From assembly GCF_016862915.1 (NCBI RefSeq), contig NZ_BONW01000005.1, positions 62,001 through 126,000 of the forward strand: a stretch of 64,000 nucleotides of DNA. The letters are read 5' to 3'. The notes beneath the pieces are model-generated. The model saw only the letters and a program-made list of their open reading frames with translations, ran no database searches and was not told the DNA's origin. The position numbers and the translations under genes were made by a program. This DNA is from Plantactinospora endophytica (GTDB lineage Bacteria; Actinomycetota; Actinomycetes; Mycobacteriales; Micromonosporaceae). How positions within the stretch are numbered: the first letter of the stretch is position 1; each line of letters opens with the position of its first letter. Positions 1 to 64,000 of this stretch are shown here, one piece after another.

Positions 1-267
1 ACCCCAGTTCGACCCGGTCACCACGTACGCGTCACCGTCCGGCACGTACAGCAGCGGGTTGCTGCGCGGGCGCCCGGACCGGCGGCCGGTGGTGGTGATC
101 AGCAGTGATGGCACCAGGCCGAGCGCCACCACCCGGCCCCGGGTCAGTTTGGCGACCAGGCGGTCGGCCGGGACCAGTACCGGCGTGCAGGCGGCGAACC
201 AGCGCGAGTGGCCGAGCCGGCGGACGGCCCTGCCCAGCGCGGAGACCGGTCTTCCCGAAGCGGACAT
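1..267 (-). CDS. F420-dependent nitroreductase/quinone reductase family protein (DUF385-type), 3' part cut by window edge
   Basis: Translation from the ATG at 267 gives 89 residues and runs off the left edge. The segment LLITTTGRRSGRPRSNPLLY followed by VPDGDAYVVTGSNWG is the signature N-terminal half of the deazaflavin (F420H2)-dependent nitroreductase (Ddn/DUF385) family, which reduces nitro compounds or quinones with the split-barrel flavin fold. Only the N-terminal part is visible, so catalytic residues further along cannot be checked. It is transcribed away from the DUF4439 gene; the intervening 150 bases hold short tandem repeats. Family assignment is confident, substrate unknown. Confidence 0.8.
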   Translation of the reverse strand, partial: MSASGRPVSALGRAVRRLGHSRWFAACTPVLVPADRLVAKLTRGRVVALGLVPSLLITTTGRRSGRPRSNPLLYVPDGDAYVVTGSNWG

Positions 268-328
268 CGACCCAGTGTGCCGGTTGCCCGTCCCGCCCGG
301 AACCTCAGACCGGGCGGCGCGCCCCGTC

Positions 329-429
329 CGGGCCGGAACTCCAGGCAGGCCACGTCAGGCCGGGCCGGAACTCCAGCCAGATCGGGTCAGGCCGGGCCGG
401 TCCGGAACTCCGGCCAGGCCGGGTCAGGC
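329..429. repeat. Imperfect tandem repeat, about 32-37 bp unit, three copies
   Basis: Three head-to-tail units start at 329, 361 and 393, each beginning CGGGCCGG...GGAACTCC and ending GTCAGGC. The first two are 32 bp, the third is 37 bp because of a short GGTCC insertion. The array lies between the nitroreductase start and the DUF4439 stop. It has no long-palindrome or CRISPR-like character and looks like slippage-derived intergenic repeats. Confidence 0.6.
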
Positions 430-846
430 CGGGCGGCCCGGGAACGGCACCGTGGTCGGGCTGATCCCGGCCGCCTTCCGCCACCGGGTGGCCCGGACCG
501 CCGCGTCGGTGAGCCCGTCCAGTGCCCGGGTCCGGTCGGCACCCTCGGTCGCCGGCAACGCCGCCCGCCAGACTCCTGCGGTCCGCTCCTCCACCTCGAC
601 CGCCAGCCGGAGCGCGCCGGCCTCGTCGGTGACCGGGAACGGCAGCGCGTACGCCGGCTCGGCCCCCGGCACCGGCCCGCCCCGTTCGGTGAGCAGCAGG
701 ACGAGGGCGTCCCGCCGACTGCGGTGCGCCGCCTCGGCCGAACGGGCCTGCTCGGCGGCGGCACCCTTCAGCCGTACCCCGATCGGCCCGTACGCGTAGA
801 TCGCCGCGTGCTCGGCGGAGAGCGCCGCCGCCAGTGCCTCGGACAT
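424..846 (-). CDS. DUF4439 ferritin-like protein
   Basis: The 140-residue product starts [20 protein letters not shown]. The EHAAIYAYG motif followed by long helices rich in Ala, Glu and His ([14 protein letters not shown]) is typical of the actinobacterial DUF4439 ferritin-like helical bundle. The ATG at 846 is chosen because GGGAGG sits 8 bases upstream; an in-frame extension to 924 is Arg/Pro-rich and looks non-coding. The gene lies just downstream of a lipoprotein gene on the same strand, 109 bases apart, and the two may be co-transcribed. No metal site was confirmed and the biochemical role is unknown. Confidence 0.75.
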
Positions 847-955
847 CAGCCCGTCCTCCCGAACGTCACGCCGCCCCGCCGGGTCACCGGCGCACCTCCG
901 GACGGGTCGACCGGGCCGCGACACACACCGACGTCCCGGGTCGCCTCGTCCACGG

Positions 956-1489
956 TCACCGGAGCACCTCCAGGTGGGTCGCCCGGGCGGCGGCGATCGA
1001 CCCGACCAGCGCGGACCGGCTGGCCGGCGCCTCGGTGCACGCCTTGGCGGCGGCCTCCCGGCCCTGCTGCTCCGCCTCCCGCAACTGGCTCAGCGCGGCG
1101 GAGGCGCTGCCCGCCCCGGGGTCGGCCGCCGGGGTCGTGGCGGCGGCGCTGGCGCTCGGCAGGGCGGTGCCGGTCACCCGGGCCAGCTCGGCGGCGTGCG
1201 CCCGGTGCGCCTCGGCCACCGGGCGGAGCCGGTCGGCCAGTTCGGGGAACGCGGTGATCGCGGCGTCGTACCGGGCGGCGAGGTCGAGGGCACCAGTGAT
1301 CAACGGCGCCAGCGGGTCCGGCGGAGGCGGATCGGGCTCGTCGCCGAAGAGACCACAGCCGGTGAGCGGGCCGGTGGCACCGACCAGCGCCACCAGGGCG
1401 ACTCCGCGTACCACTTCGCGCCGGGACCGCCCCGGCGCGCCGATCGTCTGCTTCGGGTTCCCGATCCGCACCCGGCAAGTCAACACCAT
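956..1489 (-). CDS. Putative Tat-type lipoprotein of unknown function
   Basis: The predicted 177-residue protein has an N-terminal SRREVVRG twin-arginine-like motif, a hydrophobic stretch ([11 protein letters not shown]) and a lipobox LTGC followed by a Pro/Asp-rich linker. The mature part is helical with many Ala, Glu and Arg (for example [17 protein letters not shown]). It therefore looks like a membrane-anchored extracellular helical protein, perhaps working with the adjacent DUF4439 protein. Start choice is uncertain: an ATG at 1489 is used, but a GTG at 1522 is in frame and neither has a good ribosome binding site. It is divergent from rimP. Confidence 0.6.
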
Positions 1490-1581
1490 CGGTGCCGCCG
1501 ACGGGGTCGGCACGCTCGCCACGGCCGGTCGTCGGTGCGCCGATCGGGCTCTCGGGCGGCCAGCGCGTTACGCTCTGCGCA

Positions 1582-1607
1582 GCCGCCGGGCGCTTCAGCC
1601 CGGTGGC
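1582..1607 (+). promoter_or_regulatory. Stem-loop in the rimP leader
   Basis: A 10-bp stem (1582-1591 with 1598-1607, one G-T wobble) closes a six-base loop. A 12-bp palindrome CACACCGGTGTG follows immediately. Both lie 50-75 bases upstream of the rimP start, in the leader of the operon. A role in transcript folding or attenuation is inference. Confidence 0.4.
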
Positions 1608-1658
1608 ACACCGGTGTGGCTACCGGCCGGGGCCGGTGATCGTGAGAGAGGGGCGGAG

Positions 1659-2354
1659 ATGACGCAGCGTGGCCGGAGCGACGGTCGGCCGAAGGCGGGC
1701 CACCGTGCTCCAGGGCGTCCACGCGAGGACTCGTCCGCGCGTCGGCTCCGGCTCCGTGCCGTGATCGAACCGGTGGTCACCGCCGCCGGCTACGACCTGG
1801 AGGACCTTTCGGTGTCCCGGGCCGGCCGGCGGTACGTGGTCCGGGCCGTGGTGGACGGCGACGGCGGGGTGAGCCTCGACGCGGTGGCGGACGTCTCCCG
1901 ACTCCTCTCCAAGGCGCTCGACCAGGCAGAGGAGACCGGCGGCGACCTGGTCGCCGGGGAATACCAGCTCGAGGTCAGCTCCCCCGGAGTCGACCGGCCG
2001 CTGACCCAGCCCCGACACTGGCGACGCAACGTCGGCCGCCTGGTGAAGGTGACCGTACGGGGGCCGGGCGAGCGCCCGGAGCGGGACGGCGACGCCGGGG
2101 CGGTGCCGCCGGCACCCGGAGAGCGGCAGTTGACCGCCCGGGTGGTCGGCGCCGACGACACGCGCGTACTGCTGGAGACGGACGCCGGACCGGTCGGCTG
2201 GGCGTACCCCGACCTCGGGCCGGGCCGGGTGCAGGTGGAGTTCGGCCGGCTGGACGAGATCGCCGACGACGAGCTGACCGCCGACGGTGATGATGACGAC
2301 GATGACGACGTCGGGAACGGCGACGACGAAGATGTGGAGGGCGAGGAGCGGTGA
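1659..2354 (+). CDS. rimP: Ribosome maturation factor RimP
   Basis: RimP assists late assembly of the 30S ribosomal subunit. The 231-residue product has a basic N-terminal extension, then the RimP alpha/beta domain ([18 protein letters not shown], and [20 protein letters not shown] near residues 104-123) and the C-terminal SH3-like domain. It ends in a very acidic tail with a run of seven Asp residues. The ATG at 1659 follows GAGAGAGGGGCGGAG; the longer open frame upstream lacks RimP similarity. The stop overlaps the nusA GTG start (GTGA), so the two are translationally coupled. Placement ahead of nusA is the conserved bacterial order. Confidence 0.95.
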
Positions 2355-3406
2355 ACATCGACCTCGCGGCGTTGCGCGCCCTGGAGCGCGAGCGGGAGAT
2401 CCCGTTCGACACGATCCTCGCGGCGATCGAGACCGCGTTGCTGACGGCGTACCGGCACACCGAGGGAGCCCAGGCGCACGCCCGGGTCGAGATCGACCGT
2501 AAGACGGGCGCGGCCCTGGTCTACGCGCAGGAGCAGGACGACGAGGGCGCGGTGATCCGGGAGTTCGACGACACTCCGCACGACTTCGGTCGGATCGCCG
2601 CGATGACCGCCAAGCAGGTCATCCTGCAACGGCTCCGGGAGGCCACCGACGAGGTGCACTTCGGTGAGTACGCCGGCCGGGACGGTGACCTGGTCACCGG
2701 TGTGGTGCAGGCGCACGAGGCGCGCAGCGAGAAGGGCATCGTCTCGGTCGACCTGGGCAAGGTCGAGGCCGTACTGCCCCAGGCCGAGCAGGTCCCCGGC
2801 GAGCTGTACGAGCACGGCCAGCGGCTCCGCTGTGTGGTGGTGCACGTGGTCAAGGGCTTCCGTGGCCCGCAGATCACCCTTTCCCGGTCGCACCCGAACC
2901 TGGTGAAGAAGCTCTTCGCCCTGGAGGTGCCGGAGATCGCCGACGGCACCGTGGAGATCGCCGCGATCGCCCGCGAGGCCGGCCACCGCACCAAGATCGC
3001 GGTCCGTTCCACGGTGCCGGGCGTGAACGCCAAGGGCGCCTGCATCGGCCCGATGGGGCAGCGGGTCCGGGCGGTGATGAGCGAGCTGCACGGTGAGAAG
3101 ATCGACATCATCGACTGGTCGGAGGATCCGGCGCAGTTCGTCGGCAACGCCCTCTCGCCGGCCAAGGCACTCCGGGTCGAGGTGGTCGACGCGGCGACGC
3201 GTACGGCCCGGGTGACCGTGCCGGATTTCCAGCTCTCGCTGGCGATCGGGCGTGAGGGGCAGAATGCCCGACTTGCTGCCCGGCTGACCGGTTGGCGGAT
3301 CGACATCCGGCCCGATACGGAGCAGATGCCGACCCAGGCGCCGGCCGCCCGGCAGGGCGGTCCTGATCACGCGGCCGAGGCGGACGGAGCGATCTCGGCC
3401 GGGTAG
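2351..3406 (+). CDS. nusA: Transcription termination/antitermination factor NusA
   Basis: NusA binds RNA polymerase and nascent RNA and modulates pausing, termination and antitermination. The 351-residue protein shows the N-terminal polymerase-binding domain (about 1-110), an S1 domain (about 113-185, [18 protein letters not shown]), and two KH domains with GXXG loops ([10 protein letters not shown] and [10 protein letters not shown]). It ends shortly after KH2, the short actinobacterial form without acidic repeats. GTG start overlaps the rimP stop. Fifteen bases after its stop the ylxR gene begins. Confidence 0.95.
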
Positions 3407-3421
3407 GGGTAGACTTTCTCA

Positions 3422-3766
3422 GTGGTACGACGCGCGGAGCCGGAGCGCACCTGTGTGGGCTGTCGGCAACGAGCGCCGGCCGGCCAGCTGCTGCGGATCG
3501 TCGCGGTCGGCGATGAGACTGGTCACAGCCTCCGACCCGATCCGACCCGTAAGCTGCCAGGGCGGGGAGCGCACCTGCATCCCGACCCGGCATGCTTCTC
3601 GCTGGCAGTGCGGCGTCGGGCCTTCGGGCGGGCGCTGCGTATCGCTGGCGTACCCGACGCGAGTGAGTTGGCCGAGCACCTCCAAGGCGACGACAACCAC
3701 GACCGGTCATCCGGCCGGGCGGGATCGACGCAACGGAACCCGAGCAAGGTAGGACGACCGACATGA
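3422..3766 (+). CDS. ylxR: YlxR family protein (DUF448)
   Basis: Small RNA-binding protein usually found between nusA and infB; in Firmicutes a homologue (RnpM) modulates RNase P. The 114-residue product has the hallmark ERTCVGCRQR near the N-terminus and GRGAHLHPDPACF in the middle, both typical of YlxR. GTG start at 3422 sits 6 bases after a TAGACT -10-like hexamer and lacks a Shine-Dalgarno sequence, so a leaderless secondary transcript is possible besides read-through from nusA. The last residues (after about 90) are low-complexity. Confidence 0.88.
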   Translation: MVRRAEPERTCVGCRQRAPAGQLLRIVAVGDETGHSLRPDPTRKLPGRGAHLHPDPACFSLAVRRRAFGRALRIAGVPDASELAEHLQGDDNHDRSSGRAGSTQRNPSKVGRPT

Positions 3767-3812
3767 GCACACGATGAAGTCCCAGAAATGACCAGGCTTC
3801 AAGTGCACGAGT

Positions 3813-3844
3813 GAGGTCGCTGCGGGTGCTGCCCGCACGACCTC
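3813..3844 (+). promoter_or_regulatory. Stem-loop in front of infB
   Basis: GAGGTCG (3813-3819) pairs with CGACCTC (3838-3844), and inside it GCGGG (3822-3826) pairs with CCCGC (3832-3836), leaving a TGCTG loop. The hairpin ends 15 bases upstream of the infB GTG. A minigene ATG AGC ACA CGA TGA (3763-3777) overlaps the ylxR stop just ahead of it. A regulatory role is inference. Confidence 0.45.
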
Positions 3845-3859
3845 GGAGTGAGGAGTGCA

Positions 3860-6859
<3,000 letters not shown>

Positions 6860-6871
6860 GCGAGTTCGATA

Positions 6872-6906
6872 CCGGTGGCCGGGACCCGTGGGGTTCCGGC
6901 CACCGG
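6872..6906 (+). terminator. Strong hairpin after infB (possible terminator)
   Basis: A perfect 11-bp stem (6872-6882 with 6896-6906, CCGGTGGCCGG and its complement) with a 13-base loop begins 13 bases after the infB stop. There is no T-tract, as is common for candidate terminators in high-GC actinomycetes. It may terminate or partly attenuate before DUF503. Confidence 0.55.
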
Positions 6907-7027
6907 CCTGTCCAGGGCCGGCGGTGACCGGATCTCTGCCGTCGCGCCGCCAGGGTCGGCGGGCGGTGGGGGCAGGTGCGCGGAAAGGCGGTGAGCGGCG
7001 GGGGTGCGATGGCGTACCCTTCCCGCC

Positions 7028-7321
7028 GTGTATACCGGAACCGCCCTGTTCGACCTGCTGCTGCCCGGAGACTCGCGCTCCCTGAAGGCCAAGCGGTCCT
7101 ATGTCCGCCCCATCGTCGCCGCACTGCGCAAGTTCGAGGTCTCGGCCGCCGAGGTGGGCGCGCTGGACCTGCACGGCCGGGCCCAGATCGCGGTCGCGTT
7201 GGTCGCCTCCGAACCGGACCACGTCGGAACGGTGCTGGACGCCTGCGAGCGTCTGGTCGCCGGACGACCGGAGGTCGAGTTGCTCTCCGTACGCCGTCGG
7301 TTGCACGGCGAGGAGGACTGA
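7028..7321 (+). CDS. DUF503 family protein (YlxP-like)
   Basis: The 97-residue product starts MYTGTALFDLLLPGDSRSLK and ends SVRRRLHGEED, matching the DUF503/YlxP family regularly found between infB and rbfA. The family has a ferredoxin-like fold and is implicated in ribosome assembly. The GTG at 7028 matches the conserved family N-terminus. It has no Shine-Dalgarno sequence but a TACCCT hexamer ends 7 bases upstream, suggesting a leaderless transcript after the infB hairpin. The function is not settled. Confidence 0.85.
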   Translation: MYTGTALFDLLLPGDSRSLKAKRSYVRPIVAALRKFEVSAAEVGALDLHGRAQIAVALVASEPDHVGTVLDACERLVAGRPEVELLSVRRRLHGEED

Positions 7322-7481
7322 AGCCCGTGCTGACCAGCGGATGCTGCCGGGATGGCCAATGGCTGACGGCGGCGGCGACGCGCCAGGATGCGCGGGTAGT
7401 GTTTCCCAGGTCGGCCGGTCCGGCCGCGACGCGGAGCGTCGCCGGTCCGGCCCGGGAGCAGGATGCCGTGGAGGTGTGGAG

Positions 7482-7973
7482 ATGACGGACCAGGCCAAGG
7501 TGCGTCGACATGCGGAGCGCGTACGGGAGCTGGTGGCGTCGGTGGTACGCACCCAGATCAAGGACCCCCGGCTCGGCATGATCACCATTACCGACGCCCG
7601 GATCACCCCCGACCTGCGGGAGGCCACGGTCTTCTACACCGTGCTCGGTGACGCCTCCGACCAGGCAGCCACCGCCGCCGCGCTGGAGAGCGCAAAGGGG
7701 CTGCTGCGGAGCACCGTCGGCAAGGCACTGGGGCTGCGCCACTCGCCGAGCCTCAGCTTCGTACTCGACGACGTGCAGGACCAGGTCAAGCAGATCGACG
7801 AACTGCTGGCGGCGGCCCGGAGCGCCGACGCCGAGGTGCAGCGGCTGGCCGCCCAGGCGGAGTACGCGGGCGAGTCGCAGCCGTACAAGGTCGACGAGGA
7901 CGACGACTCCGACGACGCCGACGAGGTGGACGAGGACCGGCCGCCGGCCGGTGGCGCCGGAGACCGTCGGTGA
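7482..7973 (+). CDS. rbfA: 30S ribosome-binding factor RbfA
   Basis: RbfA is a KH-fold maturation factor for the 30S subunit. The 163-residue product has the family pattern VRRHAERVRELVASVV, IKDPRLGMITITDARITPDL and VFYTVLGD, then a helical segment. It ends in an acidic tail (KVDEDDDSDDADEVDEDR). The ATG at 7482 follows GGAGGTGTGGAG. The preceding 160 bases hold a TAGTGT -10-like hexamer at 7397-7402 and a perfect 7-bp hairpin (7426-7442), so an internal promoter is plausible. The stop overlaps the nrnA GTG (GTGA). Confidence 0.95.
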   Translation: MTDQAKVRRHAERVRELVASVVRTQIKDPRLGMITITDARITPDLREATVFYTVLGDASDQAATAAALESAKGLLRSTVGKALGLRHSPSLSFVLDDVQDQVKQIDELLAAARSADAEVQRLAAQAEYAGESQPYKVDEDDDSDDADEVDEDRPPAGGAGDRR

Positions 7974-9055
7974 GCGGCGCCCTGCTCACCGACGTGTCCC
8001 CGCCGGCCGCCGAACAGCCGACCGAGGCGGAGTGGGCGGCGGCGGTCTCCGCCATCACCCGTCTGCCGGCCGACGGTCGGGTGCTGCTGATCTGTCACGT
8101 CAACCCGGACGGGGACGCGCTGGGCAGCATGCTCGGCTTCGGGCTGGGGCTGCGCCGGCTCGGCGTACGCCAGCTCCAGGCCACCTTCCCCGGCCGGCCG
8201 GAGGTGCCGGAGCCGTTCCGCGACATCCCCGGTCTCGACCTGCTGGTCCCGGCGACGGAGGCGGACCCGGATCCGGACCTGGTGATCTGCTTCGACGTCG
8301 CGGCCGTCTCCCGGCTCGGCGACCTGGCCGACCGGCTGGACCGGGCCGGGGCGGCGATCGTGCTGGACCACCACGCCTCGAACACCCGGTTCGGCGGGAT
8401 CCACCTGGTCGACCCGGACGCCGCCGCCACCTCCGTGGTGGTGGAGAAGCTGCTGGTCCGGCTCGGTGTGCCGCTGGACCGGGGGATCGCCGAGTGCCTC
8501 TACATCGCGCTGGCCACCGACACCGGCTCGTTCCGGTTCGACATGACCACTCCGGCGGTGCACGAGATGGCGGCCCGGCTGCTGGCCACCGGAATCCGTC
8601 CCGGAGAGATCTCCCGGCGGATCTTCGACACCCGGCCGTTCGGCGCGGTCCGGCTCTACGGCGACGTGCTGGGGCGTACCCAGCTCGAACCGTTGGCTGC
8701 CGGTGGGCTCGGTCTGGTCTGGACGTACGCGACCCTGGACGACCTGGCCCGGCACGGGCAGCGCCCCTACACCCTGGAGCCGCTGATCGACTCGGTGCGC
8801 TGCACCGCCGAGGCGGACGTGAGCTGCGTACTCAAGCAGGTCGCCGAGGGGGAGTGGGCGGTCTCGATGCGCAGCAAGGGCCCCACGGACGTGAGCCGGG
8901 TGGCGGTGGCCCTGGGCGGTGGCGGGCATCGGCTGGCGGCCGGTTTCACCGGGTACGGGACGGCGGCCGAGGTGGTCGACGCGATCCGGGCCGAGCTGGT
9001 CCGGGGCGCGGCCGAGAGCGGGAACGGCCCGGCAGACCTGCAAGATCAGGATTAA
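7970..9055 (+). CDS. nrnA: DHH/DHHA1 phosphoesterase, NrnA-type oligoribonuclease/pAp phosphatase
   Basis: NrnA-like enzymes degrade short RNA oligonucleotides and dephosphorylate 3'-phosphoadenosine 5'-phosphate. The 361-residue protein shows HVNPDGDALGS near residue 43, the metal-binding VLDHHASN at about 131-138, and the C-terminal DHHA1 glycine motif GGGGHRLAAGF near 316. Length fits the family. GTG start overlaps the rbfA stop, which indicates translational coupling, and this neighbourhood (rbfA-nrnA) is conserved in actinobacteria. The split between the two activities cannot be read from sequence. Confidence 0.92.
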   Translation: MSGALLTDVSPPAAEQPTEAEWAAAVSAITRLPADGRVLLICHVNPDGDALGSMLGFGLGLRRLGVRQLQATFPGRPEVPEPFRDIPGLDLLVPATEADPDPDLVICFDVAAVSRLGDLADRLDRAGAAIVLDHHASNTRFGGIHLVDPDAAATSVVVEKLLVRLGVPLDRGIAECLYIALATDTGSFRFDMTTPAVHEMAARLLATGIRPGEISRRIFDTRPFGAVRLYGDVLGRTQLEPLAAGGLGLVWTYATLDDLARHGQRPYTLEPLIDSVRCTAEADVSCVLKQVAEGEWAVSMRSKGPTDVSRVAVALGGGGHRLAAGFTGYGTAAEVVDAIRAELVRGAAESGNGPADLQDQD

Positions 9056-9108
9056 CCCGGGGTGGCGTCGCGCTTTCCGCCGGACGGCGGCGCGGGGACA
9101 ATCGGCTC

Positions 9109-9516
9109 ATGGAACAGCAGCCGGAGCTCTCCGCGGATGTGCCCCGGGCCTGGGACCGACCGGTCGTCACGGTTCCGACCCTCACTTTTCTGTCCCTGAT
9201 CGGCGGGCAGTTCCCGTCGTTCTCGACACAGGCGAACGTCTACGCGATCGGCACCGGCGGGGCGCTGGTGTGGCTCGGGCTCGCCAACCGGGTGCCCCGG
9301 CGGCCCGTACCGCACCGGCTGCGCTCGGGTGCCGGCTGGTGGCTGGTACCGGTGCTGGTCTTCGGGGTCTTCGAGGCCAGCACGTTCATGCTCGGCTCCC
9401 GGGACGACTTCCCGACCTTCTCCAAGATCGCTGATCCGCTGCTGGACGATCCGCTGGTCCGCTCGGTGGCGTACTTCGGGTGGCTCTCCGCCTTCTGGGG
9501 GTTGGTCCGGCGATGA
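9109..9516 (+). CDS. Small multi-pass membrane protein, unknown function
   Basis: The 135-residue product has about three or four hydrophobic segments (for example VYAIGTGGALVWLGLANRV and WWLVPVLVFGVFEASTFML), with short charged loops. No recognised motif is present. The ATG at 9109 follows GGACAATCGGCTC, with no convincing ribosome binding site; GACAAT 9 bases upstream could be a -10 element. The stop overlaps the start of the next membrane gene (ATGA), so the two form a coupled pair of membrane proteins. Confidence 0.75.
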   Translation: MEQQPELSADVPRAWDRPVVTVPTLTFLSLIGGQFPSFSTQANVYAIGTGGALVWLGLANRVPRRPVPHRLRSGAGWWLVPVLVFGVFEASTFMLGSRDDFPTFSKIADPLLDDPLVRSVAYFGWLSAFWGLVRR

Positions 9517-9722
9517 GATATCTCGCGATCGCCGGGTTCACCGTGGCGTTGCTGCTCTTCGTGGCGGTCGAGTGGGCCGCACGCCGGGAGGGCTCCCGGA
9601 TCCCGACCTTCGGCGACGTCTGCGCCTACGTGATGCGGTACGAGGTCGGCCCGGTGCCGGTCGGCCGGATCGCCCTGTTCGGTTTCTGGTGGTGGATGGG
9701 CTGGCACTTCTTCGCCCGCTGA
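9513..9722 (+). CDS. 69-residue membrane protein (possibly DUF6186-like)
   Basis: The product begins MRYLAIAGFTVALLLFVAVE and ends IALFGFWWWMGWHFFAR, giving two hydrophobic helices around a short loop (RREGSRIPTFGDVCAYVMRYEVG). The ATG overlaps the stop of the preceding membrane gene by one base in ATGA. I associate this short protein with a conserved Micromonosporaceae family, perhaps DUF6186, but that is from memory only. It probably forms a complex with its coupled neighbour. Confidence 0.7.
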   Translation: MRYLAIAGFTVALLLFVAVEWAARREGSRIPTFGDVCAYVMRYEVGPVPVGRIALFGFWWWMGWHFFAR

Positions 9723-10189
9723 GACTTCCTGTTTCGCATCTGGGAAGGGCCCTCCCCGTCGAAGTCCGGCACGACCGTTACGGGAACCGGAGCATCGTCG
9801 GGGCCCGATCCCTGCACGGGCGCGACACAGTCCCGGTCGCCGGGGCGAACCGCCGGACCGCCCGCGCGCTGACCAGCCCGATTGCCAAGATCTGACAGCC
9901 TGTCCCGTCTCGCATGTCGGGAATGCTGCGCAGGATATGGACCTGAACGATAGCTTGGGTAAGGGAACTGAACGATACCTAGGGTTGCGGTCGCACCGGT
10001 CCCACCCGTGACCGGGTGTGGCAACCCGTCGCAGATCGCCTGCCTCCCAGGGTCAACCGACCTGGGGCTCACGCCGTCCCGGCCGCATCGTCCGGAGACC
10101 CCGGACCCGCCGTCCCGGCCGATCAGCAGGACCCCCGTCGGGGTGGACCGTGTCGTGCGGTGCCACCCACCCTGGAAGGAGCCTCTCTC
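9723..10189. other. Intergenic region of 467 bp without a recognisable gene
   Basis: No open frame here has credible coding character. The main structure is an 18-bp direct repeat at 9943-9960 and 9968-9985 (listed separately). Another loose repeat pairs TTTCGCATCTGGGAA near 9731 with CTCGCATGTCGGGAA near 9909. A small inverted repeat ACCCC-CGTC-GGGGT lies near 10131-10143, shortly before the 32-codon gene. Confidence 0.5.
9943..9985 (+). promoter_or_regulatory. Direct repeat, 18 bp at 25-bp spacing, possible operator
   Basis: CTGAACGATAGCTTGGGT (9943-9960) and CTGAACGATACCTAGGGT (9968-9985) agree at 16 of 18 positions with a 25-bp period, roughly two and a half helical turns. It lies about 200 bases upstream of the 32-codon gene and could be a binding site for a regulator or a promoter pair. 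No factor can be named. Confidence 0.45.
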
Positions 10190-10288
10190 ATGGCCGCGAA
10201 GCCGACCAAACCCAAGCCGGAGAACACCGACGAGGCCCGCGAGCAGGCCCGTCGCGCACTGCAGATGTCGATGGACACCCGCCAGTGA
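10190..10288 (+). CDS. 32-residue basic small protein
   Basis: ATG at 10190 is preceded by a strong ribosome binding site GGAAGGA at 10173-10179, and the frame encodes MAAKPTKPKPENTDEAREQA followed by RRALQMSMDTRQ. The composition (Lys/Pro N-terminus, amphipathic helix afterwards) and the good ribosome binding site argue for a real small protein. No homologous family is recognised. It precedes the duplicated type VII secretion-like locus. Confidence 0.55.
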   Translation: MAAKPTKPKPENTDEAREQARRALQMSMDTRQ

Positions 10289-10505
10289 CCGAGTTCGGAG
10301 CCGCGTGAGGGTCAGTACCCGGCCGCCGGCCGGACCCGTCCGCACCGTTTCCGACCATCCTTCGCACCGGCCGACGAGCCGGTCAGTTCCGCCCGCACCG
10401 GCCTGCCGGACGGCTCCGACCCGTCCCGGACAGCCGGTGCGGTCGTGTGTCGGGGAAGGACGGCCCGACCAGCCTCTGCGGACTGTCGGCAGCTCCGACC
10501 GGTAG

Positions 10506-10526
10506 GTCGACGTTGGTATATTGCTT
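10506..10526 (+). promoter_or_regulatory. Promoter element of the first EspC-DUF1023 unit
   Basis: A 21-bp block containing GACGTTGGTATATTGCTT recurs identically at 12641-12661 in front of the second unit. It includes a good -10 hexamer TATATT at 10517-10522, about 60 bases before the start codon. The rest of the leader is also similar between the two units (ACGGGGCCCGGTCG, CCGAGGTGT, ACGGGGAG). No clear -35 box is seen. Confidence 0.55.
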
Positions 10527-10582
10527 CCCCGACGGGGCCCGGTCGCCGGGCGGGAACTCCCGAGGTGTGACGGGGAGACGTG

Positions 10583-10951
10583 ATGACGCAGCCGGTGCGG
10601 GTCAGCATCAGCGGACTGCGGACCCTGGGCGACGAGATCGCCGGGCACGGCACCGAGCTGAGGCGCAACCTCGCGGCGGTCCAGAGTCGACTGGTGCCGC
10701 CGGCCGGTCCCGGAGTCGACGGCTGGGTCACCCTCGACGCGACGGCCAGGGCCTCCACCGGCTGGAAGTCCTATCTCGACACGCTCGCCGGCCGGATCGA
10801 GGCCAGCGGCAAGCTGCTGACCGGTGCCGCCGACGGCTACCAGGAGGCGGAGCAGCGCTCCACCCGGCGGCTCGGCCGGGTCCGCAGGATGCCGCCGCGC
10901 GCACCGGCGGCACCGACCGCGCAGGCTCCCCGCTCCGGCTCGGTGGGCTAG
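10583..10951 (+). CDS. EspC-like type VII secretion target protein, copy 1
   Basis: The 122-residue helical protein starts MTQPVRVSISGLRTLGDEIA and resembles EspC/WXG100-superfamily targets, small helical-hairpin proteins exported by type VII (ESX) systems. A central GW pair (GVDGWVTLDA) and a helix with GWKSYLDTL are conserved in the second copy at 12719. The C-terminal 25 residues are Pro/Ala-rich and differ from copy 2. The ATG at 10583 follows GGGGAG. Five bases after the stop the DUF1023 hydrolase gene starts. No ESX core genes occur in the window. Confidence 0.7.
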   Translation: MTQPVRVSISGLRTLGDEIAGHGTELRRNLAAVQSRLVPPAGPGVDGWVTLDATARASTGWKSYLDTLAGRIEASGKLLTGAADGYQEAEQRSTRRLGRVRRMPPRAPAAPTAQAPRSGSVG

Positions 10952-10956
10952 CCGGC

Positions 10957-12594
10957 ATGGCGGGGATGTCCTTCGAGATGGTGCTGCGAGCCGACCCGGA
11001 GCCGTGGCGGAAGGCGGCGGCCGACTGGGACAACCTCGGCCGATCGCTCGACGAACGGGTCGATGCCCTGGTCCGGTCGAAGAAACGGATGTCCGGGGTC
11101 TGGGAGTCCGGTCCGGCATCCACGGCGGCCGGCGCACACTGCGACAGCCTCTGCAAGGAACTCGACGCGACGTACCCGCCGGTGCTGCTGATCGCCCAGG
11201 CGCTCGCCCAGCACGGCAACACGGTCGCCGAACTGCGCGCCCGGGCCCGGGAACTCGTGGAGCAGGGCCGGGCCGCACACATCACCGTCCACCCGGACGG
11301 GTCGATGACCGCCGACCCGGCGCACACGACCGAGTCCACCGCCCGCTCGCTGTCCCACCTGGTCTCGGCCCGGGACGCGGTGCTGCGGCAGGCCGCCGAA
11401 CTCGACGCGCGGACCGGGAAGATCATCGCCGAGAACATGCCGAGCGCGTCCGGCCCGACGACGGCCCAGGTGGACCGGTCGACCGTGCCGGCCAGGGGTA
11501 CCGACCCGGCGGCCGTGAAGCGGTGGTGGGATTCGCTCTCCCCGGCCCAGCGCCGCTACGCCATGGCGGAATATCCGGAGCTGGTCGGGTCGCTGGACGG
11601 GGTGCCGGTGGCCAACCGGGACATCGCCAACCGGATCACGCTGGACCGGGAACTGGATGGCCGACTCGAGCGCCGGGCCGAGTTGGACGCCCGGGAGGCG
11701 CGCATCCGGAACATGGTCGAGCAGGGACGCGCCGCCGAACTCTATCCGGGCCAGCACCATCCGGGGACGCTGCTCGCGCAGCGTGAGCTCCGCGAGATCG
11801 CGGACGAGCGGGGACAAATCAACCGGACCCTGCCCGGGCTAGAGCAGATCGACGCCCGGCTGGAAAACCCGGAGAAGCCTCGGGCGTACCTGATCGGTCT
11901 CTCCACCGTGGACGACGGCCGGGCGATCGTCTCGGTCAACAACCCGGACGCCGCCGACAGCGTGCTGACGTACGTCCCCGGTGTCGGTGTGGACCTGTCG
12001 GGGACGGTCTACGGCATCGACCGGGCCGACGCGATGGCGTCGGACGCCGCCAGGGTCGATCCGAGCCGGCAGACCGCCTCTGTGTACTGGCTCGGCTACG
12101 ACACTCCGAACGATGCCGTCACGAACGCCCCCTTCGCCAGCTACGCCGAGGATGGCGCGCAGGAGCTGAACCGCTTCCAGAACGGCCTGCGGCTCACCCA
12201 CGAGGGGGAGCCGTCCCGCAACATCGTCCTCGGGCACAGTTACGGTTCACTGGTCGTCGGGCATGCCGCCAGCGGCACAGGGATCAACGCCAGTGGCGTG
12301 ATCCTGCTCGGTGCGCCGGCGGCGGGCGTCAACTCGGCGCTCGAGTTCCGGGGAGTCACCGCAGACGAGGTGTGGGTCACCCGGGCGGCGAACGACCAGA
12401 TCGCGAACAAGAGTTGGGACGGGTGGTACGGCATCGACCCGACCGAGCCGGCGTTCGGCGGACGGGTGTTCGGCAGTGACCCGGGCGACGCCGCCGACTG
12501 GACGAAGGCTCACTCGTCGTACTGGGATTTCGGGAACCTGGCCCGGGAGAACATCGCGAACATCGTGACCGGGCACCCGGACGGGGTCCGGTGA
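10957..12594 (+). CDS. DUF1023 alpha/beta hydrolase with helical N-terminal domain, copy 1
   Basis: The 545-residue product has an N-terminal helical region (about 1-170, MSFEMVLRADPEPWRKAAAD) that resembles WXG/EspG-type helical modules. A coiled middle with repeated Arg/Glu helices (DGRLERRAELDAREARIRN) follows. The C-terminal DUF1023 alpha/beta-hydrolase domain carries the nucleophile elbow GHSYGS with Ser at 428. No signal peptide is present, consistent with type VII-linked export, which is inference. It is about 75% identical by eye to the copy at 13080 and the same length. Confidence 0.8.
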   Translation: MAGMSFEMVLRADPEPWRKAAADWDNLGRSLDERVDALVRSKKRMSGVWESGPASTAAGAHCDSLCKELDATYPPVLLIAQALAQHGNTVAELRARARELVEQGRAAHITVHPDGSMTADPAHTTESTARSLSHLVSARDAVLRQAAELDARTGKIIAENMPSASGPTTAQVDRSTVPARGTDPAAVKRWWDSLSPAQRRYAMAEYPELVGSLDGVPVANRDIANRITLDRELDGRLERRAELDAREARIRNMVEQGRAAELYPGQHHPGTLLAQRELREIADERGQINRTLPGLEQIDARLENPEKPRAYLIGLSTVDDGRAIVSVNNPDAADSVLTYVPGVGVDLSGTVYGIDRADAMASDAARVDPSRQTASVYWLGYDTPNDAVTNAPFASYAEDGAQELNRFQNGLRLTHEGEPSRNIVLGHSYGSLVVGHAASGTGINASGVILLGAPAAGVNSALEFRGVTADEVWVTRAANDQIANKSWDGWYGIDPTEPAFGGRVFGSDPGDAADWTKAHSSYWDFGNLARENIANIVTGHPDGVR

Positions 12595-12640
12595 CGGCCG
12601 TACCGTCGGGTGGGTGCGTCCGACGAGACCGGACCGGTGG

Positions 12641-12661
12641 GTCGACGTTGGTATATTGCTT
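12641..12661 (+). promoter_or_regulatory. Promoter element of the second EspC-DUF1023 unit
   Basis: Identical over 21 bp to 10506-10526, with TATATT at 12652-12657. It begins only about 45 bases after the stop of the first hydrolase, so the second unit has its own promoter despite the tight spacing. Confidence 0.55.
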
Positions 12662-12718
12662 GCCCAACGGGGCCCGGTCGGCCGGGTGACAGCCCCCGAG
12701 GTGTAACGGGGAGGCGGG

Positions 12719-13030
12719 ATGACGCAGCCGGTACGGGTGAACGTGCCCGGATTGCGGACGTTGGGCGGGGAGATCGTCGGACACGGCGCCGAACTGAAAC
12801 GCAACGTCACGGCGGTCGAGGGTCAACTGGTGCCACCGGGCGGACCCGGGGTCAACGGCTGGGCCACCCTCGACGCGACGGTCAAGGCTTCGGAGGGCTG
12901 GGAGTCCTATCTCAACGGGCTCGGTGGCCGGACGGAGGCGGCCGGACAGTCGCTGATCGACTCCGCCAACAACTACCAGGGCTCGGACCAGCGCGCCGGT
13001 CAGCGGCACGGCGGGATGCGGGTGGAATGA
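12719..13030 (+). CDS. EspC-like type VII secretion target protein, copy 2
   Basis: The 103-residue product starts MTQPVRVNVPGLRTLGGEIV and parallels the copy at 10583 throughout (GVNGWATLDATVKASEGWES). It lacks the Pro/Ala-rich C-terminal extension of copy 1 and ends shortly after the second helix. The ATG at 12719 follows ACGGGGAGGCGGG. The hydrolase copy 2 starts 49 bases downstream. Together the pair is a tandem duplication of 10583-12594. Confidence 0.7.
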   Translation: MTQPVRVNVPGLRTLGGEIVGHGAELKRNVTAVEGQLVPPGGPGVNGWATLDATVKASEGWESYLNGLGGRTEAAGQSLIDSANNYQGSDQRAGQRHGGMRVE

Positions 13031-13079
13031 GTCGCCGGACACAATGCGTGCATCCGCCCGCCCGAGGCGGGGAGCCGTC

Positions 13080-14717
13080 ATGGCGGGGATGACGTTCGAG
13101 ATGGTGCTCAACGCCGACCCGGAGGCGTGGCGGAAGGCGGCGGCCGGCTGGGACAAGCTCGGCAGGTCGACCGACGAGCGGGCCGACGCGCTCGCCCTGT
13201 CGGCCCGGCGGCTGCCCGACGTGTGGGAGTCCGGCGCGGCGTCGCAGGCGGCGGGCGCGCACTGCGACGGGTTGCGCAAGGAACTCGACACCGCGTTCCC
13301 GCCGATCCTGCTGATCGCCCAGGCGCTCGCCCAGCACGGCACCGACGTCGCCGAACTGCGCGCCCGGGCCGAGGAACTGGTCGAGCAGGGCCGCGCCGCG
13401 CACGTCACCGTCAACCCGGACGGGTCGATGACGATGGACCCGGCGCACGCCAACGAGTGGACCGCACGGTCCATGTCCAGCCTGGTGTGGCAGCGGGACG
13501 CGCTGCTCAAGGAGGCCGCCGAGCTGGACGGCCGGACCGCGAAGACGATCGCGGAGAACACCGCGACCGCGTCCGGTACCCCGTCAGCCGCAGTGGACAA
13601 GTCCAGCGTGCCGGCCAAGGGCACCGATCCGGCCGACGTGAAGAAGTGGTGGGACTCGCTCTCCCCGGCCCAGCGCCGCTACGTGATGTCGGAGTACCCC
13701 GAGCTGATCGGGGCGCTGGACGGCGTACCGGTGGCCAATCGGGACATCGCCAACCGGATCGTGCTGGACCGGGAGCTTGACGGCTTGACCCAGCGCCGGG
13801 CCGATCTGGACGCCCGGGAGGCGCACATCCGGGCCATGGTCGAGCAGGGGCGCGGCGCGGAACTCTATCCGAACGCCGGCAACCCGGCCGGAGCCGCGTT
13901 GAGCGAACTCGAAAAGATCAAGGAAGAGCGGGAGCGGATCGACGGCAACCTGCGCGGGCTCAACAAGATCGACGATCGGCTGGAGGATCCGGGCAAGCCC
14001 CGGGCGTACCTGATCGGGCTCTCCACCGCCGACGACGGCCGGGCGATCGTCTCGGTCGGCAACCCGGACGCCGCCGACAACGTGCTGACGTACGTCCCCG
14101 GCACCGGCGCCGAGCTGTCCAAGGTGGGCGGCGACATCGACCGGGCCGACCGGATGGCCCTGGACGCCAAGCGGGTCGACCCGAGCCAGGAGACCGCCTC
14201 GCTGCTCTGGCTCGGCTACGACGCGCCGGACTCGATCGCCTGGAACGCACCGTTCGACGGCTCGGCCGAGGGCGGTGCGCCGGAACTCAACCAGTTCCAG
14301 AACGGCCTGCGGGCCACCCACGACGGCGAACCGTCCCGCAACGTCGTCCTCGGGCACAGCTACGGCTCGACGGTGATCGGGCACGCCGCCACGGGCGCCG
14401 GGATCAACGCCGACGCCGTGGTCTTCGTCGGCTCGCCCGGGGTGGACACCAACTCGGCGTCCGACCTGAAGGGTGTCCCCACCCAGGAGGTGTGGGCCAC
14501 CCGGGCCGAACACGACGCCATCAAGCGGGTACCCGACTGGGACATCGCGCACGGCAACGACCCGACCCGGGAGGACTTCGGCGGCCGGGTCTTCACCAGC
14601 AATCCGGGCGACCCGGACAACGAGGGCGCGACCCACTCGGCGTACTGGGACGACGGGAACCTGGCCCGGGAGAACATCGCGTACATCGCGACCGGGCAGA
14701 ACGGCAAGGTGACCTGA
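13080..14717 (+). CDS. DUF1023 alpha/beta hydrolase with helical N-terminal domain, copy 2
   Basis: The product has 545 residues, exactly the length of copy 1, and the same layout: N-terminal helical domain (MTFEMVLNADPEAWRKAAAG), Arg/Glu-rich central helices and a DUF1023 hydrolase domain with GHSYGS, Ser at about 427. The segment PSRNVVLGHSYGSTVIGHAA is the nucleophile elbow. The ATG at 13080 follows GGCGGGGAGCCGTC. Its stop overlaps the start of the following lipoprotein (TGATG), so this copy, unlike the first, is coupled to a lipoprotein gene. Confidence 0.8.
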   Translation: MAGMTFEMVLNADPEAWRKAAAGWDKLGRSTDERADALALSARRLPDVWESGAASQAAGAHCDGLRKELDTAFPPILLIAQALAQHGTDVAELRARAEELVEQGRAAHVTVNPDGSMTMDPAHANEWTARSMSSLVWQRDALLKEAAELDGRTAKTIAENTATASGTPSAAVDKSSVPAKGTDPADVKKWWDSLSPAQRRYVMSEYPELIGALDGVPVANRDIANRIVLDRELDGLTQRRADLDAREAHIRAMVEQGRGAELYPNAGNPAGAALSELEKIKEERERIDGNLRGLNKIDDRLEDPGKPRAYLIGLSTADDGRAIVSVGNPDAADNVLTYVPGTGAELSKVGGDIDRADRMALDAKRVDPSQETASLLWLGYDAPDSIAWNAPFDGSAEGGAPELNQFQNGLRATHDGEPSRNVVLGHSYGSTVIGHAATGAGINADAVVFVGSPGVDTNSASDLKGVPTQEVWATRAEHDAIKRVPDWDIAHGNDPTREDFGGRVFTSNPGDPDNEGATHSAYWDDGNLARENIAYIATGQNGKVT

Positions 14718-15235
14718 TGGGCGCGTGGCGTCGGCGCACCGCGTTACTGGCGGCCTTCCTGGTCACCGGAGTGGCGACATCGGCATGTGGAGGAGACGAC
14801 GACGTGCAGCCCACCGTCACCGCCGTACAGGCGGCCCAGCGGGTGGAGGAGATCCTCCGGGAGACCCATTCACAGCTTCCGCCGGGCGCCGAGCTGAAGC
14901 CGTTCGGCAACAGCGGCACGCTGCCCTGCGACGATCCGACCGACGGCGGTCCGGCCGGACGGGTCTTCGTCGAGCAGCAGTACGAGGTGGTCTTCCCGGG
15001 GAACTGGCCCGCCGACCAGGCGCTGCCGAAGCTGGCGGAGTACTGGCAGCAGCAGGATTACAAGATCGTCAACGATCTGCGGGACCGCAGCGACCCCCGG
15101 CTGAGCGTCGAGGACCCGGCCGACGGCTACCGGGTCAGCATCACCGTCTACAACCGCGCGCCGGGCTCGGTCGACATCTACCTGATCGGCAGCTCGCCCT
15201 GCGTCTGGCAGAACGGCACGCCGGACCCGCAGTGA
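14717..15235 (+). CDS. Lipoprotein linked to the DUF1023 unit
   Basis: The 172-residue product has a typical signal (RRRTALLAAFLVTGVATS), a lipobox ending in AC (Cys about 24) and an acidic linker GGDDD. The mature domain has a mixed alpha/beta look (VFVEQQYEVVFPGNW, YRVSITVYNRAPGSVDIYLI) and two Cys (in LPCDD and SPCVW) that could form a disulfide. The ATG overlaps the hydrolase stop. No named family is recognised; it may be an immunity-like or partner protein, which is only inference. Confidence 0.75.
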   Translation: MGAWRRRTALLAAFLVTGVATSACGGDDDVQPTVTAVQAAQRVEEILRETHSQLPPGAELKPFGNSGTLPCDDPTDGGPAGRVFVEQQYEVVFPGNWPADQALPKLAEYWQQQDYKIVNDLRDRSDPRLSVEDPADGYRVSITVYNRAPGSVDIYLIGSSPCVWQNGTPDPQ

Positions 15236-15409
15236 CCTCGGGATAGACCCGGAACACTCCAGTAACGACGGCTCCGGCCTTGACGGCGGGCGGCGGCCCT
15301 GCGCAGACTGTCGAGGTCGGTTCGAGGGGCGCTGCGACGGACCATGTCCGCCACGCTCGACCCGGCACCCTCATCGGGACAAGGGCGCCTCCAGGTGGAG
15401 GAGCCGTCG

Positions 15410-16333
15410 ATGTCCGACCCCGTCGTGTTCCGCGCCCCGCAGGGCGTCGTCCGAGAGCTGGTCACGTACCCGATCAAGGGTTGCGCCGGGATGCCGCTCG
15501 CGCGCAGCCAGGTGACCCCGGCCGGCCTCGCCCACGACCGCAGTTTCATGGTGGTCGACCCGGCCGGGGTGTTCCGCAGCCAGCGCCGGGATCCCCGGCT
15601 GGCGCTGGTCCGCCCGATGGTCACCGCCGACGGCACCCGGCTGACGCTGCACGCGCCCGGCACCGATCCGCTGGACCTGGCGGTGGAGATCGACGCGGTA
15701 CGCCGCGACGTGCTGCTGTTCGGCGCCCGATTCCGGGGCATCGACCAGGGCGAAGCGGTCGCCGGATGGCTGTCCCGGGTGCTCGGCACGCCCAGCAGGC
15801 TGGTGCGGGTGCCACCGGAGCACGACCGGGTCACCGACGGGGAGACGCCGGGCACCTCCGGTTACGCCGACAGTTGCGCGGTGCACCTGCTGTCGCTGTC
15901 CACACTGGACCTACTCAACGAGCGGCTCGTCGGGCGCGGTTCGGCGCCGGTGCCGATGGGCAGGTTCCGCCCGAACATCGTGGTGGCCGGGTGGGACGTC
16001 CCGCACACCGAGGACCGGGCCCGGCGGCTCCGGATCGGCGCCGTCGACCTCGGCTACGCCAAGCTCGCCGACCGCTGCGTGGTCACCACCGTCGACCAGC
16101 TCGCCGGGTCGAAGACCGGGCCCGAGCCGCTGCGTACCCTCGCCGACTACCGCCGGATCGACGGCAAGATCGCTTTTGGCGTCAAGTACGCGGTTGTCGC
16201 CGTGGGTGTGCTGGGTGTCGGGGACGAGGTGGCTGTCGGCCACTGGCAGGAGGCGCCCCGGACGGAGTTGGTCGGATCGATCATCCCGGCGGCGGTCGGC
16301 GGGGCGACGGCACGGGCTCGTGATCGCGGATGA
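15410..16333 (+). CDS. MOSC domain protein (YcbX-like N-terminal beta-barrel)
   Basis: MOSC proteins bind the molybdenum cofactor sulfur and take part in reduction of N-hydroxylated substrates. The 307-residue product shows the MOSC_N pattern VRELVTYPIKGCAGMPL and LAHDRSFMVVD, followed by the MOSC domain with GYADSCAVHLLS, GRFRPNIVV and DRCVVTTVD. The Cys in the RCVVTTVD motif is the usual ligand position. The ATG at 15410 follows GGTGGAGGAG; an upstream in-frame ATG at 15344 adds residues with no domain. It stands alone, transcribed with a 174-bp upstream gap. Confidence 0.85.
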   Translation: MSDPVVFRAPQGVVRELVTYPIKGCAGMPLARSQVTPAGLAHDRSFMVVDPAGVFRSQRRDPRLALVRPMVTADGTRLTLHAPGTDPLDLAVEIDAVRRDVLLFGARFRGIDQGEAVAGWLSRVLGTPSRLVRVPPEHDRVTDGETPGTSGYADSCAVHLLSLSTLDLLNERLVGRGSAPVPMGRFRPNIVVAGWDVPHTEDRARRLRIGAVDLGYAKLADRCVVTTVDQLAGSKTGPEPLRTLADYRRIDGKIAFGVKYAVVAVGVLGVGDEVAVGHWQEAPRTELVGSIIPAAVGGATARARDRG

Positions 16334-16569
16334 CAGGTACGGCGGATCCCGCGATCTCCGGGCCGGCCCGGTCGGGTAGTCCGCTGTCGCTCACCCGGTA
16401 GGAGGCGTCCGGAGTCCACATACAGGACGAATCGCCGTAGAGCTGATCGTCAGGGTGAAGGCCGGGTGACCGTGTGCCACCATGTAGAGCCTGACATCGT
16501 GAGCTGTCCCTGACCACCGCGCACCCGGATCGCCATCTCCCCCGGTTCCACCGTCGCTGAAGGACGACA

Positions 16570-17235
16570 ATGGATCACATCCGAGGTCGAGCACGGCACA
16601 CGCTCGCGCAGCACGCGTACTGGATGGTGCCGCTGGCGGTTCCGACGGTCGCCCTGACCATCGCCCTGCTCGCGCTCGGCGAATGGGGCGCGAATCTGGC
16701 ACAGGTGATCGGGCTGCCGTTCGCGATCTACGCGGCGGCCAGTGCGATCTTCGCCCGGAGAGAACACGTGGCGTACCGGGCGCCGGTCAGTACCCGGCGG
16801 AAGATCGCAGTCGGAGCGCTCACGCTGCTGGTGGGCGCGGTGTTACCCGCGTTCGGCTGGTTGTGGTACGACCGGTACGCCGACGTGGACGTACGGTTCG
16901 GGTCGGCGTCCGTGCTCGGTGAAGGGGAGTCGGTCACCGTCAACCCGAAGCTCGCGAGATCGCAGTGGCGTGGCGAGCTGACCTTCACCCCCGCCCTCAG
17001 CACCGACAGCACCCCGGGCGACTGCGTTCTTCCTGCCCGACTGATGATCACGACAGTCGTCGACGGCCAGCGCATCGGGGTCACGGAGGCCCGGCACGGT
17101 GTCGAGACCGCGATCACGATCCCCGACGGTGTCGAGCAGGTGGAGTTGAACCTCCTCGTCAAAGGGCCACCCGACCAGGAGTGCGTCCTGACCGTGGCCC
17201 TCACCCACGCCGTCCTGCATCGTGTCCCGTGGTGA
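16570..17235 (+). CDS. Membrane protein with extracytoplasmic beta-rich domain
   Basis: The 221-residue product has three hydrophobic helices in the first 100 residues (WMVPLAVPTVALTIALLALG, VIGLPFAIYAAASAIF and KIAVGALTLLVGAVLPAFGW). A C-terminal domain of about 120 residues with alternating hydrophobic/polar strands follows, as in Ig-like or beta-sandwich domains. Two Cys (GDCVLP and QECVLT) could pair outside the membrane. It is followed after 20 bases by the GlnH-like lipoprotein and is probably co-transcribed with it. The function is unknown. Confidence 0.7.
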   Translation: MDHIRGRARHTLAQHAYWMVPLAVPTVALTIALLALGEWGANLAQVIGLPFAIYAAASAIFARREHVAYRAPVSTRRKIAVGALTLLVGAVLPAFGWLWYDRYADVDVRFGSASVLGEGESVTVNPKLARSQWRGELTFTPALSTDSTPGDCVLPARLMITTVVDGQRIGVTEARHGVETAITIPDGVEQVELNLLVKGPPDQECVLTVALTHAVLHRVPW

Positions 17236-17255
17236 TTGCTGGAGTAGAGGTAGAA

Positions 17256-18095
17256 ATGGCGACCGTGAATCAGGTCAGGCGGTGGATCGGCATCCTCCTC
17301 GCCACTTCCGTCGTACTCGCGTCCGGCTGCGGTGAGGGCGAGGCCGAAGTCGATCCTGAGGAATACCTGTCCGGCATCGTGAGCATCGGCGTCAACATCG
17401 ACCTTCCCGGTTGGAGCGAATACTCCAACGGTGTCTGGGACGGCTTCGACATCACGTTGGGCAACTGGCTCAGCCGCGAGATCGGCTTCGACCCGCAGTA
17501 CGTCCCGCTCACCACCGACGAGCGCATGAGCCGGCTGACCGAGGCGAGTGAGATCAAGCTGGTCATCGCCAACTTCTCGATGACCGACGAGCGTCGCGAG
17601 GACATAGACTTCTCCGGGCCGTACCTCACCGACGCGCAAGGGGTCATGACCCTTGCGGGCAGCCCGGTCAGGACGCTCGACGACATCGAGAACAAGACGG
17701 TCTGCGTGACGCTCGGATCGACCGGGGAGACTCGCCTCCTGGCCGGTAAGAGGATCAATCCGTTGTCGGAGAACACGATCCAGCGCTGCGTCGATCGGGT
17801 CCGAGATGGCAGCGCGTACGCGTTCTCGACGGACCGGGTACTGCTTGACGGCATCGTCGCCCACGACCCTGGGCGGAGTCTCCGGGTCGTCCCCGACATC
17901 CGATTCGGACACGAACGGTACGGGATCGGTGTGCGGAACAACCGCCCGGGACTGTGCAACTTCCTCCGGGGAAAGCTTGCCAAGTTCATCGACGAGGAAT
18001 GGGACGACACGTTCCGTAGCAAGCTTCCCGGCGTGTCGCCGAAGGACCGTAAACCGAACTCCCGGGACCTCACCCCGTGCGAGAAACCCTCGTAA
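17256..18095 (+). CDS. GlnH-like amino-acid-binding lipoprotein
   Basis: The 279-residue product carries a signal peptide with lipobox LASGC (Cys 25). A type 2 periplasmic-binding domain of the polar amino-acid family follows: GIVSIGVNIDLPGW, WDGFDITLGNWLSREIG, the mid-domain DFSGPYLTDAQGVMT and NKTVCVTLGSTGETRL. The ATG at 17256 follows GGAGTAGAGG. No permease or ATPase is adjacent, which fits a sensor rather than a transporter component. Mycobacterial GlnH works with GlnX and the kinase PknG, and a PknG-type kinase lies 2 kb downstream. Ligand specificity is inferred as Glu/Gln/Asp-like only. Confidence 0.82.
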   Translation: MATVNQVRRWIGILLATSVVLASGCGEGEAEVDPEEYLSGIVSIGVNIDLPGWSEYSNGVWDGFDITLGNWLSREIGFDPQYVPLTTDERMSRLTEASEIKLVIANFSMTDERREDIDFSGPYLTDAQGVMTLAGSPVRTLDDIENKTVCVTLGSTGETRLLAGKRINPLSENTIQRCVDRVRDGSAYAFSTDRVLLDGIVAHDPGRSLRVVPDIRFGHERYGIGVRNNRPGLCNFLRGKLAKFIDEEWDDTFRSKLPGVSPKDRKPNSRDLTPCEKPS

Positions 18096-18151
18096 CGGCG
18101 ACATTCGGTCCTCCCCGACCACCGAATGTCCGAAGGCGGCAGAGCTGCGGC

Positions 18152-18316
18152 AGCGAGCTCGCGGTCGCGCAGCCACGAGTCGGGGGAGACCACCTCCACC
18201 GCGAGCGCGGGCGCCTCGACCGGGTACGACGTCTGGTCGTGGTCGACGTCCGCGTCGGCGCGTACGACGATCAGGTCGGGCTCGGGGCGTTGTCGCGGAC
18301 CGAGCACCACGGACAT
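18152..18316 (-). pseudogene. Uma2-family (DUF820) nuclease fragment
   Basis: The minus-strand frame from 18316 encodes VVLGPRQRPEPDLIVVRADA and then APALAVEVVSPDSWLRDREL, the core of Uma2 family proteins (restriction-endonuclease-like fold). A stop lies a few codons upstream and the C-terminal part of the domain is absent. Only about 55 residues survive. It sits in the 431-bp gap between the GlnH-like gene and the protease operon, where nothing else coding is seen. Confidence 0.65.
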
Positions 18317-18526
18317 CCGAACACCGCTCTCCGTGGCTCACCGTCGACCGGGTAGCCAGGTCGGTGCGAGCGCTCGTGATGCTCGGGCGTACCTGCGCCA
18401 GGTCAGCAGCTACACCCGAGTGTGGGTGCCGGGCGCGGCCCGGCGGTCGACTGCGGCGGAAGGCGGACCGATTTCCGACGTTATTCCGGGTGGCATCGAT
18501 ACGACACCTGCGAATAACGTTGCCAT

Positions 18527-20251
18527 GTGTCGCATTCGGGCAGCACACAGTGGCGGGCGTGCATCCGGGACGATCGGGCCGGAATTCGCGGCGCCGGCAT
18601 CGTGCTCGGCGACCGGTACGTGCTGACCTGCGCGCACATCCTGCTCTCCGAGGCGCCGGGCGAGCGGGCCGGACGGCCGGACCAGGACTTCCAGGTGGAA
18701 CTGGTCGGACGGGATCCCGCCGGCACGCCGGCCCGGAGTCGGGTGATCGCCGGCCGGGTGGTCGACGGCTGCTGGCGCCCGCCCCAGGACGACCGCCGGG
18801 CCGACCTGGCACTGCTCCGGCTCGCCGAGCCGCTGGCCGTAGGCACCGGCCCGATGCTGCGCCGGCTGCCGTCGAGCGCCCGCCGGGCCGTCCGGATGTT
18901 CGGCTTCCCGGCGATCGTGCCGACCGGGGTCTGGGCCCGGGCCCGGCTCGCCGGGGACGGCGGTCCGGGTGGTGAGTGGATCCAGCTCGACTCCGACCCG
19001 ACCGGCCCGGCGGTCGAGCCCGGATTCAGCGGCACAGCGGTCTTCGACGAGGAGACCGACCAGGTGCTGGGGATCGTGGTCAGCTATCTCGCCGGCCGGG
19101 GCTCGGCGCTGTCCTGGATGATCCCGGTCGAGACGATCATCAGGTACCTGCCCCGGGTGCGGGAATGGGTCAGCGGCGACTCGGCGGTCGACGCCAGCTT
19201 CGCCGAGCCGACCGCCCCGGGAGCGACCGACGAGGCCGTCGTCCGGCAGCTCACCGACTTCCTCGCGCCCGGCGCCCCGCCGGACACCAGGATCATCGTC
19301 ACCGCGCCGGGTTCGGCGGCGCACGCCGCCCTGCGCGACGTGGTGCTGCGGACCAGCCGGGAGTTCCGGCCCGGCGACGCCGATCGGGGCGGGCCGGTGC
19401 CGGCCGCCGCCGGAGAACCGCCGCCGGGCCGGATCGACCTGGCCCTCGACGTCTCCGGGCGGACCGCGCACGAGGTGAGCAGCCGGATCGTCAACTGGAT
19501 GAACGTCGGCGCCGACCCGGAGAAGTCCCTGGCCGACAGCCTGGCCGGCGAACCGCCGGCGATGAACCTGGTGCTCGACGGTGCCGACCGGGCCGCCGAT
19601 CCGCAGGCGCTGGCCGCCGAGGTGGTGCGGCCGATCGCGGAGCAGGTCGCCGGACACGAGCTCCGGCTGCTGCTGGTCTTCCACGACCAAGACGCGCCGA
19701 GCCTTCCGTACGTGGCGACCGAGCTGCTGGCGGCGCGGATCGCCGACGTCCGGGCCGCCGAACAGGCCGCCCGGGAACGGTACGCCTACGTCGCCGCCCG
19801 GGTCGCCCCGGCGCCCGTACCGTCGTTCCGGGAGCCGGCGCTGCGGCTGCGGTTGACCGCGTTGCGTGCCGCCGCCGCCCAGCCCGGCGAGACTCCGCTG
19901 CTGCCCCGGATCGAGTCCTGCCGACGCAGGGCCGACCTGGCGCTGGACGCCGCCAGGCAGGCGCGACGGGAACTGGATGCGCTGCTCGACGAACGCGACC
20001 GACTGCGGGACCGGCTCGACGGCTACCGCTCCGGCGTACCCGAGCGGCTGCGGGAGGATCCGGAGTTGACCACGCGGTACCGCGACGCCCACGAGGCGCT
20101 CTGGCGCGGGCCGGCCGAGCTGTCCGCCTGCGCCGCGTTGGTCGACCGGTACGGCGCGGCCATCCGGCGCCGGGCCGCCGAGCCGGACGACTCTGGCCCG
20201 CGCCCCCGACAGTCTGAGACACCGGGCGGGATGTCGGGCGGGGCGCGGTGA
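18527..20251 (+). CDS. Trypsin-like serine protease with C-terminal helical region
   Basis: The 574-residue cytoplasmic-looking protein begins with a trypsin-like domain whose triad can be seen: His37 in LTCAHIL, Asp93 in RADLALLRL and Ser168 in EPGFSGTAV. A domain of about 230-400 (IIVTAPGSAAHAALRDVVLR, MNLVLDGADRAAD) resembles an effector/NTPase-like module without a clear P-loop. The C-terminus is a coiled-coil of Arg/Asp/Leu helices. GTG start at 18527 lies 7 bases after TAACGT, suggesting leaderless initiation. The stop overlaps the kinase GTG. No signal peptide is seen, unlike secreted trypsins, so it may process an intracellular partner. Confidence 0.8.
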   Translation: MSHSGSTQWRACIRDDRAGIRGAGIVLGDRYVLTCAHILLSEAPGERAGRPDQDFQVELVGRDPAGTPARSRVIAGRVVDGCWRPPQDDRRADLALLRLAEPLAVGTGPMLRRLPSSARRAVRMFGFPAIVPTGVWARARLAGDGGPGGEWIQLDSDPTGPAVEPGFSGTAVFDEETDQVLGIVVSYLAGRGSALSWMIPVETIIRYLPRVREWVSGDSAVDASFAEPTAPGATDEAVVRQLTDFLAPGAPPDTRIIVTAPGSAAHAALRDVVLRTSREFRPGDADRGGPVPAAAGEPPPGRIDLALDVSGRTAHEVSSRIVNWMNVGADPEKSLADSLAGEPPAMNLVLDGADRAADPQALAAEVVRPIAEQVAGHELRLLLVFHDQDAPSLPYVATELLAARIADVRAAEQAARERYAYVAARVAPAPVPSFREPALRLRLTALRAAAAQPGETPLLPRIESCRRRADLALDAARQARRELDALLDERDRLRDRLDGYRSGVPERLREDPELTTRYRDAHEALWRGPAELSACAALVDRYGAAIRRRAAEPDDSGPRPRQSETPGGMSGGAR

Positions 20252-22617
20252 CGAACAGGTGCAACCGGCCGGCCTGCGGCGGGATGGTGGACGAGACCGG
20301 CTTCTGCGACCGGTGCGGGCGACGGCCACTGCCCGGGCCGGCCGCCGAGCCGCCGCCCGTCGTACTCGGATCGACGGTGACCGGCGGCCAGTCGTGGCTG
20401 GTCGGCGGCCTGGTGCCGATGCCGGAACTCGAACTTCCCGACCCGGTCAGCCGGCTACGCGGCGACACGGAGGTGCCGGAGTCGGGCCGGTACTGCGGCC
20501 GGTGCCGCAACGAGGTCGGCCGTGGGTACGCCGGCCAGCCCGGACTGCCGGAGGGCTTCTGCGGCCAGTGCCGGACGCCGTACTCGTTCGTTCCGAAGCT
20601 GCGCCGGGGCGACCTGGTGGCCGACCAGTACGAGGTCGAGGGCTGCCTGGCCCGGGGCGGTCTCGGCTGGGTGTACCTGGCCCGGGACACCCACCTGGAC
20701 GACAACCTGGTCGCGCTCAAGGGGCTGATCACCAACGACGAGGCCGCACTGCGGCTGGCGGTCGCCGAACGGCGCTTCCTCACCACCCTCGACCACCCCA
20801 ACATCGTCCGGATCTTCAACGCGGTCAGCCACCGCGACCCGCAGAGCGGTGAGCAGACCGGCTACATCGTGATGGAATACCTCAACGGGCAGTCGTTGCA
20901 GGACGTCCAGGAGGCCCTGCTGGCCCGGAGCGCCGGACCGCTGCCGATCGAGCACGTGCTCGCGTACGGGCACGAGATCCTCGCGGCGCTGGAGTACCTG
21001 CACGGCCGGGGCCTGCTCTACTGCGACATGAAGCCGGCGAACGTGATCCGTTGTCCGGACCGGATCAAGGTGATCGACATCGGCGGCGTACGCCAACTCG
21101 ACGACAGCACCAGCCCGGCGGTCGGCACGGACTTCTTCCAGGTTCCGCCCGAGGAGATCCGTCGGCACGGACTGACCGTCCGGTCGGACATCCACACCGT
21201 CGGCCGGACGCTTCAGGTGCTCTTCGAGGTCAGCGAGGAGGGACGCCGGGACAGGCCGGCGGGAAGCGACGCGGACCGGATCGCGTTCGGGGTGAAGTCG
21301 TTCGAGCGGCTGGTCGACCGGGCGGTCGCCGGGCACGATCACCGGTTCGCCACCGCAGCGGAGATGTCCCAGCAGCTCAAAGGGGTGCTCCGGGAACTGC
21401 TGTCGCTGCGTACCGGCCGGCCCCACCCGGTCCGGTCGGCGGTCTTCGCCCCGACCCCGGTACTGCTGGACAACGGGCTCGGTGCCGTACCCGGGCTGGA
21501 CCTCTGGATCCGGGGCGAGACCGACCAACTCGACGTCGCGCCGCCCGCCCCGTCCCGGGCGGCCGGTGGCCTGCCGCCGCCGATCGTTGACCCGGACGAC
21601 GACGCGGCGGACCTGCTGGCGACCGCCGGTGCGGCGGACCCACGCGGACTGATCGAGAAGTTGGCCAACTCCGGCCGGCGTTCGGCGGAAATCCAGTTCG
21701 CACTCTGCCGGGCGTACCTGGAAGCCGGCGATCCGGGCAGTGCGGCCCGGTCCCTGGACGCGGCGGCGGCCGACCTCGGTGCCCGGGCCCGGCACGACTG
21801 GCGGATCCGGTGGCACCGGGGGCTGCTCGGGCTGGCCCGCGACGACGTGGCGACGGCCGAGGTCGAGTTCGACGCCGTCTACTCCGACTGTCCGGGCGAG
21901 ATCGCCCCGAAGCTCGCCCTCGGCTACTGTGCCGAGCACCTGGCCGGGTACGACCGGGCAGGGCTCTGTTACCAGGCGATCTGGCGGCGGGACCGGAGCG
22001 AGGGCAGCGCGGCGTTCGGGCTGGCCCGGCTGCGGCTGCGCGACGGCGACCGGGCCGGGGCGGTGCGGATCCTGGACGAGGTGCCGAGGGAGACCCTGCA
22101 CTACGAGCGGGCCCGGGTGGCGGCGGTCCGAATCCTCTGCGGCCGGCTGCCGGTCGGCGGGCCGGCCCCGGCCGACGTCGACGAGGCGGTCCGGCGGCTG
22201 TCCGCGCTGCACCTGGACGGCGGCAACGAGACCGGGGAGGCCAGGGAGCGGATGACCGCACTGGTCCAGGCGGCGGCGCTGGGCCTGCTCCGCGACGGCA
22301 CCGTGCCCGGATCGGCTTCGCTTCGCGCGGGCGCCGCCGTGCCCGGATCGGCTCCGCTTGGCGCAGGCGCCGCCGTGCCCGGGGCAGCCCCGTCGCGCGG
22401 TGGTGCCGTGGCGGGCGGGGCGAAACCGCCGCACGCGGAGGGCGCAGTGGGTGGGCTCGGCGACGGCGAAGTGCTCGGCCCGGAGTTGACCGAACACCAC
22501 CTGCGGCTGCGGCTGGAACGGTCGATGCGGGTACTCGCCCGCCAGGCCCGGACGGCGGGCGACCACGGCGCGCTGGTGGACCTCGCGAACGCGGTACGAC
22601 CAAGGACCCGATGGTGA
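20248..22617 (+). CDS. pknG: PknG-type serine/threonine kinase with zinc ribbons and TPR region
   Basis: The 789-residue protein matches PknG. An N-terminal zinc ribbon has Cys 5, 10, 20 and 23; a rubredoxin-like unit has Cys 83, 86, 105 and 108 and continues CRTPYSFVPKL. The kinase domain carries GGLGWVYLARD, Lys158, LLYCDMKPANV with Asp260, and VIDIGGV (Asp277 in place of DFG). Mycobacterial PknG has the similar NDLKPEN and DLG motifs. A TPR-like region follows (about 455-660), then three 12-residue repeats (about 686-721). PknG controls glutamate metabolism via GarA in mycobacteria; here the target is unknown. GTG start overlaps the protease stop. Confidence 0.88.
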   Translation: MTNRCNRPACGGMVDETGFCDRCGRRPLPGPAAEPPPVVLGSTVTGGQSWLVGGLVPMPELELPDPVSRLRGDTEVPESGRYCGRCRNEVGRGYAGQPGLPEGFCGQCRTPYSFVPKLRRGDLVADQYEVEGCLARGGLGWVYLARDTHLDDNLVALKGLITNDEAALRLAVAERRFLTTLDHPNIVRIFNAVSHRDPQSGEQTGYIVMEYLNGQSLQDVQEALLARSAGPLPIEHVLAYGHEILAALEYLHGRGLLYCDMKPANVIRCPDRIKVIDIGGVRQLDDSTSPAVGTDFFQVPPEEIRRHGLTVRSDIHTVGRTLQVLFEVSEEGRRDRPAGSDADRIAFGVKSFERLVDRAVAGHDHRFATAAEMSQQLKGVLRELLSLRTGRPHPVRSAVFAPTPVLLDNGLGAVPGLDLWIRGETDQLDVAPPAPSRAAGGLPPPIVDPDDDAADLLATAGAADPRGLIEKLANSGRRSAEIQFALCRAYLEAGDPGSAARSLDAAAADLGARARHDWRIRWHRGLLGLARDDVATAEVEFDAVYSDCPGEIAPKLALGYCAEHLAGYDRAGLCYQAIWRRDRSEGSAAFGLARLRLRDGDRAGAVRILDEVPRETLHYERARVAAVRILCGRLPVGGPAPADVDEAVRRLSALHLDGGNETGEARERMTALVQAAALGLLRDGTVPGSASLRAGAAVPGSAPLGAGAAVPGAAPSRGGAVAGGAKPPHAEGAVGGLGDGEVLGPELTEHHLRLRLERSMRVLARQARTAGDHGALVDLANAVRPRTRW
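22303..22410 (+). repeat. Three in-frame 36-bp repeats in the kinase gene
   Basis: Units begin at about 22303, 22339 and 22375 and encode VPGSASLRAGAA, VPGSAPLGAGAA and VPGAAPSRGGAV. The array lies in a linker between the TPR-like region and the last helices. A 36-bp period keeps the frame, so copy number could vary without destroying the gene. Confidence 0.6.
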
Positions 22618-22739
22618 GGCTCCGAGGACCAGGTGCTCCGGGGATCCGATGGTGCGGCTCCGAGGACCCGATGCTCCGGGGATCCGATGGTGAGGCTCCG
22701 AGAACCCGGTTCTCCGGGATCCGATGGTGCGGTTTCGAC
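22608..22739 (+). repeat. 38-bp tandem repeat between kinase and VWA genes
   Basis: Units start at 22608, 22646, 22684 and 22721; the first two are 38 bp, the third 37 bp and the fourth partial. Each begins CCGATGGTG(A/C)GGCTCCGAG and ends in CTCCGGGGAT or CTCCGGGAT. The array begins inside the kinase stop codon region and ends 35 bases before the VWA start, filling the 157-bp gap. It breaks an otherwise overlapping operon. Confidence 0.7.
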
Positions 22740-22774
22740 GAGGCGACGGTGACGGGCCGAGAGGAGGCGACGGC

Positions 22775-24328
22775 ATGATGCCAGGGCCTGGCGGGGGCGG
22801 ACCGCCACACGCCTTCGGGCTGGAGGTCGTGCAGAACCGGTACCGGTCCACCTCGGACACCGGGATGGCGGTCGTGCTCAGGGTGACGGCACGCTCCGCC
22901 GCCGCTGCGGTGGCGACACCGGCACCGACCTCGGCGGCGGTGGTGGTACTCGTCGACTGCTCCAGTTCGATGGGCTATCCACCGGCGAAGATGACGGCGG
23001 CGAAGCAGGCCACCCGGGCCGCGATCGACAGCATCCGGGACGGCAGCAGCTTCGCCATCGTCGCCGGCACCGACACCACCCGGATGGTGTACCCGGAGCG
23101 GGCGACGATGGCCGTCGCCGGGGACAGCGCCCGGGCGGCGGCGAAGCAGGCCACCGGACACCTCTACGACGGCGGTGGCACGGCGATGGGCGGCTGGCTG
23201 CGGTTGGCGGACCAGCTCCTGGCGCCGTACCCGCAGTCGGTGCGGCACGTCGTCCTGCTGACCGACGGGCGCAACGAGCACGAGACGCCGGAGTACCTGG
23301 AGGAGGTGTTGACCTCCTGCGCCGGCAACTTCGTCTGTGACGCCCGGGGCATCGGCGAGGACTGGGATCACCGGCAACTGCTCCGGATCACCTCCGTGCT
23401 GCGCGGCACGGCCGAGGCGATCGGGCACGTCGACGACCTCGCGGCCGACTTTCGGTCCATCATGGACAGAGCGATGGGCAAGCGCGTACCCGACCTGCGG
23501 ATCCGGCTCACCACTGCACCCGGCGTACGGCTGCGCTCGTTGCGGCAGGAGACACCGACGCTCGCCGACCTGACCGAGCACGCGACCGTGCTGGACGAGC
23601 GGACCAGCGAGTTCTACACCGGCTCCTGGACGGGCGAGGAGAGCCGGGACTTCCTGGTGGACCTGGCGATCGGCCACCGGTACGACGGTGACCGCCCGCC
23701 GCTGGACGAGGATCTCCGGGCGGCCCGGGTCGACCTGCTCACGGCGGGCGAGCGGTGCGCCGACCCGAAGCCGATCCTGCTGCGCTGGACGGACGACCCG
23801 GTCGCGCCGACCCGGATCGAGCCGCTGGTCGCCCGGCACCTGGGGCAGGAGGAGTTGGGCGAGGCGGTGGCGGCCGGCTGCGACGCCCTGGAAGCCGGCG
23901 ACCGGGAGGCTGCGGAGACACAGTTCGGGCTCGCCGTCGGGCTGGCGGAGCGGCTCGGCGACACCGAGATCCTGCACCGGCTGGCCGGCCTGGTGCACAT
24001 CACCGGCGACTCCGACCACCCGGTCCGGCTCAGGGACGACTGGACCCGCAGCGCCCTGCTCCGGGCCGCGATGAGTTCGGTGATGGCCGGCTCGGGGGCA
24101 CAGTGGGACGCCCGACAGCCACGGCCGGAGCCGCCGAAGCGGACCGGGCCGGACCAGGTCTGCCCGTGCGGACGCATCTCACCGCCGACCGCGTTGGCCT
24201 GCGAGTCGTGCCAACGCCCGTTCGACGGCACGGGATCCGGCGACGGCACGGGATCCGGCGACGGCACGGGATCCGGCAACGGCACGGCATCCGGCAACGG
24301 CACGGGATCTGGCGAGGGGGCGGCGTGA
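22775..24328 (+). CDS. VWA domain protein with C-terminal zinc ribbon
   Basis: The 517-residue protein has a von Willebrand A domain with an intact MIDAS start DCSSSMG (Asp61), followed by the helical Thr/Asp elements GGGTAMGGWLRLADQ and VLLTDGRNEHETPEYLE. The region after about 240 is a beta-rich domain then helices (DREAAETQFGLAVGLAERLG). Near residue 463 CPCGRISPPTALACESC looks like a zinc ribbon. The last 30 residues are Gly/Thr/Ser repeats encoded by an 18-bp array. No signal peptide is present, so it is cytoplasmic. The ATG at 22775 follows GAGGAGGCG. The stop overlaps the next gene (GTGA). Confidence 0.82.
   Translation: MMPGPGGGGPPHAFGLEVVQNRYRSTSDTGMAVVLRVTARSAAAAVATPAPTSAAVVVLVDCSSSMGYPPAKMTAAKQATRAAIDSIRDGSSFAIVAGTDTTRMVYPERATMAVAGDSARAAAKQATGHLYDGGGTAMGGWLRLADQLLAPYPQSVRHVVLLTDGRNEHETPEYLEEVLTSCAGNFVCDARGIGEDWDHRQLLRITSVLRGTAEAIGHVDDLAADFRSIMDRAMGKRVPDLRIRLTTAPGVRLRSLRQETPTLADLTEHATVLDERTSEFYTGSWTGEESRDFLVDLAIGHRYDGDRPPLDEDLRAARVDLLTAGERCADPKPILLRWTDDPVAPTRIEPLVARHLGQEELGEAVAAGCDALEAGDREAAETQFGLAVGLAERLGDTEILHRLAGLVHITGDSDHPVRLRDDWTRSALLRAAMSSVMAGSGAQWDARQPRPEPPKRTGPDQVCPCGRISPPTALACESCQRPFDGTGSGDGTGSGDGTGSGNGTASGNGTGSGEGAA
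24224..24313 (+). repeat. Five 18-bp in-frame repeats at the 3' end of the VWA gene
   Basis: Five units of GACGGCACGGGATCCGGC or near variants (AACGGC..., GGATCT...) run from 24224 to 24313 and encode a (D/N)GTGSG- or NGTASG-type tail. The array ends about a dozen bases before the stop codon. Confidence 0.65.
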
Positions 24329-25473
24329 CGGCGCCGGTGGCCGGCGACGGGACGGGACGACCGAGCACGACCCGGCGTACGCTGCTGCGCCTGCTCGGCT
24401 GTCTGCTCGGCGCGACGGTGCTGGTGCTGGCCAGCTCGCTCGCCGTCGTCTGGGGTACCCACCGCACCGCCGAGACGGTACGCACCCGGAGCCTGCCCTC
24501 GGTGATGGAGTTGTCGGCGGTCCGTACCGCCCTGGTCCGGGCCGACACGGCGGCGATCGACAGCTTCCGGACCGGGCAGGCGAGACTGGCCGGGCCCGGC
24601 GAGGAATACCAGAACCAGATCGCCGCCGCCAGCCAGAGCCTGGCCCAGGCGGCCGAGGACATCGGCTCCGCGGCCGACACCAGCAGCCGGCAGCTCCAGG
24701 TCGTCGAAGGGCTGCTGGTCCGGTACAACGACCTGGTCGGCCAGGCGTACGCGCACTACGGGAAGGACGGCCGGGACGGCCTCTCCACCGCCTACCTGTG
24801 GTACGCCTCCCGCCTGCTGCACTCCGCGGACGGCATCCTGGCCCAACTCGACAGCCTCATCGCGGCGGAGACCGCCGCCCTGGAGACGCGACTCTCGTCG
24901 GGATGGCTGAGCCCGGCCGCGACCCTGGTGTGGGTGCTGCCGGTGCTGCTCCTGCTGCTCCTGCTGGTCGGCACACAGGTCTTCCTGCGTCGGCGGTTCC
25001 GGCGGGCGGTCAACTGGGGGCTCGCCACCGCGACCGCACTGCTCGCCGTACTCGCCGCCGGCACGTCGTTCGCGCTGGTCTCGAAGGCGCAACTGGCCGA
25101 CGCCGAGGAGGAACTGTCGCAGGTACGCCGGCTGTCGGGGGAGCAGTTCAGCGCTGCCGACCGGGAGGGCATGAGCGCACTGGACGGCCTCGTCACCGAG
25201 TTCTGCCCGCCGGATCGAGGATGCGACATCACCAGCGAGATCTTCCGTACCGGTCTCGGCTCGGCTGCCCCGTCGTCCCCGGCCCCGGCCCCGACGCCGG
25301 CGTCGGACCGAGCCGTGCTGGAGGGCGCGCAGGAGGTCACCGGGCAGGCGGCGGCAGCCACCAGCGCGACGTCCGGTGCCTTCGTCGTACTGCTGCTGGC
25401 GTCGCCGATCGTGTTGCTCGTCTGGTGGGGGCTGCGCCCGCGCATCGAGGAATACCGGTACCGGTCGAGATGA
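24325..25473 (+). CDS. Four-TM sensor-like membrane protein (GlnX-like)
   Basis: The 382-residue protein has four membrane helices at about 20-45, 194-222, 231-253 and 351-372. Two extracytoplasmic helical domains lie between helices 1-2 and 3-4. The first (TRSLPSVMELSAVRTALVRA) resembles a four-helix-bundle sensor; the second holds two Cys (FCPPDRGCDIT). This double arrangement recalls GlnX, which couples GlnH to PknG in mycobacteria. There is no histidine-kinase or HAMP-type output domain, so signalling would have to go through protein contacts. GTG start overlaps the VWA stop; the next ATG overlaps its stop. Confidence 0.75.
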   Translation: MTAPVAGDGTGRPSTTRRTLLRLLGCLLGATVLVLASSLAVVWGTHRTAETVRTRSLPSVMELSAVRTALVRADTAAIDSFRTGQARLAGPGEEYQNQIAAASQSLAQAAEDIGSAADTSSRQLQVVEGLLVRYNDLVGQAYAHYGKDGRDGLSTAYLWYASRLLHSADGILAQLDSLIAAETAALETRLSSGWLSPAATLVWVLPVLLLLLLLVGTQVFLRRRFRRAVNWGLATATALLAVLAAGTSFALVSKAQLADAEEELSQVRRLSGEQFSAADREGMSALDGLVTEFCPPDRGCDITSEIFRTGLGSAAPSSPAPAPTPASDRAVLEGAQEVTGQAAAATSATSGAFVVLLLASPIVLLVWWGLRPRIEEYRYRSR

Positions 25474-26867
25474 GGCAGCCGACGCGACGCACAATCGCCC
25501 ACCTGCTCGTGCTGCCGGTGCTGGTCACGGCAGTCGGCCTCGGCGGCTGCCTCGGTCAACCCGACGAGCGGACGGTGACGGTGCTGGCCTCCTGGACCGG
25601 CGCAGAGGAGGAAAGCTTCCGCAGGGTGCTGGACCGGTTCGAGGACGAGTACGGCATCGAGGTCGACTACCAGGGCAGCCGCGCCGTACGCCAGATCCTC
25701 CTCGCCGAGGTGCAGAAGGGCACCCCGCCGGACGTCGCGGTGCTGCCGACCCTGAGCGAGATGGCGGCCTACCACCGCCGGGACGTGCTGCGACCGCTCG
25801 GCGGCGAACCCGAGTCGTCGATGAGCCGGCAGTGGCGCGAGTGGGCGCAACTGGACGACGGCGGCGAGCTGGACGTGGTACCGATCAAGGCCGACCTGAA
25901 GAGCCTCGTCTGGTACGTGCCCGGTCGGGTGCCGTTCGGTCCGGCGGACGAGCCGCAGAGCTGGGAGGCGCTGGTCGAGACCAGTCGGGCACTGGCGTCG
26001 ACGGGCGCGACACCCTGGTGCCTGGGGATGAGCGCGACGCCGGGCTCCGGCTGGCCGGGTACGGACTGGATCGAGGACATCCTGCTGCACCGCTCCGGGC
26101 GGGCCGCGTACGACAGATGGTCCTCCGGTGGGCTCGCCTGGACGTCCCCGGAGATGACGGCGGCCTGGACGGCCTGGGGCGACCTGGTCAACGCTTCGGG
26201 GATGGTCCGGGGTGGTGCCGCCGCCGCGCTGCTGACCGAGTTCACCGACGCCGGCCGGCCGATGTTCACCGACCAGCCCGGCTGCCGCTTCGAACACCAG
26301 GCGTCGTTCGTGGTCGGCATCCGGGACGGTTATCCGGACGACGACCGGGGCGCCGCCGTCCGGGCGGCGGACGTGGCCCGCGCCGACTACTTTCCCTTCC
26401 CGACCTTCGGCGGTCCCGAGGCGGACGGCGCCAGCCGGCAGGGTTCGGTGGTGTCGGCCGACTTCGCCGGGCTGTTCACCGACAAGACGGCGGCGAAGGA
26501 CCTGATCAGGTTCCTGGCCACGGACGAGGCGCAGGCGATCTGGCAGGGCAGCAGTGCCGGCACCTTTTTCTCGGTCAACCGGGAGGTCGGTCCGGACAGG
26601 CCCACCGCGCCGGCTGGTGACGACAGGCGGGCCGAGGTGAAATGGGAGATCGCCGAGACGCTGACGGCGGGTACGAGCCCACTGTGTCTGGACGCCTCGG
26701 ACGTGATGCCGACCGCGATGGCGAACGCGTTCCAGCACGCGGTGCTGGAGTACTTGCAGTACCCGGACCGGCTCGACGCGCTGCTCGGCACCCTCGAACG
26801 GCTCCGCGCCTCCATCGGAGCGGAGGAGTGGCTACCCAGGGGCACGTGCAGCGAATCAGGTCAGTGA
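25470..26867 (+). CDS. Extracellular sugar-type solute-binding lipoprotein
   Basis: The 465-residue protein has a signal peptide with lipobox GLGGC (Cys about 27) and the family 1 binding-protein layout: VTVLASWTGAEEESFRRVLD, FEDEYGIEVDYQGSRAVRQI and KGTPPDVAVLPTLSEMAAY. It ends in a helical C-lobe. The ATG overlaps the GlnX-like stop (ATGA), so it belongs to the protease-kinase-VWA-sensor operon. There is no ABC permease or ATPase anywhere nearby, which argues that it feeds a ligand signal to the sensor rather than a transporter. Ligand unknown. Confidence 0.8.
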   Translation: MRQPTRRTIAHLLVLPVLVTAVGLGGCLGQPDERTVTVLASWTGAEEESFRRVLDRFEDEYGIEVDYQGSRAVRQILLAEVQKGTPPDVAVLPTLSEMAAYHRRDVLRPLGGEPESSMSRQWREWAQLDDGGELDVVPIKADLKSLVWYVPGRVPFGPADEPQSWEALVETSRALASTGATPWCLGMSATPGSGWPGTDWIEDILLHRSGRAAYDRWSSGGLAWTSPEMTAAWTAWGDLVNASGMVRGGAAAALLTEFTDAGRPMFTDQPGCRFEHQASFVVGIRDGYPDDDRGAAVRAADVARADYFPFPTFGGPEADGASRQGSVVSADFAGLFTDKTAAKDLIRFLATDEAQAIWQGSSAGTFFSVNREVGPDRPTAPAGDDRRAEVKWEIAETLTAGTSPLCLDASDVMPTAMANAFQHAVLEYLQYPDRLDALLGTLERLRASIGAEEWLPRGTCSESGQ

Positions 26868-26937
26868 GGGAACCTGGCCGAACGGTGCCGTCTTCGTCTG
26901 GTCGGTGTCGAGTTCGTCGGGTCGGACTCGGGCCGCA

Positions 26938-27366
26938 TCACATGTATTCTGCGGCTGTTTGCTCGACCTGTCGAATGAAGAGTTCAAGTTGCGGGTCGTC
27001 AAGATTCTCGTCTTGCAGCAGTGTTCCGAGAATCGCGATCTGGACAGAGAAGGCGACATCCGGCGCTATGTCATCTACGAGGTGGGTCTCCCCGAGTACC
27101 GCACGGATCATGCCCTCCATCGCAAGAGCGGGAAGGTCGGACCCGTCCTGGTAGCGCGACCGCGTCTCCCGCACGAACTCGGCGACATACTGTAGATCCT
27201 TCCCCCGGAAGCGTCGATCGACGGCGAGTGCGAAGGCTGCGCCGATGACCTGTGACCCGCCGGACCAGCCGACCTGGTCCAGTTGCTCCAGCAGAGAGTC
27301 GGCCCGTTCCCAGTCACGTCGGGCCATCGCCCGGATCAGGTCGCTCAGTTCTCTTCTCGTGTCCAC
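26938..27366 (-). CDS. Cassette A gene 5: ~142-residue acidic helical protein
   Basis: The product (DWERADSLLEQLDQVGWSGG, then FALAVDRRFRGKDLQYVAEF) is helical and acidic with no known domain. It aligns with the cassette B protein at 29139: both have a GW, the A(V/I)(D/E)RRF motif and an IRAV segment at equivalent places. GTG start at 27366 is used; it overlaps the 3' end of the upstream membrane gene by 53 bases. Last gene of the minus-strand cassette, convergent with the binding-protein gene. Function unknown. Confidence 0.65.
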   Translation of the reverse strand: MDTRRELSDLIRAMARRDWERADSLLEQLDQVGWSGGSQVIGAAFALAVDRRFRGKDLQYVAEFVRETRSRYQDGSDLPALAMEGMIRAVLGETHLVDDIAPDVAFSVQIAILGTLLQDENLDDPQLELFIRQVEQTAAEYM

Positions 27367-28021
27367 GTGCCCGGAACCTCGCTATTCCTTTGCGTATCAG
27401 CTGGCTTGATCTATACATGGTGACGCTGACTATCACACCGATGGCGACGAGATGGCCTGCTGCCTCCGGGGCGTCAATCTTCTGTTGTGCGGGCGAAGAG
27501 GACGGCGGCGGCTTGGCTGTGCTCGTACACTGGGTACCTGGCGGTTTGAGAGGGCCCTTGAGGATCTTTATCGTCGTCTGAGCTACTTCGGTCGCACTCT
27601 TGCCCGCATCCTGCAGGCTCTCGACGTTCCGGCTCATCCTCCTCATGAATGCGCCGACGCCTGGGGCGCTGTCCGAGCGCTGCTCGCTCTCCCCGAGGAC
27701 GCGTTCGCCCGACGGCATGGCGCCGTCGACTACGTCATGATCGGGGATCGAACCAGGAGCGATGGTGTCGAGGTAATCCTCGAAGTGTTTCCGCGCCTTG
27801 TCCAGCAGGCGGGCGATCCTGGCTGATTTCTCACCGGCCGTCTGGATGTCGGTGATTGCTTCCTCAAGCTGCGTGCGCTCGGTGCCCTGCGCTGCCTCGT
27901 GATAGTGCCGCTGGCTCTGTTCGGCGTGAGCGTTTGCGCGCATGGCAGTGACCGCAGAGGCGGCAAGGCGCTTCCGTAGGTCGAGGAGCTGGGCTACAAC
28001 GTCAGCCATGCCTCCGGTCAT
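27314..28021 (-). CDS. Cassette A gene 4: helical protein with C-terminal membrane segment
   Basis: The 235-residue protein starts MTGGMADVVAQLLDLRKRLA, continues with long polar helices (HYHEAAQGTERTQLEEAITD and KSARIARLLDKARKHFEDYL), has a Pro/Ser linker and one hydrophobic helix near 195-212 (LVAIGVIVSVTMYRSSQLI) followed by a basic tail. It aligns with the cassette B protein at 29563 (shared DVVAQ, EA-QGT, TA-EK motifs and position of the linker). The start overlaps the stop of the 86-residue gene (ATGA), indicating coupling. Confidence 0.68.
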   Translation of the reverse strand: MTGGMADVVAQLLDLRKRLAASAVTAMRANAHAEQSQRHYHEAAQGTERTQLEEAITDIQTAGEKSARIARLLDKARKHFEDYLDTIAPGSIPDHDVVDGAMPSGERVLGESEQRSDSAPGVGAFMRRMSRNVESLQDAGKSATEVAQTTIKILKGPLKPPGTQCTSTAKPPPSSSPAQQKIDAPEAAGHLVAIGVIVSVTMYRSSQLIRKGIARFRARGHEKRTERPDPGDGPT

Positions 28022-28278
28022 CCGAGGGCGTGGAGATAGGTATCGGCGTGTTCGACGGCGGCGTCAACCCGCCGGATTGTCAGCTCGACCTCACGATCGA
28101 GACCGGCAAGGATCGCCAGCCCGGCCTTCGCATCGTCGTTCGCGCTGTCGTGAACCGTCAGCCTGGCGAGCCGCTCCGCAGCGGCTGCTTCGCCGGCTAC
28201 CCGCTCCAGGACTTGCTTGGTTTGTCGTGCCGCATGATTGCCCTCGCGGATGGTGCGTTTGACTGCGCCGATGTTCAC
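28018..28278 (-). CDS. Cassette A gene 3: 86-residue helical protein
   Basis: The product begins MNIGAVKRTIREGNHAARQT and is almost entirely helical, with Ala/Arg/Glu heptad-like spacing; HDSAN and a C-terminal LLH-type ending have counterparts in the cassette B copy at 30234. It is WXG100-like in size, but no WXG motif exists. GTG start at 28278. It lies 15 bases after the 87-residue gene stop and overlaps the following gene start. Confidence 0.65.
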   Translation of the reverse strand: MNIGAVKRTIREGNHAARQTKQVLERVAGEAAAAERLARLTVHDSANDDAKAGLAILAGLDREVELTIRRVDAAVEHADTYLHALG

Positions 28279-28293
28279 CGCGTTGTCCCTGTT

Positions 28294-28557
28294 TCAGCCC
28301 AGCACGCTGGTGTATTCGCGGGCGGCGGCGGCGCTGCCTTGGATCATCGTCGCCGCCTCGATCAGGCGCTGCTTTGTCTGCTCGGCGCGGTGGATGGCTT
28401 CGGCGATCTTGGGATGGCCGGTACCGGCGGCGACGGCCCTGAGTCGGGTGAGGACCTGTTCGGTGTTCTCGATCGCTGACCGAATCTGGTTGAGGGTGTT
28501 GTTTCCCTGGTCGGCGGCCTGGACGAGCGCGGCTTTGACTTCCTCGATGCTGGCCAT
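28294..28557 (-). CDS. Cassette A gene 2: 87-residue helical protein (DUF6244-like)
   Basis: The protein starts MASIEEVKAALVQAADQGNN and continues with long helices (EQVLTRLRAVAAGTGHPKIA). I associate it, from memory, with the Micromonosporaceae family DUF6244. Strong ribosome binding site GGGGAGG lies five bases before the ATG at 28557. It is nearly identical to 30528-30791: only a few changes occur, all toward the C-terminal end. First gene of a four-gene operon behind a promoter at about 28654. WXG-like size and helicity suggest a secreted or scaffold role, but this is inference. Confidence 0.7.
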   Translation of the reverse strand: MASIEEVKAALVQAADQGNNTLNQIRSAIENTEQVLTRLRAVAAGTGHPKIAEAIHRAEQTKQRLIEAATMIQGSAAAAREYTSVLG

Positions 28558-28639
28558 GCGATCCTCCCCGAGTGCCGGCTGCGGCGGGACGGTCGGAGGT
28601 TGAGCATCCCGGGCGGCCAAGCACCCGGCCGTCACGCTC

Positions 28640-28700
28640 GCGTGGTCGAGCGAACACTATCCGAGACGGGCGGGCGACGCAGCCCCGCCGATCGCTATCG
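28640..28700 (-). promoter_or_regulatory. Promoter of cassette A operon
   Basis: Reading the minus strand, CTCGGATAGTGTTCG includes a -10-like TAGTGT (complement of 28654-28659). An upstream CGGCGGGGCTGC (complement of about 28683-28694) is shared with the cassette B promoter. The block is about 100 bases before the 87-residue gene and downstream of the GntR gene. Confidence 0.5.
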
Positions 28701-28719
28701 GTCCTAGCTGGCCTGACCG

Positions 28720-28938
28720 TTACTTCGCCTCGGTCACGAAGACGCCCTTGCCCTGGTGGCCGTAGACCAACCCCTCGGACTTCAGCAGGACGATCGCCAT
28801 GTGTACGGCGTTGTTGCCGACGCCGTAGCTGGCTTGCAGTTGGGCCGTGGACGGCAGTTTGTCGCCTGGACCGAGCGCTCCGGACTTGATCTGTTCGCGC
28901 AGGTCGTCGGCGACACGCTGGTAGTTCGGCGTGACCAT
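28720..28938 (-). CDS. Cassette A gene 1: GntR-type winged-helix regulator
   Basis: The 72-residue protein is a bare GntR winged-helix DNA-binding domain: YQRVADDLREQIKSGALGPG, then GDKLPSTAQLQASYGVGNNA, then a hairpin wing GLVYGHQGKGVFV. There is no ligand-binding domain, as in short GntR repressors of integrative elements and some Streptomyces regulators. ATG at 28938. It lies just upstream of the four-gene operon, on the same strand, and is about 60% identical to the cassette B regulator at 30949. A repressor role is inferred. Confidence 0.82.
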   Translation of the reverse strand: MVTPNYQRVADDLREQIKSGALGPGDKLPSTAQLQASYGVGNNAVHMAIVLLKSEGLVYGHQGKGVFVTEAK

Positions 28939-29041
28939 GAGTTGTTTCTTCCTGGGCGGCGGTTCTCGAATCCGTCTGACGCGCGCCGCACCGGCCCAGT
29001 AGGCGATCGAGCAAGCAGGGTGGCACCGGGTGGTGGCGTGG

Positions 29042-29064
29042 CTGCGGCAGAGCGCGTGCCGCAG
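29042..29064 (-). terminator. Hairpin between the two cassettes
   Basis: CTGCGGCA (29042-29049) and TGCCGCAG (29057-29064) form a perfect 8-bp stem with a 7-base loop. It lies between the last gene of cassette B and the GntR gene of cassette A, so it could terminate cassette B transcription. No T-tract. Confidence 0.45.
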
Positions 29065-29138
29065 ACCGGAGCTATGCCCAGTAGTCCGGTGCCGTCATGA
29101 TGTGAGCCGACTCGGGGAGATGTCGTGCAACGAACGTT

Positions 29139-29579
29139 CTACTGTCTGCTGGCCTGTTCCTCTGCCAACTGCTTGGCCTCGGCGAGAACCTCGTCCAGAG
29201 CGTCGTCGGACAGCCCTTCTCTGCTGAGGATCGTGTACGCCACCAGGGTCTGCACCTGACCCATCGCCTCTGGACTCATGTCGAGCTGTACCGACTCGTC
29301 GAACACTGCCCTGATCAATGACTCCGCCTCGGAGGGATCGATTGGACCTGGGCCGTCAACCGTCCCAGCCCGAAGGTCGGCGACGAACTTGATGACCTCA
29401 GCTTCGTCGTATGTTCCCTCGAAACGTCGTTCGATGGCCAGGAAGAAGAGCGCGCTCAGTAGCGCCGGCCAACCATCCCATCCTTCGGCATCCAGCCTGC
29501 GCTCGTATTCGTCGTTCGCCTCGAAGTCGCCCTTGATCAGAGTCCGCGCGAACCCGACCACGTTATCTCTTATCATCAT
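29139..29579 (-). CDS. Cassette B gene 5: ~146-residue acidic helical protein
   Basis: The product begins MMIRDNVVGFARTLIKGDFE; FFLAIERRFEGTYDEAEVIK and SEAESLIRAVFDESVQLD parallel the cassette A protein at 26938. It ends in an acidic amphipathic helix (LAEAKQLAEEQASRQ). ATG at 29579 (or 29576) overlaps the membrane gene by up to 17 bases. No domain recognised; probably soluble. Confidence 0.65.
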   Translation of the reverse strand: MMIRDNVVGFARTLIKGDFEANDEYERRLDAEGWDGWPALLSALFFLAIERRFEGTYDEAEVIKFVADLRAGTVDGPGPIDPSEAESLIRAVFDESVQLDMSPEAMGQVQTLVAYTILSREGLSDDALDEVLAEAKQLAEEQASRQ

Positions 29580-30234
29580 CTTGCTTCCCTGTCCGCAGCC
29601 GTCTTTTGAGGTAGTTGATGGTGGCCCTGCCGACCAGCGCGGCGCCTAGGGCGGCTACTACAGTCGCCGAGACCGCCTCGTGTGCCGGCGGTGGTTGGAC
29701 GGGGCTTGATGGAGTGGTCGGGGTTGTCGTGGAAGCAGGACCACCGGAGGGCGGACGGTCCTCTTTGATGTGCCGTAAGGCAATCTTGGTGCCCTCCTCG
29801 ACCGCCTTCGTGGTCTCGGTGACGGCATCCTTGACGTCGTCGGCGCGCTTCGCGGTGCGGTCGAGGAAACTGGCGGCGCGGGTCCGGCGGTTTATCGCCT
29901 CGGCCGTCGCGCGCTCGCCATCCGGCATCGCTTCCGGTGCAGACGCGCGGGGTGACACGGTGCCCGGAGCGATTATGTTGACGTAGGCGGTGAGGTGTTC
30001 GGCGGCCTCGGATAGGAGCCGCGCGGTCTTGCCGGCCTTTTCCGCGGCAGTCCTGGTGTCTACGACCGCCTTCCGCATCGACCGGTTGTCGGTGCCCTGG
30101 GACGCTTCGGTGTAGGCGGCCTGCGCCTGTCTCGCTTCTTCCTCGGCGCGCTTGGCAGTCACGGCCGTCTCGTCGATCAGGCCGATGACGGTGCGGAACT
30201 GGGCCACAACATCGCCAACCGAGGTGCTGGCCAT
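29563..30234 (-). CDS. Cassette B gene 4: helical protein with C-terminal membrane segment
   Basis: The 223-residue product has polar helices (AQFRTVIGLIDETAVTAKRA, RTAAEKAGKTARLLSEAAEH), a Pro/Thr/Ser linker and one hydrophobic helix near the C-terminus (VSATVVAALGAALVGRATI) followed by Lys/Arg. The layout matches the cassette A protein, with which it shares DVVAQ, EASQGT and the 'APG' turn. ATG at 30234 overlaps the stop of the 85-residue gene. Confidence 0.68.
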   Translation of the reverse strand: MASTSVGDVVAQFRTVIGLIDETAVTAKRAEEEARQAQAAYTEASQGTDNRSMRKAVVDTRTAAEKAGKTARLLSEAAEHLTAYVNIIAPGTVSPRASAPEAMPDGERATAEAINRRTRAASFLDRTAKRADDVKDAVTETTKAVEEGTKIALRHIKEDRPPSGGPASTTTPTTPSSPVQPPPAHEAVSATVVAALGAALVGRATINYLKRRLRTGKQDDDKR

Positions 30235-30491
30235 CAGAGCCTCGACGCGTAGTCGCTTGCGGAATCTCCGCCGGATCGCAGCAGCTCGATGACCCGCGAG
30301 GACTCCCTCAACGCCTCATGCAGCCTCGTCGTGGCTGCCTCGACCTCGCTGTGTGCACTGTCGTGCGCGGTCGTGGCAGTCAGCAACCGAGCCTCTTCGA
30401 TCTGGCCCTGGACACCCTGCATCAAGGCCCCGCCGTCCTGGGCTGCCTGGTCGCCTCGGCTGATGGTCGCCTTAACTCCGGTGATGTCCAT
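30234..30491 (-). CDS. Cassette B gene 3: 85-residue helical protein
   Basis: Starts MDITGVKATISRGDQAAQDG and is helical throughout, with AHDSAHSEVEAA corresponding to HDSANDDAKAG of the cassette A protein. It ends SDYASRL. No named domain. Its stop overlaps the start of the membrane gene (ATGA). Confidence 0.65.
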   Translation of the reverse strand: MDITGVKATISRGDQAAQDGGALMQGVQGQIEEARLLTATTAHDSAHSEVEAATTRLHEALRESSRVIELLRSGGDSASDYASRL

Positions 30492-30527
30492 CAGGTTCGT
30501 CCCGAGTCTCTCGCAGAGTCGATCGGA

Positions 30528-30791
30528 TCAGCCGAGCACGCTGGCGTATTCGCGGGCGGCGGTGGCGCTGCCCTGGATCATCGTCGCCGCCTCGACCAGG
30601 CGCTGCTTCGTCTGCTCGGCGCGGCCTATAGCTTCGGCGATCTTGGGATGGCCGGTACCGGCGGCGACGGCCCTGAGTCGGGTGAGGACCTGTTCGGTGT
30701 TCTCGATCGCTGACCGAATCTGGTTGAGGGTGTTGTTTCCCTGGTCGGCGGCCTGGACGAGCGCGGCTTTGACTTCCTCGATGCTGGCCAT
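30528..30791 (-). CDS. Cassette B gene 2: 87-residue helical protein (DUF6244-like)
   Basis: The product starts MASIEEVKAALVQAADQGNN, like the cassette A copy at 28294, and has only a handful of substitutions near its C-terminal half (for example AIGRAEQTKQRLVEAA against AIHRAEQTKQRLIEAA). Nucleotides from 30631 to 30854 read identical to 28397-28620. The ATG at 30791 follows GGGGAGG. It leads the four-gene operon of cassette B. Confidence 0.7.
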   Translation of the reverse strand: MASIEEVKAALVQAADQGNNTLNQIRSAIENTEQVLTRLRAVAAGTGHPKIAEAIGRAEQTKQRLVEAATMIQGSATAAREYASVLG

Positions 30792-30874
30792 GCGATCCTC
30801 CCCGAGTGCCGGCTGCGGCGGGACGGTCGGAGGTTGAGCATCCCGGGCGGCCAACCGTTCGGCCGTCACGCTCG

Positions 30875-30925
30875 CGTGGTCGACCGAACACTATCCGAGA
30901 GCATGGGTCTGTGCAGCCCCGCCGA
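30875..30925 (-). promoter_or_regulatory. Promoter of cassette B operon
   Basis: Minus strand shows CTCGGATAGTGTTCG with a -10-like TAGTGT (complement of 30888-30893) and CGGCGGGGCTGC upstream (complement of about 30912-30923), the same elements as in cassette A. The shared block extends from 30900 down into the 87-residue gene. Confidence 0.5.
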
Positions 30926-30948
30926 CTCGGCTCGGGCTGATCCGTCTG

Positions 30949-31167
30949 CTACCTGCCTTCCGCGACGAAGACGCCGACGCCGTGCACGCTCTGGACCAGA
31001 CCTTCGGTCCGAAGCGCGTGCATGGCGTAGCGGATCACCGCATCCGAGACGTTGTGTTCGGCCTTCAGTTGGGCGGTCGAGGGCAGCTTGTCGCCGGGCT
31101 TCAACTCCCCAGCCTTGATCTGGCTGCGGATGTGATCGGCGAGCTTCTCCCATTTGGTGGCAGGCAT
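30949..31167 (-). CDS. Cassette B gene 1: GntR-type winged-helix regulator
   Basis: A 72-residue GntR DNA-binding domain without effector domain: WEKLADHIRSQIKAGELKPG, GDKLPSTAQLKAEHNVSDAV and a wing ending HGVGVFVAEGR. The ATG at 31167 follows CCAAGGAGTGCACCG. Its own promoter must lie in 31168-31300, where palindromes containing AACTAGTT are found, so autoregulation and control of the divergent DivIVA gene are likely. About 60% identical to the cassette A regulator. Confidence 0.82.
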   Translation of the reverse strand: MPATKWEKLADHIRSQIKAGELKPGDKLPSTAQLKAEHNVSDAVIRYAMHALRTEGLVQSVHGVGVFVAEGR

Positions 31168-31223
31168 CGGTGCACTCCTTGGTCTCCGCCCGCCATCAGA
31201 TCACGGCCGTAGTTCAGTCAGCA

Positions 31224-31280
31224 AGTTCGCGGTACAGCGAACTAGTTGGCTTGACTTAAGCGAACTAGTTCGCTTAGGTT
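31224..31280 (+). promoter_or_regulatory. Promoter with palindromic operators
   Basis: A perfect 20-bp palindrome TAAGCGAACTAGTTCGCTTA occupies 31257-31276. A rightward -35 TTGACT (31251-31256) and -10 TAGGTT (31275-31280) flank it with 18-bp spacing, so the palindrome lies in the promoter spacer. A second, imperfect copy AGCGAACTAGTTGGCT lies at 31236-31251, and AGTTCGC...GCGAACT forms an inverted repeat at about 31224-31243. AACTAGTT-type cores suit a dimeric GntR regulator. Confidence 0.6.
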
Positions 31281-31444
31281 CGTCCCTGCGAGTGCTCCTT
31301 GGTCTCCAACCTGCTGCTCTCGCACCTCCTGGTCGGGGCGGACGACTTTTCTTCGGGTTGTCCGTCCCGACCCCACACCCGGCCATGCACCACTGGCCGC
31401 CATGTGTGGATGTCCTGACGAGTCAAGGAGAGGTTGGTGATGTC

Positions 31445-31765
31445 GTGCGTCCCCTGCTTCGCCAGCTATTGGAGATCGAGCCCGAACGACCATGGCCGCC
31501 AGAGGCGGCGGATCACCGGTCGGCGGCGTATCGGCCGATGTGGCCGTCGCAGGTGCGGGCTCGCCGGTTCACCCCGGTCAGGCGCGGTCGCCGTGGCGTC
31601 GATCCGGCCGAGGTGAGGGTGTTTCTGGACCGGGTGGCCGGCGACCTGGCCTGGGCATATGCCGAGCTGGCGCGTACCCGGGAACAGAACGCCCGGATCA
31701 CGGACGCGTTGCGGCGCCGGCGGTCCGGGCAGGTGGCGTCGCCGCACGAGCTGGCCGGGCGCTGA
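31445..31765 (+). CDS. DivIVA-domain small protein
   Basis: The 106-residue product has Arg-rich VRARRFTPVRRGRRGVDPAE followed by VRVFLDRVAGDLAWAYAELA and a coiled helix (RTREQNARITDALRRRRSGQ), the first half of a DivIVA domain as seen in short DivIVA-like proteins of Micromonosporaceae. The GTG at 31445 is chosen because GGAGAGG lies 11 bases upstream; an ATG at 31385 in the same frame has no ribosome binding site. Transcription probably starts at the palindrome-containing promoter near 31251-31280. Downstream gene overlaps its stop. Confidence 0.7.
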   Translation: MRPLLRQLLEIEPERPWPPEAADHRSAAYRPMWPSQVRARRFTPVRRGRRGVDPAEVRVFLDRVAGDLAWAYAELARTREQNARITDALRRRRSGQVASPHELAGR

Positions 31766-32025
31766 TGGCCGGGCCGAGCCGCTTCGTCGTACACGTTCCG
31801 TTCACGGCGCCGGACCGGGCTGAGGCCCGGCAGTACGCCCGGATGCTGGCCCGGGTGCTCGGCCGGCTGCCGGAGGTGGACCCGGCCGAGGCCACGGTGT
31901 CCCCGGAGGACGACCAGAGTGTGCACTCCCGACTGTTCTGTGACCGGCTCCTGTCCGGTGGTCACCGCTGCGCGCTGCGGGCCGAGCACGAGGCGCCCTG
32001 CGCGGTCGTGGAGTCGGACCGGTGA
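31765..32025 (+). CDS. 86-residue hypothetical protein
   Basis: The product MAGPSRFVVHVPFTAPDRAE is followed by an Arg/Ala helix (RQYARMLARVLGRLPEVDPA) and ends SGGHRCALRAEHEAPCAVVE. Two Cys near the C-terminus (HRCAL, APCAV) and one in LFCDRL could bind metal. Its ATG overlaps the DivIVA-like stop, and its stop overlaps the zinc-finger gene, so the three are coupled. No family recognised. Confidence 0.65.
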   Translation: MAGPSRFVVHVPFTAPDRAEARQYARMLARVLGRLPEVDPAEATVSPEDDQSVHSRLFCDRLLSGGHRCALRAEHEAPCAVVESDR

Positions 32026-33242
32026 CCGGGGTACCGGTGGTGGTCTGTCGGGCCTGCGACGGGCTGACGTTCACCGTCGACACCTGCGTCTGCACCTACG
32101 ACGGGGATCGGCTCTTCGTCGAGGGCGACCGGCCCGGGGACGGTACGGCATACCGGGACTGTCAGCTCTGCCAGGGCGTCGGCAGGGTGGCCCGGCCGTG
32201 CCGCCCCTGCGGGCAGACCGGCCGGCGGCGGGCCCAGCTCGTGCTCACGATGGCGAACGTGGACACCGGGGCGGTGGCGTCGGCGAACGTCGTACCCGGG
32301 GTGGTGGAACCGGCCCCGTGGCCCGGCGGCGGCGACTGGCACCTGCCGCTGGCGCCGCTGGTCAGGGAACTCGCGGCAGCGGTCGGCGCCGGCTCGTGGC
32401 GCGACGTGCGGATGCCGAACCGGTCGCCGGACGGGCCGGTGGTGTTCCTGCCCCGAAGGTGGAAGCCGGGCCTGCCGGAGCCGACCCGCCGCGCCCTGGA
32501 GGCGGCGGCGATCGCGGCCGAGAGCGGCTGGCCGTGGTATCTCCTGCTCGGACGTACCGCCGTCGACCCGCCCCGGGACCTCGCCGCCGACCTGGGCCGG
32601 TGGTGCCGGCTCGCCGACCTGCTCTATCTGGACCTGGTGGTCGAGGCCCGTCGCCGCCACAGCCATGCCGACGACCTGTCCTGGAGCATCCGCTACGAGA
32701 TCCCGGGCGGTGCGGTGCCGGCCGAGGCGCATGGCTGGGCTGACGACCTGCCCGGCGCAATCGCGGCCACCACGCTGCACGACGCCATGTACGGCCTGAT
32801 CGAACGCGGTCGCGCCGCACCCGCGCACTATCTTGCCGGGCGCGACCGGGAGTGTCCGCAGGCGCCGAGCGTCGACCTCGACCAGCTCGAACGCCGGATC
32901 GTCGCCGACTGCACCGACGTGGCCACCGGGGCGGCGACGGCCGGCGCCCAGGCGGTCTGGCGGGACGGTCGCTGGTGGCACACCAGCCTGCGGACCGCCG
33001 GCACCACCGAGACGTTCGTCGAGCGGAGCACCGGCCAGATCGCGTGCCGCCAGGCAGTCGTCCTGCGGCGTGGGTGGCAGCCGCCGGCACCGGACCACCC
33101 ATCGGGTACGTCGACTGCCGCGACTGCGACCCGCACAGTCGGCTGCGGGCCTGCTCCTGCACGCTGGCCGGTCGACCTGCCGATCCGGACTGCGAGTTCT
33201 GTGCCGGCGCCGGCCGCAGCCCGTCCACGCTGCGCTGCATGA
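32022..33242 (+). CDS. Zinc-finger protein, N-terminal part (frameshifted gene)
   Basis: GTG start overlaps the 86-residue gene stop. The protein has Cys clusters VVCRACDGLTFTVDTCVCTY and DCQLCQGVGRVARPCRPCGQ, similar to DnaJ-type CXXCXGXG zinc fingers, followed by a ~250-residue region with WPWYLLLGRTAVDPPRDLAA. Near 33098-33100 the true reading appears to move to another frame: this frame continues into low-quality Pro/Ala/Thr-rich sequence and stops at 33242. It should be joined with 33074-34093. Function unknown. Confidence 0.65.
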   Translation: MTGVPVVVCRACDGLTFTVDTCVCTYDGDRLFVEGDRPGDGTAYRDCQLCQGVGRVARPCRPCGQTGRRRAQLVLTMANVDTGAVASANVVPGVVEPAPWPGGGDWHLPLAPLVRELAAAVGAGSWRDVRMPNRSPDGPVVFLPRRWKPGLPEPTRRALEAAAIAAESGWPWYLLLGRTAVDPPRDLAADLGRWCRLADLLYLDLVVEARRRHSHADDLSWSIRYEIPGGAVPAEAHGWADDLPGAIAATTLHDAMYGLIERGRAAPAHYLAGRDRECPQAPSVDLDQLERRIVADCTDVATGAATAGAQAVWRDGRWWHTSLRTAGTTETFVERSTGQIACRQAVVLRRGWQPPAPDHPSGTSTAATATRTVGCGPAPARWPVDLPIRTASSVPAPAAARPRCAA

Positions 33243-34093
33243 CCTGTGGGGACAGCCGACGGATCCACGACGGGCTGAACGTCACCGTCACCGATCTGGC
33301 GAGCCGGGTCGTACACCTGACCTGGCGGCCGGGGGAGGCGGTGCCGGCGCCGCTGGTCGCCACGGAGCCCGGCGGCCGGCCGGTGCACCAGCTTCCCGAC
33401 AACTACCGGCTCGGCGACCAGGCCGGCATTTTCGGGGTACGCCCGGAGGACCTGACCGAACTCGACGGCGGCAGTTCCCTCGACCAGGATCTCCGGTACG
33501 GCATCGTCACCCTGCCGTACGCCGGTGCCGATCCTCTGACCTGCTACCTGCACCGCGTCGGGCGGGGGCAGCCCGGCGCCCGGCTCCTCGTCGGCGCCAT
33601 CCGACCCGACGTTCCGGCCCTGGCCGAACTCGTCCGACTCGTGCTCGGCCTGCGGCTGGCGGTCACCATCACCGTCACCGACCACAGCCGCAACGCCGGA
33701 GATCCCCGCCTCGTCCAGGGTGACAGGTGGGACGTCACCGTCAGCGTGCCCGGGCTGCCGGTCGCGCCCGCCGAACCGCCCACCGGGCACACCCCGGAGG
33801 CGGCGACGGCGTTCTGCCTCGAATACCTCGAAAACGCGATCGCCGGCCGCGTACCCGCCGATCCGACCGAGCCGATCGCGGTCCCGCAGACACTGCGACC
33901 GGTCACTGTCGACGATCCGACGCCGTTGCTCCGACGTCTCGCCCGAGAACATCCCGGGCAGCCGGTCGCCGTCCACTACGGCGGTGTCACCTGTCAACTC
34001 CACCTGCGGGAGCGGGACGGTCTCGTCCGGCACCTGGCCACCGCGTCGACCCTCTCGGCCGCGCTCACCGACCTCGGCCTCCAGCCAGGATGA
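33074..34093 (+). CDS. Zinc-finger protein, C-terminal part (frameshifted gene)
   Basis: This frame carries VAAAGTGPPIGYVDCRDCDP, two more Cys clusters (LRACSCTLAGRPADPDCEFC and STLRCMTCGDSRRIHDG) and about 300 further residues ending LSAALTDLGLQPG. Adding one base around 33098-33100 joins it smoothly to the upstream half (GWQPPAPDHP then IGYVDCRDC). The GTG at 33074 is the first start here and overlaps the upstream half. Either the gene is a real frameshift mutant, a sequencing error is present, or two proteins are made. Confidence 0.6.
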   Translation: MAAAGTGPPIGYVDCRDCDPHSRLRACSCTLAGRPADPDCEFCAGAGRSPSTLRCMTCGDSRRIHDGLNVTVTDLASRVVHLTWRPGEAVPAPLVATEPGGRPVHQLPDNYRLGDQAGIFGVRPEDLTELDGGSSLDQDLRYGIVTLPYAGADPLTCYLHRVGRGQPGARLLVGAIRPDVPALAELVRLVLGLRLAVTITVTDHSRNAGDPRLVQGDRWDVTVSVPGLPVAPAEPPTGHTPEAATAFCLEYLENAIAGRVPADPTEPIAVPQTLRPVTVDDPTPLLRRLAREHPGQPVAVHYGGVTCQLHLRERDGLVRHLATASTLSAALTDLGLQPG

Positions 34094-34193
34094 GTCATCG
34101 GGCGGCAGGAATCCGGAACCGGTGCCGGCCGCCAGTCCCGGTTCATCGACGAGCGGCACCACACGGCGTACGACCGGCGGTACCCTGTGGCCC

Positions 34194-35732
34194 GTGATCG
34201 GCTCGGACACGACGACGGCGGCTCCGCAGCCGGGAACCCGCCCACCACGCCGTCGCCGTACGGTCGGGGCGGCGCTGGTGGAGGCGGTCGCCGTACTCGG
34301 CACCTCGTTGCGGCTGTTCGTCCGGCACTGGCCGGTGCTGTTCGCGCTCTTCTTCGCCGGAGCGGCGGTGCGGGAGTTCGTCGTACTGGGCGCGGTGCAG
34401 GCCAGCAAAATCAATGGCGTACTCGGACTGCTGGTGGTCATCCTCGGCCCGATCGCCACCCTGACCGCCCTGGTACTGATGCTGCGCGCCCTGCGCCCGT
34501 CACTGCCCTGGCTGGCAGCCACAACTGACGACCCGGCCCCGCCGAGCGACCCGGCCCCGACAACCGCACCAGCCCCGGCAACCGCACGGACCCCGACAAC
34601 CGCACCGGCTACGGGAAATGATTCGGAGACGGGAACAGAGACGGGAACGGCGGCGGTGGCGGGTGGCCGGCCGCGTCGCCGCAGGTCGCTCCTCGATCAT
34701 CTGGGCAGCGCGCTCGTGCCGTTCCTCGCCGTCTACGCCTCCTGGGGATACCTCCAGGAGGACATGGCCGAATATCTCTACCGGCTCTTCGCCGACACCT
34801 ACCTCGCCGACGCCACCATCTTCACCGACCCCGCCAAGGTCGCCGAGAACGCCGAGCGCCGCATTCCGCTCAGTCTCACCGGCACGATCGTGGCGGTCGT
34901 CGCCGTCGCGGTCGTACTGCGCTGGCTGTTGAGCAGATGGCAGGAGCGGTCCCGGATGGGCTGGCTCGGCATCCCCGGCGCGTACGTCGAGGTCATCTGG
35001 ATCTCCATCGTCGCCGCAACGGTCGCCCAGGCGCAGGAACCGGCGCTGCAATGGCTCCAGGACCGCCGCATCGTCGTCTGGCTGCTGGACTCCTGGCACA
35101 CGGTGGTGGACCAGCTCGGGCCACTGGCCGGGCCGGTCCGGGCCGGCGGGGCGTTCCTGGCCGGCGCGGCCGGCTCGGTGCAGGTGGCCGTGGTCGTACC
35201 GCTGGCCTGGCTGGCCGTCGGCGCGGTGGTGTACGGCCATCGGCTCGCCCCGCCGGCACCGTCGCCCGCCGACCTGATGGAGCGGGCCGCCCGGCGGTGG
35301 CGGGCGATGCCCCGACCGGTACGCGCCGTCGGGGCGAATCTCGGCGGCGACCTGCGGGAGCGGTTCACGCCGATGGTGCACAGCTTCCGGCTGATCGCCC
35401 GCGCCGGTCTGGCCCCGATGCTCTTCTTCTGCCTGGCCTTCCTGCTGGCGCAGACCGCCCGCGAGTGGCTGTGGGAGGCGGAGCGGCTGCTCATCGGCGG
35501 GCAGGACCTGGCGGCGGTGTGGGTGCCGCTGTCCGGGCCACTGGCGCTGCTCAACGACGCGTTCGGCACGGTGATACTGGCCTGCCTGCTCGGTGCCGCC
35601 GTCGACCGGGTACTCCGGATACAGCCGCCGACCCCGTCCGACACGTCCGGCGAGGCGTCGGACGGAACGTCGGGCGATGCCTCGGCCGAGGCGCCGTTCG
35701 GGGACGGTCAGCCGATGGGGAACTGGGCGTAG
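34194..35732 (+). CDS. Multi-pass membrane protein, about eight TM helices
   Basis: The 512-residue protein has hydrophobic segments (for example PVLFALFFAGAAVREFVVLG, LLVVILGPIATLTALVLMLR, VEVIWISIVAATVA, VVVPLAWLAVGAVVYGH and PMLFFCLAFLLAQTA). A long Pro/Thr/Ala/Glu linker lies at about 110-155 between the second and third. No motif is recognised. GTG start at 34194 is 7 bases after TACCCT and lacks a ribosome binding site, suggesting leaderless initiation. It converges on a three-gene operon of envelope proteins and may interact with them, which is inferred from position only. Confidence 0.75.
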   Translation: MIGSDTTTAAPQPGTRPPRRRRTVGAALVEAVAVLGTSLRLFVRHWPVLFALFFAGAAVREFVVLGAVQASKINGVLGLLVVILGPIATLTALVLMLRALRPSLPWLAATTDDPAPPSDPAPTTAPAPATARTPTTAPATGNDSETGTETGTAAVAGGRPRRRRSLLDHLGSALVPFLAVYASWGYLQEDMAEYLYRLFADTYLADATIFTDPAKVAENAERRIPLSLTGTIVAVVAVAVVLRWLLSRWQERSRMGWLGIPGAYVEVIWISIVAATVAQAQEPALQWLQDRRIVVWLLDSWHTVVDQLGPLAGPVRAGGAFLAGAAGSVQVAVVVPLAWLAVGAVVYGHRLAPPAPSPADLMERAARRWRAMPRPVRAVGANLGGDLRERFTPMVHSFRLIARAGLAPMLFFCLAFLLAQTAREWLWEAERLLIGGQDLAAVWVPLSGPLALLNDAFGTVILACLLGAAVDRVLRIQPPTPSDTSGEASDGTSGDASAEAPFGDGQPMGNWA

Positions 35733-36814
35733 CGCGGCATCGCACTCGCCTGGGTGATCCGCAGCGCGACCGGGGTGGCCGATCGGGGCAGCACGAAGTA
35801 CGCGACCGCCTCGAACGACCGCTGTGTCTCGTCGTCCGGGCGGCAGCCGGTACGCGGTACCCGGGCGTTGAACAGCTCGGCCGGATCGGCGCTGAACAGC
35901 CGACCGTCCCGGTCCTCCAGTTGCGGCCGGCAGCCGAGCAGTGCCTCGGGGCCGGAGAGTTCGATCGCCAGGGTGGCCCGCCAGGCCCGTACGCCGGGCG
36001 GCAGGGTGAAGGGCCGGTTGCCGTACCCGGGGACGGTGGTCTCGACCACCTCGACGAGGCGGATCCGGGCACCGGAGAAGCTCACCCAGCCGTCGGCTCC
36101 GGCGGTGACCGGCTGCCGGTCCTCCGCCCGGGAGTACTGCTGGTAGCCGTCCCTGACCCCCGGCGCGAGCGCCAGCGCCATCACCGGTATCAGCAACAGC
36201 AGTCCCCAGCGGTTGCGCCGCCACCAGCCGACCGGACGGCTGGGCGTTCCCGGTCCGTCCGATGTGGAGACAGCAGGGTCGGCTGTGGAGCCGACGGAGA
36301 CGGGATCGGACCCGCCGGCCCAGGGAAGGCTTGGCGCGGCGGACGGCGCCGCTGCGGCGACGCTGCTCGGTGCGACAGGCGCGCCGCTCAGTGCGACAGG
36401 CGCGGCGGTCGGTGCGGCAGGAACGGCGCTCGGCGCGACGGGCAGCGCGACGGTCGGTGCGGCATGCACAGGCGGCGGCGTGACGGGCGCGGGCTGCGGT
36501 GCGACAGGCGTGGAAGGCGGCGCGGTGGGCGGGGAGGTCGGCGGAGCCGTGGCCGGGGACGGCGGAGAGACCGGTGGTGCCGTGGTCGGGGGCGGCGCCG
36601 AGCCGGGTCGCGGGGCGGAGGGCGGAGCGGGTCGGGGGGCGTCGACCACCGGGAGGAGCGCGGTGTCGACCTCGGCGTACCGCAGGATCACCGTGTCCGG
36701 GCCGGTCCAGCGCGGCGGAGGGGCGAGTGCGTCCGCCTGCGGTGGCGGGGCCGGCGGCGAGGCGGACGGGTCCGGCCGTGGCGCGTACGGCACCGGTGGT
36801 GGTGGCTGGGTCAC
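35708..36814 (-). CDS. Pro-rich single-pass membrane protein, operon gene 3
   Basis: The 368-residue product has a Pro/Ala-rich N-terminal half with repeated (S/T)APP-type stretches (about 1-190), one TM helix (RNRWGLLLLIPVMALALAPG) and an extracytoplasmic beta-rich domain (VSFSGARIRLVEVVE, WRATLAIELSGPEALLGC, FEAVAYFVLPRSATPVAL). GTG at 36814 overlaps the stop of the preceding gene. The 3' end overlaps the convergent eight-TM gene by 25 bases. Same domain pattern as the two upstream genes, so the operon probably makes interacting envelope proteins. Confidence 0.7.
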   Translation of the reverse strand: MTQPPPPVPYAPRPDPSASPPAPPPQADALAPPPRWTGPDTVILRYAEVDTALLPVVDAPRPAPPSAPRPGSAPPPTTAPPVSPPSPATAPPTSPPTAPPSTPVAPQPAPVTPPPVHAAPTVALPVAPSAVPAAPTAAPVALSGAPVAPSSVAAAAPSAAPSLPWAGGSDPVSVGSTADPAVSTSDGPGTPSRPVGWWRRNRWGLLLLIPVMALALAPGVRDGYQQYSRAEDRQPVTAGADGWVSFSGARIRLVEVVETTVPGYGNRPFTLPPGVRAWRATLAIELSGPEALLGCRPQLEDRDGRLFSADPAELFNARVPRTGCRPDDETQRSFEAVAYFVLPRSATPVALRITQASAMPRYAQFPIG

Positions 36815-37479
36815 GGCTCCACCACCCGGGGAGCAGCCAGCTTCACCGGTTTCGGATCGCTCGCCCAACGGTCAACGGTCGCCTGGTCCACCGGAGGCAG
36901 CGGGATCTCGGCCATCTCGTCCATCCGTCGGTCGATCTGCTGTTCGGCGAAGCGGACGGAGAGCCGGGTCGCCGCGTCCCGGGGCACCTCGAAGGCGACC
37001 TCGGCCTCGACCGGTACCCCCGGTTGCAGGAGCCGGCCGGCGCTGACCAGCGCCTGCCCGAACCGGGTGGTGGCCCGGTATTCCCGGCCGCGTTGGTCCC
37101 GCAGTGCCGCGTACCCGATGGTGGTCGGCTCGTCCCGGGCGACCAGCCGGATCCGCAGGACCAGCCAGACCCCCGCGGTGTCGTGCGGCAGGCCGGTGGC
37201 GACCACCTTGGCGGTGCCCCGCACCTCGAGTACGGCCGCGTCGAAGAGCCGCGTCGAGACCGGCTCGCCGATCTGGCCCACCTGCACGAACGGCCGCTCG
37301 CGCTCGCCGGAACCGCCGCCGTTGACCGGCCGCCAGTTGGCGATGGCGCCGCCGACGGCCAGGGCCGCGACGAGCAGGGTACCCACGCCGGCCCGGCTGC
37401 CCAGCCGCTGCACCGGGCCGGGCGGCGCCCGGTGACTCGCGACGGACTCGGGATCCGGGTGCTCGGCAGGCGTGCTCAT
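36811..37479 (-). CDS. Single-pass envelope protein, operon gene 2
   Basis: The 222-residue product (MSTPAEHPDPESVASHRAPP) has a single N-terminal hydrophobic anchor (GVGTLLVAALAVGGAIA) and an extracytoplasmic domain (VQVGQIGEPVSTRLFDAAVL, GVWLVLRIRLVARDEPTTIG) that resembles the beta-sandwich domains of DUF4352-type proteins. No lipobox. ATG overlaps the upstream gene stop (ATGA), and its stop overlaps the downstream GTG. Function unknown. Confidence 0.72.
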   Translation of the reverse strand: MSTPAEHPDPESVASHRAPPGPVQRLGSRAGVGTLLVAALAVGGAIANWRPVNGGGSGERERPFVQVGQIGEPVSTRLFDAAVLEVRGTAKVVATGLPHDTAGVWLVLRIRLVARDEPTTIGYAALRDQRGREYRATTRFGQALVSAGRLLQPGVPVEAEVAFEVPRDAATRLSVRFAEQQIDRRMDEMAEIPLPPVDQATVDRWASDPKPVKLAAPRVVEP

Positions 37480-38090
37480 CCGGCCCGCCGGTCCTCCACC
37501 GGCACCTCGATCTCGGCGCGGCGTTCGGGGTCGAGCCACTCCATCGTGTTGCCGATCGAGTCGAGGCGGTACGTCTTGCCCCAGACCTGCACCCGTACCC
37601 GCGTCGGCACCGGCTGGCCGGCCTCCTGCTCCCAGAGGAACGCCAGCTTCTCCGGCAGGCCCGGGTTCAGGTACTTCGGCCGGCTGGCGTCGCGGAGCAC
37701 CAGGACGTACCTCGGCTTCTCCGTGGCGAGCCCGTCGACACCGGTGAGCGAGACGGTGTCGCCGAAGTCGTCCCGGCTCTCGTCGTCGGTGTTCTCGACG
37801 GTCGCCAGTACCGCGAACCAGCGCCGGCCGTCGCCGAGGGTCAGGCCCGGCAGTTCGCCGACCAGCCGGCTGCCGGTGACCGTCACGTCCCACGGCCCGC
37901 CGTCGACCACCTTGCCCACCTCGACCGGCGGCGCCTCCGGCTTCGCCACCGGATCCAGCCCGCCGAACAGGCCGGATGCGGCGAGCCCGGCCACGCCCGT
38001 GCTTACTCCCAACCAGCGCAATGGAATGGCCAGCAGTCGGGCACCAAGTCCCGATCGGCCCGCGCCCGGCCCCCCGCCGTGGTTCGACAC
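37476..38090 (-). CDS. Single-pass envelope protein, operon gene 1
   Basis: The 204-residue product has an N-terminal hydrophobic anchor around 18-42 (ARLLAIPLRWLGVSTGVAGL) and a beta-rich domain (GPWDVTVTGSRLVGELPGLT, FAVLATVENTDDESRDDFGD, VRVQVWGKTYRLDSIGNTME). GTG start at 38090. The pattern is the same as in the next two genes, so they look like diverged paralogues arranged in a coupled operon. No named family. Confidence 0.72.
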   Translation of the reverse strand: MSNHGGGPGAGRSGLGARLLAIPLRWLGVSTGVAGLAASGLFGGLDPVAKPEAPPVEVGKVVDGGPWDVTVTGSRLVGELPGLTLGDGRRWFAVLATVENTDDESRDDFGDTVSLTGVDGLATEKPRYVLVLRDASRPKYLNPGLPEKLAFLWEQEAGQPVPTRVRVQVWGKTYRLDSIGNTMEWLDPERRAEIEVPVEDRRAG

Positions 38091-38233
38091 GGCTTCGGAG
38101 CATAGGCACTGGTCGCTGATCCGGCCAGTGCGACGCGGGACCGGCGGAACGGATCCGCACCCTCCCGACCCTAAGTGGGTAAGTGATGATCTGCCTTGCG
38201 TTCCTTACCGTCGCCGTGTCAGGATCGTCCGCG

Positions 38234-39748
38234 ATGAGCCAGCCCGCCGTCCCGACCCCGGAAGCCCGCCCGACCCCGGAAGCCGCCCCGGCGCCGGAAG
38301 GCCGGCAACGGCCGGAGAGCCGACAACCGCCAGGAACTGGCCGGCCGTCGGAGCCCGGCCAGTTGTCGGGGTCCGGTCAGTCGTCGGGGTCCGGTCAGTC
38401 GTCGGAGTCCGGCCAGCCCTCGGTGGCCACCCGGTCGTCCGGGCCGGTCGACGCCTCCGCGCGGCGGATTTTCGGCCTGGCCCTGCCAGCCCTGGTGGTG
38501 CTGGCCGCCGAGCCGCTCTACGTGCTGGTCGACACCGCCGTGCTCGGGCACCTCGGGTCGGTACCGCTGGCCGCGCTCGCCGTCGGCGGACCGGTGATGA
38601 CCCTGGTCGTCTGGATCGGCACGGTCACCGCGTACGGCACCACCGGGCGGGCGGCCCGCCGTTTCGGGTACGGCGACCGGACCGCCGCCGTGGCCGAGGG
38701 CGTGCAGTCGTCCTGGCTCGCCCTCGGCGCCGGACTGCTGCTCGCGGTCGCCATGCAGTTCGCGGCCGGCCCGCTGGCGCGTACCGTCGCCGGACCCGGA
38801 TCCCCCGAGGTGGCCGACGGCGCGGCACTCTGGCTGCGGATCGCGGTGATCGGCGCCCCCGGGCTGCTGCTCGCGGCGGCCGGCAACGGCTGGATGCGCG
38901 GCGTGCAGGACACCCGCCGGCCGCTCTGGTTCGTGCTCGGCCCCAACCTGCTCTCCGCGCTGCTCTGCCCGCTGCTGGTCTATCCGGCCGGGCTCGGGCT
39001 GGCGGGCTCGGCGATCGCCAACGCGGTCGCGCAGACCCTCTCCGGGCTGCTCTTCGCGGGCGCGCTGGTCGCCGAGCGGGTGCCGTTGGCTCCCCGGCCC
39101 CGGGTCATCGGTCGGCAACTGGTGCTCAGCCGGGACCTGCTGATCCGGGGTGCCGCCTTTCAGGCCAGTTTCCTCTCCGCGACCACCGTGGCGGCCCGGT
39201 TCGGGGTGGCGGCGGTCGGCGCCCACCAGATCGCGCTGCAACTCTGGTTCTTCACCGCGCTGCTGCTCGACGCGCTGGCCATCGCCGCGCAGGCCCTGGT
39301 CGGCGCGGCGCTCGGTGCCGGCGACGCGGCCAGCGCCCGGCTGCTGGGCCGGCGGATCGCGATCTACGGCGGCATCTGCGGCGTCGGCTTCGCCGTGCTC
39401 ATCGGTGTGGGCGCCGGGATCGTGCCGGCCTGGTTCAGCGACGACCCACACGTACGCGAACAGGCCATGGTCGCCTGGCCGTGGTTCGTCGGGATGCAGC
39501 CGCTGGCCGGGGTGGTCTTCGCGCTCGACGGAGTGTTGATCGGTGCCGGCGACGTCCGCTTCCTGCGCAACCTGACCGTGGTCAGTGGGTTCGGGGTCTT
39601 CCTGCCGGCGATCTGGCTCACCTCCGCCCTCGATCTCGGCCTCGGCGGCATCTGGGCCGGGCTCACCCTCTTCATCGTGGCCCGGCTGGTGGGGCTGCTG
39701 TTCCGGATGCGCTCCGGCCGCTGGGCCGTACTCGGCGCCACCCGGTGA
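38234..39748 (+). CDS. MATE-family efflux transporter (DinF-like)
   Basis: Multidrug/sodium or proton antiporter. The 504-residue protein has a low-complexity N-terminal tail of about 75 residues, Ser/Gly/Gln-rich with repeated GSGQSS, then twelve hydrophobic helices starting FGLALPALVVLAAEPLYVLV. The MATE hallmarks VDTAVLGHLG and VGAHQIALQLWFFTALLLDA are present. Its position upstream of truB in actinobacteria is recurrent. The ATG at 38234 lies soon after GGATCG with weak Shine-Dalgarno; the transporter core could also be translated from a later start. Substrate unknown. Confidence 0.88.
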   Translation: MSQPAVPTPEARPTPEAAPAPEGRQRPESRQPPGTGRPSEPGQLSGSGQSSGSGQSSESGQPSVATRSSGPVDASARRIFGLALPALVVLAAEPLYVLVDTAVLGHLGSVPLAALAVGGPVMTLVVWIGTVTAYGTTGRAARRFGYGDRTAAVAEGVQSSWLALGAGLLLAVAMQFAAGPLARTVAGPGSPEVADGAALWLRIAVIGAPGLLLAAAGNGWMRGVQDTRRPLWFVLGPNLLSALLCPLLVYPAGLGLAGSAIANAVAQTLSGLLFAGALVAERVPLAPRPRVIGRQLVLSRDLLIRGAAFQASFLSATTVAARFGVAAVGAHQIALQLWFFTALLLDALAIAAQALVGAALGAGDAASARLLGRRIAIYGGICGVGFAVLIGVGAGIVPAWFSDDPHVREQAMVAWPWFVGMQPLAGVVFALDGVLIGAGDVRFLRNLTVVSGFGVFLPAIWLTSALDLGLGGIWAGLTLFIVARLVGLLFRMRSGRWAVLGATR

Positions 39749-39906
39749 CACCCGCCGGACCATCAGCGGCTGCTGGACGCCGCGCCCGCTGGCCGAGCGG
39801 GCAAGCCTCCAAGCCTCCACTCCTCCGCCGACGGTGATCGTGCCCGTGCCGCTCCACCACCCCGGTCCCCGACGTCACCCGTCGACCCGTGCGGGGATCG
39901 GGCGTC

Positions 39907-39927
39907 CGGCGTCACCCGCTGACGCCG
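39907..39927 (+). terminator. Hairpin between MATE and truB genes
   Basis: CGGCGTCA (39907-39914) pairs with TGACGCCG (39920-39927) around the loop CCCGC, giving a perfect 8-bp stem without T-tract. It lies 40 bases upstream of truB and may terminate the MATE transcript or act in the truB leader. Confidence 0.4.
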
Positions 39928-39967
39928 CGCGCCGGACCGGCACCGGCCTCTGGCACGCTGGTATCCC

Positions 39968-40894
39968 GTGAACCCTGACGGTCTGATCGTGGTCGACAAG
40001 CCCGGCGGCATGACGTCGCACGACGTGGTGGCGCGGATCCGCCGGCTGGCCCGGACGCGCAGGGTCGGGCACGGCGGCACGCTGGATCCGATGGCCACCG
40101 GAGTACTGGTGATCGGGGTCGGCCGGGCGACCCGGCTGCTGACGTACGTGATCGGGGCCGGCAAGAGCTACACGGCGACGATCCGGCTCGGCCAGTCGAT
40201 GGTGACCGACGACGCGGAGGGCGAGGTGGTGGCGGCCACCCCGGCCGGGCACGTTCCCGACGAGGCCGTCGCCGCCGGGCTCGCCCCGCTGACCGGCGAG
40301 ATCGACCAGGTACCCAGCGCGGTCAGCGCGATCAAGATCGACGGGCAGCGGGCCTACAAGCGGGTACGCGACGGCGAGCAGGTCGCCCTGGCCGCGCGCC
40401 GGGTCACCGTCTCCCGGCTCGACCTGCTCGCCATCCGCCGCCTCGACGTCCCGACGCCCACTGCTGACGGGACGGCGGGCACCGACGGGCTGGCGGTGGT
40501 GGACGTGGACGTGGCGGTGGACTGCTCGTCCGGCACGTACATCCGGGCACTGGCCCGGGACCTCGGCGCCGCGCTCGGGGTCGGCGGGCACCTGACGGCG
40601 CTGCGGCGTACCGCCGTCGGCGGGTTCACCCTCGCCGAGGCGGCGACCCTGCCGGAGTTGGAGGAACGGGCCCCCGAGGTGGTCAACCTGGGCGTCGAGG
40701 CGGCAGCCCGACGGTTCTTCCCGCAGCGGACGGCCAGCGCCGACGAGGCGAAGGTGCTCTCGCACGGCGGCCCGCTGGACCCGGCCGGCATCACCGGTCC
40801 GTACGCGGTCTTCGGCCCGGAGGGCGGTCTGATCGCTATCGTCAGCGACCGGGACGGGCGGGCGCGGGCGGAGATCGTGCTCGCCCCGGCCTGA
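39968..40894 (+). CDS. truB: tRNA pseudouridine-55 synthase TruB
   Basis: TruB makes the conserved pseudouridine in the TPsiC loop of tRNAs. The 308-residue product shows GLIVVDKPGGMTSHDVVARI at the N-terminus and GGTLDPMATGVLVIG with the catalytic Asp at about 39. SSGTYIRALARDLGAALG is the PUA-preceding helix. GTG start at 39968 and no Shine-Dalgarno sequence. It is followed after 81 bases by ribF, the standard order. Confidence 0.95.
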   Translation: MNPDGLIVVDKPGGMTSHDVVARIRRLARTRRVGHGGTLDPMATGVLVIGVGRATRLLTYVIGAGKSYTATIRLGQSMVTDDAEGEVVAATPAGHVPDEAVAAGLAPLTGEIDQVPSAVSAIKIDGQRAYKRVRDGEQVALAARRVTVSRLDLLAIRRLDVPTPTADGTAGTDGLAVVDVDVAVDCSSGTYIRALARDLGAALGVGGHLTALRRTAVGGFTLAEAATLPELEERAPEVVNLGVEAAARRFFPQRTASADEAKVLSHGGPLDPAGITGPYAVFGPEGGLIAIVSDRDGRARAEIVLAPA

Positions 40895-40975
40895 GCGGCA
40901 ACGCGGCGGTGCGACGGGGCGTCGGACAGGGCGGGCACGCGGGGCAACGACGGCACGGAAGGAAGAGAGCCAGGA

Positions 40976-41920
40976 ATGCAGCGGTGGCGGGGGTACCACG
41001 GGGCGCCGGTCGGCTGGGGCCGGTCGGTGGTCACCATCGGGGTCTTCGACGGAATTCACCAGGGGCACCAGACGACCATCGGACACGCGGTGAAGCGCGC
41101 CCGGGACATGGGCGTGCAGTCAGTGGTGGTCACCTTCGACCCGCACCCGGCCGAGGTGGTCCGGGCCGGGTCACATCCGGCGGTACTCACCGAGCAGGCC
41201 CGCAAGGCGGAGTTGATCGAGGCGCTCGGGGTGGACGTACTCTGCGTGGTGCCGTTCACCCCGGACTTCTCCCGGCTCTCGCCGGAGGCGTTCGTGCACG
41301 ACGTACTCGTCGAGCAGTTGCACGCCGCGCTGGTGGTGGTGGGGGAGAACTTCCGGTTCGGCCACCGGGCGGCCGGCGACGTGGCGCTGCTGGAGCGGCT
41401 GGGCCGCACCTTCGGCTTCGCCGTCGAGGCGGCGCCGCTGGTCGCCGACGCCGACACCGTCTACTCGTCCACCTACATCCGGGCCTGCGTGGCCGCCGGT
41501 GACGTGACCGCCGCCGCTGCGGCACTGGGCCGGCCGCACCGGCTGGAGGGGGTGGTGGTCCGGGGCGACCAGCGGGGGCGGGAGATCGGCTTCCCGACCG
41601 CCAACCTGCTCTGCCACCGGTACGCGGCGGTGCCGGCCGACGGGATCTACGCGGCCTGGCTGATCCGCCGGGGCGGTCGGGCGGGACAGGGCGCCGAACG
41701 GCTGCCCGCCGCAGTGTCGATTGGCACAAATCCGACATTCTCTGGCCGTGAGCGCCGGATCGAGGCGTACGTGCTGGACTTCTCCGGCGATCTCTACGGT
41801 GAGCGGCTCGCCCTCGACTTCGTGGCGTACCTGCGGGAGATGCGCAGTTACGACGGCATCGAGCCGCTGGTGGCGCAGATCGCGGCGGACGTCGCGCAGA
41901 CCCGGGCGGCGCTGGCCTGA
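40976..41920 (+). CDS. ribF: Bifunctional riboflavin kinase/FAD synthetase RibF
   Basis: Converts riboflavin to FMN and FMN to FAD. The 314-residue product has the FAD synthetase N-terminal domain (VVTIGVFDGIHQGHQ with the nucleotide-binding motif, VVTFDPHPAEVV) and the C-terminal flavokinase domain (GRPHRLEGVVVRGDQRGREI, FPTANL, SIGTNPTF). The ATG at 40976 follows GGAAGAGAGCCAGGA. It is positioned between truB and rpsO as in most actinobacteria. Confidence 0.95.
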   Translation: MQRWRGYHGAPVGWGRSVVTIGVFDGIHQGHQTTIGHAVKRARDMGVQSVVVTFDPHPAEVVRAGSHPAVLTEQARKAELIEALGVDVLCVVPFTPDFSRLSPEAFVHDVLVEQLHAALVVVGENFRFGHRAAGDVALLERLGRTFGFAVEAAPLVADADTVYSSTYIRACVAAGDVTAAAAALGRPHRLEGVVVRGDQRGREIGFPTANLLCHRYAAVPADGIYAAWLIRRGGRAGQGAERLPAAVSIGTNPTFSGRERRIEAYVLDFSGDLYGERLALDFVAYLREMRSYDGIEPLVAQIAADVAQTRAALA

Positions 41921-42019
41921 CGGACCGGGGCCCAGCCTTCCGACCAGGGAAGATCGGATCGGCCGGCCCGACCCGGCCAGGTCCCGCGTGCCCTTGACTC
42001 GGCCGGCCCGGAACGGGCT

Positions 42020-42047
42020 GGTAACCTGACGGGGACGTCGGGTTACC
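42020..42047 (+). promoter_or_regulatory. rpsO leader stem-loop with GNRA loop
   Basis: GGTAACCTGACG (42020-42031) pairs with CGTCGGGTTACC (42036-42047), one T-G wobble, leaving the GNRA-type loop GGGA. The stem begins 130 bases upstream of the rpsO ATG. TAACCT inside the left arm (42022-42027) also looks like a -10 box with TTGACT (41994-41999) upstream, although the 22-bp spacing is long. It is either a leader RNA structure or a DNA operator. Confidence 0.5.
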
Positions 42048-42149
42048 GGCGTGGCCTCGCGTGCCTGCACGACGCCGCGGGTGCGAGGTCGCCCCGGCCC
42101 GGTCCACCGACCGGCCCGGGCGGACACGACAATCCAGGAACAGGGAGAC

Positions 42150-42419
42150 ATGGCGCTCGACCAGGAAGCCAAGGCCAAGATCCGCCAGGAGTACGCGACC
42201 GTCGAGGGTGACACCGGGTCGCCCGAGGTGCAGGTCGCGGTGCTGACCAAGCGGATCGCCGACCTCACCGAGCACCTCAAGGTGCACAAGCACGACCACC
42301 ACAGCCGTCGTGGTCTGCTGCTGCTGGTGGGTCGTCGTCGGCGGCTGCTGAACTACATGCAGAAGAAGGACATCAACCGCTACCGGTCGCTCATCGAGCG
42401 GCTCGGCCTGCGGCGGTGA
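42150..42419 (+). CDS. rpsO: 30S ribosomal protein S15
   Basis: The 89-residue product ([20 protein letters not shown], then [20 protein letters not shown] and [20 protein letters not shown]) matches S15, which binds the three-way junction of 16S rRNA and organizes the platform. ATG at 42150 after CAGGGAGAC. Upstream leader contains the stem-loop at 42020-42047; downstream a large hairpin separates it from pnp. Confidence 0.97.
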
Positions 42420-42424
42420 TCTGA

Positions 42425-42502
42425 GCGGGGGAGCGGCCGTCCCGGTGACGGCGCGGCGGCACCGAGCCGCCGACGGCACCGACGGGCAGCCGCTCCACCC
42501 GC
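42425..42502 (+). other. Long rpsO-pnp intergenic hairpin
   Basis: A nested hairpin: GCGGG (42425-42429) with CCCGC (42498-42502), GGAGCGGC (42430-42437) with GCCGCTCC (42489-42496), CGTC (42438-42441) with GACG (42481-42484), GGTG (42444-42447) with CACC (42477-42480), and apical GGCGGC (42455-42460) with GCCGCC (42466-42471). It sits inside the 311-bp gap before pnp. In Streptomyces the rpsO-pnp intergenic hairpin is cut by RNase III; the same role here is inference. The rest of the gap has no gene. Confidence 0.6.
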
Positions 42503-42730
42503 CCACCTCGCCACACCCATAACCAGGGGCCAGCGCGACCACCCGATGGGGAGCCGGTCGACGCACCGGTCCTCGGTAGTGGCCCCCGGGCCGGCCGGCA
42601 CGTTCCGGCGCCCCGGGCGCTTCGATCGAAGACCGGTTGTCCGGGCAGCTCCTCTGGCCACGGTCCCGCACCGGCGGACACCGGCGCGGAGGGCAGCGCG
42701 GGCCCCCGATCGAAGGAGTGCTACCGCACC

Positions 42731-45118
42731 ATGACCGAAACGTCCAACCCCAACAGCGCCGCCACGCTGGGCGCGCAACACCGTACCGCCGTGATCGACA
42801 ACGGGTCGTTCGGCACCCGTGAGATCACCTTCTCCACCGGGCGGCTCGCCCGGCAGGCCGCCGGCTCCGTACTCGCCCAGCTCGGCGAGACCGTGGTCCT
42901 CTCCGCGACCACCGCGAGCAAGCACCCGAAGGAGCAGTTCGACTTCTTCCCGCTCACCGTCGACGTCGAGGAGCGGATGTACGCGGCGGGCCGGATCCCC
43001 GGCTCGTTCTTCCGCCGCGAGGGGCGGCCCAGCGAGGACGCCATCCTCACCTGCCGGCTGATCGACCGGCCGCTGCGCCCGTCGTTCGTGAAGGGCCTGC
43101 GCAACGAGGTACAGGTCGTCGAGACCGTGCTGGCGCTCGACCCGCAGCACCCGTACGACGTGGTCGCGATCAACGCCGCGTCGCTCTCCACCAAGCTCTC
43201 CGGCCTGCCGTTCTCCGGCCCGATCGGGGCGACCCGGATGGCGCACGTGGACGGCCAGTGGGTCGCCTTCCCGACCATCGAGGAGCTGTCCCGGGCCACC
43301 TTCGACATGGTGGTGGCCGGCCGGTCCCTGCCGGACGGCGACGTCGCGATCATGATGGTCGAGGCGGAGGCCACCGACCACACCGTCGCGCTGGTCGCCG
43401 GTGGCGCCCCGGCACCTACCGAGGAGGTCGTGGCGAGCGGCCTGGAGGCCGCGAAGCCGGCCATCCGGGAGCTGTGCCGGGCGCAGAGCGAGCTGGCCGA
43501 GGTGGCCGCCAAGCCGGTCGCCGACTTCCCGGTCTTCCTCGACTACAACGACGACGTCTACGAGGCGGTCGCCGGAGCGGCCCGTGGCGAGGTCGCCGAG
43601 GCGCTGAAGATCGCCGGCAAGGCGGACCGCGAAGAGGCTCTCGACCGGATCAAGGACCGGGTCGTCGAGCAGCTCGCCCCGACCTTCGAGGGCCGGGAGA
43701 AGGAGGTCAGCGCGGCGTTCCGCTCGCTGAACAAGTCCGAGGTACGCGCCCGGGTGCTCCGCGAGCAGGTCCGGATGGACGGGCGGGGGCCGCGCGACAT
43801 CCGGCCGCTGACCGCCGAGATCGCGGTGCTGCCCCGGGTGCACGGGTCGGCGCTCTTCGAGCGCGGCGAGACGCAGATCCTCGGCGTCACCACGCTGAAC
43901 ATGCTCCGGATGGAGCAGGCGCTGGACACCCTCTCCCCGGAGAAGACCAAGCGCTACATGCACAACTACAACTTCCCGCCGTACTCGACCGGTGAGACCG
44001 GCCGGGTCGGTGCGCCGAAGCGGCGCGAGATCGGGCACGGTGCGCTGGCCGAGCGGGCACTGATCCCGGTGCTGCCCAGCCGCGAGGAGTTCCCGTACGC
44101 GATCCGCCAGGTCTCCGAGGCGCTCGGCTCGAACGGCTCGACCTCGATGGGTTCGGTCTGCGCCTCGACGCTGGCGCTGCTGAGCGCCGGTGTGCCGCTG
44201 AAGGCGCCGGTCGCCGGCATCGCGATGGGCCTGATCTCTGACGAGGTCGACGGCAAGACGCAGTACGTGACGCTCACCGACATCCTCGGTGCCGAGGACG
44301 CCTTCGGCGACATGGACTTCAAGGTCGCCGGCACCAAGGACTTCGTCACCGCGCTCCAGCTCGACACCAAGCTCGACGGCATCCCGTCGGACGTGCTGGC
44401 GGCGGCGTTGCAGCAGGCGTACGAGGCGCGGCAGGTCATCCTCGGGGTGATGCAGGACGCGATCGAGGGTCCGGCCACGATGTCGGACTACGCGCCCCGG
44501 GTCACCACGGTGAAGATCCCGGTCGACAAGATCGGCATGGTGATCGGGCCGAAGGGCCAGACCATCAACGCCATCCAGGACGAGACCGGCGCCGAGATCT
44601 CGATCGAGGACGACGGCACCATCTACGTCGGCGCGACCAACGGCCCGTCGGCCGAGGCCGCGGTCGAGCGGATCAACGCGATCGCGAACCCGACGCTGCC
44701 GAAGGTCGGCGACAAGTTCCTCGGCACGGTGGTGAAGACCGCCGCGTTCGGGGCGTTCGTCTCGCTGCTGCCCGGACGGGACGGCCTGCTGCACATCTCC
44801 AAGGTGGGCGACGGCAAGCGGGTCGAGCGGGTCGAGGACTTCCTCAACGTCGGTGACAAGATCGAGGTGCAGATCGCCGACATCGACGCCCGGGGCAAGA
44901 TCTACCTGGACAAGGTGCGGCCGGAGGGCGAGGAGGCACCGGCCGAGGCGGCCGGTGGCGAGCGGCCGGCCGGCCGGGACCGGGGCGACCGGGGACCGCG
45001 CGACCGCAGCGACCGGGACCGGGGCGACCGTGGCCCGGCCCGGGGCGACCGCGAAGGCGGCGAGGGCGGCGAGGGTGGTGGCGGCGAGCCGCGCCGCCGA
45101 CGCAACCGGCACAGCTGA
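42731..45118 (+). CDS. pnp: Polyribonucleotide nucleotidyltransferase
   Basis: PNPase degrades RNA phosphorolytically and, in actinomycetes, adds 3' tails. The 795-residue product has two RNase PH domains separated by a helical linker (motifs [20 protein letters not shown], RTDFVDLxP-like [19 protein letters not shown], and [20 protein letters not shown] in the second domain). KH ([20 protein letters not shown]) and S1 ([20 protein letters not shown]) domains follow. The tail of about 45 residues is Arg/Gly/Asp-rich repeats ([20 protein letters not shown]). ATG at 42731 follows AAGGAG. Confidence 0.97.
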
Positions 45119-45123
45119 TCGAC

Positions 45124-45165
45124 CGCGCCGCGCTGGCCTGTGTCCGCACAGGCCGGCGCGGCGCG
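45124..45165 (+). terminator. Strong hairpin after pnp
   Basis: GCGCCGCGC-T-GGCCTGTG (45125-45142) pairs with CACAGGCC-G-GCGCGGCGC (45147-45164), giving an 18-bp stem with one T-G wobble and a TCCG loop; C45124 and G45165 extend it by one pair. It begins 6 bases after the pnp stop. No T-tract follows. It could terminate the rpsO-pnp transcript or protect the pnp mRNA 3' end. Confidence 0.6.
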
Positions 45166-45262
45166 CGCGGCATCGGCGGCCCGCCGAGTCGGGTACGCCG
45201 GCCGCACCGTGGCACGGGCGGCGTCCGCCGCGCCGTCGGCATCGAGCTAGGAGCCAGGTTCC

Positions 45263-46639
45263 TTGAGTCGGGCGAAACGAACGTCGGGTTCCGGTGCCGG
45301 AGCCGATGCCACCGATCCGGCGGCCCGGGCGGTGACCCGGGTGGTGGACAGCGACCCGCTCGGCGGCACCGTACGCCGTACTGTGCTGCCCAGCGGGCTG
45401 CGCGTGCTCACCGAGGCGATCCCGACGATGCGTAGCGTGTCGTTCGGCATCTGGGTGGCCGTCGGTTCCCGGGACGAGACCGGGCCGCAGTCCGGTGTCT
45501 CGCACTTCCTGGAGCACCTGCTCTTCAAGGGCACCCGCAAGCGCAGCGCGCTGGACATCTCGGCGGCGATCGAGGCGGTGGGCGGCGAGACGAACGCCTT
45601 CACCACCAAGGAATACACCTGCTACTACGCGCGGGTGCTCGACCAGGACCTGCCGCTGGCCATCGACGTGATGTGCGACCTGGTCGCCGACTCGGTGCTG
45701 GCCGCCGCCGACGTGGAGACCGAGCGCGGGGTGATCCTCGAAGAGATCGCCATGCACGACGACGAGCCCGGTGACGAGGTGCACGACCTGCTGGCCCGGG
45801 CGATCTACGGCGACCATCCGCTGGGCCGGCTCATCTCCGGCACCGAGGAGACCATCTCCCCGATGTCCCGCCGGCAGATCCAGAGCTTCTACCGGCGCCG
45901 CTACACGGCACCGTCGATCGTGATCGCCGCCGCCGGCAACCTCGAACACGGCGAGGTGGTCAAGCTGGTCCGGCAGGCGCTGCACGGGACCGTGCTGGAC
46001 GGCGAGCCGGCCGCGCCGGCTCCGCTGCGCCCGGCCGATTCCCGGGTACGCACCAACCGGCCGGGCAGCGTCGTCGAGCACAAGGAGACCGAGCAGGCGC
46101 ACGTGGTGCTCGGCTGCCCCGGCATCGGCCGGCTCGACGAGCGGCGGTTCGCACTCGGGGTACTCAACAACGTGCTCGGCGGCGGCATGTCGAGCCGGCT
46201 GTTCCAGGAGATCCGCGAGCGGCGGGGCCTGGCCTACTCGGTCTACTCCTACTCCAGCCAGTACGCCGACACCGGCCTCTTCGCCGTCTACGCCGGCTGC
46301 GCTCCGGGCAAGGTCGACGAGGTGCTGGAGCTGGTCCGGGCCGAGCTGGCCGAGGTCGCCGCGCACGGCATCACCGACGCCGAGCTGGCCCGGGGCAAGG
46401 GCATGGCGAAGGGCTCCTACGTGCTCAACCTGGAGGACACCGGGTCCCGGATGAGCCGGCTGGCAAAGGGCGAACTGCTCTTCGGCGACCTGCTGCCGGT
46501 CGACGCACTGCTGGCCCGGGTCGACCAGGTCAGCGCGGACGAGGTGAACACGCTCGCCGCCGACCTGCTGTCCCGACCGATGTCGCTGGCCGTGGTGGGC
46601 CCGTTCGGCACCGAGGACTTCCCCGAGGCCGCCGACTGA
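45263..46639 (+). CDS. M16 family zinc metallopeptidase
   Basis: The 458-residue product has the inverted zinc motif HFLEH (residues 82-86), with a downstream Glu in the AIEAVGGETNAFTTKEYTCY region, and the C-terminal inactive half (LGGGMSSRLFQEIRERRGLA). Length and layout match the processing-peptidase-like M16B proteins that follow pnp in many bacteria. The TTG at 45263 is used, after TAGGAGCCAGG. Substrates are unknown; a role in peptide processing is family-based. Confidence 0.9.
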   Translation: MSRAKRTSGSGAGADATDPAARAVTRVVDSDPLGGTVRRTVLPSGLRVLTEAIPTMRSVSFGIWVAVGSRDETGPQSGVSHFLEHLLFKGTRKRSALDISAAIEAVGGETNAFTTKEYTCYYARVLDQDLPLAIDVMCDLVADSVLAAADVETERGVILEEIAMHDDEPGDEVHDLLARAIYGDHPLGRLISGTEETISPMSRRQIQSFYRRRYTAPSIVIAAAGNLEHGEVVKLVRQALHGTVLDGEPAAPAPLRPADSRVRTNRPGSVVEHKETEQAHVVLGCPGIGRLDERRFALGVLNNVLGGGMSSRLFQEIRERRGLAYSVYSYSSQYADTGLFAVYAGCAPGKVDEVLELVRAELAEVAAHGITDAELARGKGMAKGSYVLNLEDTGSRMSRLAKGELLFGDLLPVDALLARVDQVSADEVNTLAADLLSRPMSLAVVGPFGTEDFPEAAD

Positions 46640-47560
<921 letters not shown>

Positions 47561-47636
47561 GTTCACGTCGCGTCGACCGCTCCGATCCGCCCGGTGGGGG
47601 TTCGAACGGGGTCCGAGCGGGAATTGTGTCCTCGCT

Positions 47637-47653
47637 CTCGGTCGGTGACCGAG
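47637..47653 (+). terminator. Short hairpin after dapB
   Basis: CTCGGTC (47637-47643) pairs with GACCGAG (47647-47653), a perfect 7-bp stem with a 3-base loop. It lies about 75 bases beyond the dapB stop with no T-tract. Weak terminator candidate. Confidence 0.35.
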
Positions 47654-47726
47654 GGCACGGTGCAGCCGGCCGTCGAGCGAGGTTCGATCAGGTGTGTGAG
47701 CAGAGAACGGCCCGGCGGGTGACGCC

Positions 47727-48329
47727 GTGATATGCACGCTGCCGACCCGCGAGCCGGGTCTCGTCGTCGCCGACCACGTCCCGTCGCCGGACGCGTCGGT
47801 CCAGGTCCCGGGGGCCGGCTACCGGCAGCGCTGGGCGGTGCAGGCGATGGCGGTGGCCGCCGACGACCGCCTGTTGGAGATCGGTTGTGGGCGCGGAGTG
47901 GCGGTCTCCCTGGTCGCCGACCGGCTCGTCGACGGCCGGATCGTCGCGATCGACCGGGCGGCGACGATGGCGCGGCTCGCGGCCGAACGCAACGCCCGGC
48001 ACATCGGTTCGGGCAGGGCCGAGATCCGGTGCGCCGAGTTCGCGTCGGCCGACCTGCCGAACGGGTACTTCGACAAGATCTTCGCGGTGAACGTCAACCT
48101 GTTCTGGCTGGGTGCCGCGGCACGGCAGATCGATCGGATGCGAAGTCTGCTGGCCCCGGGAGGACGGCTCTACGTCTTCGGCGAGCGTCCCGTCTCCGGG
48201 CACCCGACGGCGAACCTCGGCGCGACCGAGCGGCTGCTCCGCACCCGGGGGTTCGCCACCACCAGGACGGTCGAGGTTCGCGGCCGGGGCCGGATGCTCA
48301 CCTGCGTCACCGCCACGCCGACGCGCTGA
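47727..48329 (+). CDS. Class I SAM-dependent methyltransferase
   Basis: The 200-residue product shows motif I DDRLLEIGCGRGVAVSLVAD, a following acidic motif (GRIVAIDRAATMARLAAERN) and SLLAPGGRLYVFGERPVSGH, the standard class I fold. GTG start at 47727. Related to UbiE/Methyltransf_25-type enzymes, substrate unknown. It lies alone between dapB and the minus-strand glucosidase gene. Confidence 0.85.
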   Translation: MICTLPTREPGLVVADHVPSPDASVQVPGAGYRQRWAVQAMAVAADDRLLEIGCGRGVAVSLVADRLVDGRIVAIDRAATMARLAAERNARHIGSGRAEIRCAEFASADLPNGYFDKIFAVNVNLFWLGAAARQIDRMRSLLAPGGRLYVFGERPVSGHPTANLGATERLLRTRGFATTRTVEVRGRGRMLTCVTATPTR

Positions 48330-48527
48330 GCCGTCCCACCGGTTCGACCGGTTGCTCGGGGCAGCATCCGGTCCTCGACCTTGGTCAACGCCACCAACCA
48401 GGAGGTGGCCGGCTCGGGTCGACGCGCCGGGTGACCGGTCAGTGCCGGGTGGGCGCGTGGGCGGGCCAGTTCGACGGTCGGCGGCACCGTCACCCGTCCA
48501 GGCGCACCACCCGGCCCCGGCCCGGAG

Positions 48528-50588
48528 CTACCGCTGCTCCGGCGTGGAGACCAGCCCGGACGGTAGGCCGGCGATGTTGGCGCGGCCGGTGCGGTCGACG
48601 GTGACGTCGACCGGGGTGCCGCCGATCCGGAGCCGACGGGCGGTGACCGCGCCGAACGGCGTACCGGCGAGGGGTTGCAGCCGGACCTGGCCGGCGGGTA
48701 CGTCGGGGTAGAGGCCGACGGCGGCCTGGAGCAGTACCACGGCGGACGCCGCCGACCACGCCTGCGGACGGCAGGCGGCCGGGTACGGCATAGGTCGGGC
48801 CAGCGTCGTCCGGTCGTCGCCGCTGAACAGCTCGGGCAGCCGGTAGTCGAACGCCTCCGCCGCGCCGAGCAGACCGTCGGCGAGCCGGGCAGCCGCCTCG
48901 GGATAGCCGCTCGCGGCCAGCCCGCCGATCGCGATCGCGGTGTCGTGGGCCCAGATCGACCCGCAGTGGTAGGAGAGCGGGCTGAATCCGGCGTCCTTGG
49001 TCGACATCGTGCGCAGGCCGTAACCGCCGGCCAGGGTGTCGTCGGCGAGCAGTCCGGCGACCCGGGCCGACTCGGCCTCGTCGAGCAGGCCGGTGCCGAG
49101 CAGGTGCCCGAGGTTGCTGGTCAGCGAGTCGACCGGCCGCTTGTCCCGGTCCAGCGCCAGTGCGGGGTGGGCACCGAGCGGGCCGTCGACCCAGAACCTG
49201 GCCCGGAACCGCTCGGCGAGCCCGGCCGCGTACGCCCGCCAGCGCTCGCCACCCGGACGGTCGAACGCGTCGAGCAGGGCCGCGCCGTCCAGGGCGGCCC
49301 GGTGGGCGTAGCCCTGCACCTCGGCCAGGGCGATCGGCGGCCGGGCGAGGCTGCCGTCGCGGAACCGGACGGAGTCGTGCGAGTCCTTCCAGCCCTGGTT
49401 GGCCAGCCCCTGCCCGCTGAGGTCGAGGTACTCGACGAAGCCGTCGCCGTCCGGGTCGGCGTGTTCGGCGAGCCAGCCCAGCGCCGCCTCCAGGTGGGGG
49501 AGCAGCGGGACGATCTCCTCGTCGGGCAGGCCCCAGCGCCAGGCGTCGTGCAGCAGGCTCACCCAGAGCAGCGTGGCGTCGATGGTGCCGTAGTAGGCGG
49601 CCGGCAGCCGCAGGCCGTTGCCGACCGCGACGAACTCGTGCCGGCGCAGCTCGTGCATGATCTTGCCGGGCTCCTCGCCGGACCGCTCGTCGACCTTGTC
49701 GCCCTGCCGCCGGGCGAGCACCCGCAGCGTGCTGGCGGCGAGTTCGGTGCCGAGCGGCAGCAGCATCCGGGCCGCCCACATGCTGTCCCGGCCGAACAGG
49801 GTGAGGAACCACGGCACCCCGGCGCCGAGGAAGACCTCGTGCGGTGTGCCGGCCTCGGCGAGCCGGAGTGCCCGCAGGTCGTCCAGGGAGCGGTCGAGCA
49901 GCCGGACCAGCCGGGGGTCGTCGGCCGAGACCTCCGGCCGGGACCAGGCGGGCTCGCGGGGCGGGGTGACCACGACCGCCCGGGGGTCGTCCACCGCCAG
50001 CCGCCAGCGGAGCACGGTACGGCCGCGCGGCGGCAACTCGATCGGCCAGGTGAGCCGGCCGGTCTCCGGGTCGGCCTCGGCACCCTCGCCGCCGACCGTG
50101 ACGGTGATCCCCTCGGCGGTCCAGCTCAACTGGCCGGGCTGGCCGAACTTGGCCTCCAGCGGACTGGTCGGCAGGCCGGACTTGACCGTCTCGACCGGGG
50201 CGAGGTCGCAGCCGAGGGTGAGCGTGGCGGTGCCGCGTACCGGCTCGGCGGCGGTGGAGACGACGTGGATCTCCTCGACCAGGCCACGGGGGACGACCCG
50301 GCGGACCCGGTCGACGCGTACGGTCGGGTCGGCGCCGTCGTCGCCGAGCCAGCGGGCCAGCGAGACGAACCGGGCCCCGTGCGGACCGTCCGGGCTGTTG
50401 CCGATCGCCTCCGGCTCCCGGTCGTCGATCCGGAACTCGGCCTGCCGCAGCACCCGGGCGTCGGCGTGGAAGACGCCCTGCACGCCGACGGGTCTGAGTT
50501 GCCCGTCCGCGTCGGTCAACGCGCTGGTCGGGGCCAGCACGACGCCGACAAGATCGTGTAACAGCGGTTGGAGGTGCCGGTCGGCCAC
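48528..50588 (-). CDS. Glycogen debranching-type glucosidase (GDE_N_bis/amylo-alpha-1,6-glucosidase)
   Basis: The 686-residue product starts VADRHLQPLLHDLVGVVLAP and has an N-terminal beta domain with LTDADGQLRPVGVQGVFHAD and a C-terminal (alpha/alpha)6 barrel as in GH63/GH15-like debranching proteins (APWSRPEVSADDPRLVRLLD, VPWFLTLFGRDSMWAARMLL, YHCGSIWAHDTAIAIGGLA). GTG start at 50588 follows AGGAG with a 6-base gap; a longer frame to 50711 would read through the divergent operator. No signal peptide, so cytoplasmic. Divergent from the LacI regulator and presumably acts on the imported oligosaccharide. Confidence 0.85.
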   Translation of the reverse strand: MADRHLQPLLHDLVGVVLAPTSALTDADGQLRPVGVQGVFHADARVLRQAEFRIDDREPEAIGNSPDGPHGARFVSLARWLGDDGADPTVRVDRVRRVVPRGLVEEIHVVSTAAEPVRGTATLTLGCDLAPVETVKSGLPTSPLEAKFGQPGQLSWTAEGITVTVGGEGAEADPETGRLTWPIELPPRGRTVLRWRLAVDDPRAVVVTPPREPAWSRPEVSADDPRLVRLLDRSLDDLRALRLAEAGTPHEVFLGAGVPWFLTLFGRDSMWAARMLLPLGTELAASTLRVLARRQGDKVDERSGEEPGKIMHELRRHEFVAVGNGLRLPAAYYGTIDATLLWVSLLHDAWRWGLPDEEIVPLLPHLEAALGWLAEHADPDGDGFVEYLDLSGQGLANQGWKDSHDSVRFRDGSLARPPIALAEVQGYAHRAALDGAALLDAFDRPGGERWRAYAAGLAERFRARFWVDGPLGAHPALALDRDKRPVDSLTSNLGHLLGTGLLDEAESARVAGLLADDTLAGGYGLRTMSTKDAGFSPLSYHCGSIWAHDTAIAIGGLAASGYPEAAARLADGLLGAAEAFDYRLPELFSGDDRTTLARPMPYPAACRPQAWSAASAVVLLQAAVGLYPDVPAGQVRLQPLAGTPFGAVTARRLRIGGTPVDVTVDRTGRANIAGLPSGLVSTPEQR

Positions 50589-50669
50589 AAGGAACTCCTG
50601 ATCCGGGGTGGTACGCGGTGCCTTGACAGATCGTCGCGCGGGGTGCAAAGTGCGAAACATTCCAGCAAC

Positions 50670-50711
50670 TTGAACGATCCAATACTGCCCTACTTCATTT
50701 GGATCGTTCAA
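50670..50711. promoter_or_regulatory. Divergent promoter region with LacI operators
   Basis: TTGAACGATCCAA (50670-50682) and its exact complement TTGGATCGTTCAA (50699-50711) form a 13-bp inverted repeat with a 16-bp interval, and each arm is itself an imperfect palindrome of LacI type. A leftward -35 TTGAAC (complement of 50706-50711) with CAGTAT after 18 bp, and a rightward -35 TTGAAC (50670-50675), lie inside the arms. Bound LacI would block both promoters. Confidence 0.7.
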
Positions 50712-50731
50712 GAGGGGCGACGAGGGATTCT

Positions 50732-51829
50732 ATGGCGGAAAAAGTGACGATCGCGACAGTGGCCCGCCGGGCGCGGGTCAGTCGGCAGACCGTCTCCAAC
50801 GTGCTGAACGCCCCGCACATGGTCCGGGAGGAGACCCGGGAACGGGTGCGGGAGGCGATCAGCGCGCTCGGCTACCGGGCCAACCAGGCCGCCCGGCAGA
50901 TGCGTACGGGCAGGTCCCGGCTGATCGCGGTGCGGATCGAGCCGACCCGGGACGGGGTCAACGGCTCGGTACTGGACCGGTTCCTGCACGGGTTGACCGA
51001 GGCCGCCGAGGCTGCCGGCTACCGGGTGATGCTCTACACCGCCCCCGACCCCCGGGCCGAGATCGACGCGTACGACAGTCTGCTCGGCGCGTACGACCTG
51101 GACGCGTTCGTGCTCACCGGCACCGAGTACGGAGACGCCCGGACCGCCTGGCTGACCGAACGGGACGTACCGTTCGTGACCTTCGGCCGGCCCTGGGACA
51201 ACCCGGCGGAGACCGCCCCGCAGGGACGTACGGCGGTGCCGGCCCGGCATCCGTGGGTCGACGTGAACGGCGCCGACGGGGTGGCCCAGGCGACCCGGCG
51301 ACTGCTCGACACCGGGCACCGGCGGATCGGCTTCGTCGGCTGGCCGGCCGGCTCCGGCGTCGGCGACGACCGGCGCTCCGGCTGGCACGACACCCTGCTG
51401 ACGGCCGGACTCGACCCGACCGGCCTGGACCGGGCCGCCCCGGACGGCTTCGCCCAGGGCGAGGCGGCGGCCCGGGACCTGCTCGCCTCGGCCGAGCCGC
51501 CGACCGCGATCGTCTGCGCCAGCGACTCCCTGGCACTCGGCGCGCTCCAGGCGGTCGGCGCCCCCGGCGGCTGGCCGGCCGGACCGGGGCAGCGGCCGGA
51601 GGTCGCGGTCACCGGCTTCGACGACACGCCGGTGGCCCAGGCCATCGGGCTGACCAGTGTCAGCCAGCCGCTGGCCCAGGCCGCGGCCTGCTGCGTGGAC
51701 CTGCTCGCCGACGTACTCGACGGGAGCCGGCGGGGCGGCGCGGCCGGTCACCGCCGGTCGGACCCGGCGTCCAGCGGACCCGGGCAGGTGCTGCTCCGGC
51801 CGTCGCTGGTGGTGCGGCAGAGCGGCTGA
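50732..51829 (+). CDS. LacI-family transcriptional regulator
   Basis: The 365-residue product has a LacI helix-turn-helix (VTIATVARRARVSRQTVSNV, residues 5-24) with hinge AARQMRTGRSRL and a periplasmic-binding-type effector domain (LDRFLHGLTEAAEAAGYRVM; TGHRRIGFVGWPAGSGVGDD; VAVTGFDDTPVAQAIGLTSV). ATG at 50732 follows GAGGGGCGACGAGGG. It likely represses itself and the divergent glucosidase through the operators at 50670-50711, and the downstream ABC genes. Confidence 0.93.
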   Translation: MAEKVTIATVARRARVSRQTVSNVLNAPHMVREETRERVREAISALGYRANQAARQMRTGRSRLIAVRIEPTRDGVNGSVLDRFLHGLTEAAEAAGYRVMLYTAPDPRAEIDAYDSLLGAYDLDAFVLTGTEYGDARTAWLTERDVPFVTFGRPWDNPAETAPQGRTAVPARHPWVDVNGADGVAQATRRLLDTGHRRIGFVGWPAGSGVGDDRRSGWHDTLLTAGLDPTGLDRAAPDGFAQGEAAARDLLASAEPPTAIVCASDSLALGALQAVGAPGGWPAGPGQRPEVAVTGFDDTPVAQAIGLTSVSQPLAQAAACCVDLLADVLDGSRRGGAAGHRRSDPASSGPGQVLLRPSLVVRQSG

Positions 51830-51928
51830 CGCCCGCCGCTCGCCCCGTCGGCAGCCGCCGCAGGCAGACCAGAGACCAGGAAGTTCTCACCACCGGTACA
51901 CCCCGATAACCCCACCCAGGAGAGTGAG

Positions 51929-53173
51929 ATGGCACGACGATTCCTCCGCCGGGCGACCGTGGCGGGCATCGCCGCCACGGCGCTGCTGAGTTCCGCCGCC
52001 TGCGGCAGCGGCTTCGACGACGGCGCCGAGACCAGCCAGAGCAGCGGGCCGGCCGCGTTGCAGATCCTGATCGGCTCGTCCGGCGAGGCCGAGACCAAGG
52101 CGGTGCAGGCGGCTGCCGCGAGCTGGGCCAGCGCCTCCGGGAACACCGCCACGGTCACCCCGGCGCAGGACCTCGTCCAGCAGCTCGGCCAGGCGCTGGC
52201 CGGGGACACCCCGCCGGACGTCTTCTACGTCGACGCCGGCCGGTTCGCCGACTACGCCAGCGTCGGCGCGCTCGAACCGTACGCGGACAAGCTCGCCGAC
52301 GCCGGGGACTTCTACCCGAGCCTGCGTACCGCGTTCACCCGGGACGGCAAGTTCTACTGCGCCCCCAAGGACTTCTCCACGCTCGCCCTCCAGGTCAACA
52401 CCGACCTGTGGAGCAAGGCCGGGCTGACCGACGCGGACATCCCGACCACCTGGGACCAGTTCACCGCGACCGCCCGCAAGCTCAAGGCGAAGGGCGTCAC
52501 CCCGCTGGTCATCGGCGACACCCGGGACCGGGTCGGCGCCTTCATGAAGCAGAACGGCGGCTGGATCACCAGCCAGGACGGCAAGCAGGCCACCGCCGAC
52601 ACCCCGGAGAACCTCCAGGCCCTCCAGTACGTCAAGAGCCTGCTCACCGAGGGCCTGGCCCGCTACCCCAAGCAGGTCGACGCGGGCTGGGCCGGCGAGG
52701 CGTTCGGCAAGGGCTCGGCGGCGATGACGATCGAGGGCAACTGGATCAAGGGCGCGTTGCAGAACGACTTCCCGAACGTGAAGTACACCGTGCACCCGCT
52801 GCCGGCCGGGCCGAAGGGTCAGGCCACGCTCTCCTTCACCAACTGCTGGGGCATCGCGGCGAAGAGCAAGTTCAAGGAGCAGGCGGTCAAGTTCGTCGAG
52901 GCGATGATCTCGGTGGACCAGCAGATGAGCTTCGCCAAGGCGTTCGGCGTGATGCCGTCCCGGCAGGCCGCCCGGGACCAGTACACCCAGGCGTTCCCGG
53001 CCGACAAGGCGTTCATCGACGGCGCCGAGTACGCCCAGGGGCCGGTGAACGCGCCGAAGATGGACAGCGTGCTGGCCGACTTCGACACCGGCATCCAGGG
53101 GCTGGACCGGGGCGACCCGAAGGCGCTGCTGGAGCGCGTACAGAAGAACACCCAGGCCGCGCTCGGCGGCTGA
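51929..53173 (+). CDS. ABC transporter sugar-binding lipoprotein
   Basis: The 414-residue product has a signal peptide with lipobox SSAAC (Cys 26), then the family 1 extracellular binding protein pattern (LQILIGSSGEAETKAVQAAA, GDTPPDVFYVDAGRFADYAS, FGKGSAAMTIEGNWIKGAL). ATG at 51929 follows AGGAGAG. It is 99 bases downstream of the LacI gene and upstream of the two permeases. Ligand is probably an oligosaccharide such as a maltodextrin or cellodextrin, given the debranching enzyme and LacI context, but this is inferred. Confidence 0.92.
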   Translation: MARRFLRRATVAGIAATALLSSAACGSGFDDGAETSQSSGPAALQILIGSSGEAETKAVQAAAASWASASGNTATVTPAQDLVQQLGQALAGDTPPDVFYVDAGRFADYASVGALEPYADKLADAGDFYPSLRTAFTRDGKFYCAPKDFSTLALQVNTDLWSKAGLTDADIPTTWDQFTATARKLKAKGVTPLVIGDTRDRVGAFMKQNGGWITSQDGKQATADTPENLQALQYVKSLLTEGLARYPKQVDAGWAGEAFGKGSAAMTIEGNWIKGALQNDFPNVKYTVHPLPAGPKGQATLSFTNCWGIAAKSKFKEQAVKFVEAMISVDQQMSFAKAFGVMPSRQAARDQYTQAFPADKAFIDGAEYAQGPVNAPKMDSVLADFDTGIQGLDRGDPKALLERVQKNTQAALGG

Positions 53174-53272
53174 ACGGACCGCTGGCCCCGGCTCCGGTCG
53201 CCCCCGTACCGGACCGGGGCCAGCCCCGCCGACCCCGCCCCTGCCCCTGACCAGGATGTGAAGGAAAGGACC

Positions 53273-54493
53273 ATGGCGACCGACGTACTGGCCGGACCGG
53301 ACGGCGCCCGCCCGGCCGCGCCCGCCCCGGCACCCCGGCGCACCCGACGGCGGCGCGGGATCCGCGGCGACGAGGCGCCCGCCGGCTGGCTCTTCGTCGC
53401 GCCGGTGGTGGTGATCCTCGGGCTGTTCATGCTGCTGCCGATCCTGATGGCGCTCTGGGTGAGCCTGACCGACTGGAACGGCCAGGGCAGCCCGTTCACC
53501 TCCCGGGTGCCGCTGGTCGGGCTGGACAACTACACCGACCTGTTCACCCGGGACGGCCTGGCCCGGCAGAACTTCATGACCTCGATCCGGAACAACATCT
53601 ACTACGTCGGGATCGTGGTGCCGGTGCAGACCGCGCTGGCGCTCTTCCTCGCACTGGTGGTGAACAACCGGATGCTGCGCGGCCGGGGCTTCTTCCGGGC
53701 CGCGTTCTACTTCCCGTCGGTCACCAGCTCGGTGGCGATCAGCGTCGTCTTCCTCTTCATCTTCGCCAACTCCGGTGCGGTCAACCGGCTGCTGGCGATG
53801 TTCGGCTTCGACGGCCCGCAGTGGTTCGCGGACAGCCGGGGCGTACTGCACATCCTGCTCGGCGCGGTCGGCGTGGACGAGCCGCCGGCCGCACTCACCT
53901 CCGGTGGACCCTTCGGGATGGCCTGGTGGGACTGGCTCTCCGGCCCGAGCGTGGCGATGTGCTCGATCATCGTGCTGGTGGTCTGGACCACCTCCGGCAC
54001 CTTCATGCTGATGTTCCTGGCCGCGTTGCAGCAGGTACCGGAGACGTTGGAGGAGGCCAGCGAACTGGACGGGGCGACCCGGTGGCAGCGGCTGCGTTTC
54101 GTCACCCTGCCGATGCTGCGGCCGACCCTGTTCCTGGTGCTGGTGCTGGGCGTGATCGGTAGCTGGCAGGTCTTCGACCAGATCTACGTGATGAGCCAGG
54201 GCGATCCGGCGAAGACCACGCTCACCCCGGCGTACCTCTCCTACCGGACGGCGTTCCGGGACTTCGAGTACGGCACCGGGGCGGCGATCTCCTTCCTGCT
54301 GTTCCTGATCATCATCCTGCTCACCCTCGGCCAGCGCTGGCTGCTCCGGGAACGCGACTCCGGCCCACGCCCGCGCCGTCGGGCCCGCTCGCGGGCTGAC
54401 CGGGCCGGGGGTCCGGGTACCGCCGAGGTCGGGCGGTCGGGTGCTGCCGAGGCTGGGCGTTCGCGTGCCGCCGAGACCGGACGGAGGTCCTGA
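53273..54493 (+). CDS. ABC transporter permease, MalF-type
   Basis: The 406-residue product has six hydrophobic helices and the permease EAA loop (EEASELDGATRWQRLRFVTL) that contacts the ATPase. ATG at 53273 follows AAGGAAAGGA. The C-terminal tail of 20-30 residues holds three 8-residue repeats GTAEVGRS, GAAEAGRS, RAAETGRR encoded by a 24-bp array near 54417-54483. Two bases separate it from the next permease. Confidence 0.92.
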   Translation: MATDVLAGPDGARPAAPAPAPRRTRRRRGIRGDEAPAGWLFVAPVVVILGLFMLLPILMALWVSLTDWNGQGSPFTSRVPLVGLDNYTDLFTRDGLARQNFMTSIRNNIYYVGIVVPVQTALALFLALVVNNRMLRGRGFFRAAFYFPSVTSSVAISVVFLFIFANSGAVNRLLAMFGFDGPQWFADSRGVLHILLGAVGVDEPPAALTSGGPFGMAWWDWLSGPSVAMCSIIVLVVWTTSGTFMLMFLAALQQVPETLEEASELDGATRWQRLRFVTLPMLRPTLFLVLVLGVIGSWQVFDQIYVMSQGDPAKTTLTPAYLSYRTAFRDFEYGTGAAISFLLFLIIILLTLGQRWLLRERDSGPRPRRRARSRADRAGGPGTAEVGRSGAAEAGRSRAAETGRRS

Positions 54494-54495
54494 CG

Positions 54496-55416
54496 ATGGC
54501 CGTACTCACCCAGCCCGGCTCGGGGCCGACCGTCCGCCCGCCCCGCGACGAGGAGCCGCGTACGCCGCAGCGGCGACGTCGGCGGGGCGGCAACCCGGCG
54601 GTCACCTTCGCCGGGTACGCCGTGCTGGTCTTCTTCGCGCTGGTCTTCCTCTACCCGTTCGTCATCCAACTCGGCAACGCCTTCAAGACCGAGCCGGACG
54701 CGGCGGCGAACCCGCTCTCGCCGATACCGACGGTGCTGGACCTGAGCAGCGTGCAGCGGATCTTCGAAGGTACCGACTTCCCGCTCTGGCTGGGCAACTC
54801 GACCCTGGTCACCGTCGTCGTCACGCTCGGCCGGGTCTTCTTCGCCTCGCTGGCCGGGTACGCGCTGGCCCGGCTGCGGTTCACCGGCCGACGTACGGTC
54901 TTCGCGGTGGTCGTGGCGATGATGGCGGTACCGCCGGTGGTGCTGCTGATCCCGAAGTTCCTGGTACTCAACCAGCTCGGCCTCTACAACAGCTACGCGG
55001 CGCTGATCGTGCCGGTGCTGGTCGACGCGACCGGGGTCTTCGTGATGAAGCAGTTCTTCGAGTCGATCCCGGCCAGCGTCGAGGAGGCGGCCCGGATCGA
55101 CGGGGTCGGCCCGTTCCGGATGTACTGGTCGGTGGTGCTGCCGATGGCCCGGCCGGCGCTGATCACCGTCACCATCATGTCGTTCCAGGGCTCCTGGAAC
55201 GAGCTGCCGCACACCCTGGTCGCGGTGCAGGATCCCGGCCTGTTCACCCTGCCCCGCGGGTTGGCCGACCTGGTCAGCGGCTCGCTCGGCAAGGGCAGCC
55301 AGTACCCGCTCAAGCTCGGCGCGGCACTGCTGGCCACCATCCCGGTGGCGATCCTCTTCGTGGTCTTCCAGCGCTACTTCGTGCGCGGCGCGAACGAGGG
55401 GGCGGAGAAGGGCTGA
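54496..55416 (+). CDS. ABC transporter permease, MalG-type
   Basis: The 306-residue product has six TM helices, the first FAGYAVLVFFALVFLYPFVI, and the EAA motif EEAARIDGVGPFRMYWSVVL. It starts two bases after the MalF-type gene and ends the transporter operon. No ATPase gene is nearby; in actinomycetes one shared MsiK-like ATPase serves many such importers, which is established for Streptomyces but inferred here. Confidence 0.92.
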   Translation: MAVLTQPGSGPTVRPPRDEEPRTPQRRRRRGGNPAVTFAGYAVLVFFALVFLYPFVIQLGNAFKTEPDAAANPLSPIPTVLDLSSVQRIFEGTDFPLWLGNSTLVTVVVTLGRVFFASLAGYALARLRFTGRRTVFAVVVAMMAVPPVVLLIPKFLVLNQLGLYNSYAALIVPVLVDATGVFVMKQFFESIPASVEEAARIDGVGPFRMYWSVVLPMARPALITVTIMSFQGSWNELPHTLVAVQDPGLFTLPRGLADLVSGSLGKGSQYPLKLGAALLATIPVAILFVVFQRYFVRGANEGAEKG

Positions 55417-55453
55417 GCCGCAGCGCCGTCCAGCCCTGCTCCGGCTGGTCCGG

Positions 55454-55585
55454 TCAGCCCTGCTCCGGCTGTTCGGCGGCGGTGCCCGGCCCGGGCGCGG
55501 CCGGAGCGTCCTCCTGCTCCGGTCAGCCCTGTTCCGGCTGCTCGGCCGTGGTGCCCGGCCCGGGCGCGGCCGGAGTGTCCTCGCC
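55454..55585. repeat. Direct repeat across the end of a GNAT gene
   Basis: Two copies about 69 bp apart begin TCAGCCCTG at 55454 and 55523 and continue CTCCGGCTGTTCGGC...GGTGCCCGGCCCGGGCGCGG. The second copy contains the stop codon (55523-55525 complement) of the GNAT gene, so the repeat has duplicated its C-terminal coding end beyond the stop. Confidence 0.55.
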
Positions 55586-56200
55586 GGGCGCGGCCGAGGC
55601 GTTGCCGTCGGGCGCGGCCGCAGCGTCTTCGTCGGGCTCGGCGGCGAGCGAGACGTGCAGCCGGAGTTGCGGGACGAGCAGGTCGTCGACGTCCAGGGCC
55701 CGAGCCGCCCCGTCCGGCTCCCAGCCGGCGCCGCCGAGGAACTTCCGGGTCGCGGCGTCGGCATCGAAGGCCCAGGCCACCGCCGTGTCGAAGCCGTCGG
55801 TGCGCCACAGGTCGACGCTGGCGGCGAGCAGCCGGCTGCCGTGCCCGCGCCGCCCCCACCTCGGCTCGACCAGCAGGTCCGTCACCGCGACCACGCCGTC
55901 GCCGAGCGCCTCCGCCGGCTCCTCCGGAGCCAGTGCCTGCTCGTCGGGGGGACCGGATGCGGCAAATCCCACCAGATACGATTGTTCGGCCTGCTCGACC
56001 GCGACCAGGACGCGGTGCCGTTCGGAGGGTGGCGCCTCGACCGCCGCACTCCACCGGCGAGCGAGCCACTCCTCGTCCAGGTTGTCGAGCACGTGCTTGG
56101 GCAGCATCCGCCGGTAGGCGACCCGCCAGGTCGCGAGCTGGATGCGTGCGATCTCGCCGGCGTCCGAGGGACGCGCCGGGCGGACGTACCCGAGAGCCAT
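55523..56200 (-). CDS. GNAT-family acetyltransferase with low-complexity tail
   Basis: The 225-residue product starts MALGYVRPARPSDAGEIARI and has the GNAT core (TWRVAYRRMLPKHVL, VVAVTDLLVEPRWGRRGHGS for the acetyl-CoA loop, AATRKFLGGAGWEPDG). The last 40 residues are Ala/Pro/Glu repeats (AAAAPDGNASAAPGEDTPAA) that coincide with the repeat DNA at its 3' end. ATG at 56200. Divergent from the GT87 gene with only 35 bases between starts, so promoters must overlap. Substrate unknown. Confidence 0.85.
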   Translation of the reverse strand: MALGYVRPARPSDAGEIARIQLATWRVAYRRMLPKHVLDNLDEEWLARRWSAAVEAPPSERHRVLVAVEQAEQSYLVGFAASGPPDEQALAPEEPAEALGDGVVAVTDLLVEPRWGRRGHGSRLLAASVDLWRTDGFDTAVAWAFDADAATRKFLGGAGWEPDGAARALDVDDLLVPQLRLHVSLAAEPDEDAAAAPDGNASAAPGEDTPAAPGPGTTAEQPEQG

Positions 56201-56235
56201 GAGTGGGAAGCCTACGCAGGGCAAGGGGGGCGGTA

Positions 56236-57540
56236 ATGGCGCAGGGTGCCGGTTGGCGTACCCGGTACCAGGTGCTATTCGTGATCGCGCTGGCCGTACT
56301 GGTCGCCGGGTTCCTCTCCGTGGCGGCGGCCCGGCACGGCTTCTTCGACCTGCGGGTCTACTACGGCGCCCTGCACCACTGGGTACGCGCCGACGGCGAG
56401 ATCTACGACTGGCTCAAGCCGGACAGCAAGTACGGCTTCACCTACCCGCCGTTCGCCGCGCTGGTGATGCTGCCGATGGCGTACCTGAACTGGCCCGTCG
56501 CGATGGTGATCAGCGTCACCCTGACCGCGCTGGCCAGCGGGTTGCTGATCTGGTGGCTGGTCGACCCGATCGCCCGCCGGACGGGCTGGACCCGGTGGTT
56601 CACCCTCGCCGTAGCGCTCTGCCTGGCGGCGGCCTTCGAGCCGATGCGTGAGACGGTCAACTTCGGCCAGGTCAACATGCTGCTGCTCTTCCTGGTCGGC
56701 GCCGACCTGCTCTGGCTGGTCGCCCCGGTGACCCCGTTCGGGCGGCGGCTGCCGGAGCGCTACCGGCGCTTCGCCGGGGTGGGCGTCGGGCTGGCCACCG
56801 CGATCAAACTGACCCCGGGCATCTTCATCGTCTACCTGCTGGTCACCGGCCGCTGGCGGGCGGCGCTGGTGGCCAGCGGCACCGCGGCGGCGGCGACGCT
56901 GCTGGCCGCCGGGATCGCCCCGGACGCGTCCCGGGAGTTCTGGACCAGCGCGCTGTGGGACACCGACCGGGTCGGGTCGCTGTCGTTCATCTCGAACCAG
57001 TCGTGGCAGGGCGTGGTGGCCCGGCTCGACCCGGACCATCCGAGCACGCTGCTCTGGGCGGTGCTGGTGGCGGCGACGGTGGGGGTCTGGATCTGGCGGT
57101 CCCGGGCCTCGGCAGCGGTCGGCGACGAGGCGACCGGGCTGGCGCTGACCGGTGTGGTGCAGAGCCTGGTCAGCCCGGTGACCTGGGTACACCACCTGGT
57201 CTGGCTGATCCCCGCGCTGATCCTGCTGGTCGACAACGCGTACGCCGCGCCGGCCGGCAGCGGCCGTCGACGCTGGCTGCTGCGGTTCGCGGTCTTCGCG
57301 TACCTGGTGCTGATCAGTCGACTGGTCTGGATCTGGGAGCGCCGCTTCGACGGCCTGCTCGGCTTCCTGGGCAGCAACTTCTACGTCTGGATCAGCGTCG
57401 CGCTGCTGTTCGCGCTACCGATCCGGCGGCCGGGTCAGCTCGCCGAGCCGGGCGGTGTAGCGGAGTTCGACCAGCCCAAGCGGCGGCCGTCCCCCCGTCC
57501 GTTGCAGTTCGTAGGTCGACCGCTCACCGTCCGGGACTAG
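56236..57540 (+). CDS. GT87 polyprenol-phosphate-mannose mannosyltransferase
   Basis: The 434-residue multi-pass protein matches glycosyltransferase family 87 (DUF2029): RHGFFDLRVYYGALHHWVRA with the Asp in the first extracytoplasmic loop, YGFTYPPFAALVMLP, and FGQVNMLLLFLVGADLLW, then about ten TM helices. These enzymes use polyprenyl-phosphomannose to add alpha-1,2-mannose to lipomannan/lipoarabinomannan-type glycans. ATG at 56236 follows AAGGGGGG. The 3' end overlaps the convergent GNAT gene by 126 bases. Confidence 0.9.
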   Translation: MAQGAGWRTRYQVLFVIALAVLVAGFLSVAAARHGFFDLRVYYGALHHWVRADGEIYDWLKPDSKYGFTYPPFAALVMLPMAYLNWPVAMVISVTLTALASGLLIWWLVDPIARRTGWTRWFTLAVALCLAAAFEPMRETVNFGQVNMLLLFLVGADLLWLVAPVTPFGRRLPERYRRFAGVGVGLATAIKLTPGIFIVYLLVTGRWRAALVASGTAAAATLLAAGIAPDASREFWTSALWDTDRVGSLSFISNQSWQGVVARLDPDHPSTLLWAVLVAATVGVWIWRSRASAAVGDEATGLALTGVVQSLVSPVTWVHHLVWLIPALILLVDNAYAAPAGSGRRRWLLRFAVFAYLVLISRLVWIWERRFDGLLGFLGSNFYVWISVALLFALPIRRPGQLAEPGGVAEFDQPKRRPSPRPLQFVGRPLTVRD

Positions 57541-57990
57541 TCCGGCCCGTTCGTAGAACCGGCGGGCCCGGGAGTTGTCGGCGAGGATCCAGAGCCGCAG
57601 CTCGGTACGGCCGGAGCCGGCCAACTCGGCGACCGAGGCGGCCAGCAGTTCCCGGCCCACCCCGGCGCCCCAGTGCTCGGGCCGGACGAAGATGCCGAGG
57701 ATCTCGCCGTACCGGTGGTCGAGGTGGTCCGGGTCCTGGTCGACCCGGTACGGCCCGACGGTGCTGAAGCCGAGCACCCGCTCGTCGTCGGTGCGGGCCA
57801 CCAGGGTCCGGAACGGGTGGTCGGGATCGGCGGTGCCGAGGTCCCGGCGGCGCTGTGCCCAGGCGGCGACGTTCAGCCGGGCGAGCACTTCGGCCGGCAT
57901 GATCTCGGCGTACCCCGCCTGCCAGGTCCGGACGTGCACCTCGGCGATGGCCAGGGCGTCGTCGGGTAGTTCGGGACTGATAGCTCGCAT
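57415..57990 (-). CDS. GNAT-family acetyltransferase
   Basis: The 191-residue product starts MRAISPELPDDALAIAEVHV and has the GNAT motifs (TWQAGYAEIMPAEVL, GEILGIFVRPEHWGAGVGRE for acetyl-CoA binding, ADNSRARRFYERAGLVPDGE). Its C-terminal 42 codons lie antisense to the end of the GT87 gene. ATG at 57990. N-acetyltransferase substrate unknown. Confidence 0.88.
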   Translation of the reverse strand: MRAISPELPDDALAIAEVHVRTWQAGYAEIMPAEVLARLNVAAWAQRRRDLGTADPDHPFRTLVARTDDERVLGFSTVGPYRVDQDPDHLDHRYGEILGIFVRPEHWGAGVGRELLAASVAELAGSGRTELRLWILADNSRARRFYERAGLVPDGERSTYELQRTGGRPPLGLVELRYTARLGELTRPPDR

Positions 57991-58082
57991 CGGTCGGTTT
58001 TATCCGCTTTTGCTGGTCAGGTCCAGTTTTGCTAGCCAGGTCCAGCACGTCGTGTCGGACCCGTCGGCTAGGGTCGCGAGCG

Positions 58083-59312
58083 ATGGCCGTACCCGAATCT
58101 CTGTCGCTGTCCCAGGCCCGCCGGATCGCGCTTGCCGCCCAGGGTTTCGCCGATCCGGCGCCCGGTGCCGTGCCCACCCGTCGACACCTGCGGCGGGTGG
58201 TCGATCGGCTCGGCCTGCTCCAGATGGACTCGGTAAACGTCCTGCAACGAGCTCACTACCTGCCGCTCTACAGCCGGCTCGGCCCCTATCCGACCGACCT
58301 GCTGGACCGGGCCGCCTACCGGCGCCCCCGCGACCTCTTCGAATACTGGGGACACGAGGCGTCGCTGGTCCGGGTCGACCTGCAACCCGCGCTGCGCTGG
58401 CGGATGGCCGCCGCGCAGACCGACGCCTGGGGTGGGATGCGCCGGATCGCCGTCGAGCAGCCGGAGCTGGTCGCCCGGGTCCTCGACGAGGTACGCGACG
58501 GCGGGCCGATGACCGCCGCCGAGATCGAACACGACGCGCCCCGGGAGACCGGCAACTGGGGCTGGAACTGGTCGGCGGTCAAGCGCGCCTGCGAATACCT
58601 GTTCTGGGCCGGCGAGCTGACCGCAGGCTCCCGGAACACCTCCTTTGCCCGGGTCTACGACGTGCCCGAACGGGTGCTGCCGCCGGAGGTGCTGGCGGTG
58701 CCGACCCCGGAGCCGCCGGAGGCGTACCGGCGACTGGTCGAGGTCTCCGCGCGGGCGCTCGGCGTGGCGGCCGAGCCGGACTTGCGGGACTACTTCCGGC
58801 TGCCGGTCGCCGCCGCCCGCACCGCCATCGCCGAGCTGGTCGAGGCGGGTGAGCTGCGCCCGGTGACGGTGCAGGGCTGGCGGCTGCCGGCGTATCTGCA
58901 CCGGGCGGCCAGGCTGCCCCGGTGGATCAGGGCCAGCACCCTGGTCAGCCCCTTCGACCCGCTGATCTGGGAACGGTCCCGCACCGAACGGCTCTTCGGG
59001 TTCACCTACCGGATCGAGATCTACGTGCCGGCGCCGCAGCGGGTGCACGGCTACTACGTGCTGCCGTTCCTGCTCGGTGACCGGTTCGTCGCCCGGGTCG
59101 ACCTGAAGGCGGACCGCAAGGCGGGCGTGCTGCTGGTCCCGGCCGCCTGGGCCGAACCCGGCACCGATCCGGTCGAGACGGCCGGGGCGCTCGCCGCCGA
59201 GCTGCACCGGCTGGCCGGCTGGCTCGGCCTGGGCGCGGTGGCGGCCCCCGTCGGCGGAGACCTCGCCGGGCCGCTCGCTGCCGCCCTCGCCGGCATGCTC
59301 GCGGTACGGTGA
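58083..59312 (+). CDS. YcaQ-type winged-helix DNA glycosylase
   Basis: The 409-residue product matches the YcaQ/HTH_42 family of DNA glycosylases that unhook interstrand crosslinks: SLSQARRIALAAQGF, LGLLQMDSVNVLQRAHYLPL with the conserved QMDSVNVL loop, FEYWGHEASLV and WERSRTERLFGFTYRIEIYV. ATG at 58083 lies 8 bases after TAGGGT and lacks a Shine-Dalgarno sequence, so leaderless transcription is plausible. Divergent from the GNAT gene at 57990. Confidence 0.9.
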   Translation: MAVPESLSLSQARRIALAAQGFADPAPGAVPTRRHLRRVVDRLGLLQMDSVNVLQRAHYLPLYSRLGPYPTDLLDRAAYRRPRDLFEYWGHEASLVRVDLQPALRWRMAAAQTDAWGGMRRIAVEQPELVARVLDEVRDGGPMTAAEIEHDAPRETGNWGWNWSAVKRACEYLFWAGELTAGSRNTSFARVYDVPERVLPPEVLAVPTPEPPEAYRRLVEVSARALGVAAEPDLRDYFRLPVAAARTAIAELVEAGELRPVTVQGWRLPAYLHRAARLPRWIRASTLVSPFDPLIWERSRTERLFGFTYRIEIYVPAPQRVHGYYVLPFLLGDRFVARVDLKADRKAGVLLVPAAWAEPGTDPVETAGALAAELHRLAGWLGLGAVAAPVGGDLAGPLAAALAGMLAVR

Positions 59313-59433
59313 GACGAGCCGGCCGGCGTCCGCCGGAGCGGCTGGGCCACGGATCACGAGCGGTGGCGACCGCTGCCGTGCGGCGCCGACGACCTGGCCG
59401 TGGCGGACGAGACCGGTGACGGGTGAGGGCGGA

Positions 59434-60126
59434 ATGACGAGCGTTGACGAGAACCGGTCCGGCGGACCCGATCCGACGCCGATCGACACCGTTTCGACCT
59501 CGGTGGCCGACACTGCCTCGACCTCGGTGGCCGACTCCGCTCCGATGACGGCGGCGGGTACTGCCCCGACCTCGGTGGCTGGTGCCGCCCCGACCTCGGT
59601 GGACGCCGTCGGTGGCTGGCCGGCCGGGGATGCGGCGCCCTATCCCGGCTATCCGGTGCCGCCCTACCAGTATCCCGAGCCCGACCGGCTGACCCGGTGG
59701 GTGAACCGGTTCCAGGCCCGGGCGCCCCGCTGGCTCGCCCCGGTCGCGGCGCTCGGCTGCATCGCCGGCGCGGTCGGCTACACCCTCTACTTCGATCCGA
59801 CCCGGAGCGCGCCCGACGCGGCACCGTCCTGCATCCTCAAGCTGACCACCGGGCTCGACTGCCCGGGCTGCGGCGGCACCCGCGCCTTCTGGTACGTCCT
59901 GCACGGCGACCTGCCGGCGGCGGCCCGGCACCACATACTCTTCGTCTTCGCCCTGCCGTTCCTGCTCTACCTCTACGTCGCCTGGGCCGGGCGGCAGATG
60001 TTCGGCTGGCGACTGCCGCAGTTGGAGATCACCCCGAAGACGATCGGCATCTTCCTCGCCGCCTGGGGCGTCTTCTCGGTGCTCCGCAACCTGCCCTGGG
60101 CACCCTTCGACGCGTTCTACGTCTGA
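59434..60126 (+). CDS. DUF2752 membrane protein
   Basis: The 230-residue product has a disordered N-terminal third with four TSVA/TSVD-type repeats, then TM helices and the DUF2752 signature LTTGLDCPGCGGTRAFWYVL, whose two Cys and Thr-Arg lie in a loop, then two more TM helices ending LPWAPFDAFYV. ATG at 59434 follows GAGGGCGG; a GTG at 59416 is in frame. Function of the family is unknown. Confidence 0.85.
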   Translation: MTSVDENRSGGPDPTPIDTVSTSVADTASTSVADSAPMTAAGTAPTSVAGAAPTSVDAVGGWPAGDAAPYPGYPVPPYQYPEPDRLTRWVNRFQARAPRWLAPVAALGCIAGAVGYTLYFDPTRSAPDAAPSCILKLTTGLDCPGCGGTRAFWYVLHGDLPAAARHHILFVFALPFLLYLYVAWAGRQMFGWRLPQLEITPKTIGIFLAAWGVFSVLRNLPWAPFDAFYV

Positions 60127-60189
60127 GTGCCCCAGCGGCAGACCGCCTGAACCCGACGGCGGTCCTCGGAGTCGCCCCGCTGACGCGGA

Positions 60190-60999
60190 TCAGAAGAGGG
60201 GCGTGTTGCGGCTCAGCCACTCCACCGCCCAGGTGAGCAGGATCAGTGCGATGCCGAGCGCGGGCAGCACGAGCAGCAGCCTGCTGGTCCACCTGAGCGA
60301 TCGGGCGCGGCTTTCCCGGACCTGCTCCAGCGGCAGCCTCACCACCCCGTACGGGGAACGTCCGCCCGCGTCCAGCACGACGCCGTCCTGTGACCCCGAA
60401 GGCCGGTGGTGGCTACCCATCGGAAAGCTGCTGTCCGGAAGGCGCCAGGGCCCCTTCTCGACGATCACCGTCGTGAGTGGACCGACTGCCGCCGCGTACT
60501 TCGGCCTGCCGATCGCGGTGACCGGCAGGTCCGGCCGGATCGTCACCTCCTGCCAGTCGACGTCACCGTCCCGCCCGCTGGCCGGCATCGTGGCGATGGC
60601 CGACCCTTCCAACGTTGTCCGGGCGAGCCAGGGCGTGAGGAACACCGTGCCGGTGCCGTCGGTGACCGGAACGAGTTCGGCGCCGGGGTGGAAGTCCACC
60701 CACCGCTCGACACGCTCGTCGTTGTAGGGGCGGCGGGCGTACTCGATCTGGTACCAGACGCACTCCGTTTCGGAGCGGGGTGCACGCAGCAGGTCCCGGT
60801 CGACGGAGGCGGTCCGTCCGGTAACGGCCACCGCACTGGGCAGGGACTCGCTCCGGTTGAGCTGGTCGCAGGTCGGCGACTGGAGCGAACGGAGTTGCCG
60901 GTGTTGGCGCCAGGCACCCCAGACCAGGAAGATCATCCCGCCGGGCGTACTCATCAGCACCAGGCCGGCCGGCAGCAGGACGTTCCGTACCGCCGTCAC
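60190..60999 (-). CDS. Membrane protein with two TM helices (GIDE-like)
   Basis: The 269-residue product has an N-terminal hydrophobic helix (VLLPAGLVLMSTPGGMIFLV) and a C-terminal one (RLLLVLPALGIALILLTWAV) with a large intervening domain (ETECVWYQIEYARRPYNDER, PWLARTTLEGSAIATM). The layout recalls GIDE-domain proteins, but no RING or catalytic motif is seen, so function stays open. GTG start at 60999. Confidence 0.6.
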   Translation of the reverse strand: MTAVRNVLLPAGLVLMSTPGGMIFLVWGAWRQHRQLRSLQSPTCDQLNRSESLPSAVAVTGRTASVDRDLLRAPRSETECVWYQIEYARRPYNDERVERWVDFHPGAELVPVTDGTGTVFLTPWLARTTLEGSAIATMPASGRDGDVDWQEVTIRPDLPVTAIGRPKYAAAVGPLTTVIVEKGPWRLPDSSFPMGSHHRPSGSQDGVVLDAGGRSPYGVVRLPLEQVRESRARSLRWTSRLLLVLPALGIALILLTWAVEWLSRNTPLF

Positions 61000-61038
61000 C
61001 GCCCGATCGTAGGACGTGGCGCCAACAGCCCCGGCAGG

Positions 61039-61272
61039 CTACGACTGTCCGGCGCGACTCGGGGAGCCGACCCGGTGCAGGGTGCCGTCCGGGTCGACGA
61101 AGGCGAACTCGCGCAGTCCGTACGGGGTGTCGCGGACCTCGCCCAGCCGTCCCTCGACCCCGGACCCGGCCCATTCGACGTGCAACGCGTCGGCGTCGGA
61201 GACGTAGAGGTAGACCGTCGACGCCGTACGGGCGGGATCGTGCTCGGCCCACTCTCCTCGTCCGTCGATCCG
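61039..61272 (-). pseudogene. VOC-family (glyoxalase-like) gene fragment
   Basis: The minus-strand frame encodes ARTASTVYLYVSDADALHVE, then GLREFAFVDPDGTLHRVGSP and a stop at 61039. This is the C-terminal half of a VOC (glyoxalase/bleomycin-resistance) protein; a TGA at 61273-61275 lies just upstream and no N-terminal half or start codon is present. It is a broken gene between the GIDE-like and NUDIX genes. Confidence 0.65.
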
Positions 61273-61308
61273 TCATCCCGGCCGGTGGTCACCATGCCGA
61301 GCGCAAGA

Positions 61309-61794
61309 TCAGTCGAACAGCCGTCCCAGCAGGGCTCCCTGGCCGGCCTGGAGCACGTGTGCGGCCGTCAGCGGTATCCAGAAGCACTCGAAGCGGGTGG
61401 GTTCCTGCTGGCCGTCGTGGTCTTCCTGGCTCGGCCACCGCTCGGGTGCGGGCCCGGAAAGTTCCAGATGGAAGACGTGGCGACGCTGGATCTCGTACCG
61501 GAGCGGGGTGCCGTCGTACTCGACCTCGCCGAGCTTGCGTACGAGGCGGAAGCCGGTCAGCCCGGTCTCTTCCCGGGCCTCGCGCAGGGCCGCGTCCGCC
61601 GGGTCCTCACCGTCGCGTACGGTACCGGCCGGCACCTGGATGCCCACCTCTTCGTAGCTGTAGTCGACGTGGCGGAAGACGAGCAACCGCCCCTCGCGTA
61701 CGACGTAGCAGAGCGCCTTGTCCACGACGATCTTGCGCGGATGTGGAACGACCCGATCCGCTTCGCTGGCTCCCGACGGATACACGGGCGACAT
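61309..61794 (-). CDS. NUDIX hydrolase
   Basis: The 161-residue product starts MSPVYPSGASEADRVVPHPR and carries the complete Nudix box GTVRDGEDPADAALREARE followed by ETGL, with the metal-binding Glu cluster. Nudix enzymes cleave nucleoside diphosphates linked to X; the substrate cannot be predicted. ATG at 61794 overlaps a -10-like TAGAAT, so the true start may be a little further downstream. Confidence 0.88.
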   Translation of the reverse strand: MSPVYPSGASEADRVVPHPRKIVVDKALCYVVREGRLLVFRHVDYSYEEVGIQVPAGTVRDGEDPADAALREAREETGLTGFRLVRKLGEVEYDGTPLRYEIQRRHVFHLELSGPAPERWPSQEDHDGQQEPTRFECFWIPLTAAHVLQAGQGALLGRLFD

Positions 61795-61993
61795 TCTACC
61801 GTAACGCAGTGTGTTGCAACCCGTCCGACAGGGCACCCAGTTCGGGGTGGAGAGGGACAACTGCGGTGGTACGCGGCGGCGAGTGCACACAACCCGGGTG
61901 GTAGGCCGACCGGCAACTCCGGCATGACGACCGGTGACCAGGCAGGTACATACGCTCCGGCACGTACTCGTTTCGTCAACGAAGGGAACCTCG

Positions 61994-62368
61994 ATGTACC
62001 TCCGTCATCTGCTTGCCGAAGCACACGTCGCGGCCCAGCCGATCGCCGCGAGTGTCACCACGATGAGCGCCGGGCGACTCGGGGCCAGCATCGGCGGGCT
62101 GCTCGGGTTGGCCGGCGTGATCGTCGGCGGGCTGGCCCTGGCCCGTCCCGCCAGTCGGCTCGGCATCGGCAACGGGCGACTCGGCGCCGCCGTGGCCCTG
62201 GTGGCAGGGCTGGTCGGCATGACGCTCGGCGGCGTCGTGGTGGCCACCTCGGACAGCGGCATCGGCACCGGCAACGGGCGGGGCGGCGCCTACGTGGCCC
62301 TGGTGGTGGGACTGGTCGCCGTCGTCCTCGGTGGACTGGCCCTGCGCCGCTCCCGCCGTACCGTCTGA
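61994..62368 (+). CDS. DUF6223-like three-TM membrane protein
   Basis: The 124-residue product (MYLRHLLAEAHVAAQPIAAS) contains three hydrophobic helices separated by conserved short repeats GIGNGRLGAAVALVAGLVGM and GTGNGRGGAYVALVVGLVAV, and ends in LRRSRRTV. I recall this repetitive pattern as DUF6223, a family common in Micromonospora; this is from memory. ATG at 61994 follows GAAGGGAACC. Confidence 0.7.
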   Translation: MYLRHLLAEAHVAAQPIAASVTTMSAGRLGASIGGLLGLAGVIVGGLALARPASRLGIGNGRLGAAVALVAGLVGMTLGGVVVATSDSGIGTGNGRGGAYVALVVGLVAVVLGGLALRRSRRTV

Positions 62369-62545
62369 CCTCGCTGTTCCGTCCGACCTCGCCGCAGCGT
62401 CCGACCGGTCCAGGTCAGGCTGCCTTTCGACGGGTGCGGCAGCGGGGGCGCATCCGTCGAGGTGATCCGTACCGTGCTCGCGCCCGGGGTGCGGCACCCC
62501 CGCCTTCACCCCACCACCGGCGAGTGGGGAGTCGTCGGATCGTGG

Positions 62546-63208
62546 TCAGGAGCGGGTGAGCCAGCCGGGGACGGTCAGACCGGACTCGTACGCGAGGATC
62601 ACCAACTGGGCCCGGTCCCGGACCTGGGTCTTGGTCATGATCCGGCTGACGTGCGTCTTCGCGGTGGCGGGGCTCAGCACCAGCCGGGCGGCGATCTCGT
62701 CGTTGGACAGGCCGGCGGCGACCAGGGCCATCACCTCGCGCTCCCGTTCGGTGAGCGCGCGGATCCACGGCCCCGGGTCCGGGTGCGTGGCCCGGCGGGC
62801 GAACTCGGAGATCAGCCGGCGGGTGATCGACGGGGCGATCAGCGCGTCACCCCGGGCCACCACCCGCAGCCCGTGGATCAGCTCCGCCGGCTCGGTGTCC
62901 TTGACCAGGAAGCCGCTCGCGCCGGCCCGCAGCGCGGCGTAGACGTACTCGTCCAGGTCGAACGTGGTCAGGATGATCACGCGGGTCTCGGGGCCGGTGG
63001 CGATCTCGCGGGTGGCGGCCAGGCCGTCCAGCCCCGGCATCCGGATGTCCATCAGGACGACGTCCGGCCGCAGCCGGCGAGCCAGCCGTACCGCCTCGGC
63101 ACCGTCGGCGGCCTCGCCGACCACCTCGATGCCGTCCTCACCCTCCAGAATGGACCGGAACCCGGCGCGTACCAGCGTCTGGTCGTCGGCGAGCAGCACC
63201 CGGATCAC
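62546..63208 (-). CDS. NarL/LuxR-family response regulator
   Basis: The 220-residue product has the receiver domain (MIRVLLADDQTLVRAGFRSI with the acidic pair, phosphoacceptor Asp in RPDVVLMDIRMPGLDG, Lys in GFLVKDTEP) and a LuxR-type helix-turn-helix (LTEREREVMALVAAGLSNDE, AKTHVSRIMTKTQVRDRAQL). GTG start overlaps the stop of the sensor kinase gene (GTGA), so the pair is a two-component system. Confidence 0.93.
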   Translation of the reverse strand: MIRVLLADDQTLVRAGFRSILEGEDGIEVVGEAADGAEAVRLARRLRPDVVLMDIRMPGLDGLAATREIATGPETRVIILTTFDLDEYVYAALRAGASGFLVKDTEPAELIHGLRVVARGDALIAPSITRRLISEFARRATHPDPGPWIRALTEREREVMALVAAGLSNDEIAARLVLSPATAKTHVSRIMTKTQVRDRAQLVILAYESGLTVPGWLTRS

Positions 63209-64000
63209 GTCGACAGTCCTGTCGGTACCGGCTCGGGGCGCAGCGGCAGCCGGGCGCGTACCCGAAATCCGCCGTCCGGGCCCGAGCCTGTGGTCAGCGA
63301 ACCGCCGAGCGCCCGGGCCCGCTCGTCCATGCCCACGATCCCGTTACCGGGCGGGCCCGCCGCCCCGGAACCGTCGTCCTCGACCTCCACCAGCAGGTCG
63401 TCGCCGTCCGGCCGGACCCGAACCAGCACGGCGGTCGCCGCCGCGTGCCGGGTCACGTTGGTGAGCGCCTCCTGGACGATCCGGTACGCCGCCAGGTCGA
63501 CCTCCGGCGGCAGCGGCCGGGTCTCGGTCAGCTCGATGCGGATCTCCAACCCGGACCGCCCGGCCGTGGCGACCAACTCGCCGAGCCGGTCCAGGCCGGG
63601 CGCCGGAATGCTCACCGCCTCGCCCTCCTGCCGCAGTACGCCCAGGGTGGTCCGCAGTTCGCCGAGCATCTCCTTGCTCGCCTGCTTGATCGCGGTGAGC
63701 GCCTGCGCGGACCGTTCGGGATCCGGGCGGTGCAGTGCGGCACTGGCCTGCACGTTGATCAGCGAGAGGTGGTGACCGACCAGGTCGTGCAGCTCGCGGG
63801 CGATGCGCAGCCGCTCCTCGGTGGCCCGGTGCCGGGCTTCCTCTTCCTTGCCCTGCTCGGCCGCGAGCACCCGTGCCTGGACCTCGGCCAGGTAGGCCCG
63901 GCGGTTGCGGGTCACCCCGACGATCACCGCGACGAGCCAACCGGCGTGCAGCAGGGTTGCCCCGTTCGCGGTGTTGTCGGCCGGGTCGAAGCCGTCCGCG
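63205..64000 (-). CDS. Sensor histidine kinase, 5' end beyond window
   Basis: The visible 264-residue C-terminal part has a hydrophobic end of a TM helix (LLHAGWLVAVIVGVTRNRRA), coiled-coil, a HisKA_3 dimerization domain with ARELHDLVGHHLSLINVQAS (His phosphoacceptor in HDLVGHH) and an HATPase domain (VQEALTNVTRHAAATAVLVR and GNGIVGMDERARALGG). It couples to the overlapping response regulator, NarX/DesK-type. The signal is unknown and the sensor part is missing. Confidence 0.92.
   Translation of the reverse strand, partial: ADGFDPADNTANGATLLHAGWLVAVIVGVTRNRRAYLAEVQARVLAAEQGKEEEARHRATEERLRIARELHDLVGHHLSLINVQASAALHRPDPERSAQALTAIKQASKEMLGELRTTLGVLRQEGEAVSIPAPGLDRLGELVATAGRSGLEIRIELTETRPLPPEVDLAAYRIVQEALTNVTRHAAATAVLVRVRPDGDDLLVEVEDDGSGAAGPPGNGIVGMDERARALGGSLTTGSGPDGGFRVRARLPLRPEPVPTGLST

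Follow-up and report, generated by a model that had tools for sequence, protein, structure and literature searches.

A PknG-type kinase operon of Plantactinospora endophytica with a trypsin-like protease and a sugar-type sensor pair

An operon of five genes in Plantactinospora endophytica, found in a stretch of 64,000 nucleotides that was analysed as a whole (hereafter the window), encodes in order a trypsin-like protease with a coiled coil (T), a PknG-type kinase (K), a VWA protein (V), a GlnX-like membrane protein (S) and a sugar-type solute-binding lipoprotein (L). Sequence comparison shows that this cassette is paralogous to the genome's ordinary PknG locus and has diverged from it. We tentatively read the five genes as a diverged PknG nutrient-sensing module that has been re-fitted with another sensor and another output, and put the chances of this reading a little under even. 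In its support, comparison shows homology of K, V, S (at profile level) and the coiled coil of T with the ordinary PknG locus, and likewise common ancestry of the kinases, a conserved gene order, the absence of PP2C and FHA, intact trypsin catalytic motifs, and the pairing of an SBP1-linked subfamily of GlnX with family-1 binding proteins. From these features we infer the function of the cassette, including a combined proteolytic and phosphorylation output.

Gene layout and protein families

The proteins named in a preliminary description of this DNA are all found where it placed them, as judged by Pfam, NCBIfam and hydropathy, and its observation of the cassette is real, while its overall interpretation is partly supported (Table 1). 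The overlap of genes that it reported holds for T/K, V/S and S/L, where neighbouring open reading frames share 4 bases each, but not for K/V, which are separated by a gap of 157 bases holding most of a 38-bp tandem repeat, nor for the GlnH-like gene B, which ends 431 bases upstream of T and has no overlap with the operon. Transporter subunits, also described as missing, had no match among the 14 window proteins scanned. PP2C or FHA had no match in the window operon or in any of 19 other cassettes, in a neighbour scan that kept one best match per stretch, such that a better-matched B- or FHA-like stretch is uncounted under that name.

Table 1. Positions of the operon, its genes and the upstream pair in the window
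Feature	Description	Position	Strand	Basis
A	Small membrane protein, partner of B, outside the cassette	16570..17235	+	Pair recurrence
B	GlnH-like SBP_bac_3 lipoprotein, outside the cassette	17256..18095	+	SBP_bac_3 1.1e-16 (Pfam)
Operon	Five genes, order T-K-V-S-L	18527-26867	+	
T	Trypsin/HtrA-fold protease with coiled coil	18527..20251	+	Trypsin_2 1.1e-10 (Pfam)
K	PknG-type Ser/Thr kinase	20248..22617	+	PknG_rubred, Pkinase, PknG_TPR (Pfam)
V	VWA protein	22775..24328	+	VWA_3 3e-16 (Pfam)
S	GlnX-like four-TM protein, SBP1-linked subfamily	24325..25473	+	NF058618, TM, GlnX tree
L	Family-1 (sugar-type) solute-binding lipoprotein	25470..26867	+	SBP_bac_1 1.5e-13 (Pfam)

The domains of K stand in the order of PknG kinases, namely rubredoxin (2e-16; 60.1 bits, cut-off 28.5), kinase (3.4e-27) and TPR (3.8e-66; 223.6 bits, cut-off 27), with a zinc ribbon judged by eye at the N-terminus. 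Both PknG-specific Pfam models are thus above their cut-offs and the proposed similarity to PknG is borne out by profile searches; the closest solved relative is PknG 2pzi (1.2e-173), which we take to be the M. tuberculosis structure. In V the D-x-S-x-S, T and D positions, presumably the MIDAS, are conserved and a C-terminal zinc ribbon is seen by eye. The protease domain of T (approximately residues 1-213) has the chymotrypsin fold with His-Asp-Ser of trypsin-like serine peptidases, and is followed by an alpha/beta middle region (approximately 236-385) and a C-terminal coiled coil. Its catalytic motifs are intact in all 19 proteins checked, a set without locus L185, and no Pfam match to a PDZ domain was found in it. 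Several HtrA alignments of the T model in a PDB fold search extend to model residue 281-300, in a list that is filled by the trypsin domain.

The match of S to the GlnX family NF058618 (NCBIfam; 2.8e-34, 119 bits) is below the curated cut-off of 250, and S is therefore termed GlnX-like rather than GlnX. S had no BLASTP match to GlnX. Its model gave no match in the PDB at E 0.001 or better in a fold search. It has the four TM segments (hydropathy script) and helical periplasmic domains of GlnX, in a model that is all-helical (pLDDT 78.9) with a first helix of 69 residues, although the second periplasmic domain looks shorter in the model than described for GlnX. L belongs to SBP_bac_1, not to the SBP_bac_3 family of GlnH; its lipobox cysteine, Cys27, is conserved in 9/9 proteins, and its closest solved structures are AcbH (1.3e-12) and a glucose-binding protein (2e-11).

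Conservation of the cassette

The gene order recurs far above chance, in a sample of loci that is weighted heavily to one family. All 20 fetched loci with a near full-length T contain T-K-V, and 19 of these contain S-L as well; the gene order noted in the preliminary description is conserved outside this genome, with T-K-V in 19 further loci at approximately 30-85% identity. The PknG-type kinase, GlnX-like sensor, sugar-type binding protein and protease form one conserved operon. The complete set was found in 8/8 other genomes of the family with a near full-length T and in 3/3 loci of family f4, while the named loci have T-K-V in ten of ten and S-L too in nine, three of them being genomes already in the set of eight. 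L185, which was reached via GlnX and not via T, also has all five genes. As a control, the cassette was present in none of five fetched loci with a trypsin-domain match alone. The 4-base overlap of a start with the upstream stop is likewise retained at V/S and S/L in 9/9 named loci with both genes, and at T/K in 8/10. Beyond the window, gene calls come from a GC-composition script, tblastn or self-built profiles, only some being checked by Pfam, and the T profile matches coiled coils too. A second, equal-scoring place for the cassette in genome G113, on contig C4, may be an assembly duplicate.

Relation to the ordinary PknG locus

The same genome carries an ordinary PknG locus, GlnX-GlnH-coiled coil-PknG-PP2C-VWA-FHA, the domains of which were confirmed by Pfam. 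Between this locus and the cassette the PknG proteins are 42% identical, the VWA proteins 42% (1.9e-89) and the coiled coils 43% over 60 amino acids, the C-terminal coiled coil of T being homologous to the separate coiled-coil protein of the ordinary locus. Relative to that locus, the cassette has gained a protease and a sensor pair of sugar type, and has lost PP2C and FHA. The VWA protein, which had been put forward as an addition to the mycobacterial set, is not a special feature of the cassette: it is already part of the ordinary PknG locus, and a VWA gene is present in 62 of 69 PknG loci that were fetched from genomes other than those of family f2, which is taken from its three-gene loci to be the mycobacterial family.

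In the second of two trees of PknG proteins, the 20 cassette kinases together with that of L129 form a single clade (100/100), in which the family f4 and L129 kinases are long branches that join. PP2C-type kinases were thinned to 28 of 56 in the first tree and to every fifth in the second, which also left out eight VWA-FHA rows without PP2C and two rows without neighbours.

Like the GlnX-GlnH-PknG operon of Mycobacterium and Corynebacterium, the cassette is one operon with a binding lipoprotein without a transporter, a PknG with rubredoxin and TPR (the rubredoxin is absent in Corynebacterium) and a four-TM transducer of GlnX type, albeit one below the GlnX cut-off. It differs in that its binding protein is of family 1 (sugar-type) rather than family 3, its sensor genes come last, and trypsin-coiled coil and VWA genes are added. 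With the seven-gene PknG loci (L011, L071 and others) it shares the core of coiled coil, PknG and VWA, along with a binding lipoprotein and a protein of GlnX type, but it is without PP2C and FHA, its coiled coil is fused to the protease, and its sensor pair is another one.

Sensor pairs and the GlnX tail

In a tree of 56 GlnX from 53 chosen loci, all 23 SBP1-linked GlnX fall on one side (SH-aLRT 99). Kinases of other lineages, in L039 and L182, also have such SBP1 pairs, and L045 has a GlnX-GlnH pair within the cassette kinase clade; since the L045 GlnX groups with the sister clade, however, this pair may have been there from the start instead of having arrived by a swap. S is paired with L in 20/20 cases and cS with cB in 74/78 (four being without an SBP), counts that are partly given by construction because nine cassette loci had supplied the sequences for the S and L profiles. 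The pairing argument is carried instead by the kinase and GlnX trees and by loci L039, L045, L129, L182 and L185. In these, the type of GlnX tracks the class of binding protein, with sensor pairs placed on several kinase lineages; GlnX-SBP pairs look like exchangeable modules.

The C-terminal sequence of S is RIEEYRYRSR. A C-terminal R-x-x-[ED]-[YF] motif occurs in 137 of 142 GlnX frames (distinct by their last 60 residues) in its loose form and in 129 of 142 in its strict form; the five misses are shifted (L114, L129, L185) or lie in broken frames (L083, L195). Counted as one GlnX per locus, 95/97 have the motif, as against 3/1094 (strict) and 6/1094 (loose) of other called genes. In an alignment of 96 GlnX, from which L083 was left out, conservation is highest at the E and the R of the tail (99% each), while further columns, two periplasmic tyrosines included, are conserved at 97%. 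The tail is a candidate for docking PknG, although it could serve in membrane anchoring or stability. A 2022 study (PMC9769921) describes the contact between GlnX and PknG in its Discussion as "still elusive". Neither the GlnX tail motif nor a PknG-trypsin cassette was found described in a search of titles and abstract openings, with subscription papers mostly outside it.

Proposed mechanism and alternative explanations

In the mechanism that we propose, L, anchored outside the cell, would bind a soluble ligand that is probably a sugar or resembles one, and would dock on the periplasmic helices of S, which would relay the ligand state across the membrane. The cytosolic face of S, made up of the arginine-rich TM2-TM3 loop and the R-x-x-E-Y tail, may then engage the TPR domain of K. 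The kinase, in a putative complex with V and the coiled coil of T, would be switched in its activity, thereby altering the protease activity or access of T. In other words, the ordinary reversible kinase/phosphatase/FHA read-out would have become a kinase/protease read-out, with Trypco1 perhaps an added protease regulator or cofactor in about half of the systems.

An alternative, which we consider unlikely, sees in the cassette a metabolic controller of the usual PknG type that takes a sugar as its input. The substrate of K would be an FHA regulator whose gene lies elsewhere, and the protease domain would do no more than bind peptides or order the complex. K retains its rubredoxin, kinase and TPR domains, as such a controller would, and S and L are consistent with the sensor logic. 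Moreover, there is no trypsin match in L129 (K-S-L) or L182 (coiled coil-K-V-S-L), from which it follows that sensor and kinase can do without the protease. The catalytic motifs of T are kept throughout the set checked, however, unlike those of a decayed scaffold, and the lack of PP2C and FHA in the cassettes also speaks against this alternative. A DNA pattern for the motif ETTSVFR, which we take to be the OdhI/GarA phosphosite, had no match in the genome, a weak argument in that the pattern leaves no room for variation.

Somewhat more improbable still is a conflict or cell-fate system, in which a trypsin/Trypco1 module is triggered by the PknG sensor set and a ligand or stress turns the protease loose on targets of the cell itself or of an invader. 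Trypco1 is encoded by an additional gene in 11 of the 20 cassettes, with no match in the window (10-45 kb) or in eight other cassettes, and Trypco1 adjoins the trypsin in three of five trypsin-only relatives (L035, L037, L038). The middle region of T, in which no Walker A motif was seen by eye, is compatible with an inactive NTPase. Kaur et al. 2020 (eLife, PMC7159879) report Trypco1 beside trypsins in conflict systems that they predict, and, in GAP1-N2 systems, a set of zinc-ribbon kinase, PP2C and vWA. Like the trypsin-Trypco1 modules of MoxR-vWA systems in that study, the cassette has a trypsin-like domain followed by other domains, a vWA protein nearby and, in the loci just counted though not in the window copy, a Trypco1 neighbour; it differs in having PknG and a GlnX-type sensor, and no MoxR or VMAP match was found among its proteins (Pfam, NCBIfam). 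With the set described there beside GAP1-N2 GTPases it has in common a zinc-ribbon kinase and a vWA protein, but it is without PP2C, and no GAP1-N2 or GTPase match was found among the scanned window proteins. Furthermore, the gene set of the cassette is nearly constant, in contrast to the variable effectors of conflict systems, and an extracellular binding lipoprotein fits nutrient sensing better. Membership of a defence system, as sought with PADLOC, was rejected: strong matches are confined to the kinase domain (many PD-T4-6 and similar kinase models), while T and S each have a weak match alone (RT-Protease_XI, 0.024, and DpdE, 0.0034, respectively).

The upstream GlnH-like lipoprotein B was described as a partner of the cassette, but it belongs to a pair of its own. 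Elsewhere A and B stand together in genomes G103 and G006, with loci L148 (A 66%, B 69%) and L149 (A 34%, B 56%), and the sole other cassette match in the 16 kb around each is a weak 39-residue coiled-coil match (4e-3). Neither gene is the best match anywhere in the 1.7-10 kb covered upstream of the 19 other cassettes. Thus B matches the GlnH family, its closest solved structure being GlnH 6h1u (2.7e-20), presumably that of M. tuberculosis, while its linkage with GlnX and PknG fails, on which ground we reject it as a second cassette input. That B and L both report to one GlnX-like protein is very improbable, for all that B resembles GlnH and lies close upstream on the same strand, given the separate life of the A-B pair, its absence upstream of the 19 other cassettes, and the position of the SBP1-linked GlnX on a separate side of the tree from SBP3-linked GlnX.

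Implications

Taken more broadly, PknG circuits may be plug-in modules, a proposal that we regard as doubtful: GlnX and its binding protein would evolve as a locked pair for each ligand class, pairs would be swapped among cytosolic modules through a universal socket (the R-x-x-E-Y tail and arginine loop, read by the PknG TPR domain), and one lineage would have coupled this socket to a conflict-system protease of Trypco1 type, giving a ligand-controlled, irreversible proteolytic switch, with an extracellular binding protein and a eukaryote-like kinase as its drivers.

For the elusive step by which the signal passes from GlnX to PknG, the comparison points to a short, nearly invariant C-terminal tail of GlnX. 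The cassette also offers a natural experiment in soil bacteria, in that a kinase of one kind is combined with a different class of ligand and a different output. Should the protease prove to be the output, bacteria would possess a relay from kinase to protease under extracellular control, and nutrient sensing would be linked to modules known from predicted conflict systems. Soil actinobacteria appear to carry a second version of the tuberculosis-type PknG circuit, in which a sugar-type sensor replaces the amino-acid sensor and a protease is built in.

The cassette and its conservation

The window (GC 72%; G000:C5:62001-126000, in a genome of 9.7 Mb) holds seven forward-strand genes of interest, namely the pair A and B and, downstream of them, a tight five-gene operon, T-K-V-S-L, with four-base overlaps at T/K, V/S and S/L and a K/V gap of 157 bases that contains most of a 38-bp tandem repeat.

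Features of the window, with profile assignments
Feature	Position	Strand	Assignment or remark
Two consecutive proteins	10447-12594; 13044-14717		Abhydrolase_8, apparently paralogous
A, B	16570-18095	+	membrane protein; GlnH-like SBP; end 431 bases before T
T	18527-20251	+	trypsin (Pfam)
K	20248-22617	+	PknG: rubredoxin, kinase, TPR (Pfam)
36-bp tandem repeat	22301-22382		C-terminal part of K; linker absent from most aligned relatives
38-bp tandem repeat	22604-22729		K/V junction
V	22775-24328	+	VWA (Pfam)
18-bp tandem repeat	24223-24315		end of V
S	24325-25473	+	GlnX-like, below curated cut-off (NCBIfam)
L	25470-26867	+	family-1 SBP (Pfam)
Two similar-looking gene pairs in tandem	26938-30234	-	each a 223-235-residue and a ~145-residue protein; no Pfam match above cut-off

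The cassette is a real, conserved and new variant of the PknG module. Of 150 family genomes, 35 match T at 1e-10, and in nine of these, its own among them, the match spans 450 or more of the 574 residues; T-K-V-S-L is present in all eight others with near full-length T, and in none of five fetched loci that match the trypsin domain only. Ten loci come from named genomes, three of them already among the family matches, with T-K-V in all ten and S-L in nine. The hosts are Micromonospora endophytica, M. zingiberis, M. arborensis, M. parastrephiae, M. orduensis, Virgisporangium aurantiacum, Actinoplanes sp. NBRC 103695, two Saccharothrix and a Planotetraspora, the last having T-K-V with a divergent GlnX-GlnH pair, which may be ancestral. 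Across the phylum, four of 396 genomes (own included) give a near full-length T match, the other three all belonging to family f4 and having all five genes by profile search. One more cassette (L185) was found by a GlnX search independent of T, which brings the number of distinct loci to 20, of which 19 carry the complete five-gene set. No PP2C or FHA match was found in the window operon or in any of the 19 other cassettes. In a congeneric genome (G113, locus L028), a second, partial T lies in two pieces ~13 kb from the intact cassette.

Relation to the ordinary PknG locus

The same genome has a second PknG, at G000:C34 (locus L011), whose adjoining GlnX scores 420.5 bits, far above the curated cut-off. 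The gene order there is GlnX-GlnH-coiled coil-PknG-PP2C-VWA-FHA, with SBP_bac_3, PknG, PP2C, VWA and FHA all confirmed by Pfam. Window and L011 proteins share 42% identity for PknG and likewise 42% for VWA. S gives no BLASTP match to the L011 GlnX, the relationship between the two being supported by profiles. The C-terminus of T matches the L011 coiled coil (43% identity over 60 residues, 1.4e-6); T thus seems to be the usual coiled-coil protein, extended N-terminally by a trypsin domain and a middle region.

The L011 order is the usual one among fetched PknG loci, 78 additional neighbourhoods having been scanned by tblastn and profiles. Outside f2, which is taken to be the mycobacterial family, VWA is present in 62 of 69 loci and the full set of GlnX, GlnH, coiled coil, PP2C, VWA and FHA in 46 of 69 (f1, the family of the window, 37/59; f4, 8/9; f41, 1/1). 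Within f2, GlnX and GlnH occur in seven of nine loci, the other partners in none of these seven; L135 and L136, second PknG copies in two f2 genomes, have no GlnX or GlnH match within 19 kb. Classified by neighbours, 100 PknG proteins comprise 56 with PP2C, one with PP2C and a family-1 binding protein (SBP1), 19 with trypsin upstream, 14 with VWA and no PP2C (FHA in eight), seven GlnX-GlnH-PknG, one with SBP1 only and two with none of these neighbours.

Kinase lineages and sensor pairs

In a 55-protein PknG tree, all 20 kinases from cassettes group with that of L129 in one clade (support 100/100), which joins, at 98/99, a group having VWA and coiled coil without PP2C. L129 comprises kinase, GlnX and SBP1 only; its long branch adjoins that of the f4 kinases, and its position may be misplaced. 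L182, which has coiled coil-K-V-S-L without a trypsin match, and L039, an ordinary seven-gene chassis carrying an SBP1 pair, have kinases of other lineages. SBP1 pairs are found on three kinase lineages, those of the cassette clade, L039 and L182.

A second tree covers 56 GlnX proteins of selected loci. One branch (SH-aLRT 99) separates the 23 that adjoin SBP1 from all 27 that adjoin family-3 binding proteins and six with no binding protein detected. The kinase tree is not congruent with this split, the Planotetraspora cassette, with its possibly ancestral GlnX-GlnH pair, being a further departure from it. Because the GlnX tree divides by binding-protein class while the kinase tree does not, transducer and binding protein are read as putatively matched physically, in pairs that would be exchanged between cytosolic modules. 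S-L pairs also occur at L180, L181 and L183, with no PknG match within the 10-19 kb examined. Elsewhere (L193, L194, L197) one PknG is flanked by two GlnX-GlnH pairs, an arrangement which suggests two sensors serving one kinase. As the nearest solved structures to L are AcbH and a glucose-binding protein, 'sugar-type' is a fair description of its predicted ligand.

The preliminary description had counted B, whose best solved relative is GlnH (6h1u), as a cassette partner, and this was not borne out. Its two close relatives among the 150 family genomes (G103, 69%; G006, 57%) both adjoin an A homologue, and the 16 kb around each yield only one weak 39-residue coiled-coil match to the rest of the cassette; A-B is therefore a separate unit. 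This two-gene unit recurs (window; L148, L149) and is possibly another binding-protein sensor.

The C-terminal tail of GlnX

The motif R-x-x-[ED]-[YF] lies in the last 16 residues of 95 of 97 GlnX proteins, one per locus; it is followed by one residue in the ordinary type (70/76) and by five in the cassette type (18/19). In an alignment of 96, the tail E and R are the two most conserved columns (99%), with further conservation at an arginine in the cytosolic loop between TM2 and TM3 (98%), a G (97%), a Y (95%) and two periplasmic tyrosines (also 97%). Among 1094 other genes called in these loci, 3 carry the strict motif. With later loci added, the tail motif is found in 137 of 142 distinct frames (strict form, 129).

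In a 2022 study, the GlnX-PknG interaction mode is called still elusive and the TPR domain is proposed (PMC9769921); a 2018 study gives TPR surfaces, groove included, as candidate sites (PMC6069109). From its conservation, we propose the GlnX tail, together with the cytosolic loop, as a candidate docking face for PknG. This tail hypothesis may be the most useful product of the analysis.
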